Assembly (NCBI GenBank): GCA_023137315.1
Contig: JAGLPP010000117.1
Span: forward strand, 1 to 34,485
Direction of reading: 5' to 3'
Length of the DNA stretch: 34,485 bases
Source: Bacteriovoracaceae bacterium
GTDB lineage: Bacteria; Bdellovibrionota; Bacteriovoracia; Bacteriovoracales; Bacteriovoracaceae
The position numbers were made by a program, and so were the translations under genes. A model generated the notes under the pieces. It searched no databases. It was not told the origin of the DNA and saw only the letters and a list, made by a program, of their open reading frames with translations. The first letter of the stretch is position 1. Each line of letters starts with the position of its first letter. This document shows, piece by piece, positions 1 to 34,485 of the stretch.

Positions 1-1043
1 ACCTCTCCCTCATGATTAAGATAGAAGCGATCTATTCCCCCCGCTGTACACCCAAAACTCTTTTCATCCTCTTCGAATACCTGAAACAATATGGATGGAT
101 ATTGGTCAGCTACGTCCGAATGATTGTAATACTCATGATATCCATACAGTTTTTCCATCAGTTCGCTGGAATCATATATTGCATCAGGCTTGTCCAACCA
201 ACCTCCCGAGGGTTTTGCGTGAATCACTTGAACCAACGAAACATTTAACTCCTTCGAGAGTTCCATTAATCTCCCCACTCCACCTTCCAGAATATCTTCT
301 GCTGTCGGACAAAAATTTATTGCTGTTACGATCCCGTATTTTTGAAAAATCCTGATTGCTTTTTTCGCTGTTTCAAACGATCCAGCAACTCCTGTAAATT
401 TATCGTAGGTCTCCCTGTCTGCAGAATGTATTGACACCATTACCCCGTAAACACCTGCGCGTTTCATCCTTTCCGCCTTCTCTTCCGTTAGTCGATATCC
501 AGTGGTATTCACCCAAAGTTCCGCTCTCTCGTCAAATGCAGAAAGAATATCCATCAATCTCTCAAATTGAATGAGTGGCTCTCCTCCTTCAATATCAAAC
601 ATTGACACTCCAATCTCCTGCATCTCACGAGCTGTCTTTTTTAAAAGCCCCATCTCCAGATCAGTCCCCTTGTCATTTCTTTGGTAGCAATGAGGACACT
701 TGTACGGACACGCCTTGGTCATGGAAAAAACAACTGTTATCGGACCTGGTGTTTTGGTTCTTGGATCAAACTTTTTCATGGCGTGAAAAAATGGTTTACC
801 TGGAAATGCAGGAAGATATAACTGATACTTGTATTTACCATCAATCTTCATTATCTTGTTCGGATATAACGCAAAGGCCATTCGAAGTAGTCTTACAAGA
901 AATTTCACGTATCCTAAAGGACAAATTTTGAAAGTTACAAGCTCAATCGTGTACTTTACCCATATATAGAGTATCATATAAGCGTAGATCACAGGTCGTC
1001 TTAAACCAGTCATTGCCTTTTGTTCAATCCTTTTAATACTCAT
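1..1043 (-). CDS. Radical SAM enzyme, 3' end outside the window
   Basis: The reading frame is open from an ATG at 1043 to the window edge, so at least 347 residues are present and the C-terminus is missing. Residues 112-119 carry the CxxxCxxC motif (Cys112, Cys116, Cys119) that binds the 4Fe-4S cluster and S-adenosylmethionine in radical SAM enzymes. A GGEP motif follows at 153-156. About 100 residues precede the core and include a hydrophobic stretch near 18-60, so membrane association is possible. The start is 18 bases after the stop of the CerR-like gene on the same strand, so it is probably the tenth gene of the lipid operon. The substrate is unknown; modification of the lipid or its head group is an inference from context. 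A C-terminal SPASM domain cannot be judged. Confidence 0.88.
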   Translation of the reverse strand, partial: MSIKRIEQKAMTGLRRPVIYAYMILYIWVKYTIELVTFKICPLGYVKFLVRLLRMAFALYPNKIMKIDGKYKYQLYLPAFPGKPFFHAMKKFDPRTKTPGPITVVFSMTKACPYKCPHCYQRNDKGTDLEMGLLKKTAREMQEIGVSMFDIEGGEPLIQFERLMDILSAFDERAELWVNTTGYRLTEEKAERMKRAGVYGVMVSIHSADRETYDKFTGVAGSFETAKKAIRIFQKYGIVTAINFCPTAEDILEGGVGRLMELSKELNVSLVQVIHAKPSGGWLDKPDAIYDSSELMEKLYGYHEYYNHSDVADQYPSILFQVFEEDEKSFGCTAGGIDRFYLNHEGE

Positions 1044-1061
1044 ATCGATTCTCTCAATGAT

Positions 1062-2090
1062 TTATAAATATCCATTAACCTTCCACCATTTAACAGTTTT
1101 TCTGACAGCATAATCAATATCAGAATCTGCAACAAATCCAATCTCTCTTTCAGCCTTTCCAACATCATATATGTTATTGGCGTAAAGCATATAGAGTCTG
1201 GCCCTCGTAAGAAGAGGTGGCGTTTTGATTTTTAGAAAAAGATAAACAAGCTCAAGAATCAACACCGGAAAAAACAAAAGCGCCATGGGAAGATTTTTCG
1301 GTCTCTTTAACCCAAGTTCTTTACAAAACTTTCCGTAAAACTCCTGCATAAACATGACTCTCTTTGGCCCTATATTAAAGATATTCACACCAGAAAGTCG
1401 TTTTTGTATTGCACATAACACAGATTTCGCAACATCTTCGACATAAACAGTGTGAAATTTATTACTGTTTGTTCCAGGCATCACAGGTATTTTGGAGGTG
1501 ATTGTCTTGCAGTACTCGTATGGCCCGGAGTTAAACTCCCTCGGCCCAAATATCCACACCGGTCTTAAAACAGTAAGATTTAATTTGTTCAATTCTGCAA
1601 GAAATATCGCCCGTTCCTCCGCATCACGCTTTGAACATTTATAATGATTCATGCCACTGGGAAACCACCTCTCTAAAAAGTAATTTATCCGCGGCAGATA
1701 ATCATGCTCCTCATTCTTCCTGTTAATATTGTCCTCTTCGCCAATAACCGCATTTGAGCTGATATGAATGACATCTTTAATCCCTGCTTCCAACGCCATG
1801 TTTATCAACATCCCTGTAAGTTCAATATTAACTCTCTTGAACTCACTCCACTCACCCCAATCCTTCGCAAGTGCAGCTGAATGTACAAAAAAATCGGCAC
1901 CTGAAAAACATTTCTGCAAATCAAGTTTGTTGTTATAATCGACGAAACAAATATCAGCGCCCGATCTATCTATAAATTTCGAAGAAGACCCTTCTCTTAC
2001 CAAGGCCACGACCTCAAAACCATCTTTCCGTAATAAGCGTACGATATGACTTCCAAGAAATCCGTTTGCACCACTTACTACAACTTTCAC
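1062..2090 (-). CDS. NAD(P)-dependent epimerase/reductase, CerR-like (extended SDR)
   Basis: This 342-residue extended short-chain dehydrogenase has the Rossmann motif GANGFLG at residues 7-13, a Ser-Ser pair at 111-112 and the catalytic YxxxK at Tyr150/Lys154. Start is GTG at 2090, overlapping the TAG stop of the serine palmitoyltransferase-like gene by one base, which implies translational coupling. In Caulobacter an epimerase-like SDR (CerR) encoded beside serine palmitoyltransferase and an acyl carrier protein reduces the ketone of the sphingoid product. The same three-gene set occurs here, so reduction of a 3-keto sphingoid or ceramide intermediate is the best inference. A nucleotide-sugar epimerase role is the alternative. 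The SDR family call is firm; the substrate is not. Confidence 0.85.
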   Translation of the reverse strand: MKVVVSGANGFLGSHIVRLLRKDGFEVVALVREGSSSKFIDRSGADICFVDYNNKLDLQKCFSGADFFVHSAALAKDWGEWSEFKRVNIELTGMLINMALEAGIKDVIHISSNAVIGEEDNINRKNEEHDYLPRINYFLERWFPSGMNHYKCSKRDAEERAIFLAELNKLNLTVLRPVWIFGPREFNSGPYEYCKTITSKIPVMPGTNSNKFHTVYVEDVAKSVLCAIQKRLSGVNIFNIGPKRVMFMQEFYGKFCKELGLKRPKNLPMALLFFPVLILELVYLFLKIKTPPLLTRARLYMLYANNIYDVGKAEREIGFVADSDIDYAVRKTVKWWKVNGYL

Positions 2091-3343
2091 TAAATCACCC
2101 CGTATTCTCTACCAAGCGTCTCAAGTTCTTTCAATACGAACTCTATCTCGTTCCCTGTATGAGCAGACATCAGACTAAAACGAATTCTTGATTGAGTCTT
2201 GCGAACAGCAGGGAAAATAACCGCAGAAACAAATACCCCACTGCGAGCGAGGGCACATGATATTTTTTTTGTTTTATCCTCATCACCTATAATAACCGGA
2301 ACAATGGCCGTAATAGTGTCACCAATATTGAATCCCAATTTCCTTAAACGCGTCGTAAAATAAACAATATTTTTTTGGAGTAACTTCATTCTTGCAAGGT
2401 CGCTCTCCATAATCTTGAAAACCTCTATTAGTCCCCCGACAATTGATGGTGGCAATCCTGTCGAAAAAATATATGAACTTGCCAAATGCCTTATATACTC
2501 AACAAGACCACTCGACCCAACGACATATCCACCAAGTCCGGCCGGTGCCTTGGAAAGAGTACCCGTAATTACATCAACTTCACCCTTGAGTCCAAAATAC
2601 TCCTCGGTTCCCCTGCCAGTATCACCAATCACACCTATGGCATGCGCTTCATCAATCATCAACCTTGCGTTGTATTTTTTCTTAATATCAATAAGCTTGT
2701 CCAAAGTACAAAGATCACCATCCATACTGAAAACACCATCGGTAACAATGAGTACTCCTCCAAACTTATCCCGAAGCCTTTTTAAAATCTTCTCAAGATG
2801 ATCCATATCATTATGCTTGAAATATTTGACAGTCGCCTCAGTAAGCTTTGTACCATCAACAATGCTTGCGTGAGAGTACATATCCAAAAGAATTAAATCA
2901 TCCTTCTGAATCAATGAACTTATAACCCCTAAATTCGCGGAATAACCTGATGAAAAAACGGCTGAACTCTCTCGCCCGTAAAACGAAGCAATTCTCTTTT
3001 CCAGCTCCTTGTGAATCTCAAAAGTTCCGGCGAGAAGAGGTACGCTTCCTGCTCCGTATCCATATTTTTCAAGAGCGTTTTTAGATGCCTTGACCACTCT
3101 TTCATCCGACGCAAAATCGAGATAATTATTTGAACCCATCATTATCATACGGGAACTATCTTCGCTCTTTTTACAAACAACCTCTACATTTGATGATGTT
3201 GGTGTTTTCAACGCTCTTCTGTAAGCGTATTCATCCCGCTCAATTTCCCGTGTATAGAACGTCTCAAACTCTTTTAGATTTTCTAAAATATCTTTTCTTG
3301 GTTTTTCAACATGAAAGTCGTAGAACTTTTTTTTATTACTCAT
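2090..3343 (-). CDS. spt: Serine palmitoyltransferase-like alpha-oxoamine synthase (PLP)
   Basis: This 417-residue fold-type I PLP enzyme would condense an amino acid with an acyl thioester and release CO2. Visible active-site residues are His158 (in SHAS, stacking on the PLP ring), Asp231 and His234 (in DEAHA), and the Schiff-base Lys265 (in GTLSK, followed by a GGY loop). Serine palmitoyltransferase, glycine C-acetyltransferase and BioF share this fold. An acyl carrier protein directly upstream and a CerR-like reductase directly downstream favour serine palmitoyltransferase over BioF; no other biotin gene is present. The ATG at 3343 overlaps the acyl carrier protein stop in an ATGA junction. 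The acyl donor is therefore probably acyl-ACP made on the neighbouring protein. Amino-acid specificity cannot be read from the sequence alone. Confidence 0.85.
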   Translation of the reverse strand: MSNKKKFYDFHVEKPRKDILENLKEFETFYTREIERDEYAYRRALKTPTSSNVEVVCKKSEDSSRMIMMGSNNYLDFASDERVVKASKNALEKYGYGAGSVPLLAGTFEIHKELEKRIASFYGRESSAVFSSGYSANLGVISSLIQKDDLILLDMYSHASIVDGTKLTEATVKYFKHNDMDHLEKILKRLRDKFGGVLIVTDGVFSMDGDLCTLDKLIDIKKKYNARLMIDEAHAIGVIGDTGRGTEEYFGLKGEVDVITGTLSKAPAGLGGYVVGSSGLVEYIRHLASSYIFSTGLPPSIVGGLIEVFKIMESDLARMKLLQKNIVYFTTRLRKLGFNIGDTITAIVPVIIGDEDKTKKISCALARSGVFVSAVIFPAVRKTQSRIRFSLMSAHTGNEIEFVLKELETLGREYGVI

Positions 3344-3597
3344 TTTTTTTCTTTTTCCTTTTTCACCATGTCAAAATATTCAAGCATCACATTTATGGAT
3401 CTGAACTTTCCGATATCCCTGTCATCAATAACTATATCCAGAAATTCCTCAATATCGTTGGCAATTTCTATTGCGAAAATCGAATCAATACCAAGCTCCA
3501 CAATATCAGTATCAAAGTCCTTTTCCTCAATAACAATCTCTGCATTCTTCTTGATTGAACTTATAAGATGTTCCAACAGTTCGTTTCTGCTTATCAT
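3340..3597 (-). CDS. Acyl carrier protein
   Basis: This 85-residue acidic helical protein has the phosphopantetheine site ELGIDSIFAIE, with Ser39 as the modified residue. It is a dedicated carrier rather than the housekeeping AcpP: the sequence is divergent, it has a charged lysine-rich tail, and it is wedged between the UbiA gene and the serine palmitoyltransferase-like gene. A ribosome binding site AAAGGA lies about 6 bases before the ATG at 3597. Its stop overlaps the next start by four bases. In sphingolipid-producing bacteria such a specialised carrier presents the fatty acyl chain to serine palmitoyltransferase, and the same role is inferred here. A phosphopantetheinyl transferase and an acyl-ACP ligase are needed but not seen in the window. 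Confidence 0.93.
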   Translation of the reverse strand: MISRNELLEHLISSIKKNAEIVIEEKDFDTDIVELGIDSIFAIEIANDIEEFLDIVIDDRDIGKFRSINVMLEYFDMVKKEKEKK

Positions 3598-3609
3598 AAT
3601 TGTTCCTTT

Positions 3610-4602
3610 TTAGGCCTTGGCATCCCTATGAAAATTAAATATTAATTTAATCAAAAAATATGTTAAAAGTAGTAATATCAATCCCAATTTTCCATTAAAT
3701 CCTGCTATTACCGTTGCCTGCAAGGCGACACACGCTTGAATGTTTCTACAAAGGTTATAGTATGTGGAATCTCCAGTTGGAAATCTGTAGTATGAAACAG
3801 CAGTCCAGATCTGAAGAAAAAATGTAACTGCAAGACATGGCCAGAAAAGGGCCAAATGTCCAAAAGTTTCCAGTGAGTATGCTCCGAAGGAAAAACCAAG
3901 AAGAAAAATAGCGCCAGGAATGAGGCTGAACGCAATCCCGGCCTTTGCACTAAACTCCGGGCCATGCTTGACTATAAATGTTCTCTTGCCGGTTTTTAGG
4001 TCACCCTCGTAATCCTTGAAATATGTGAAGTATGTCATCAACCCATTTGCAACGGTCAATATCAACAAAACCCAAACCTGATTCAAACTCCCAATCTCAC
4101 TGCTCTTTGGCCCAAGAAGTAAAAAACCGTAAATGGGACAGGTTGAGATTGATAATCCAAAGATTATATTACCCAGCAAAGAGATAGATTTGGCATATTC
4201 ATAGATAATATTAAGAACAACTCCGGCAACAAGTGGAAGTACCGATATCGGAGAAACAAAATATGAAATCACCCCCAGTGCCATCATCATAAAAACAGAA
4301 ACAAGGAGCGCCCAAAATGGATTTAGTTTTCCACTGACCATCGGACGATTTGGAGCATTGATTTTATCCTCGGAAAGTCCAAAGTAATCATTAATAACCT
4401 GATTCACTCCATAGCTCAAAAAAAGTGCCACGAGAAAAAAAACCTTCAAACCGACAGAAACCGGCCCGTAAATATACTCATAATAGGATATGCCTATCCA
4501 ACCTGCCACTCCTGTTATAAAACCGAAATGAAGCCTCATGGATATCACGTAATATTTCAGAAAATTTAGTAAATTATTCATCATAATTACATATCGCATC
4601 AT
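3610..4602 (-). CDS. UbiA-family integral membrane prenyltransferase
   Basis: This 330-residue protein has about eight or nine hydrophobic segments. The first Asp-rich motif lies around residues 71-79 (NDYFGLSED), followed by NxPxRP; the second is DYEGD at 197-201 followed by KTGKRT. UbiA-family enzymes use these Asp motifs and magnesium to transfer a prenyl group from a diphosphate to an acceptor in the membrane. The middle Asp of the first NxxxDxxxD motif is Gly75 here, while Asn71 and Asp79 are kept, so the chemistry or metal binding may be altered. No Shine-Dalgarno is evident, and starts at Met1 or Met7 are both possible. It sits between the barrel gene and the acyl carrier protein. What it prenylates or glycosylates is unknown. 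Confidence 0.9.
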   Translation of the reverse strand: MMRYVIMMNNLLNFLKYYVISMRLHFGFITGVAGWIGISYYEYIYGPVSVGLKVFFLVALFLSYGVNQVINDYFGLSEDKINAPNRPMVSGKLNPFWALLVSVFMMMALGVISYFVSPISVLPLVAGVVLNIIYEYAKSISLLGNIIFGLSISTCPIYGFLLLGPKSSEIGSLNQVWVLLILTVANGLMTYFTYFKDYEGDLKTGKRTFIVKHGPEFSAKAGIAFSLIPGAIFLLGFSFGAYSLETFGHLALFWPCLAVTFFLQIWTAVSYYRFPTGDSTYYNLCRNIQACVALQATVIAGFNGKLGLILLLLTYFLIKLIFNFHRDAKA

Positions 4603-4604
4603 GC

Positions 4605-4621
4605 GTTAGTTCGTCACTAAC
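4605..4621. repeat. Short inverted repeat before the UbiA gene
   Basis: The sequence holds GTTAGT and ACTAAC as perfect six-base arms around a five-base loop. In the mRNA it forms a weak, AT-rich hairpin three bases before the UbiA start, where no ribosome binding site is visible. It lies at the largest gap (50 bases) inside the operon. It could tune translation or be chance. Confidence 0.35.
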
Positions 4622-4652
4622 ATCGTATTTTCAGTGTAATATTTTCAGGAAT

Positions 4653-5879
4653 TTAGAATAATATCTTGAATTTTGCGTAAACAAGATCGTTTTTATCGTA
4701 CTGGGAAAAGAGACCTCTATTATTGGTTCCTCCAAACACATACGCACCTAGCGTGACAACATAATTTTCGAAAAATGTATAGTTTCCCTCGAAATTAAAA
4801 ACCGTACCATCGTCACTCATCACAGCATTTCCAACTCTAAGCCGAACCTCAATATTTTCATCAAAAAAGCTGGTTTTATACTGAAGAAAAAGAAAATCGC
4901 TCAATCTCCGGGCCGTAATTCCCTCTTTGTACTTCATAATTTCCGAGAGAACATATTGCACGCTTACATGAATGTTCTCACCATCTGTCCAATCAACCCC
5001 TGTATTAATCTGGAACATTGCACGATCAATATTTGTTGCCGCTGCGTTTACAAGAAGTGAGATACGATCCTTGAAGGCCCCCTCAAAACGAAAAGTATAT
5101 GATTTATACGCTCCCGATACACCCAGACCATAACCATTAAAACGCCTGTAATCCTCGTGAATATTAACCGTCGTGCCTGATAGTGATTTCACATACTCCG
5201 GTATCAAATGAAATCCACTAAAATAGATCAAATCAATATCCATTACAGAAAAATCAGATGAAAACTTTATTGCGTATTGATTACTTTTAAATGGAGTTTC
5301 TTCCATTTTTTTGTCGTGTATTACAACGCCAGGAGTGGTTTCAAGTATTCTCATATCGGCCGTCCGCCAAATTGAATCACTTCCAGGAAGCTTCCCGGTT
5401 CGTTGCAGTGGCACCATAACACCTGTAATGGACGAATCACCAAAATTTAATTTTGCCTGAATAATATTGTTGGCCAGAACTCTCTCGCCCTTTTCCTTGA
5501 AGATAAAATATCTCAAATCCTCCGGCGCAAGAAAATCTGCAGGATTAAACTCATCGGCCTTCCCCCATGTTATAATTTTTCGACCTGCTGTAAATTCCAA
5601 ATTGTCTGTTGGAGTATGGATAATATATGCCGAATTCAGATTAAACTCTCCATCGACATCATTTTCGTCGATAAAATCGTGCATAATCTCCATACCGACG
5701 TTAAAAACAAACTTGCCCTTTTCTTTAAAAAAGTTGGATTCAAGCCTGTTATTAAATGACTTAACATCGCTCCTATTTGTTGTATTTTGAACAAATGATT
5801 CATAAGTTGAATCAATCTCTGAAGAGATCGCACGAAATGAAACGACAAGAAAAACAACTAAAAAAAATCTTTTTTTCAC
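4653..5879 (-). CDS. Outer-membrane beta-barrel protein, DUF1302/alginate-export-like
   Basis: This 408-residue protein has an N-terminal signal peptide (about residues 1-20) and alternating amphipathic strands, ending in an aromatic residue (YAKFKILF) as outer-membrane barrels do. Near residues 96-120 it has the pattern GRKIITWGKAD followed by NPADFLAPEDLR, typical of the DUF1302 family. Members are often encoded beside LolA-like proteins and RND pumps. Start is GTG at 5879, overlapping the upstream LolA-like stop as GTGA. In this operon it could be an outer-membrane receiver or pore for the lipid delivered by the LolA-like carrier. That role is inferred; barrel topology and family are supported by sequence features. 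Confidence 0.8.
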   Translation of the reverse strand: MKKRFFLVVFLVVSFRAISSEIDSTYESFVQNTTNRSDVKSFNNRLESNFFKEKGKFVFNVGMEIMHDFIDENDVDGEFNLNSAYIIHTPTDNLEFTAGRKIITWGKADEFNPADFLAPEDLRYFIFKEKGERVLANNIIQAKLNFGDSSITGVMVPLQRTGKLPGSDSIWRTADMRILETTPGVVIHDKKMEETPFKSNQYAIKFSSDFSVMDIDLIYFSGFHLIPEYVKSLSGTTVNIHEDYRRFNGYGLGVSGAYKSYTFRFEGAFKDRISLLVNAAATNIDRAMFQINTGVDWTDGENIHVSVQYVLSEIMKYKEGITARRLSDFLFLQYKTSFFDENIEVRLRVGNAVMSDDGTVFNFEGNYTFFENYVVTLGAYVFGGTNNRGLFSQYDKNDLVYAKFKILF

Positions 5880-6643
5880 TTAACCCGGCACCTCTTGTTC
5901 AATTTATTTGAAACAAACATTCCCTTGGACAGACCGCTGTCATAAACAACATTTTTCACTTCTAAAATAGTTTCACTATTGCTTTTGAAATTCTTCATTC
6001 TACTTTTAAGCACCGTCCAAATTCCATTTATCTTCTTCAATTCCTCAACAGTTAAAGTCTTAACCAATTTCCCTGATTTGTTATAATAATCAACCTTCAT
6101 GATGACAAAATTTACCTTATCCACCCATACCACCTTTCTGGCAATCTTTTCAGACTTCTCTTTGGGTACAGACTCTATTACATACATTCCCTTGTCATCA
6201 GCAAGTCTTTTAAAAATGTTCCTTGTCAAACTCCATTTCGATAAATCATCATATGTAAAATCGCTGGAAACAAATTTTTGATATTTATTATTCCCTGCAA
6301 CTCTTCTGGATTTCTTCTTTGATGGCAGATAGATCCAAAGATCATTATCCTTGCCGGCGTTATTCCATGAGAGAAAGGTCGTTCCCTTTAAAAGTTTAGG
6401 GGAACAGATTCTAAAAATTCCGCGATTATTTATTCCGTCGTCAATACGAAAGAACTCAAGAGTACGGTGCTTGACAACTCTCCCTCCCCCCTTTGAAATC
6501 TCCATCTCCACTTTGCAGGATAGATCACTGCCATCCTCAATATTGTAGGCCTTTGTCGCAATATCATGTCCCTTCAGTACATCTTTTGCCTGAATTTGAA
6601 AAATCAATAAGCATGTAAATAAACAAATTAATACTTTTGGCAT
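5876..6643 (-). CDS. LolA-like outer-membrane lipoprotein-sorting/lipid carrier protein
   Basis: This 255-residue periplasmic protein has a signal peptide (about residues 1-19). The central motif DLWIYLPSKKKSRRV followed by SSDFTYDDL is the hallmark of the COG2834 / LolA-like family that accompanies RND transporters. LolA-fold proteins hold acyl chains in a half-open barrel and ferry lipidated cargo across the periplasm. It is encoded between the TolC-like channel and the outer-membrane barrel. A good ribosome binding site (GAGAGGGG) lies 7 bases before the ATG at 6643. It is most likely the soluble carrier of the lipid made by the downstream enzymes rather than the housekeeping LolA; that function is inference. 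Confidence 0.85.
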   Translation of the reverse strand: MPKVLICLFTCLLIFQIQAKDVLKGHDIATKAYNIEDGSDLSCKVEMEISKGGGRVVKHRTLEFFRIDDGINNRGIFRICSPKLLKGTTFLSWNNAGKDNDLWIYLPSKKKSRRVAGNNKYQKFVSSDFTYDDLSKWSLTRNIFKRLADDKGMYVIESVPKEKSEKIARKVVWVDKVNFVIMKVDYYNKSGKLVKTLTVEELKKINGIWTVLKSRMKNFKSNSETILEVKNVVYDSGLSKGMFVSNKLNKRCRVK

Positions 6644-6676
6644 GAATAATCCCCTCTCGGAAATAATACAGAAAAA

Positions 6677-7942
6677 TTATTTTGTTTCAATTATTGGAAG
6701 AACGCCCATACAATGATTTATGCGCATACCCTTCGCATGACATAGATTGATAAATGCCCTGTGAATGGAACCCCATCCCTCAACAGATAAATTCTCTGAA
6801 TCCAAAAGACGGTTTTGATCAACAAACAGATCGTTAACTGTAATTCTTCCCTTTTGAAACCTGTTAAAATTATCCTGATAGAGTTTTCGTGACAATTTCA
6901 GGGTACTGTCCCTGCTTATTACAGTTTCATAAATCCTGCCGAATACCTTCCTTTTTAGATTCCATCCGGTTTGTACATCCCTTTTTATTCTTTCAAGATC
7001 ATAACGTGACCGGACCAGACTTGCCCTTTGTAAACGATAGGATGAATAGTTTGACAGATTATCAAACAGCGGCATGGTAATGCTAAGCATGGCCGTTCTT
7101 TCATACGCTTTCATACTCCTGTTATCCATAAAATCATAAGAATATGAAAAGTCGATCTTTGGAAAAAACGAACGTTTTATTTCCTTCACCTTGTATTCAT
7201 TTGACTGGACAATTGCATGGGCCTTCTTATAGTCAGGACGTGATGAAATGACAAAATCATCCTTTATAATATTTACATATTTTTTTTCACCCAAAAAACT
7301 CTTCCATGGCCATGCATGTTCAATATCATCGTGTCCCAAAATTGCAATCAGGTTTGCACGCGATGTTTCGTAGCTGACTTCCATATTTCTTAATCTGGCG
7401 TTGGCATTATTCAGATCAACCTGGATCTTTTGAACCTCCTGTGATGCAACCAATCCCTTACGGTAGCGTAACCTGGTTGTCTCAAGAGATGATCTTTTTA
7501 CCGCAACCATTTTTTCAAGTATCTCCAGACGAAGGAATTTTTCTATATTATCCAGAAGAACATTCACCGCTTTTGCCTCGGCAGTCAAAACGGCTTCGTC
7601 TATATTCCACGTTGAGGCCGTAAAATTTGCGTCCGCGGCCTGCATGGATGCAACATCGGCCCCAAAACGAAAAATATTAACCTTTCCCTTAAGAGAGAAA
7701 TTATCCGTTTCCGATTCCATGCGATATGTTTTTGTCCTGTAATGACCGACCGATACCGATGGCAAAAAATTCAACTTTTTTGAAAGTCCCTGTATCCTTG
7801 CCGCATTTGACGCTTCATCCGCAGGCGGGATGGTTGTATCCCTTTTTAAAATTTCATCAAGGGCATCTTTAAAATCAAGGTTCTTTGCCGAAACAAAACA
7901 GCAATTGAAAAACAGAATAATAGCAATACAGATTCTGTTCAT
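6677..7942 (-). CDS. TolC-family outer-membrane efflux protein
   Basis: This 421-residue protein has a signal peptide (about residues 1-19) and long helical stretches with two repeats, including the RLRYRKGLVASQEV region and its second-half equivalent FQKGRITVNDLFVDQNRL, as in the outer-membrane efflux protein family. The start is taken as ATG at 7942, because an AGGAGG lies 5 bases before it; the GTG at 7945 would leave only 2 bases. The stop of the RND gene overlaps this ATG by one base (TGATG). It would form the outer-membrane exit duct of the RND pump encoded just upstream. Confidence 0.9.
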   Translation of the reverse strand: MNRICIAIILFFNCCFVSAKNLDFKDALDEILKRDTTIPPADEASNAARIQGLSKKLNFLPSVSVGHYRTKTYRMESETDNFSLKGKVNIFRFGADVASMQAADANFTASTWNIDEAVLTAEAKAVNVLLDNIEKFLRLEILEKMVAVKRSSLETTRLRYRKGLVASQEVQKIQVDLNNANARLRNMEVSYETSRANLIAILGHDDIEHAWPWKSFLGEKKYVNIIKDDFVISSRPDYKKAHAIVQSNEYKVKEIKRSFFPKIDFSYSYDFMDNRSMKAYERTAMLSITMPLFDNLSNYSSYRLQRASLVRSRYDLERIKRDVQTGWNLKRKVFGRIYETVISRDSTLKLSRKLYQDNFNRFQKGRITVNDLFVDQNRLLDSENLSVEGWGSIHRAFINLCHAKGMRINHCMGVLPIIETK

Positions 7943-10900
7943 CACTGCCTCCTCTTTGTAGAAGGAGAATCCTTTTCATTAGATCCTGAATCTGATTCGG
8001 AAATAACAGATGATTGAAAATCCGTTTTACTTGTTGAAGTTTGCTTCTTGTATGAAAGATCATTTTTCATCTTTCGTTCCAGATATAACACTTCCAACAA
8101 TGGAACTATGAATAATGTAAACAGCATGGAAACCCACAGCCCTCCACTGACACTGATTCCAAGAGGTTGAAGAACTCTTCCACCGTCTCCAAGTCCAAAA
8201 GCAATTGGAAGCATTCCAAGTATTGTGGTCAAAGAGGTTATTAAAATAGGCCTGAGTCTTTTCTTTGCAGCTATAACTGCCGCCACCCTCGGTGAAAATC
8301 CCTTGTCGGCAAGCTTTCTAATGAAGTCAACCAGAATGATTGAATTGGCAACAGCTATTCCGTTTAAAAGAATAACTCCCAACGCAGAATTCAAAGAAAG
8401 CGTGCTTTTAAAAATGAAAAGGGAGATGAGCACGCCCAAAATCCCCGTTGGAATCGCAGTCATGACAATAAATGTATGTACAAAACTTCCAAATTGAAAA
8501 AGCAAAATCACAAAGATAAGAAGTATTGACATACCAATGGCAAAACCAAGATTTTTAAGAGCATTTGTAAGATCCTTTTCGGCATCCTCAAAATAAAAAT
8601 TCGGAGTCGATTCAAGTTTGAGATCCTTGAGACCTTTCTCCTTGAACTGTTCTACAACCAAGGCTGCCTGTTTGAGGGATTCATCTTTATTGAATTCATC
8701 ACCCTTATTACGTCGCCCCTGGATTACAAAAATACTTCTTTGATTTTCACGATAAATTTGCGGCCTTGCCATTTCAACATCCACCCGGGTTACGGCCTTT
8801 AGTGGAACAATCTTGTTTCCTATTTTTATTGGCAACGACTCCAAATCCTCCCTTGTTTCAACAATTCCCCTCTGATATTTCATATGCATTTGATAGTATT
8901 TATCCTTTATGATGAGATTACCTATGCTTTTTCCCTCGGTAATGACCCTGGTAAGATCAGCAATATCAAATGCATCAAAAGTGGCACCGGCCCCCACAAA
9001 TCCAGGCCATCTTTCCAGATACGGCCTTAAAATAATATTTTCTTTCCTGGAAACACGCGGATCACTCCACAACCTTGGAAAATTATCTTTTTCCTTTAGC
9101 TTGTTTAAAAGACCCTTTGTGGCCCACGCACGATCCTGAAGCTCCCCTCCCTTGACAACAATTCGCATCTGCGGAGGATCGGGAATTGGTAATTCAGAGG
9201 GATTCCATGGGATCACGAAAAAAAATAAAAGTGGAGTGTTTGTAAAATGCTTCTCCATTGCCTTCCACACATCATTCATATCCCCCTTCTCATGAAGACG
9301 GGCCATGATGGTTCCACGGTTGGCCGATCTTATCTGCGTAAATGTGTACTTGATTTTTTCACCAAAGGTATCGAGCAGTTCATTTTCAATTTCAGAAACC
9401 GTATTCTCCATCTGACGAACCAGGGTGTTTCCATTTGTATGAACCCCGAGAATAATCCAATCCGTATCCGGAGTACTGATAATCTCCCTTTTCAAACCTG
9501 GAAGAACTGTAAGTAACAATACTACAAGCAGGGAAACAACTCCCGAAAGTACAATCCATTTTAATTTTTTACTCGCAATAAATTTATCCAGCAGACTGCC
9601 GTAGACGTTCTCGGTCCTTACAATTGTCCCTTCAATTGGCGACTTTGCAAGTTTTTCCATTCCACCTTTTCTGCTCAATATGTGAAGCCTGATTGTCGGA
9701 ACCAGAACAAGTGCCACCAAGGCGGAAAATCCATGTGAAAAAACAACCGCTTTGGCCAGGTCTCCAAGAACAGCATATGTAAGGTCACTGGTAAACGCCA
9801 ACGGAATAAAAACAACAAGTGATGCCACAGTTGAGGTAATGACAGGAGACATAACTTCTCGAACAGCATTAACCACCAGCTTTAAACGTTCCTTGAAATT
9901 AAGCACTCCCTCAACGCCTTCAAAATGTCTGAATATATTTTCCATGACAACTACTGATGCATCAACATTCATCCCGGCCGAAAGTGCAAGGCCACCAAGG
10001 GAGATCATGTTGATATTCATTCCAGTAAGTTTCATGAGAATAAAGGCCAAAACCATACTGAGAGGAATTTCGATTGCCGCCGTTATTGTATTTTTCAAAC
10101 TGCCTACGAAAAGGAAAAGGACTAGAACGGCCAGAGCGGCCGCCATCAAAACCTCATGCATAACATTGTTGACGGAGGACCTGATGAATCTTGATGGATC
10201 AACAAGGACGCGGTACTGAATGTCTTTTGGAAGATTTTTTATTGCCTTTTCGACAATCGTAATTATCTCCTCCGCCATCCTTTTCACGTTTCCGCCATTT
10301 TTGGGACTGGAAAAAAGAATCAGGCTCTTTGCGCCGTTGGTCTTGAATACCTTGGTATGGTTTGAACTAGGAGCAAGATCAATCGTTGCCACCTGGGAAA
10401 GTGGTATAAGACTGCCGTTTGGGGTTTTTACCAGAAGAGAGGCAAGCTTTTGGATTGAGCCAAGATCACGTGGCATTTTTATCGAAAGTTTTTTTGTCCC
10501 AACGGCAACACTTCCACCCTTGTAACCACTAAGTGCCTTTCCTACTGCTCTTTCTATATCGACGGGAAAAATTCCAAGAGAGGTCATCGCCTCGAAATTC
10601 AGTACAATCCTGACCTCCTGTCTGCCAGGATTCCAAAGACCGGGATTTTCGGCATCCTTGACCTTCGCAAGGTGAGGAGTAATAACCGGGTCCAACGTAT
10701 CATAGAGATCATTTAAATCCCTTTTTTCACTAAAAAAACTGATCGCAATAAATCCTGAAGAATTCCCCCAAAAACCAACCCAGTAGTTATTACGAATCTC
10801 CTTTGGCCAGTTTGCGCTGATGGACGCTATTGCATCCTTTGATTCCTTTGTAGCGTCATCCGGATCCACGCCCCACTTGTAGTGGACTATAAAAACGGCC

Positions 10901-11172
10901 CTGGATTCTTGAAACTTGGACTCAATTCTCTCCACTTCAATATCGTTATTTGAAATGGCATCAAGTGCCATCTCTATCCGATAACCGTATTGATCCAAAA
11001 ACTCTTCCGCCGTCAGATTTCCATAAGGAACAGTGACACCAACCACCGGTTTACTGCTGTTTGGATAGAGGGATACCGGAAGATCGAATCCGGCATAAAG
11101 GCCAAGCAGGGCAAATGCCAAAATACATAAATAGACCCTGAAAGGAGAAGAATATATTTTATTCAGGTCCAT
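7942..11172 (-). CDS. RND-family inner-membrane transporter (AcrB/CusA type)
   Basis: The protein is 1076 residues long, the usual RND size. It has a transmembrane helix at about 12-32, a periplasmic loop to about 335, a helix bundle at 340-490, a second loop, and a C-terminal bundle ending in a Ser-rich cytoplasmic tail. The fourth helix has VDASVVVMEN with a single Asp404, as in CusA, rather than the Asp pair of AcrB. In the second bundle GIAVANSIILVDF has Ala where AcrB has the proton-relay Lys940. The protein is proton driven by family. No Met-rich metal site is evident, so metal export is unlikely. Operon context favours lipid or lipid-precursor extrusion. An AGGGAAGAG ribosome binding site precedes the ATG. 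Confidence 0.93.
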   Translation of the reverse strand: MDLNKIYSSPFRVYLCILAFALLGLYAGFDLPVSLYPNSSKPVVGVTVPYGNLTAEEFLDQYGYRIEMALDAISNNDIEVERIESKFQESRAVFIVHYKWGVDPDDATKESKDAIASISANWPKEIRNNYWVGFWGNSSGFIAISFFSEKRDLNDLYDTLDPVITPHLAKVKDAENPGLWNPGRQEVRIVLNFEAMTSLGIFPVDIERAVGKALSGYKGGSVAVGTKKLSIKMPRDLGSIQKLASLLVKTPNGSLIPLSQVATIDLAPSSNHTKVFKTNGAKSLILFSSPKNGGNVKRMAEEIITIVEKAIKNLPKDIQYRVLVDPSRFIRSSVNNVMHEVLMAAALAVLVLFLFVGSLKNTITAAIEIPLSMVLAFILMKLTGMNINMISLGGLALSAGMNVDASVVVMENIFRHFEGVEGVLNFKERLKLVVNAVREVMSPVITSTVASLVVFIPLAFTSDLTYAVLGDLAKAVVFSHGFSALVALVLVPTIRLHILSRKGGMEKLAKSPIEGTIVRTENVYGSLLDKFIASKKLKWIVLSGVVSLLVVLLLTVLPGLKREIISTPDTDWIILGVHTNGNTLVRQMENTVSEIENELLDTFGEKIKYTFTQIRSANRGTIMARLHEKGDMNDVWKAMEKHFTNTPLLFFFVIPWNPSELPIPDPPQMRIVVKGGELQDRAWATKGLLNKLKEKDNFPRLWSDPRVSRKENIILRPYLERWPGFVGAGATFDAFDIADLTRVITEGKSIGNLIIKDKYYQMHMKYQRGIVETREDLESLPIKIGNKIVPLKAVTRVDVEMARPQIYRENQRSIFVIQGRRNKGDEFNKDESLKQAALVVEQFKEKGLKDLKLESTPNFYFEDAEKDLTNALKNLGFAIGMSILLIFVILLFQFGSFVHTFIVMTAIPTGILGVLISLFIFKSTLSLNSALGVILLNGIAVANSIILVDFIRKLADKGFSPRVAAVIAAKKRLRPILITSLTTILGMLPIAFGLGDGGRVLQPLGISVSGGLWVSMLFTLFIVPLLEVLYLERKMKNDLSYKKQTSTSKTDFQSSVISESDSGSNEKDSPSTKRRQ

Positions 11173-11181
11173 GACTCTTCC

Positions 11182-12072
11182 CTACATTTTGTTTTGTTTT
11201 GTTTTCTTATTACTTTCAATTTTGACTTTTTCACCGTCCGCCAGATATCCTGATGATCTTACAACAACAATATATCCGTCTTTCAACCCTTCAGTAATTT
11301 CAACCTTTCCACGACGGCCCTTTCCAAGCTTTACCGGAATTTTTCTTATTTTTTCATTTTCAACAATTTTCAGAAACGGAAATTTCCCATCATAGTAAAT
11401 AGCATCCTCGTTGATAACAAATCCCTTGTGAACATTTGACTTGAATACCGCCTGTCCGAGAGAACCAATCAGGATATCTTTTCCGTCATCAGAATTATCA
11501 ACACTCAATTCTGCTGTTGCAGTTCCAGTTCCAGGGTCAACAAATGGACTTACACCCTTTACTTTGATTTTTATTTTTTTATTCATTCCCTTTACGCTGA
11601 ATTCACCTGCAAGATTTTTTTTAATGTACTTCAAATCCAGTGCTGTCACCTCCATCCTTATGGAGTACTTCATGGGATCGGTTACTGTCATAAGTCTCTC
11701 CCCTTTGGAAACAAGACTTCCTTCCGTGATGATGATGGAACTTACTACTCCATCAACTGGTGATTTGATGTTTACAGGTTTATATTTATAAATCGGATCG
11801 GTGTGACGGACAGAAGCGAGTTTGGAATTTTTTACAACCTTCTCTCCCAATCCTACATGCAATTTGGCAATTACTCCCTGGGACTCAGATAACACGGCGG
11901 CATTCACTTTTGGAATTACCTTTGCCGGATAGCTGTAAGTATCAAAAATTTCCTGTAATACAACTTTCTTGACAAATACACTTTTGATTTTTTTCCCATT
12001 CTTCGGCGCAGCGGCCAATATTGAATAATTTGACAAGAACACTAATACAATCAGAATACAACTCAGTTTCAT
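11182..12072 (-). CDS. Periplasmic adaptor (membrane fusion protein, HlyD/AcrA family)
   Basis: This 296-residue protein has an N-terminal signal/anchor (about residues 1-21), a first lipoyl half (around 50-88), a second lipoyl half starting near 100 (VNIKSPVDGVV), then beta-barrel and membrane-proximal domains. Family adaptors link an RND pump to a TolC channel. Here the two lipoyl halves are joined by about a dozen residues, with no room for the usual coiled-coil hairpin. It is the first gene of the operon, with an AAGGA ribosome binding site 7 bases before the ATG at 12072. The RND gene starts 9 bases after its stop. Confidence 0.9.
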   Translation of the reverse strand: MKLSCILIVLVFLSNYSILAAAPKNGKKIKSVFVKKVVLQEIFDTYSYPAKVIPKVNAAVLSESQGVIAKLHVGLGEKVVKNSKLASVRHTDPIYKYKPVNIKSPVDGVVSSIIITEGSLVSKGERLMTVTDPMKYSIRMEVTALDLKYIKKNLAGEFSVKGMNKKIKIKVKGVSPFVDPGTGTATAELSVDNSDDGKDILIGSLGQAVFKSNVHKGFVINEDAIYYDGKFPFLKIVENEKIRKIPVKLGKGRRGKVEITEGLKDGYIVVVRSSGYLADGEKVKIESNKKTKQNKM

Positions 12073-12095
12073 TTTTCATTCCTTAATTACGAAAA

Positions 12096-12105
12096 GATGG
12101 CCATC
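12096..12105. repeat. Perfect 10-base palindrome in the operon leader
   Basis: GATGGCCATC is self-complementary and sits 24 bases before the adaptor start in the untranslated leader of the ten-gene operon. It could be an operator half or simply chance. No family could be assigned. Confidence 0.3.
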
Positions 12106-12227
12106 AAGTCAGGTGTACCAAAGTTCACTCATTTTCACCCGATCATAAACATCCTTATATAAAAATTACAGTTCTGTTCTATAATTTCTTTCATAACCAC
12201 TTGATTTTCCATCTGTAAAGACTAAAA

Positions 12228-12257
12228 TTTTTACTAAATATTTTTAATTTTTGTCAA
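12228..12257 (-). promoter_or_regulatory. Candidate promoter of the lipid/export operon
   Basis: On the minus strand a perfect -35 box TTGACA (12257-12252) is followed after 18 bases by TAAAAA (12233-12228). The -10 is a poor match, so the call is tentative. It would give a leader of about 150 bases before the adaptor ATG at 12072. Its -35 overlaps the -35 of the divergent lipoprotein promoter. Confidence 0.35.
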
Positions 12258-12278
12258 TACAATCACATTGTATATAAT
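12251..12278 (+). promoter_or_regulatory. Sigma-70-like promoter directly before the lipoprotein gene
   Basis: TTGTCA at 12251-12256 and a perfect TATAAT at 12273-12278 are separated by 16 bases. Transcription should start around 12285-12288, at or just before the ATG at 12288, leaving no room for a ribosome binding site. Confidence 0.65.
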
Positions 12279-12287
12279 CGATATACC

Positions 12288-12881
12288 ATGCTCTTGACAA
12301 AAATCGCCTTGATGCTGACATTTATATTTCTAACCTCATGCAGCGTCTTTAACAGCGGAACACTGTCCATTAAATATACACAAGCAAAGGCCACCTTTTT
12401 TGAAAAAAACTATCAAAACAAGGATGACTGGACCAACGTATCCTTCTCCATTCGAAGAGTTCAACACCCTTATACATACGGCGACTGGAACATGAATCTC
12501 AGCATCTCTCCTTCAATTCATTTTGACAGAACCAAACTCGAGCTAAATGGTAACGGTGAAATTAGAGCTGAGGACAGATGGCGCTACCCTGATGTCAAAA
12601 TCCAGCGTGGTTCGGCACTTGGCAATCTGAAATTAACGATTCACACTCCAATCGGGGCATTTGCCGGAGCTGCCGGTTATGGAATTGCCGGCTATTATGC
12701 CAAGGCACCAAATCTGGATACCTATAAGACATCTGAAATCAGAAAACTCGATATCGTTTATATCGGATTTTTAAGCAAACGGATATTTTTTCTCTCCGGT
12801 CCACGTTGGTACTATGATGGAAACTGGCAGTTTTTCTGGGCCATTCGTTTTGGTTATTTCTGGGGTAGAATAAAAAAATAA
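12288..12881 (+). CDS. Predicted lipoprotein of unknown function
   Basis: This 197-residue protein has a lipoprotein signal: one Lys, a hydrophobic core and a lipobox FLTSC with Cys18 as the lipidated residue. The mature part is rich in Tyr and Trp and ends in aromatic beta-like segments (residues 160-195). I do not recognise the family. Starting at the next Met (12312) would lose the Lys of the signal peptide, so 12288 is kept. The gene is divergent from the lipid/export operon and shares its control region, so co-regulation is possible. It stands alone, ending 6 bases before the convergent hydrolase gene. Confidence 0.85.
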   Translation: MLLTKIALMLTFIFLTSCSVFNSGTLSIKYTQAKATFFEKNYQNKDDWTNVSFSIRRVQHPYTYGDWNMNLSISPSIHFDRTKLELNGNGEIRAEDRWRYPDVKIQRGSALGNLKLTIHTPIGAFAGAAGYGIAGYYAKAPNLDTYKTSEIRKLDIVYIGFLSKRIFFLSGPRWYYDGNWQFFWAIRFGYFWGRIKK

Positions 12882-12887
12882 AAAAAA

Positions 12888-14090
12888 TCACATCCGTGGC
12901 ATATCTCCATAAAAATGTTTTGCAATAAGCTTGAAGTTAAACAACATCACATCGGTTCTGGTATAAACCCCGTGCCCGAAAAGAGTCTTCAAAAAATTTG
13001 GATAAATAGCCGAATCCTTGTAATCAATCAACAAGCTTCTCCCAACATTATGAATCCTCCGACGCTCTTTGATTCTCCTTCTCCATAAAGAAAGATTACT
13101 TCCCACCCCAAGCATATCATCAAGAAGAATATTAAGCTCCCTTTCATTGCTGATTGGAGAAAGAAGATCACTTCCTGCAACTCCATACTGCTGTATATAA
13201 TCCCCATCCCTGGTGAACAAAATTCCTTCCGCTCCCCCGCCAAAGGGTTCCTTTCCGCGATGATTGATAAAATGAAGAAGTCTCATGTTTTTTCCAAGCA
13301 TCCACTCATATCTTACTGGTGTCCCCAAGGTAACCATATCAGGCCCGTATTGTTTGAGCGTCATGATATAATCCATTAAAAGAGCAGTATTGTATCCGGC
13401 CCTTGAAGCTATATTCAAAAATTTCTTCCTGAGTTTTTTGCTTGATAGCATCTGTGACATTATGACAAAAAGCTGACCTGCGTGAGAGTGTCCAATCAAA
13501 AGTACACGTTCCCCCTTGTTATAAAGTAACAAAGTGTTGGCAATTTTACTTATCAAATCAATTGCCCCTTTTACTCTTGCCAAATGATGATTGGCCGATG
13601 ACCAGACGAAAGGAACTATTTCAATTTCACTCCCCCATGCATCCTCAAGAATCCCGATATACTCATTCGTAAAATTTCCCATCTCACGAAAAAATGCCCT
13701 CTGCCGTTTATGAACAAAACCTCTGATTGTTTTCTGAATCATCTCAGACATGCCAGGAATTGTTTTTCCCACCATGGAAACAAGATCAAAAGGATCATCA
13801 CCGGCAAAGGTTCCATGAACAAGAAAAACATGACCAACCTTGTGCTTTTTTAGTTGCTCCCCGACATTTTTCAACTCCTCCTGCCACGATTCATCCTGGC
13901 CTGTAAAACTCTTATCCTTCTTATTAAATGGCCTGCTCCTGACAATATCCAAAAACTCGAAATTCTTTTTTTTTGGATATTGTGGTTTATATGCATCCTC
14001 GGAAACCTTTCTCTCTCGAAGATACCTTCTCAAAATCCAGAATATGATTCCAAAAAGCAGAAAAATTGTAATTACATATAGATATTGCAT
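12888..14090 (-). CDS. Membrane-anchored alpha/beta hydrolase (lipase/esterase-like)
   Basis: With the start at ATG 14090 this is a 400-residue protein. The N-terminus is one hydrophobic anchor (about residues 2-20) followed by RRYLRERK, so the enzyme domain is held at the membrane. HGTF near residue 92 fits the oxyanion-hole motif, and GHSHAG contains the likely nucleophile Ser202 in the GxSxG elbow; a VTLGTPVRYEW segment follows. The fold is that of lipases and esterases, but no substrate can be named. A frame extension to GTG 14123 exists, but the promoter boxes at 14127-14100 lie inside that extension, so 14090 is preferred. It is divergent from the lipoprotein gene at 14168. Confidence 0.8.
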   Translation of the reverse strand: MQYLYVITIFLLFGIIFWILRRYLRERKVSEDAYKPQYPKKKNFEFLDIVRSRPFNKKDKSFTGQDESWQEELKNVGEQLKKHKVGHVFLVHGTFAGDDPFDLVSMVGKTIPGMSEMIQKTIRGFVHKRQRAFFREMGNFTNEYIGILEDAWGSEIEIVPFVWSSANHHLARVKGAIDLISKIANTLLLYNKGERVLLIGHSHAGQLFVIMSQMLSSKKLRKKFLNIASRAGYNTALLMDYIMTLKQYGPDMVTLGTPVRYEWMLGKNMRLLHFINHRGKEPFGGGAEGILFTRDGDYIQQYGVAGSDLLSPISNERELNILLDDMLGVGSNLSLWRRRIKERRRIHNVGRSLLIDYKDSAIYPNFLKTLFGHGVYTRTDVMLFNFKLIAKHFYGDMPRM

Positions 14091-14099
14091 CCAATTAAA

Positions 14100-14127
14100 A
14101 CTATAACACATAGGAATTCGCACACAA
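14100..14127 (-). promoter_or_regulatory. Promoter of the alpha/beta hydrolase gene
   Basis: On the minus strand TTGTGT (14127-14122), a 16-base spacer and TATAGT (14105-14100) end 9 bases before the ATG at 14090. Transcription would start at or next to the ATG. No ribosome binding site is visible. Confidence 0.55.
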
Positions 14128-14131
14128 AGAC

Positions 14132-14161
14132 TTGACCCATAAGCACAGGGAAAGATATAAA
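14132..14161 (+). promoter_or_regulatory. Promoter of the 185-residue lipoprotein gene
   Basis: TTGACC at 14132-14137, an 18-base spacer and TATAAA at 14156-14161 end 6 bases before the ATG at 14168. The two divergent -35 boxes are only 4 bases apart. Confidence 0.6.
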
Positions 14162-14167
14162 ATAACC

Positions 14168-14725
14168 ATGAAACATATTATTTCGTTCCCCTTTCTATTG
14201 GCATTTTTATCGTGCACAAGCGCCATACAAACAACCACGGATATCGACGACCGGAAAAATCTTACACGTACCGGAAATCTTTCAATTTCAGGTTATGAGG
14301 CCTCGGTCTGTCCAATAATCAAACCTCTGGATAAAAAATTCTGTTTTACAGTCAACATTTCTTCAAAAATTGACAACGAAAAACAGGCCTCCTTTAAAAA
14401 CTGGGGCGCAATTGCAGTGGATTCTTCCGGTGTAAGGCACAATATTGAATGGTCTCCCAAAAGCCTCAATAAAAAACCAACATCAAAAAAAATTCCAAGC
14501 TACTACGGCGGTAAAAATCAATGGTTCAATGAGGGAAAAGGATGTACTAAACCATTCAAGATGGAAAAAGGATTCGTCGTAAAGCTGACCCCACTAGCGG
14601 CCCCATTCCATCTATCCGGTGATATCGAGCTGAAATGGCAATTTGACGAATACAAAATCGTTGACGGAAAAAAAATTAAAATCAAAAAGAAAAACGCAGC
14701 AAAACAACCATACAGAGACTGGTAA
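14168..14725 (+). CDS. Predicted lipoprotein of unknown function
   Basis: This 185-residue protein has a lipoprotein signal peptide with the lipobox FLSC and lipidated Cys16. The open frame extends to a TTG at 14132, but that TTG is part of the -35 box, and the ATG at 14168 gives a proper signal peptide, so the latter is chosen. The mature protein is Lys-rich with two further Cys residues in the first half and a basic C-terminus (KIKIKKKN). I do not recognise the family. It is transcribed divergently from the membrane hydrolase and ends 5 bases before the convergent adenosine deaminase gene. Confidence 0.83.
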   Translation: MKHIISFPFLLAFLSCTSAIQTTTDIDDRKNLTRTGNLSISGYEASVCPIIKPLDKKFCFTVNISSKIDNEKQASFKNWGAIAVDSSGVRHNIEWSPKSLNKKPTSKKIPSYYGGKNQWFNEGKGCTKPFKMEKGFVVKLTPLAAPFHLSGDIELKWQFDEYKIVDGKKIKIKKKNAAKQPYRDW

Positions 14726-14730
14726 TTCAG

Positions 14731-15960
14731 TTATCCGTTATTACAATCCTTGATATCAAACCTATCAAGAATTTCCGAATAGTAGTTCATGACTGAACGA
14801 ACGTATTTTCTTTTTTCAAGATAGGAACCGGGATAAAAACTGCGTTTATATCCATAAAGAATAATATCCCTCAACATTCTTGGGGTTATATTGAAATTTT
14901 CAACAGCAAGCTTGATTTCCTTGGAGACAGTGGTATTTGATACCAATCGGTTATCGGTTCCTATTGTCGTGGAAATCTTTCTTTTAAGCATTTCGCCAAA
15001 AGAGTGATCTTTGATATTTTTAAGTCGCGGATTGGTCTGCATGTTACTCGTAAGACAAACCTCAACAGTGATTCTCTTTTCAGCAATATACGACGAGAGA
15101 TCATCAACGTATTTCTGTTTGTTTTCAATCTCGGAGTCGGTTATCTTGTCCGTATCGAAAAGATAATAACAGTGTCCAAGCCTGTCTGCGTGAAGATCGG
15201 TAATCGCCTGAAAAATACTCTCAGCACCATAAGCCTCTCCAGCGTGAACAGTCTTATGCATGAAATTCCTGTGGATAAAATTATATGCATCTATGAAATC
15301 GCCTGCTGGATATCCCGCTTCCTGACCGGCAAGATCAAAACCTACAATTGGAATTCCCATCTTGTCCCGAATTTTCACAACACCTTTTGCAAGCTCCAAT
15401 GCCCCCATCCTGATAATTTCCATCGGTCTGGAGTAACGGTGCAGGCCATAAAAACTTCCATAATATGGGGAAAAATTCGCACCAAACATTCTCATCGCAC
15501 AAGCAACTATCCCATAATTAAACGACGGCTCCTTGCCCTCAACTATTTCCTTTTTCCGGTTAAATTCCTTCTTTGCCTTTTCAAGCCCCCTGTTAACTGC
15601 TTCCAGAATAATTTCCATGGACATGGACATATTATCAATATGCAGTTGTGGAGCAAAACGAATTTCAATATAACGTACACCCTCATTTTGATTATCAATC
15701 GCAAGCTCATAGGCAACACGTTCAAGATTTTCAGGTGTCCTCATGACTGCGCAGGTATACATAAAACCGTGGAGATATTCTCCTAAATCATTATAAGAGT
15801 CCTTGAAGACTTTCTCCCTCAATCCCTCCTCCGTATATGAAGGCATCTCGATATGGTCTTTTTTGGCCATATCGATAAGACTTTCCAGTCTCAAGGAGCC
15901 GTCAAGATGCAAATGCAGATCAGTCTTTGGTATTGCTTTTATAAATTCATCCCTGAACAT
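14731..15960 (-). CDS. add: Adenosine deaminase
   Basis: This 409-residue TIM-barrel amidohydrolase would deaminate adenosine (and deoxyadenosine) to inosine. Metal and catalytic residues are visible: His16 and His18 in LHLHLDG, His239 and Glu242 in HAGEA, His263 in DRLGH and Asp335 in GTDN. It is about 75 residues longer than the E. coli enzyme, with an extra charged segment around 125-150. The ATG at 15960 directly abuts the stop of the M48 protease gene (TGAATG), and GGGAG lies 6 bases upstream, so the two are co-transcribed. Purine salvage is the expected role. A related adenine deaminase activity cannot be excluded, but the motifs fit adenosine deaminase best. Confidence 0.9.
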   Translation of the reverse strand: MFRDEFIKAIPKTDLHLHLDGSLRLESLIDMAKKDHIEMPSYTEEGLREKVFKDSYNDLGEYLHGFMYTCAVMRTPENLERVAYELAIDNQNEGVRYIEIRFAPQLHIDNMSMSMEIILEAVNRGLEKAKKEFNRKKEIVEGKEPSFNYGIVACAMRMFGANFSPYYGSFYGLHRYSRPMEIIRMGALELAKGVVKIRDKMGIPIVGFDLAGQEAGYPAGDFIDAYNFIHRNFMHKTVHAGEAYGAESIFQAITDLHADRLGHCYYLFDTDKITDSEIENKQKYVDDLSSYIAEKRITVEVCLTSNMQTNPRLKNIKDHSFGEMLKRKISTTIGTDNRLVSNTTVSKEIKLAVENFNITPRMLRDIILYGYKRSFYPGSYLEKRKYVRSVMNYYSEILDRFDIKDCNNG

Positions 15961-16902
15961 TCATTTCTCCCTTGTAATTCTTTCTTTTTTTCTTTTCATA
16001 TATACACGTACGCTGGCGCGAGCATTTTCAAAATCGTTTGATGTTATGATCGGTTTCCCGGATTGTCTGGTAACCACCCCCATATTATCCATCTGGCCGA
16101 CTCTTTCCTTGCTTGGAGGGTGAATACTTACTGCATCTGCAAAAAACCTGGCCGCAAATTTTTTACCATGCCACTTGGATTTTTCCACTCCAAGAAGTTT
16201 CTTGTAAAAAAGTCCTATATGATCCTTGGAGTATCCTGCCATTATCGCATATTTAAATCCATCACGATCGGCCTCCATCTCATCCATCTGTGAATTTCTC
16301 ATAAATTTGTATTTATGAACAAGAGCACCCTCCGCTCCGACAAAAATCCCACCAGTCAGGGATAATTTTTCAAGGCATTTTTTATCATCCTTTTTGCATA
16401 TAAGTTTTTCCAATCCAAGTCCGGCACCGCGAAGTATGCCCCCCTTTTTTATTCCATGCTTTTTAGCGTACATCCTCTTTGCACTATGACGATTGGTAAT
16501 ATGTGCGATCTCATGACATATGACTCCAGCAAGCTCCGCCTCCGACCCCACACTTGCAATAAGTGGTGCTGTAATAAAAACAACTCCTGCCGGAAGGGAA
16601 AATGAATTAATATGATCCACATCTGCCACAGTAAAGGTGTACTTATATGGATTATCGTCGAGATTATTTGCACGTATGATCCTCCCGCCGATCCTCTCCA
16701 TATATTGTTGAAGTTTCTGATTATGATGTGCGGGATAATCCTTCCTTATGTCTGGAAGAATTTTCCGTGTCATTTCCATCTCTTCTTCGAGCGTTATATT
16801 CATTTTTTCATGCACATTTTTTTTTGCAACATCACCTGTTCCACATGAGTACAAATAAAAAACCTGCAAAAGGATGAAAATGCCGGCCAATAATCCCTTC
16901 AT
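15961..16902 (-). CDS. M48-family metalloprotease lipoprotein
   Basis: This 313-residue protein has the zinc motif HEIAH (His130, Glu131, His134) and the third ligand within DEMEAD (207-212), as in BepA/LoiP-type periplasmic M48 proteases. The signal peptide ends in a LYSC lipobox, so Cys20 is lipidated. The start is ATG 16902, with AGGGG 5 bases before it; an upstream in-frame TTG at 16917 is rejected. Such proteases act in outer-membrane protein quality control. It is the first gene of a two-gene unit with adenosine deaminase, a pairing with no obvious functional logic. Confidence 0.9.
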   Translation of the reverse strand: MKGLLAGIFILLQVFYLYSCGTGDVAKKNVHEKMNITLEEEMEMTRKILPDIRKDYPAHHNQKLQQYMERIGGRIIRANNLDDNPYKYTFTVADVDHINSFSLPAGVVFITAPLIASVGSEAELAGVICHEIAHITNRHSAKRMYAKKHGIKKGGILRGAGLGLEKLICKKDDKKCLEKLSLTGGIFVGAEGALVHKYKFMRNSQMDEMEADRDGFKYAIMAGYSKDHIGLFYKKLLGVEKSKWHGKKFAARFFADAVSIHPPSKERVGQMDNMGVVTRQSGKPIITSNDFENARASVRVYMKRKKERITREK

Positions 16903-17013
16903 AATTCCCCTGAACAATTATTATCACTATATCAATAGTAACTCATGATTCATAAATACTTAAATCGTTTTAGTTTGACACAGATACTCGGTTATTAAAG
17001 GATGGAATAAGCA

Positions 17014-18366
17014 TCATTGGCATAAAAGTTCGTGCAATTGCTTTAAAAGCTCCCGGCCGCACTCATTACCAACCAGCACACAATAATAATTCTCCGTTTC
17101 ATTCAATTTAAGAATTGGAAAATGACTTGAAGAAAGATATTTCTCCAATTTTTCGACAACATTCCCATTATTTTTAAAATTTCCAACCACTGAAAGCAGT
17201 GAAAGGCCGGTTTCTTTTTCCACTACAACAGGAAAACCAAGCGCATAAAGAGAATCACAGAATCGTTCAACATTCAGATTTTTATCATTAATCAAAAAAT
17301 AGATATTCAAACCATCATTTCTAAAAAAATCATAAGTAACATTAAAATCTTCAAGGATTTTCAATACACCCTTTTCAGCTTCCTCATTACCATCATGTTT
17401 GACAGAAAAATAGCTCTGATCCTCCCTGAGCACCAAACCTGTCACTCGTCGATTTGTATCAATCTCACTTGTTATCCATGTACCGCCTTCATTTGGACAC
17501 AATGTGGAACCAATAAAAACAGGAATGTTTTTATTGATAACAGGGCCCAGGGTTCTTTCAAAAAGCACTTTCGCTCCAAAAGTGGACAAAAGCTGTGCCT
17601 CATCATAGCTCATTTCTGGAATCCACCTCACCTGCTTCACAAATTTTGGATCTGCGGTGGCAACTCCCGGAACATCTGTCCATATATGAAGCTTACAGGC
17701 ATCAACGGCCCACGCAAGTACGGAACCGGAAAGATCTGATCCCTCTCTTCCAAGCGTAGTTGTCCGTCCCTCAACATCCCGACCGATAAAACCCTGTCCT
17801 ACAAAAAGCCTGCTTCCTCCGGAGATTCCGGGCAAAATTGTCTCCATGGCCATTTTTTTTGTTTCATTTAAAAGTGGAGAGGCTTTATTGAAATTGGAAT
17901 TGGTTATCAGGACATCCCTCATGTCGAACAATACAACTTCCCTGTCGTTAATTTCCCGGGACAGACATGCTGCAAATATTGAAGAGGAAATCAACTCTCC
18001 AATGGCATACATACTATCCATAGTGACCGGATCAATTCTCTGTTTACTTGAAATCTCAGTTGCAAGATTACCGGCCTTCTCGCAAAGACCTGAAAGTGTT
18101 TCAGAAAGTTCATCCGAAAGATCCAAATCATCAATAATCGTTTTATGTTTCGTATAAAGCTTCTTTAGCAGTATGCCGGAATTTTCATCATCCTTGGCAA
18201 GTGCCCTTTGGGCAATTTTTTCCAAGAGGTTGGTCGTATTCCATGTTGCAGAAATCACAAGTGCGCACAAATCGGGTGTTTGCTTTACAATACTGACACA
18301 TGCCCGCATCGCATCGGCATCTTTCACACTACTTCCTCCAAACTTGGCAACAATTTTATTTCCCAT
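17014..18366 (-). CDS. lysC: Aspartate kinase, monofunctional LysC type
   Basis: This 450-residue enzyme phosphorylates aspartate, the first step to lysine, threonine, methionine and diaminopimelate. The N-terminal KFGGSS (residues 8-13), the LGREGSD loop, the IWTDVPG segment and the TFGAKVL helix are typical of the kinase domain. Two ACT-like regulatory regions follow (about residues 315-385 and 390-450). Length and layout match E. coli LysC (449 residues). Start is ATG 18366, overlapping the EttA stop by one base (TGATG), so the two are translationally coupled. Feedback inhibition by lysine is expected from the family but cannot be read here. Confidence 0.93.
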   Translation of the reverse strand: MGNKIVAKFGGSSVKDADAMRACVSIVKQTPDLCALVISATWNTTNLLEKIAQRALAKDDENSGILLKKLYTKHKTIIDDLDLSDELSETLSGLCEKAGNLATEISSKQRIDPVTMDSMYAIGELISSSIFAACLSREINDREVVLFDMRDVLITNSNFNKASPLLNETKKMAMETILPGISGGSRLFVGQGFIGRDVEGRTTTLGREGSDLSGSVLAWAVDACKLHIWTDVPGVATADPKFVKQVRWIPEMSYDEAQLLSTFGAKVLFERTLGPVINKNIPVFIGSTLCPNEGGTWITSEIDTNRRVTGLVLREDQSYFSVKHDGNEEAEKGVLKILEDFNVTYDFFRNDGLNIYFLINDKNLNVERFCDSLYALGFPVVVEKETGLSLLSVVGNFKNNGNVVEKLEKYLSSSHFPILKLNETENYYCVLVGNECGRELLKQLHELLCQ

Positions 18367-20051
18367 CAATCCCTCTTGAGCTTTTTATAGGAAAAACGCT
18401 CTTTGTTAAACAACTTTTCACCGAGTCTTTTTTTCTTGTCTTCTTCATAATCGGAAAAATTCCCATCAAACCAATACGCCCGGGAATTTCCTTCAAAGGC
18501 AAGGATATGAGTGGCAACACGATCCAGAAAATAACGATCGTGGGAAATAACCACTGCACAGCCAGGATACATCATGAGAGATTCTTCCAATGCGCGAAGA
18601 GTATTTACATCCAGATCATTTGTAGGCTCATCAAGCAAAAGAACATTGCCCTCTTCCTTCAAAATTGCCGCAAGATGAACACGGTTTCTCTCCCCTCCAG
18701 AAAGTTCGCCCACAAGCTTGTGGTGCTGGTCTCCTGAAAAATTGAATTTTCCAATATACGCCCTTGCGTTTATTTCACGATTACCTAGCTTTATAATCTC
18801 AAGGCCATCCGAAATCACTTCCAAAATGGTTTTCCCAGGATCAAGATCCCTTCCCTGGTCAACATATGCCAGTTTTACAGTTTCACCGAGTTTAAAATTT
18901 CCACCATCTTGTTTTTCCAGACCGGTGATCATTTTAAAAAGAGTGGTTTTACCGGTTCCGTTGGCCCCAATAATCCCAACTATACCACCTGGAGGAAGAC
19001 TGAAGTTTAAATTTTCGTAAAGAAGTTTATCTCCATAAGCCTTTGAAACCCCTTTTGCCTCTATCACCAAATTCCCCAATCTCGGACCTGGTGGGATGTA
19101 TAATTCCGTTGTTTCATTTATTTTTTCCTTGCTTTCCTGGAGCATCTTTTCATAATTTGTAATTCTTGCCTTTCCCTTGGCTTGTCTTGCCTTCTGTGAT
19201 GTGTTTATCCATTCAAGCTCGTGCTTTAGTGCCCTTTGTCTTTTGGATTCATGCTTTTCCTCAAGGGAAAGTCTTTTGGTTTTTTGCTCAAGCCAGCTTG
19301 TATAATTTCCCTTGAATGGAATTCCATAACCACGATCAAGTTCCAGAATCCATCCTGCAACATTATCAAGAAAATACCGGTCGTGTGTAATCGCAATAAC
19401 CGTCCCCTTGTAACGTTGCAAATGCTGCTCAAGCCACCAGACCGTTTCCGCATCAAGATGATTGGTGGGCTCATCCAAAAGTAAAATGTCAGGTGCTTTC
19501 AAAAGCAGTCTGCAAAGTGCCACCCTTCTTTTTTCTCCACCTGAAAGAGTCCCTATTTTTTGTCCTGCGGAAGGACAGCAAAGGGCATCCATCGCAAGTG
19601 CAAGTCTGCTCTCGATATCCCAGGCACCCCTTACATCAAGTTCATCCTGCAACTTCGCCTGACGTGCCATGAGTTTTTCCATTTCATCATCACTCATTGG
19701 TTCTGCAAATTGTTCATTAACCCTGTCAAATTCCGCAAGAAGATCAACTATTTCACAAACCCCCTCTCTCACAATATCAATTACTGTTTTTTCAGGAGGA
19801 AGTTGCGGCTCCTGTTCCAGATAACCAACTGAATATCCCTTGGATATGCTCGTTTCCCCAAGATAGTCGTTTTCCACACCGGCCATAATTCGAAGAAGAG
19901 TACTTTTCCCGGAACCGTTGGCCCCCAAAACACCAATCTTGGCGCCATAAAAATAGGAAAGGGATATATCCTTTAATACGTGTTTTTGTCTGTAAACTTT
20001 TCCAACACGATTCATGGAATAAATTATCTGTTTGTCATTGTGCAAAGCCAC
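18366..20051 (-). CDS. ettA: Energy-dependent translational throttle protein EttA (ABC-F)
   Basis: This 561-residue ABC-F ATPase binds the ribosomal E site and gates early elongation according to the ATP/ADP ratio. It has two ATPase domains: Walker A GANGSGKS and signature LSGGE with DEPTNHLD in the first, GANGTGKT, LSGGE and DEPTNDLD in the second. The linker carries the EttA-type ELEWINTSQKARQAKGKAR and IPPGPRLG segments. The frame extends to 20159, but GTG 20051 is chosen: GGAGG lies 6 bases before it, and the protein then begins just before the MNRVGK block, as in E. coli EttA (555 residues). It is coupled to lysC downstream. Confidence 0.95.
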   Translation of the reverse strand: MALHNDKQIIYSMNRVGKVYRQKHVLKDISLSYFYGAKIGVLGANGSGKSTLLRIMAGVENDYLGETSISKGYSVGYLEQEPQLPPEKTVIDIVREGVCEIVDLLAEFDRVNEQFAEPMSDDEMEKLMARQAKLQDELDVRGAWDIESRLALAMDALCCPSAGQKIGTLSGGEKRRVALCRLLLKAPDILLLDEPTNHLDAETVWWLEQHLQRYKGTVIAITHDRYFLDNVAGWILELDRGYGIPFKGNYTSWLEQKTKRLSLEEKHESKRQRALKHELEWINTSQKARQAKGKARITNYEKMLQESKEKINETTELYIPPGPRLGNLVIEAKGVSKAYGDKLLYENLNFSLPPGGIVGIIGANGTGKTTLFKMITGLEKQDGGNFKLGETVKLAYVDQGRDLDPGKTILEVISDGLEIIKLGNREINARAYIGKFNFSGDQHHKLVGELSGGERNRVHLAAILKEEGNVLLLDEPTNDLDVNTLRALEESLMMYPGCAVVISHDRYFLDRVATHILAFEGNSRAYWFDGNFSDYEEDKKKRLGEKLFNKERFSYKKLKRD

Positions 20052-20115
20052 GTCAATCCTCCAGGACAGGTATTTTGAAACTTTTTGAATATTAAGATTA
20101 GTACATGGTTGTGGC

Positions 20116-21075
20116 TTATTCAACGAGAAAAAGACTTGTGAGATGGAAAAGATAAACAAAATAGGAACCCATGTAGAACACTGCCAAAATAAGAAATTTC
20201 AGGACGTTCAGACTTTTAAGAAACGACTCAAATCTTTGCTCCATCAAAAACCAACTCTCCGCAATAAGATCATCGAGTTCAGTTTTCACGTTTGTTCCAC
20301 GTCGCTTCCACGAATCAATAGCATGTTCCAATCTGTGACGAACGGTCTCAAAGGCCAAATCAGAAGAACCCAAAATTTCATCAACGCTAGTCTGTTGCAG
20401 GGTTTTATCAATACCCAATCCAACTTCAACAAGGGCCCGCATAACGATAAGTGTGGAAAGATATTTCTCATAAATGGAAAAACTTTTTTTCTTTCTAATA
20501 ATATAGATTAACACAAAAAGAAATATACCGCTCACTTGAAGAAAAATCATAATGGAGGCCACTGAAAATCCAATTGGAATATTTACCAGTTCCATTACCA
20601 TCAAGGCGAAAATCCAATTAACAGCACTAACCACAATAAACTGGACAATCCCGCCACGAAGTTCTGAAAAAAGTTTCCTTTCAAAGCGATAATCCTTCGT
20701 CAGACCTTCCCTTATACCACGCAAAACTTTTCTAACGGAAATTCCCCATCTACGACCATATTCGATCATCTGCAATACCAAACCGGTATAAAATTTGTAC
20801 TCTGACAGTTTGCATTCACTACCAATATGGCCTTTGGAAAGTGTACCTTCAAGCTTGCACAACTCCAGCGTAAGTGCCTTCGCATTTCCAAATCCAAGGC
20901 GCAAAAACAACGACACGACCATGTTTTTAAAATAAACAAGAAAAAACAAAACTCCTTCCAAAATCCTGTTCCAGATCTTTTCCGGGAGTAAGACAAAAGC
21001 AATGGCCAAAATAACGGGTGTAGCAAATTTAATCAACATACCCGTGGAGATTGCAATACACAGGCCACGCCACAC
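20116..21075 (-). CDS. Integral membrane protein, possibly GspF/TadC-like
   Basis: This 319-residue protein has an N-terminal hydrophobic segment pair (about residues 12-55), a cytoplasmic helical stretch, two helices near 145-195, another helical cytoplasmic region and a C-terminal helix near 290-318. The two soluble stretches, each followed by hydrophobic helices, resemble the repeated layout of type II secretion F-domain proteins, and the ALVEVGLGIDKTLQQ segment is reminiscent of them. No pilus or secretion genes are nearby, so the assignment is weak. Start is a GTG at 21075; ATG 21039 is an alternative, and neither has a clear ribosome binding site. It lies 64 bases upstream of ettA on the same strand. 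Confidence 0.7.
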   Translation of the reverse strand: MWRGLCIAISTGMLIKFATPVILAIAFVLLPEKIWNRILEGVLFFLVYFKNMVVSLFLRLGFGNAKALTLELCKLEGTLSKGHIGSECKLSEYKFYTGLVLQMIEYGRRWGISVRKVLRGIREGLTKDYRFERKLFSELRGGIVQFIVVSAVNWIFALMVMELVNIPIGFSVASIMIFLQVSGIFLFVLIYIIRKKKSFSIYEKYLSTLIVMRALVEVGLGIDKTLQQTSVDEILGSSDLAFETVRHRLEHAIDSWKRRGTNVKTELDDLIAESWFLMEQRFESFLKSLNVLKFLILAVFYMGSYFVYLFHLTSLFLVE

Positions 21076-21101
21076 TTTCCGACCATATTAATCTGATATT
21101 C

Positions 21102-21109
21102 ATTATAAT
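21102..21109. promoter_or_regulatory. Shared divergent -10 element
   Basis: ATTATAAT contains TATAAT on both strands (plus 21104-21109, minus 21107-21102) within the 112-base gap between the membrane protein gene and glycogen synthase. No convincing -35 box was found on either side, so this is only a candidate. Confidence 0.35.
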
Positions 21110-21187
21110 TGCCGCATCTTCAAGTTCTGTAAATTTCTTGTATTATTATCTTATGTACTTGAAAACTGATAAAACAAGAGAGCATTC

Positions 21188-23020
21188 ATGAATGCAAAGA
21201 CGTCAAATAAATCGGTCATTGATACACTTAACACGGATAAGGCTTACCTTATTGAAACCGCCTGGGAGGTATGTAACCAGGTCGGCGGAATCTACACTGT
21301 TATACGATCCAAAGCACAGGCCATTTCAGAAAAATGGGGAAATAATTATTGCGTCTTGGGGCCCTATCTCTCACCCGAGGTTTATAATGAATTCGAAGCA
21401 ACAGATAATCTCAAGGGACCAATCGGAAGAGTTGTCGAGCGAATGAGGGAAAGCGGTTTCGAAGTTTATTACGGCAGATGGCTTGTGGCCGGAAAACCTC
21501 ATGCAGTTTTAATAAACCCTTACAGTATTTTCAGTCAACTCGACAGCATAAGATATAAGCTCTGGGACCATCACGAAATTCCAACAAATACAGATGATGA
21601 CATGGTCAACAAGGTAATTGCATTTGGAGAACTAACACGTATCTTTTTTCATGAACTTGAGAAAGAAACAAAAAAGGAAAAGAAAAACATTATCGCCCAT
21701 TTCCACGAATGGATGGCCGGTACGGCAATACCTGAAATGCGCAAGGAAAATTGCAGTTCCAGAATAATTTTCACAACACACGCAACCATTCTTGGAAGAT
21801 ATCTTGCGATGAACAAACCTCCCTTTTATAATAATCTTCCATACTATAAATGGCTCGATGAAGCGAAACACTTCAATATCGAAACCCAGGCCCATGTAGA
21901 AAGAGCTGCTGCCCACGGTGCACATGTTTTTTCCACCGTTTCCGAAGTCACTTCCAGGGAATGCAATAAACTGATCGGAAGAGAACCTGATATCATTCTC
22001 CCGAACGGACTGAATATTGAAAAATTTGCAACGGCCCATGAATTCCAGGTCGTACATAACGAACACAAAAAGAAAATCCATCAGGTTGTCATGGGACATT
22101 TTTTCCCGTCATATTCTTTTGATCTGGACAATACCATTTATTTTTTCACCTCTGGTCGTTACGAATACAGCAACAAGGGTTTTGACATGACTCTGGAGGC
22201 ACTGGCACGCCTGAATTGGAAAATGCAGAAGGAGCAAATCAACAAAACAGTTGTCATGTTCATTGTCACCAAAAGACCATACAATAATATTAATCCAAGA
22301 GTACTTCAATCGCAGGTTCTTCTTGATAAAATTGATGAAACCTGTGAAATCATCCAAAAACAGATTGGGGATCGTCTTTTTCTGGAATCAACCATGAACA
22401 AGGATGGAAAGCTGCCAAATCTGAACGAATTCATTCCGGAGTATTGGAAGCTGAGACTCAGAAGAACATTACAATCATGGAAATCAAGTGAGCTACCGGT
22501 TGTTGTTACTCATGATCTGCAGGAACCGTCCAAGGATGAAATTCTGAATTTTCTTGACCACAGCAGACTGGTAAACAATGCTCACGACCGTGTCAAAATC
22601 ATCTATCATCCGGATTTTATCTCCGCCACAAGCCCGATCAACAAACTTGAGTACGACCAATTCGTACGTGGATGCCATCTTGGAATTTTTCCAAGCTACT
22701 ATGAACCGTGGGGATACACTCCCCTTGAATGCATGGCACGCGGAATTCCTGCAATCACAAGTGATTTGTCCGGCTTTGGAGACTATATAATCAAAACAAT
22801 TCCCAATTCCGGGGAAAGTGGAATCTACGTAGTAGAAAGGTCTCACCAGACTTTCGAAGAAAGTTCGGAACAGCTTTCAAATTTTCTTCTTGATTTCGTC
22901 CGCATGACAAGAGGAGAAAGGATTCGTCAACGCTACAGGGTTGAAAATCTCTCTGGGGATTTCGATTGGAAAAACCTGAGTGTATTTTATGATCGTGCTT
23001 ATAACCTCTCCCTGATATAA
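21188..23020 (+). CDS. Glycogen synthase, GT3 family (eukaryotic GYS type)
   Basis: This 610-residue glycosyltransferase would extend alpha-1,4-glucan from UDP-glucose. The N-terminal ETAWEVCNQVGGIYTVIRSK (residues 19-38) and a C-terminal SYYEPWGYTPLECMARGIP block near residue 505 match the animal/fungal glycogen synthase family GT3 rather than bacterial GlgA (GT5). Two Rossmann-like halves are expected, with the nucleotide-sugar Glu residues in the EPWGYTPLE block. GT3 enzymes are known in some bacteria, including Bacteroidetes. AAGAGAG lies 6 bases before the ATG. No branching enzyme or phosphorylase is nearby. It lacks the phosphorylated N- and C-terminal tails of the animal protein. Confidence 0.92.
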   Translation: MNAKTSNKSVIDTLNTDKAYLIETAWEVCNQVGGIYTVIRSKAQAISEKWGNNYCVLGPYLSPEVYNEFEATDNLKGPIGRVVERMRESGFEVYYGRWLVAGKPHAVLINPYSIFSQLDSIRYKLWDHHEIPTNTDDDMVNKVIAFGELTRIFFHELEKETKKEKKNIIAHFHEWMAGTAIPEMRKENCSSRIIFTTHATILGRYLAMNKPPFYNNLPYYKWLDEAKHFNIETQAHVERAAAHGAHVFSTVSEVTSRECNKLIGREPDIILPNGLNIEKFATAHEFQVVHNEHKKKIHQVVMGHFFPSYSFDLDNTIYFFTSGRYEYSNKGFDMTLEALARLNWKMQKEQINKTVVMFIVTKRPYNNINPRVLQSQVLLDKIDETCEIIQKQIGDRLFLESTMNKDGKLPNLNEFIPEYWKLRLRRTLQSWKSSELPVVVTHDLQEPSKDEILNFLDHSRLVNNAHDRVKIIYHPDFISATSPINKLEYDQFVRGCHLGIFPSYYEPWGYTPLECMARGIPAITSDLSGFGDYIIKTIPNSGESGIYVVERSHQTFEESSEQLSNFLLDFVRMTRGERIRQRYRVENLSGDFDWKNLSVFYDRAYNLSLI

Positions 23021-23021
23021 G

Positions 23022-23657
23022 ATGGATAAAACAACAATTCATCACAAACTCATGGCACGATTACTTTTTCTAAGCTACGTTGCAATCCGTTTTCTGCTTG
23101 GAAACAGGATTCTTGCCTTCAATCCTTACGCAACGTATTTTTTTGATACTGCCTTTATTGTATTCATCTCATTGATTTACAAAAAAGACATTCCATACAA
23201 AATATACCGGAATAAAATCCAGCTTGTTGAATTCCCCGTTATTTTCATTTTTGGAATGGCCATTTTCATGCTGTCACAAATATTTAATTGGGACATCCCT
23301 GTCAATTTTCGACATACAGAAAGCATCATTTTCCTAATCATCATATCACCAATTCTCGAGGAACTTCTTTTCAGGCAATCGTTTATTCATATTTTTAAAA
23401 ATATTTTAAACAATCCATGGTATATTATAATTACAACCGCACTGTTATTTTCACTGTCACACTATTATACCAATGCCTTGAATTATCCAGGGACAAGACA
23501 ATTCATTATTTTTCAGACAGTCTACACTTTTGGACTCGGAATCTGGCTTGGATGGCGTTATCTGAAAACCAAAAGCATACTCCATGTAATCATTTTGCAT
23601 TTTTTCCTTAATCTTGGTTTTGGTATTGCTGGATATTTATTCGCTGGCGCAAATTGA
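23022..23657 (+). CDS. CPBP-family intramembrane metalloprotease
   Basis: This 211-residue protein has about six hydrophobic segments. The family motifs are present: EELLFR (EExxxR) near residue 115, LSLSHYY with the second-motif His, and HFFLNL (HxxxN/B) near the C-terminus. CPBP proteases are Rce1 relatives that cleave near membrane surfaces, and many bacterial substrates are unknown. The ATG at 23022 follows the glycogen synthase stop by one base and has no ribosome binding site of its own, so reinitiation is likely. The last 21 bases overlap the convergent 326-residue gene. Confidence 0.87.
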   Translation: MDKTTIHHKLMARLLFLSYVAIRFLLGNRILAFNPYATYFFDTAFIVFISLIYKKDIPYKIYRNKIQLVEFPVIFIFGMAIFMLSQIFNWDIPVNFRHTESIIFLIIISPILEELLFRQSFIHIFKNILNNPWYIIITTALLFSLSHYYTNALNYPGTRQFIIFQTVYTFGLGIWLGWRYLKTKSILHVIILHFFLNLGFGIAGYLFAGAN

Positions 23658-24617
23658 ATCCAAAAGGCCGGTCATTCCCCTTCCCTCTCCGATCATCACA
23701 AATTCATGTCTGATCATGTTCCATGAGGTTTTATCATTTTTAATTCTGCAAACTTCTCTTGCAAATGATTTTATTTCCGGGTTGGATGGATAAAAAAGTC
23801 CGCGAGGAGATAGCATTCCGAGAAACCTTTTGAGTAATGAATAAATTGTGTAAGGATCATCCCTTTGAAAAGAAACCTTGATCCTGTTCACCAGTAAATC
23901 CCTCATTCCGGCATCCTTTACCAGTGGATTATTTGCAAGCATCATAAAAACATCGGCCTTGGTGGTTCCATTCATTTGTGACAGACATTCAAGAATCTTG
24001 TTAAAAGAATTTCCCGTCCCATTGTCCATGGCAAGAAGCAGCTCGATAGATGCGAGTTGAACATCATTATTTTTCATCCCGGCAAGTTCAAAAAGTTCAC
24101 TATCACTTAAAAAATCCTCGACATTCGCCACCCCTTCCCGCGAGGCAATAACCAAAAACTCCAGCGAATTTACAAGCAACTTGTGAAGCTCGGTATTGTT
24201 TTTATCAAAAAGGCGATGTCCAGAATCCTTCTGGCCGCAGATATCAGTCAAAAGACATTCTGAAAGTTTCTTTGAAATAACTCCTGCCATATCAATAATG
24301 GCCGGCGACAAGTCATCCAGAAGATTATAAAGATCAAATCCAGGTGGAGCAAAAATCTTTTGAAATTCCACTGATTCAACAAGTTTTTTTCCAAATTTTT
24401 TTTTCAGAATATCTTCAAGTTCGCTGTTTTTTAATTTCTCTTCAGCTTTTTTATGAAAGTGTCCACTGGTATCAGAATCTTCAACTTTTTCGCTTACAAA
24501 AATGTTTTCCATAAAAACGCTGACATCATTATATTGATATTGTCTTTTTGAAAAAAACAAAAAAAGAACAACAAACAGAATGATAATAAAAAGGATAATT
24601 AAAATAAAATTTTTCAT
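23637..24617 (-). CDS. Membrane-anchored protein of unknown function with helical repeats
   Basis: This 326-residue protein begins with one hydrophobic helix (about residues 3-23) followed by a basic turn, so it is probably anchored in the inner membrane. The rest is alpha-helical and charged, and the middle (about 165-290) looks like HEAT-type helical repeats. I do not recognise the family. The ATG at 24617 is 6 bases after the stop of the transglycosylase-like gene, so the two form an operon and may act together at the cell wall. Its 3' end overlaps the convergent CPBP gene by 21 bases. Confidence 0.75.
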   Translation of the reverse strand: MKNFILIILFIIILFVVLFLFFSKRQYQYNDVSVFMENIFVSEKVEDSDTSGHFHKKAEEKLKNSELEDILKKKFGKKLVESVEFQKIFAPPGFDLYNLLDDLSPAIIDMAGVISKKLSECLLTDICGQKDSGHRLFDKNNTELHKLLVNSLEFLVIASREGVANVEDFLSDSELFELAGMKNNDVQLASIELLLAMDNGTGNSFNKILECLSQMNGTTKADVFMMLANNPLVKDAGMRDLLVNRIKVSFQRDDPYTIYSLLKRFLGMLSPRGLFYPSNPEIKSFAREVCRIKNDKTSWNMIRHEFVMIGEGRGMTGLLDSICASE

Positions 24618-24623
24618 ACAAAA

Positions 24624-26516
24624 TCAATCTTCCACGGTCAAAACATCACTGGCATTAACCCAACGATGAGTTTGAGAGTTGGGCTTCACAACCTTGTACC
24701 ATCGTGCATTCGTCTCTTTTTCATCCTCAAAATCAACAACATGATATCGCTCACCTGCAACCATTTTCCCCCTTTTTCTGGAGGTACTTGTCGGATAGCT
24801 CTTCAAATATCCGGTGGTTCCGGCCTTGATTTTTGCTTTTACATACACACCAGTAAGCTGCTCAAGATAACGACGACTTACATAAAACCCATCTGCATTA
24901 ATACATTCTGGTGCAGGTTTTTGATTCATATGCGTGCTGTCTTTCTGAACAAGAAACCTGGCCCATTTTCCATCTTCCGACAATTCTGTGACTTCAATAA
25001 TGGAATCGAGTTTTTTGTTGAAAATGGCCCCACAAACCGGACCCGAGGTATCGGCCCTTTCCCTGATATTCAAGACCTTTGATTTCACCACATACCTTGA
25101 ATTAAACACCTTGTCAGTATCAGCACCATCATTATGAACATGGGTATTATCCTTCTTTTGAATAATAGAATTGATATTGTCTGAAATTATAACCTTTTCA
25201 TTATCAATTTTCACAAATCTGTTTTTGCCAACACTCACAAAAAAATCCTTGTTGAAGTATTTCTGACTTTGCGAACCTGCAATGGAATTCACCGTCTTAT
25301 AACATTTCTTTCCCTCTTTTTTCCTGATAAATTTTTCAATCTCAATTGGATTGATTCTTGCCATGCCATTATCATCCACGTGGTAAACATTTATAGTCAA
25401 ATCGTCGTCCCCTTTTGTCAGGGTTCCGCAAATATTTTCCTCTTTCAAATCCCTTTCCAGACGGATATCAATATCGGACACATTCATCCTGTATGGCGTA
25501 AAGGCAATATTTTTGAAATTTTTCCTAAGCTCCAGAAAAGAATCCCGCTCATTACCGGTAAGATGTAATGAGAATGCCGTATCATTACCAAACACGAGAT
25601 CATAGAGTCGCCTCTGAAACAGGGCATCACTATGACTGTAATGCGAATCATCCCTTGCAAAACGACAGGTCTTTTTAACATGTCCACTGTTGTACTTTCC
25701 GGCCCAGTTGCCACGAATCAAATTGTATACATTGATTGAACCATCTGCATTCAAAATGCAGGGATACTTCTTTTTATTCAGTACAATCTGCCTGAGGCCT
25801 TTATAAAGATAACTCAAACCGTAATTAAGAGTTTTTTCAAGACTCAAAATATCCTTTGCAAGGTACATATTTGTATGTGCAGCAAAATTCAACTGCATAA
25901 TTCCCATGTCTTCCAAAAGTCCGGAAGAAAGAAGTTGGGCCGTTGTGGAGTCCTGATTTAAACGACTACAATCCGGTGCAATTGGATTAAATTCGTCCCT
26001 GAAAATACCTTTAAAAATCTTGTGTTTCTTTTCAGGATTATAAACAACGTATTTACCGGTCGTTTTGTTGGTATAAAATATATTTTTGCCAGAATTGGCA
26101 TATTGTGAGCATCCACGCCATCTTCTTTTCTTGTCATATTTCATTTCCGGCTCATTGATTCTAAAATGCATGAGCCTTGATTCATGATATGGGACCATTA
26201 GTGCCATCATTAAAAATGCGTAATAGATGTCCTTATTCCCCATTTCTAGCTGCTCCGCAGCAATATCGCCGGCGATCCGGAGAATACTGCTGTAAATCAT
26301 GGTGACATACTCACTGTCATTATTTCCGGTATGGGCCATGCCAGACACTTTTTGATCAGGAGAAATGGAGATATATGTCGATCTGGGATGATATCTATAT
26401 AAGGAACTGCGTGTGTCATCAATACTCTTATCACCGTTATAAAATCCATCCAACACAAGAGCGAAGGACTTAAAGCTTAGGAAAAGCATCATTATTGAAT
26501 AGATTACGCAACGCAT
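24624..26516 (-). CDS. Secreted lytic-transglycosylase-like protein with SH3 domains
   Basis: This 630-residue protein has a signal peptide (about residues 1-20). An SLT/GH23-like core is suggested by Glu112-Ser113 in PYHESR, GIMQLN at 205-210 and a later NYGLSYLYKGL/NLIRGNW region. About 90 residues, including Cys136 and Cys183, separate the catalytic Glu from the GIMQ motif, far more than usual. Two SH3-like regions lie near 475-545 and 560-630, of the type that binds cell-wall peptide. Cleavage of peptidoglycan glycan strands is inferred. The start is ATG 26516, since the GTG at 26525 sits too close to the GAGAAGG site. The membrane protein gene follows 6 bases downstream. Confidence 0.78.
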   Translation of the reverse strand: MRCVIYSIMMLFLSFKSFALVLDGFYNGDKSIDDTRSSLYRYHPRSTYISISPDQKVSGMAHTGNNDSEYVTMIYSSILRIAGDIAAEQLEMGNKDIYYAFLMMALMVPYHESRLMHFRINEPEMKYDKKRRWRGCSQYANSGKNIFYTNKTTGKYVVYNPEKKHKIFKGIFRDEFNPIAPDCSRLNQDSTTAQLLSSGLLEDMGIMQLNFAAHTNMYLAKDILSLEKTLNYGLSYLYKGLRQIVLNKKKYPCILNADGSINVYNLIRGNWAGKYNSGHVKKTCRFARDDSHYSHSDALFQRRLYDLVFGNDTAFSLHLTGNERDSFLELRKNFKNIAFTPYRMNVSDIDIRLERDLKEENICGTLTKGDDDLTINVYHVDDNGMARINPIEIEKFIRKKEGKKCYKTVNSIAGSQSQKYFNKDFFVSVGKNRFVKIDNEKVIISDNINSIIQKKDNTHVHNDGADTDKVFNSRYVVKSKVLNIRERADTSGPVCGAIFNKKLDSIIEVTELSEDGKWARFLVQKDSTHMNQKPAPECINADGFYVSRRYLEQLTGVYVKAKIKAGTTGYLKSYPTSTSRKRGKMVAGERYHVVDFEDEKETNARWYKVVKPNSQTHRWVNASDVLTVED

Positions 26517-26555
26517 ATCAGACACACCTTCTCGTAAAAATTGAAAATCAAGAAG

Positions 26556-26583
26556 ATTGTATCAGAATCAAGGACCAAAGTAA
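26556..26583 (-). promoter_or_regulatory. Promoter of the transglycosylase-like gene
   Basis: On the minus strand TTACTT (26583-26578), a 16-base spacer and TACAAT (26561-26556) with an extended TGA before the -10. It gives a leader of about 30 bases before ATG 26516. The rest of the 223-base gap (26517-26739) should hold the divergent subtilisin promoter: TATAAA at 26697-26702 is a candidate -10 without a clear -35. Confidence 0.45.
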
Positions 26584-26739
26584 CGCAGTGCGTAAATTAT
26601 TCACCATTAATTACCCTACTATTTTCAGTGGGTTATGCTGTAAGAAAATACAAGGTTTATTTTGTTCACGAATCGACCGCATGTTTTCTAAAATTGTATA
26701 AATAAGTAAGAAATACGAACCTCTATCAAGGATGATTTT

Positions 26740-27990
26740 ATGAGATTTATTTTACTTCTTGCCATCGTTTTTTCACTTCCAGTTTTTTCCGCTGATTACA
26801 TCATTAAACTTAAATCCGGAGTAAAGGCCGATTTCAATACAAAAAATGGTGATTTCAAAAAACTCAACACATCTTTTGCCGACTTTATGGTGTACACACC
26901 TGCAAAAAATGCAGATTGGAAAAGTCTTGCCGACCATCCGGCCGTTGAATACATTGAACCAAACCGAACTTATCATGTGGCACCGATTGTCGACATGAAT
27001 GAGGACACAAAATCTGAACCATCATTTTCAAAGCAATGGGGCCTTAAAAACACAGGAAACAACTCAGGAAGCTTGTTTGTTCCTGGCGTTGCCGGACGTG
27101 ACATTAATGCAGAAGAAGCGTGGCCAATTACCAAAGGTTCAAAAGAAATCAAAATTGCAGTCATTGATACAGGTGTTGACTACAATCACGTTGATCTAAA
27201 GGACAATATTTGGACAAACCAAGCTGAACTAAACGGAGAAAAAGGCGTTGATGATGACGGTAACGGTTATATTGACGACATTCATGGATATGATTTTGCA
27301 AACAAAGACGGCGATCCAATGGACGACCAGGGACACGGAACCCATTGTGCCGGAGTTATTGGTGCAGATCATAATGGACAAGGTGTTGCCGGTGTCAATT
27401 CCGACGTAACAATTGTTGCTCTGAAGTTTCTCAAATCCAATGGAAGCGGAACCACAGAAGACGCAGTACTGGCCATCGACTATGCAATCAAGGCCGGCGT
27501 CAACATCATGAGTAATTCATGGGGAGGCGGAGAATTTTCACAGGCCCTCGAAGACACAATCAACGCCGCAAACGAGAAAGGAATCATCTTTGTAGCAGCA
27601 GCAGGAAACTCGTCATCCAATAACGATTCAAAACCCACCTATCCTGCATGTCATAAAGCTGAAAATATTATTTCAGTCGGTTCCATGGCCGGAAATGGAA
27701 AAAGATCAAGCTTCTCCAATTATGGCGCAAAATCAGTTCATGTTTATGCACCAGGAAGCGGAATCTATTCCACAATCCCAAAAAATCGCTACAAATCAAT
27801 GTCAGGAACTTCCATGGCATGTCCATTTGTTGCCGGAGTCCTTGGCCTTATGCTCACCAACGAAGACATGAACGTTTCCCAGGCAAAAGATCGAATTATT
27901 ACAACGTCCAAACCATCAAGCTACCTGAATACATCAGTGGCCAAAGGATGGGTTGATGCTCACAGAGCACTAATGAATATCACCGAATAA
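26740..27990 (+). CDS. Secreted subtilisin-family serine protease (S8)
   Basis: This 416-residue protein has a signal peptide (about residues 1-18, cut after FSA). A propeptide-like region to about residue 78 (DYIIKLKSG ... VEYIEPNRTY) resembles inhibitor I9, and the catalytic domain follows. Triad motifs are all present: Asp in VIDTGVD, His in GHGTHCAG and Ser in GTSMACP; the oxyanion Asn lies in AAAGNSS. Exported and self-processed by family. A ribosome binding site AAGGA lies 8 bases before the ATG. The gene is monocistronic, closed by the terminator at 28001-28041. Its codon use is plain and it looks native. Confidence 0.95.
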   Translation: MRFILLLAIVFSLPVFSADYIIKLKSGVKADFNTKNGDFKKLNTSFADFMVYTPAKNADWKSLADHPAVEYIEPNRTYHVAPIVDMNEDTKSEPSFSKQWGLKNTGNNSGSLFVPGVAGRDINAEEAWPITKGSKEIKIAVIDTGVDYNHVDLKDNIWTNQAELNGEKGVDDDGNGYIDDIHGYDFANKDGDPMDDQGHGTHCAGVIGADHNGQGVAGVNSDVTIVALKFLKSNGSGTTEDAVLAIDYAIKAGVNIMSNSWGGGEFSQALEDTINAANEKGIIFVAAAGNSSSNNDSKPTYPACHKAENIISVGSMAGNGKRSSFSNYGAKSVHVYAPGSGIYSTIPKNRYKSMSGTSMACPFVAGVLGLMLTNEDMNVSQAKDRIITTSKPSSYLNTSVAKGWVDAHRALMNITE

Positions 27991-28000
27991 AAAACCTATT

Positions 28001-28041
28001 AAAGGACGAAAGGTGCCAAGCATCTTTTGTCCTTTTTTTTT
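28001..28041 (+). terminator. Rho-independent terminator after the subtilisin gene
   Basis: A 12-base-pair stem (28001-28012 with 28024-28035, one G-U pair) surrounds an 11-base loop and ends in a run of T. It starts 11 bases after the stop codon. The minus strand has only a weak T-run beyond the stem, so it may also help end the convergent znuB transcript. Confidence 0.9.
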
Positions 28042-28056
28042 GTCTTTTTTTACACT

Positions 28057-28914
28057 TCAGACCTTTTTAGAAAACACACCCAAAAAAACAAAATAGACAA
28101 CTGCCACAAAAGTGACAATGGTTGCACTTGATGGCAAATCGGTAATATAGCTGAGATACAGGCCGACTACGAACGAGACAAAACTTACCGCTGACGCGCA
28201 GACGGCCATTTGCCGAAAGTTCCTTGTAAATTTCTGTGAAATTGCCGCCGGAATCGTAAGCATTGCAATCACCAAAATAATTCCAACAATTCTGACCATG
28301 GTCACAATTGATACTGCTATCAAACAAAGCATAAGCAAATTGAAAAGCCTGGTATTGATTCCACGAAGTCTTGCAAATTCCTCATCAAAACCAACACAGA
28401 TAATGATGTTATAAAAGACGAAAAAAATGAACAAAACAATTATCGAAAGAATCAAAACTGCCCAAAGATCAATATAGGAAATCATTAGAATGTTTCCAAA
28501 CAAATAGCTCATTGGGTCCATATGACCGGGAGTTTTGGCAATAAATAACAAACCGCCCCCCATGCCAAATGCCCAGATCGTTCCGATAATCGTATCCTCA
28601 CGTTCTTTAGAATGTGTGGACACCCAATTCACAATAAATGCGGCAAAAATGGAAACCAAAAAGGCCCCCACCATCGGAGTAAACCAACTTATATTTTTGA
28701 CTCTGGAAAGATAGAGTCCCAACCCGATTCCTCCCAAAACCGTATGTGAAATGGAACCGGCCAGATAGCTGATCCTTCTGGTAACAACGTATGTTCCCAT
28801 AAAACCAAAAATGACGGAGGAAAAAAATGCTGCAACAACTGCGTATCGCAGAAAAACAATATCGGAATTTAAAAATACTTCAAAAAATTCAATCATCTTA
28901 TTCTCAATGATCAT
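28057..28914 (-). CDS. znuB: Zinc/manganese ABC transporter permease (ZnuB-like)
   Basis: This 285-residue ABC-3 family permease has about eight hydrophobic segments. The region TRRISYLAGSISHTVLGGIGLG is the family's early signature, and the DEEFARLRGI segment is the cytoplasmic coupling loop. It forms the membrane channel with ZnuC. The ATG at 28914 overlaps the ATPase gene by 11 bases; Met7 (28896) with a GAG upstream is an alternative start. It is the last gene of a znuA-znuC-znuB operon. Zinc is the likeliest metal; manganese cannot be excluded. Confidence 0.9.
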   Translation of the reverse strand: MIIENKMIEFFEVFLNSDIVFLRYAVVAAFFSSVIFGFMGTYVVTRRISYLAGSISHTVLGGIGLGLYLSRVKNISWFTPMVGAFLVSIFAAFIVNWVSTHSKEREDTIIGTIWAFGMGGGLLFIAKTPGHMDPMSYLFGNILMISYIDLWAVLILSIIVLFIFFVFYNIIICVGFDEEFARLRGINTRLFNLLMLCLIAVSIVTMVRIVGIILVIAMLTIPAAISQKFTRNFRQMAVCASAVSFVSFVVGLYLSYITDLPSSATIVTFVAVVYFVFLGVFSKKV

Positions 28915-29632
28915 GCCTGATCAAACGATAATGTCTCTCGTGCAACTCCTTGAGAAAATCGGATGTAATTTTCTCAGTACTGTGAATATGTGCGGTTCTG
29001 TCATGAAGGCAAACAACCTTTCCAACCATGTCATGAACAAAATTAAGATCGTGAGAGACTATCACAATCGCCATTTTGTTGTTCAGATTTTTTAGTATCT
29101 CAAAAATTCTGCCTTCGATCAGAACATCAACATTATTTGTCGGCTCATCAAATATCAGAAATTCCGGTTTGGAGGCAAGCGTCCGTGCCAAAAGAACCCT
29201 TTGCCTTTGTCCCCCCGAAAGATCAGAAAATTGCCTGTCCTTTTCATCAAGAAGATCCATCTCGGCCAGAGTCTCAAAGACGACCTTGTAATCTGAAAGT
29301 TCAAAGTGCCCCATGTGATCCTTTGTCAGTCTTCCCATGAGTGTGACGTCAAGAATACTCATGGGGTAAAGTGGGTCAAAGTTAAAATTCTGGGGCATAT
29401 ATCCAACCATGGCCCTTGTTTTTTCAGGTTTTTTCCCAAAAAGAGTAACTGTTCCGCTGGTCGGTTTCAATAATCCGAGCATAAGTTTCAAGAGCGTGGA
29501 TTTCCCCGTGGCATTGGGGCCGATAACCGAAACAAACTCATTTTCATCAACAGAAAAATTCACATCCCTGAAAAGTTCGGTGTCGGAATTGGAATAGGAG
29601 AAATGAACATTTTTAAATTCAACAACACTCAT
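28904..29632 (-). CDS. znuC: Zinc/manganese ABC transporter ATP-binding protein (ZnuC-like)
   Basis: This 242-residue ABC ATPase has Walker A GPNATGKST (residues 38-46), signature LSGGQRQRV, Walker B FLIFDEPTN and the switch His in VSHD. A short His-rich tail (HERHYRLIRHDH) ends the protein. It powers metal import with the adjacent permease. The ATG at 29632 overlaps the znuA stop in an ATGA junction. Confidence 0.92.
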   Translation of the reverse strand: MSVVEFKNVHFSYSNSDTELFRDVNFSVDENEFVSVIGPNATGKSTLLKLMLGLLKPTSGTVTLFGKKPEKTRAMVGYMPQNFNFDPLYPMSILDVTLMGRLTKDHMGHFELSDYKVVFETLAEMDLLDEKDRQFSDLSGGQRQRVLLARTLASKPEFLIFDEPTNNVDVLIEGRIFEILKNLNNKMAIVIVSHDLNFVHDMVGKVVCLHDRTAHIHSTEKITSDFLKELHERHYRLIRHDH

Positions 29633-30489
29633 TTTTTTTCCAGAACCCTGTTAATGATTTGTCCCATTTCAAAAATATTCCTTGAAACGTCCCCCTTTAA
29701 AGGATCAAGAACCAATAATTTTCCACCAATGGCAACTGCAATTGTTTTTGCTGCCTTTTTGTCAAATTGCGGTTGAACAAAAATGGTTCTTATATTGTCT
29801 TTTTTTGCATCTTTGATGATCTTCATGATATTTCCGGGTGTTGGTGTCTTCCCTCCTGATTCCACGGCAATCTGCTTGAGATTGTAGGCATCCAAAAAAT
29901 AACCGAAGGCCGGATGAAAAACATATACCTTTTTATTTTTATGTTTCAATAAAAGCTTGCTCACATTTTTATCAAGTATTTCAAGCTCTTTTTCAAGTAT
30001 CCTGAAATTTTCAATATATTTATTTTTATTTTCAACATCAATATCAACAAGAGCGTCCCTTATATTTTTCCCCATCACAATAAGGTTTTTGCAGGAAAGC
30101 CAGATATGTGGGTCCATTTCATCATGCCGTACTTTTTTTTCATGTCCATGGACATGATGCGTTCTCATAATTCTTTTTTTGACTCCATCTGCCGTATTAA
30201 CAATAATTGGAGACATTTTCATGGAAGACAGCTTTTCAAGAAGAATATTTTCAAAGAAGGCATCCACCTTGAAATAAATTTTTGACTTTAAAATGGCAAT
30301 CATCTGCCTTGGAGTTGGAGTGAAGGTGGCAGGAGAGCTGCCCGGTTTCACAAGAACATGGATGTCAACAAATTGATTCCCGATTCGTTGCACAAGCCAT
30401 GCCTGTGGATCAATTGTCACAAAGACATCAATCTTCCCAAACGCGCCTATACTGGTAAATACCATGAACAATACAAAGAAAATCCTCAT
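29629..30489 (-). CDS. znuA: Periplasmic metal-binding protein of the ZnuA family
   Basis: This 286-residue protein has a signal peptide (about residues 1-18) and the ZnuA two-lobed layout. Candidate ligands are His128 (DPHIWL), His192 (FHPAFGYF) and Asp262 (LDPLKGD). The usual first His of the SPHxxxPTP motif is Ala54 here (SPATFTPTP). A short His-rich loop (His111, 112, 114, 116, 122) lies between, as in zinc-specific members. GAGGA precedes the ATG at 30489. It is the first gene of the operon. No Zur box was recognised in the 120 bases upstream. Confidence 0.88.
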   Translation of the reverse strand: MRIFFVLFMVFTSIGAFGKIDVFVTIDPQAWLVQRIGNQFVDIHVLVKPGSSPATFTPTPRQMIAILKSKIYFKVDAFFENILLEKLSSMKMSPIIVNTADGVKKRIMRTHHVHGHEKKVRHDEMDPHIWLSCKNLIVMGKNIRDALVDIDVENKNKYIENFRILEKELEILDKNVSKLLLKHKNKKVYVFHPAFGYFLDAYNLKQIAVESGGKTPTPGNIMKIIKDAKKDNIRTIFVQPQFDKKAAKTIAVAIGGKLLVLDPLKGDVSRNIFEMGQIINRVLEKK

Positions 30490-30609
30490 ATCTTTTCCTC
30501 AAGTACTGAAAATCCTACACTATACTCACATGAAAGAAAATCACTTCATACAATGCTGCGTGTTGTTTTTTGTTTGACTGGACAGATAATGTATGGGAGG
30601 AAATGGTTA

Positions 30610-30891
30610 ATGGACGAACTCACAAACAATATCACCACAAATACCGATTATTTAAAGCACCATATTTCCGACAAAAACAGGGTAAAAATCCTTGAGAACA
30701 ATATCGGAATTTTAAACAAGCTATGCTCCTGCCTTAACCCCTATAAAGACATCACCGATGAACAAAAAAAACTCCTGGAAAAATTTCATATCCACGATTT
30801 CCACGATCCTTTCGCCATAACCAATAAACTTTTGGTTATTCTGGAGGATTTCGTTGAGGAATACCGCGGCCTCAAGGAAATAAACAACTGA
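30610..30891 (+). CDS. Small helical protein of unknown function
   Basis: This 93-residue, mostly alpha-helical acidic protein has no signal peptide or membrane segment. The open frame runs back to 30358, inside znuA on the other strand, but ATG 30610 is chosen because GGAGG lies 9 bases upstream and the earlier part would overlap znuA. Its stop overlaps the ATG of the rRNA methyltransferase gene by one base (TGATG), which supports real translation. I do not recognise the family. Coupling suggests a function linked to, or simply expressed with, the methyltransferase. Confidence 0.7.
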   Translation: MDELTNNITTNTDYLKHHISDKNRVKILENNIGILNKLCSCLNPYKDITDEQKKLLEKFHIHDFHDPFAITNKLLVILEDFVEEYRGLKEINN

Positions 30892-32129
30892 TGGCAAAAC
30901 AATCTGTAAAAAATTTTTCACGTTCCCGTCTTCATCCCATGAGCATCAAGGCGGTAAATTCCGGACATCCATGGATCACAAAAGACGAATACAGCAAAAA
31001 ATTTTCCAGGGAAACATCTTTCATAGTAGGACAGGATGGAAAGGGCAATGATAAAATGCTGCTTTTAAATGATCCGTCCCATCCGCATATTAAAGCACGT
31101 CTTTGGAGTACAAGGGCGCCGTTTGAGGACGATATAAAAATATTTGGTGACGTGGTTGCCTCCAGACTGACAAATGCCTTTAAAAAAAGAGACCTGGCCG
31201 TATTGCAAAAAGAGCGACAAAACATTTATATCGCCTTTGGTGAAGCAGACTTTTTACCCGGACTTTTTATTCTGCTTTTGGACAAATATATCTTCATTCA
31301 AAATTATTGCACCTTCTGGGACAAGAAGATAAAACTTCTCGCAAGGTTGGTTCCTGCAATTTTCAGGGAAGTTTATGGAGACATTCCACTTGGTGGTATC
31401 TGGATGCAATCAAGGGATAAAAACCAAAACATCCGTATCAGGGAAATACATGAAAAAAATCTACCGCGTGAATTCAATCTCAAAGAATTCAATATCAACT
31501 ATTCCATAAGAATCGGGAAAAAATACGACATCGGTATCTATACGGATATGGCGTCCATAAGGTTTCAGACTTTGCAAATGATTAAAAAGAACATGCATGT
31601 TTTAAACCTGTACTCATATACCGGAAGTTTTTCCCTGCAAGCATTACAAGTCGGCGCAAAGGAAGTCGTATCAGTTGATATTTCAGGACCAAACAATAAA
31701 TGGCTTGAGCACAACATAAAAATCAATCCAAAACTATCAGATAAAAATCATCAAATAATCGAATCACCTGCCGAAAAGGTCATTTCCAAATTTGTAGAGG
31801 ACCGAAAACGGTTCGATTTCATTATTTGTGATCCACCAAGCTTCTCTCATTCGGAAGGAAAGGTACAAAAATCCATACATGAATACAGAAAGCTGATTCC
31901 AGGATTATCAAAACTCCTGAACCGAAAGGGAAAGCTCGTCTTGTTTCTCAATACCCACAAAATATCAAGGGCCAAATTTGAAAAAGAGATCATGGAGATC
32001 CTTAAAAAACCATACCTCAAAAAAAGTCTGAAGATCGTTCAAACACTCAAGATGGGCCAGGACTGCCCAACTCTTCTGAATTTTCCGGAAGGTGATTACC
32101 TCAAGGGTGTCATTATCGAAAAAAACTAG
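30891..32129 (+). CDS. RlmI-type 23S rRNA cytosine methyltransferase (PUA plus SAM domain)
   Basis: This 412-residue protein has an N-terminal PUA-like region (about residues 10-85, including the SGHPWI motif), a central RlmI-type region, and a class I methyltransferase domain with LYSYTGSFSLQALQVGA (SAM loop, from about 240) and DPPSF, the family's catalytic motif. E. coli RlmI makes m5C at position 1962 of 23S rRNA and has this layout (396 residues). Exact target position is inferred. It is coupled to the small gene upstream, and the dihydropyrimidinase gene follows 12 bases after its stop. Confidence 0.88.
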   Translation: MAKQSVKNFSRSRLHPMSIKAVNSGHPWITKDEYSKKFSRETSFIVGQDGKGNDKMLLLNDPSHPHIKARLWSTRAPFEDDIKIFGDVVASRLTNAFKKRDLAVLQKERQNIYIAFGEADFLPGLFILLLDKYIFIQNYCTFWDKKIKLLARLVPAIFREVYGDIPLGGIWMQSRDKNQNIRIREIHEKNLPREFNLKEFNINYSIRIGKKYDIGIYTDMASIRFQTLQMIKKNMHVLNLYSYTGSFSLQALQVGAKEVVSVDISGPNNKWLEHNIKINPKLSDKNHQIIESPAEKVISKFVEDRKRFDFIICDPPSFSHSEGKVQKSIHEYRKLIPGLSKLLNRKGKLVLFLNTHKISRAKFEKEIMEILKKPYLKKSLKIVQTLKMGQDCPTLLNFPEGDYLKGVIIEKN

Positions 32130-32135
32130 TATCAT
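32130..32135 (+). promoter_or_regulatory. Possible -10 box directly before the hydantoinase gene
   Basis: TATCAT lies 6 bases before the ATG at 32142, with a partial -35 match GTGTCA 17 bases upstream. No ribosome binding site is present in the 12-base gap. It resembles the arrangement at 12273, 14100 and 14156, but the boxes are weaker. Confidence 0.35.
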
Positions 32136-32141
32136 TCACTT

Positions 32142-33512
32142 ATGCGTACTCTTCTTATTAAAAACGGAACCGTCGTTACACATGACGGGATAAAACAGGC
32201 CGACATTCTTGTAAAAGACGGAAAAATCACTTCAATATCACCAAACATTTCAGAAAATTCCAATCAGACCATTGATGCCAAAAAACTTCTGGTCATGCCT
32301 GGTGGAGTGGATGTCCATACCCACATGGAACTTCCTGCAGGGGATATTTTCTCAAGTGATACTTTTGAAACAGGAACCCTGGCCGCACTCCACGGCGGTA
32401 CGACAACCATTATCGATTTTGCCAACCAGACAAAGGGACAAAGTTTAAAAAAGGCATTCTCACGGTGGCAGGAACGGGCAAACGGAAAAACATACACCGA
32501 TTACGGACTGCACATCGCTGTTACCGACGTAAACGACAATACCCTGAGGGAAATGGACGAATTTTTTTCGGGAGAAGGCGTTACATCCTTTAAAACCTTT
32601 CTTGCCTACGAGCATAATAAAATTAATCTTGAAAATCTCCGCATGGTCATGAAAAAGGCTAAAGAACTTGGCGGTATTGTCAGCCTTCATGCCGAAGACG
32701 GTGGAATTCTGGAGAAAAAACTTTGCGAATTCCAAAAGACGGGGAAAACCTCTCCTGAATATCATTACCTCGCACATCCTGAAATTGCCGAGGAAAAAGC
32801 CACTGCCGAAGCGATTGATCTTGCTATCAAGGAAGACTGCCCTCTTTATATTGTTCATCTTACGTCCAAAAAGGCCCTTGATCATATAATTTCAGCACAA
32901 AAAAACGGAGCGAAAATATTTGCGGAAACCTGCCCTCACTATCTGGTTTTAAACAAGGAAAAATATTACAATCCAGACCATCTCGAAGCGGCAAAGTTCA
33001 TAATGAGTCCACCATTGAGATGCGACGAGGACAGAGAGGCCCTCTGGGAAGGAATTTTTAATGGGCATATCCAGGTTATAGGTACCGACCATTGCCCGTT
33101 TACGCTCTCACAAAAGAAAAAAAATCTCAGTGAGTTCTGGAAAATTCCAAACGGAATCCCCGGTGTGGAAAACAGGATGGAGCTTTTCTTTCATGAAGCC
33201 GTTAATCGCAGAGGTCTTTCGCTAACAGAATTTGTAAAACTGTGCTCTCAAAATCCTGCCAAAATTTTTGGACTTGAAAATATCAAAGGCCACATCGCAC
33301 CCGGATTTGACGCTGACATCATTTTATTTGATCCCAATGAGGAGCACATTCTCTCTTCTGAAACCCATCACATGAATGTGGATTATTCACCTTACGAGGG
33401 AATGAAAATCAAAGGCCGGTGCAAAAAAGTCATTTTCAAGGGAAAAGTTGTTATTGATGATAATAAGTCCTTGATAAGTCATCCCGAAGGGATTTATCTA
33501 AAACGAACATAA
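32142..33512 (+). CDS. hydA: Dihydropyrimidinase / D-hydantoinase
   Basis: This 456-residue amidohydrolase would open cyclic ureides such as dihydrouracil or hydantoins. The binuclear-metal ligands are present: His59 and His61 in DVHTH, Lys151 (carboxylated, in SFKTF), His183 in LHAED, His239 in VHLTS and Asp316 in GTDHCP. Length is typical. Allantoinase is the main alternative; motif context (HMELP) and Lys151 fit hydantoinase/dihydropyrimidinase better. It is on the same strand as the methyltransferase, and an SsnA-like gene converges 0.5 kb downstream. Hydantoinase and SsnA genes co-occur in purine-catabolism clusters such as the E. coli ygeW-ssnA region. Confidence 0.9.
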   Translation: MRTLLIKNGTVVTHDGIKQADILVKDGKITSISPNISENSNQTIDAKKLLVMPGGVDVHTHMELPAGDIFSSDTFETGTLAALHGGTTTIIDFANQTKGQSLKKAFSRWQERANGKTYTDYGLHIAVTDVNDNTLREMDEFFSGEGVTSFKTFLAYEHNKINLENLRMVMKKAKELGGIVSLHAEDGGILEKKLCEFQKTGKTSPEYHYLAHPEIAEEKATAEAIDLAIKEDCPLYIVHLTSKKALDHIISAQKNGAKIFAETCPHYLVLNKEKYYNPDHLEAAKFIMSPPLRCDEDREALWEGIFNGHIQVIGTDHCPFTLSQKKKNLSEFWKIPNGIPGVENRMELFFHEAVNRRGLSLTEFVKLCSQNPAKIFGLENIKGHIAPGFDADIILFDPNEEHILSSETHHMNVDYSPYEGMKIKGRCKKVIFKGKVVIDDNKSLISHPEGIYLKRT

Positions 33513-33613
33513 GTTACTATAAATTTTACAATTCCATATTATTATCAGTGCCAATTCCAGTTTTTGAGATAATGTCACAAAAATGTTAATTGTTAATATA
33601 ACCGGAGAATTAT

Positions 33614-34021
33614 ATGAAAAAATCATCACTTATCCTTGCATTGCTGGTAGTAACATCATCCACATTTGCAAACTCAGAACTTCTTTTTAGCTGTAAAAAT
33701 GCAGACGATGATACTGCTGAACACATTGAAATTCGAAAGATGGAAAATGGAAAAATAAATGTTTATGATGAAAGCGCTCCTGATTTTCTGTATAAGTTTT
33801 CAACAAGATGGCATTTGATGGAAAAAAATATTAAAAGAAATAATGAAAAAACCTTCAAGGCCAGATTATCCGAGGGTCTTGTTCAAAAAACAATCAACAA
33901 AATAACAATCAACAAGGAAACCGGAAACGGTGAAATTTATTTTTTCAACAGGGAATTTTCCGATACGGTTTATCCCCTGGACAGAAGTGAAAAAACCATA
34001 AGACTAACTGATTGTCAGTAA
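33614..34021 (+). CDS. Small secreted protein of unknown function
   Basis: This 135-residue protein has a clear signal peptide (residues 1-19, cleavage after TFA). The mature part contains two Cys residues, Cys27 and Cys134, which could form a disulfide, and looks beta-rich and basic. I do not recognise the family. A CGGAG ribosome binding site lies 7 bases before the ATG. The 101-base gap upstream probably holds its own promoter (TTGAGA near 33564), which I could not define confidently. Confidence 0.8.
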   Translation: MKKSSLILALLVVTSSTFANSELLFSCKNADDDTAEHIEIRKMENGKINVYDESAPDFLYKFSTRWHLMEKNIKRNNEKTFKARLSEGLVQKTINKITINKETGNGEIYFFNREFSDTVYPLDRSEKTIRLTDCQ

Positions 34022-34034
34022 TAAAAGAGAAGGA

Positions 34035-34060
34035 TTGGGAGTGCCTAAAAACGCTCCCAA
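34035..34060. terminator. Hairpin between convergent genes, possible bidirectional terminator
   Basis: TTGGGAGTG (34035-34043) pairs with CGCTCCCAA (34052-34060) around an 8-base loop, with one G-U pair. It covers the stop codon of the SsnA-like gene. Neither side has a strong T-run: the minus side reads into a mixed C/T tract, the plus side into CCTTTC. Termination is therefore uncertain. Confidence 0.45.
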
Positions 34061-34485
34061 AGCCTTTCTGACAGCTCTCTTGCCTTTGCCATTATTCGAG
34101 ACTCATCCAAATAAAGCAGCTTTCTTTTTTCCATCAGAATCTTTCCATTAACTATTGTTGTGTCAACAATCCCCTGGCATAGACCAAAAACCAAATGTCC
34201 CAAAAAATTTTCCGAATTAAGTGGAGTCGGAGAATGATATTCCATCAGAATAATATCCGCTTTGTTTCCTTCCTTTATTTCGCCAAGACCATCCCAATAT
34301 CTATTGGCGATAGTGGCATTGTTTTTTACAAGTGCCTTGGTACATTCCATAAAACCGGCACCAGGATCTTTTTGCGAAAGCTTTTGAATCCAGACTCCCG
34401 ATCGAAGTTCTTCCAGCATATTGACAGTCATGGCATCTGTGCCAAGTCCAACAAGAATCCCGTTATCCATCATTCTTTTAATGTC
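34045..34485 (-). CDS. ssnA: SsnA-like amidohydrolase, 5' part outside the window
   Basis: Only the last 146 residues are present; the frame is open through the window edge (DIKRMMDNG precedes the internal Met at 34473). GILVGLGTDAMT carries the metal-binding Asp of the amidohydrolase superfamily. The following LGEIKEGNKADIILMEY and IVDTTIVNGKILME segments are the C-terminal small beta domain of the chlorohydrolase/SsnA group. E. coli ssnA lies in a purine-catabolism/selenium-related cluster. The substrate is unknown in the family. The gene converges on the small secreted protein gene. Confidence 0.82.
   Translation of the reverse strand, partial: DIKRMMDNGILVGLGTDAMTVNMLEELRSGVWIQKLSQKDPGAGFMECTKALVKNNATIANRYWDGLGEIKEGNKADIILMEYHSPTPLNSENFLGHLVFGLCQGIVDTTIVNGKILMEKRKLLYLDESRIMAKARELSERLWERF

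Follow-up and report, generated by a model that had tools for sequence, protein, structure and literature searches.

Gene content and layout of the stretch

The window, a stretch of 34,485 nt, is the whole of contig C21 of the source genome (G000), and ten ORFs, all on the minus strand, lie within its positions 3..12072. In transcription order, the first three encode a HAE1-type tripartite set: a periplasmic adaptor of the MFP/HlyD family (11182..12072; Pfam HlyD_3, E 8e-17; TIGR01730 above cut-off), an AcrB-type (HAE1) RND permease (7942..11172; ACR_tran, E 2e-148) and a TolC-type outer-membrane channel (6677..7945; OEP, E 3e-36). They are followed by a putative LolA-like periplasmic lipid carrier (5876..6643; PF17131, E 4e-48), a DUF1302-like outer-membrane barrel (4653..5879), a UbiA-family membrane transferase (3610..4602; UbiA, E 2e-26, 93.5 bits against a cut-off of 34.2) and a dedicated acyl carrier protein (ACP; 3340..3597; PP-binding, E 7e-9). 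Next come an alpha-oxoamine synthase (AOS) of the SPT/KBL/BioF superfamily (2090..3343; Aminotran_1_2, E 6e-55), a class of PLP enzymes condensing an acyl thioester with an amino acid, and an extended SDR of the ketone reductase type (1062..2090; Epimerase/3Beta_HSD). The last gene encodes a radical SAM protein (3..1043; Radical_SAM, E 4e-21) whose C-terminal SPASM part, present in a full-length ortholog, is cut by the contig end; at E<=1e-30, this protein has matches in 4 of the 369 phylum genomes.

The successive junctions measure 9, -4, 33, -4, 50, 12, -4, -1 and 18 bases, from adaptor-permease to SDR-radical SAM. This bears out an earlier note on this DNA, which had described ten same-strand genes in this order with junctions of 50 bases or less (-4 to +50 here), and nine of its ten domain calls are backed by Pfam. 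The remaining one, the barrel, has no Pfam match, and AlphaFold with single-sequence input gave no usable model (mean pLDDT 32). A profile of the barrel and two orthologs aligns full-length to barrels of neighbouring families, among them a DUF1302 member (hhalign probability 97.7, E 1.6e-12), so that the DUF1302-like label is reasonable by profile alignment only. Since scans for internal promoters and terminators in the stretch gave no more matches than in shuffled sequence, a single transcript over the ten genes is plausible; a transcript boundary could lie in the 50-bp gap between the barrel and UbiA genes. The contig, and the window with it, stops inside the radical SAM gene; this tenth gene is therefore incomplete, and further genes come after it. 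Hence, the ten-gene operon of the earlier note retains its order but not its completeness, being one end of a larger cluster.

A nine-enzyme cassette shared by seven genomes

By synteny with the relatives G011 and G028, the cluster is predicted to continue beyond the contig edge with a DAGK-type lipid kinase, a ThiL-like kinase, an OYE-type flavoenzyme and an MMPL/HAE3 pump, and then a dehydratase and a ketosynthase. In G028, the radical SAM gene is followed by the DAGK, ThiL-like, OYE and MMPL genes, and contig C14 of the source genome carries the end of the ThiL-like gene followed by those for OYE, MMPL, dehydratase and ketosynthase. All of the predicted continuation genes except DAGK are thus seen on C14, the ThiL-like gene only in part, and we infer that C21 and C14 are adjacent. 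The piece with the end of the radical SAM gene, DAGK and most of the ThiL-like gene is absent from the assembly of the source genome, in which a search for the missing DAGK returned only a generic DAGK at 21% identity.

Nine enzymes (UbiA, ACP, AOS, SDR, radical SAM/SPASM, DAGK-type kinase, ThiL-like kinase, OYE and ketosynthase) are common to seven genomes, namely the source genome, G011, G028, G024 and the Clostridia A. alkalicellulosi, G756 and G552; the ketosynthase was not seen in one fragmented cluster. An ACP and SDR orthologs occur in all seven cassettes. G011 and G028 keep the UbiA-ACP-AOS-SDR-radical SAM order of the window at 40-65% identity, while G024, A. alkalicellulosi, G756 and G552 have all nine enzymes, which in the last two form one compact operon. 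The cassette enzymes are a real co-inherited module, supported by these genomes, and their being kept together across phyla with a patchy spread argues for one defined product. The cassette distribution looks horizontal. We found no description of this nine-enzyme cassette in the open-access literature.

Several candidate relatives did not belong to the cassette. Weaker radical SAM matches (~174-199 bits) in other Clostridia and four Bacteroidota had no cassette around those examined, the neighbourhoods of AOS relatives in Acetivibrio (L015) and Aquimarina (L016) were unlike it, and OYE matches in G017 and G150 were ruled out as members by their unrelated context.

The cassettes fall into two types. 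In trees, the AOS of the window (type A) and those of G024 and the Clostridia (type B) lie in different clades, and the ketosynthases of the two types share only 23-30% identity, and so the acyl part of the product may differ between them. The UbiA proteins of all seven cassettes have the motifs NDY[F/L]GxxED and KDYxGD. In the window, motif I reads NDYFGLSED in place of the usual NDxxDxxxD, with one Asp missing, and the second motif, KDYEGD (DxxxD), is intact. The loss of a usual metal-binding Asp could mean that the prenyl-diphosphate chemistry is altered or lost. The nearest solved relatives of the window UbiA are digeranylgeranylglyceryl phosphate (DGGGP) synthase and chlorophyll synthase, both of which use allylic diphosphate donors; unlike them, the cassette enzyme has NDxxGxxED as motif I and a context of lipid kinases and an AOS. 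A UbiA protein, an AOS and two stacked kinases are unexpected in one operon.

Export genes inside and outside the cassette

The exporter half had seemed to be missing from relatives, a view overturned by the LolA-like and barrel genes on contig C109 of G011. This contig and C71 share an exact 72-bp overlap inside DAGK, and the genes from UbiA through to MMPL, dehydratase, LolA and barrel are therefore one locus in G011. The HAE3/MMPL pump, LolA-like carrier and DUF1302-like barrel thus occur together there; in the source genome, LolA and barrel lie on C21 and MMPL on C14. Barrel orthologs adjoin LolA in both G028 and G011, but in G028 these two genes lie with the dehydratase and ketosynthase at a separate locus, so the linkage is not absolute. 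The LolA-like proteins of the source genome, G011 and G028 form one clade (support 100/99) against 15 other sequences, which include paralogs from G000, G011 and G024, and the best family matches of the window LolA are those of the two close cassette carriers. By contrast, rpoB scatters the carriers: G011 ranks only 26th of 27 by identity to the source genome, and the starred branches of the rpoB tree force four changes. The contiguity in G011, together with a LolA clade spanning carriers that are distant by rpoB, supports the MMPL/HAE3 pump, LolA-like carrier and barrel as cassette members in the Gram-negative relatives.

The adaptor-RND-TolC trio behaves differently. An RND match to the permease at E<=1e-140 is present in 30 of the 129 genomes of the family, with the best identity (58-59%) in G007, G088 and G089, and the same trio is kept in cassette-free relatives; hence, it is a generic, widespread pump, probably recruited beside the cassette in the source genome. 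The co-occurrence of exporter and enzymes expected from the earlier note thus holds for LolA and barrel and fails for the trio.

Proposed product and competing readings

We favour, with a probability of roughly 0.55, the reading that the window is part of a specialised-lipid cluster with its own outer-membrane route, to which the HAE1 trio was added as a recruited general pump. The product is most likely an amino-alcohol lipid that would undergo phosphorylation and processing by the UbiA-type transferase and be carried to the outer membrane. Gene content, conservation and co-inheritance are the observations from which the reactions, their order and the export route are proposed as follows. The dedicated ACP and the ketosynthase, with the dehydratase in the window type, would build an acyl thioester, which the AOS would join to an amino acid, giving an amino-ketone for reduction to the amino-alcohol by the SDR. 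The DAGK-type kinase would phosphorylate a hydroxyl and the ThiL-like kinase may put a second phosphate on the monoester, the membrane UbiA-type enzyme would add a prenyl or lipid group, and the radical SAM protein and OYE would tailor the chain. The MMPL/HAE3 pump would then pass the product to the LolA-like carrier, with the barrel as its receiver at the outer membrane. A more specific version, which we regard as doubtful, is a new class of membrane lipid, in which a sphingoid-like amino-alcohol phosphorylated by DAGK is taken to the diphosphate by the ThiL-like kinase, and the UbiA-type enzyme with its changed metal motif either joins it to a second chain or uses it as donor for that chain, so that a sphingoid lipid of prenylated or ether type results; one mobile nine-gene cassette would then serve Gram-positives and Gram-negatives, with outer-membrane delivery added in some Gram-negatives only.

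The strict form of the earlier view is a canonical sphingolipid operon, in which SPT, ACP and CerR make ceramide precursors bound for the outer membrane. The best solved relatives of the window AOS are indeed SPTs (3a2b, 297 bits), its Lys265 in SGTLSKAPAG, the PLP Schiff-base lysine, is invariant in the AOS alignment, and the window SDR has the GANGFLG (GxxGxxG) and YKCSK (YxxxK) motifs of an extended SDR. As in the rhodobacterial set (spt, acpR, cerR/epi, aasR; Caulobacter CC_1162-1165, E. coli BL21 ECD_02851-02854; PMC9386255), an AOS-family enzyme, a dedicated ACP and an extended SDR are adjacent, and UbiA and radical SAM could merely decorate a sphingoid base. However, BL21 SPT, a long branch, groups with an AOS paralog on contig C13 of the source genome (100/98) to the exclusion of the window AOS, and the C13 SDR joins BL21 CerR (95/94), whereas the cassette SDRs form their own group (86/89). 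This genome has a separate SPT/CerR-like pair on C13, and the window enzymes are unlikely to be its SPT and CerR. The window AOS also scores 377.5 bits against SPT model NF047600, below the 640-bit cut-off, which by itself is weak evidence, as the C13 paralog (477.6 bits) misses it too. In none of the cassettes was an acyl-ACP synthetase or a ceramide synthase identified, type B fills the AOS slot with a deeply different AOS while the other enzymes are retained, and most of the six additional conserved families (UbiA, radical SAM, DAGK, ThiL-like, OYE, ketosynthase) have no place in the sphingolipid pathways known from bacteria. A canonical operon is thus unlikely: of the earlier proposal, a modified lipid with its own export line is supported by the module and by LolA, barrel and MMPL, and the sphingolipid operon survives only as an analogy.

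Aryl polyene and flexirubin clusters combine a ketosynthase, dehydratase, ACP, MMPL exporter and LolA-like carrier for an outer-membrane product, much as is proposed for the cassette; to our knowledge they lack AOS, UbiA, radical SAM, DAGK and ThiL-like genes. The likeness in dehydratase, MMPL and LolA parts is one point for a non-membrane natural product, a pigment or antibiotic-like alkaloid secreted by RND pumps, made by a prodigiosin-bipyrrole-like AOS with ketosynthase and ACP: a beta-ketoacyl-ACP and serine would give a hydroxymethylpyrrole, which two phosphorylations would activate for coupling by UbiA. The ketosynthase and ACP near the AOS in type B, a weak ketosynthase match to PigJ and the patchy, horizontal-looking distribution fit this path, but pyrrole closure needs no SDR ketone reductase, and DAGK, a membrane UbiA akin to ether-lipid and chlorophyll synthases and the LolA-like carrier indicate a membrane lipid; on balance we give it a low probability. 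The known arylpolyene cluster of Acetivibrio, the cex (celluxanthene) cluster, occurs in A. alkalicellulosi, as does the cassette, but differs in genes: it has an iterative PKS, two KASIII, an AMP ligase and a PPTase, and AOS, UbiA, radical SAM and lipid kinase are not named (PMC12144888). Celluxanthene/yellow affinity substance was accordingly ruled out as the product. That the exporters are chance same-strand neighbours of a functional enzyme half is very improbable. It is probably true of the adaptor-RND-TolC trio, and no transporter was found adjoining the G024 and Clostridial cassettes or identified in the flanks of the compact operons in G756 and G552. Against it stand the G011 locus, the LolA clade that tracks the cassette and not rpoB, and the MMPL pumps, which are 44-48% identical among G000, G011 and G028, with next-best matches in these genomes at ~24%.

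For the favoured lipid cluster, a putative lipid carrier, pump and barrel would travel with the enzymes making their cargo. According to 2024 work on Caulobacter (PMC11087976), the transporters that bring sphingolipids to the bacterial outer membrane were still to be identified, and monoderm and diderm cassettes offer a natural experiment on this transport. The closest parallel for the export line is AmeABCD of Castellaniella defragrans, which combines a DUF1302 barrel, a LolA-type/DUF1329 protein and a HAE3 RND pump for apolar compounds (PMC6394551). The barrel, LolA-like carrier and HAE3/MMPL pump would likewise act as one hydrophobic-compound export line; however, an AmeC-type partner was not identified in the cassette loci, and AmeABCD goes with monoterpene degradation, whereas the cassette export genes go with lipid-building enzymes. 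In G096, a LolA-like protein and an MMPL pump occur as a natural fusion.

The ten-gene stretch and its enzyme cassette

The window is the complete contig C21 of its genome (G000), and ten ORFs run on its minus strand from 12072 down to 3, with junction gaps, in transcription order from the MFP to the radical SAM gene, of 9, -4, 33, -4, 50, 12, -4, -1 and 18 bases. The earlier note had read them as a ten-gene operon making a modified sphingoid lipid and carrying it to the outer membrane. The order, strand, junctions and, by Pfam domain calls, nine of the ten names were correct, but the arrangement is incomplete, as the tenth gene (radical SAM) is interrupted by the contig edge. The barrel had no Pfam match; as a profile with two orthologs, it aligned with neighbour barrels, among them a DUF1302 protein. 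Promoter and terminator scans of the stretch gave no excess over shuffled expectation. Three ORFs of the window lack a Pfam match (12288-12881, 197 aa; 12888-14123, 411 aa; 23637-24617, 326 aa), and the gene divergent from the operon is among them.

Judged by gene order across genomes, the enzyme half of the ten-gene stretch is a conserved cassette. UbiA-ACP-AOS-SDR-radical SAM (AOS, alpha-oxoamine synthase) occurs in the same order in G011 and G028, two genomes of the same family, with 40-65% identity, and beyond the radical SAM gene these carry a DAGK-type lipid kinase, a ThiL-like kinase and an OYE-type flavoenzyme. The nine-gene set of G024, a more distant relative, also includes a ketosynthase (KAS) and runs UbiA-ACP-AOS-DAGK-ThiL-KAS-SDR-radical SAM-OYE. 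A radical SAM profile search led to Acetivibrio alkalicellulosi and, in 391 sampled Clostridia, to two further carriers, G756 and G552, in which UbiA-OYE-ACP-AOS-DAGK-ThiL-KAS-SDR-radical SAM form a single compact operon of nine genes (the G552 ACP was located in a short frame). A. alkalicellulosi has the same order, but other genes separate UbiA. No transporter was found among the flanking genes tested of the G756 and G552 operons. About 1,640 genomes were sampled in the genome searches as a whole. The radical SAM gene proved rare, with matches in 4 of 369 genomes from the phylum of the window, three strong ones in the 391 Clostridia and none of comparable score in 395 Bacteroidota. The catalytic signatures checked, including CxxxCxxC (radical SAM), GGDGT (DAGK) and YxxxK (SDR), are intact in most cassette members; the G011 ThiL-like kinase does not match D[TS]SDG.

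Contig C14 of G000 carries the end of ThiL, OYE, an MMPL pump, a dehydratase and a ketosynthase, and we infer from synteny that it adjoins C21. Its GC content is 37.3%, and its tetranucleotide usage correlates with that of the rest of the window at 0.938, close to the value for the enzyme half (0.928).

Partners of the LolA-like carrier

The two best LolA-like matches among 129 genomes come from the close cassette carriers G028 (50%) and G011 (39%). Contig C109 of G011 reads DAGK-ThiL-OYE-MMPL, divergent dehydratase, LolA, barrel, and its end shares exactly 72 bp, inside DAGK, with the start of C71, where the remaining cassette genes lie. In G028, LolA and barrel share a locus with a ketosynthase and a dehydratase, away from the cassette; the four ORFs after the barrel (231, 442, 1089 and 229 aa; C60, L068:5985-11971), with TPR-type or no Pfam matches, are possibly members of this locus. 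The LolA proteins of G000, G011 and G028 form one clade (100/99), apart from 15 others that include paralogs from G000, G011 and G024, despite the scatter of the carriers by rpoB, where G011 comes 26th among 27 in identity to G000. The proposed tie of carrier and barrel to the enzymes is thus supported.

In G096, an N-terminal MMPL-type RND pump is naturally fused to a LolA_like domain (residues 855-1034; C105, L075:7539-10649), and AmeABCD, an HAE3 export line for apolar monoterpenes, has parts resembling the LolA-like/barrel/MMPL set here (PMC6394551). Together with the G011 locus and the LolA clade, this makes the MMPL pump the more likely natural partner of the LolA-like protein, rather than the AcrB-type pump adjoining it in the window. 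LolA-like matches also lie within open frames some 1,000 aa long in G092, G098, G020 and G086 of the same family, perhaps MMPL-LolA-like fusions too.

The MFP-RND-TolC trio, which the earlier note had made the cassette's own exporter, is, judged by its distribution, a generic HAE1 pump. Homologues of its RND protein occur in 30 of 129 family genomes (E<=1e-140), and the closest, with 58-59% identity, stand likewise in MFP-RND-TolC trios in G007, G088 and G089, none of them a radical SAM carrier. In G024 (C10:66403-69504) and G019 (C85:5433-8555), the HAE1 RND match lies inside a 1501-aa open frame, which suggests fusion to a neighbouring subunit.

Relation to sphingolipid synthesis

The sphingolipid analogy is founded, since spt, acpR, an SDR and aasR sit together in Caulobacter and E. 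coli BL21 (PMC9386255) and, among solved structures, the window AOS is most closely related to serine palmitoyltransferase (SPT). However, the window enzymes fall outside the characterised clades, and it is another pair of G000, an SPT-like and a CerR-like protein (C13, L032:1620-3827), that joins BL21 SPT (100/98) and CerR (95/94), placements that are good but leave some doubt, as both BL21 proteins are long branches. An SPT/CerR pair thus appears to exist in G000 outside the window, probably the ordinary sphingolipid route, and the window module appears to be a paralogous pathway.

In E. coli BL21(DE3), the sphingolipid genes for fatty acyl-AMP ligase, SDR, ACP and spt adjoin genes annotated as LptF/LptG permeases (L171:15835-22067), a further hint that dedicated lipid export may accompany sphingolipid genes. 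On Roseomonas mucosa plasmid p1-AD2 (L165:4774-10707), an ACP and an AOS-family enzyme lie near diacylglycerol-kinase-family and CDP-alcohol phosphatidyltransferase genes, perhaps a plasmid-borne, sphingolipid-like locus.

Two cassette types and a candidate chemistry

The AOS proteins fall into two separate clades, each at 100/100: type A, from G000, G011 and G028, and type B, from G024 together with the Clostridia. The ketosynthases of the two types share 23-30% identity; UbiA, SDR, OYE, DAGK, ThiL-like kinase and radical SAM are still recognisable homologues between the types (27-52%), and all seven cassette SDRs form one group (86/89). The simplest reading is that the condensing step was kept and the enzyme for it exchanged, from which we infer that an amino-ketone would be a required intermediate.

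AOS enzymes condense an acyl thioester with an amino acid, releasing CO2, and ketones are the substrates of extended SDRs, which reduce them. Kinases of the DAGK type add phosphate to the hydroxyl groups of lipids, ThiL converts a phosphate monoester to a diphosphate, and members of the UbiA family act within the membrane, with allylic diphosphates as the donors of the groups they transfer. The altered motif NDYxGxxED in 7/7 UbiA orthologs suggests unusual chemistry, and could equally mean that the activity is lost or different. Two variants would fit: the phosphorylated amino-alcohol might accept a prenyl group, as with digeranylgeranylglyceryl phosphate synthase, to which the cassette UbiA is closest among solved relatives, or might itself be activated and act as the donor. 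The presence of an alcohol kinase, a phosphate kinase and UbiA in one cassette is reminiscent of plant phytol salvage, as an analogy only.
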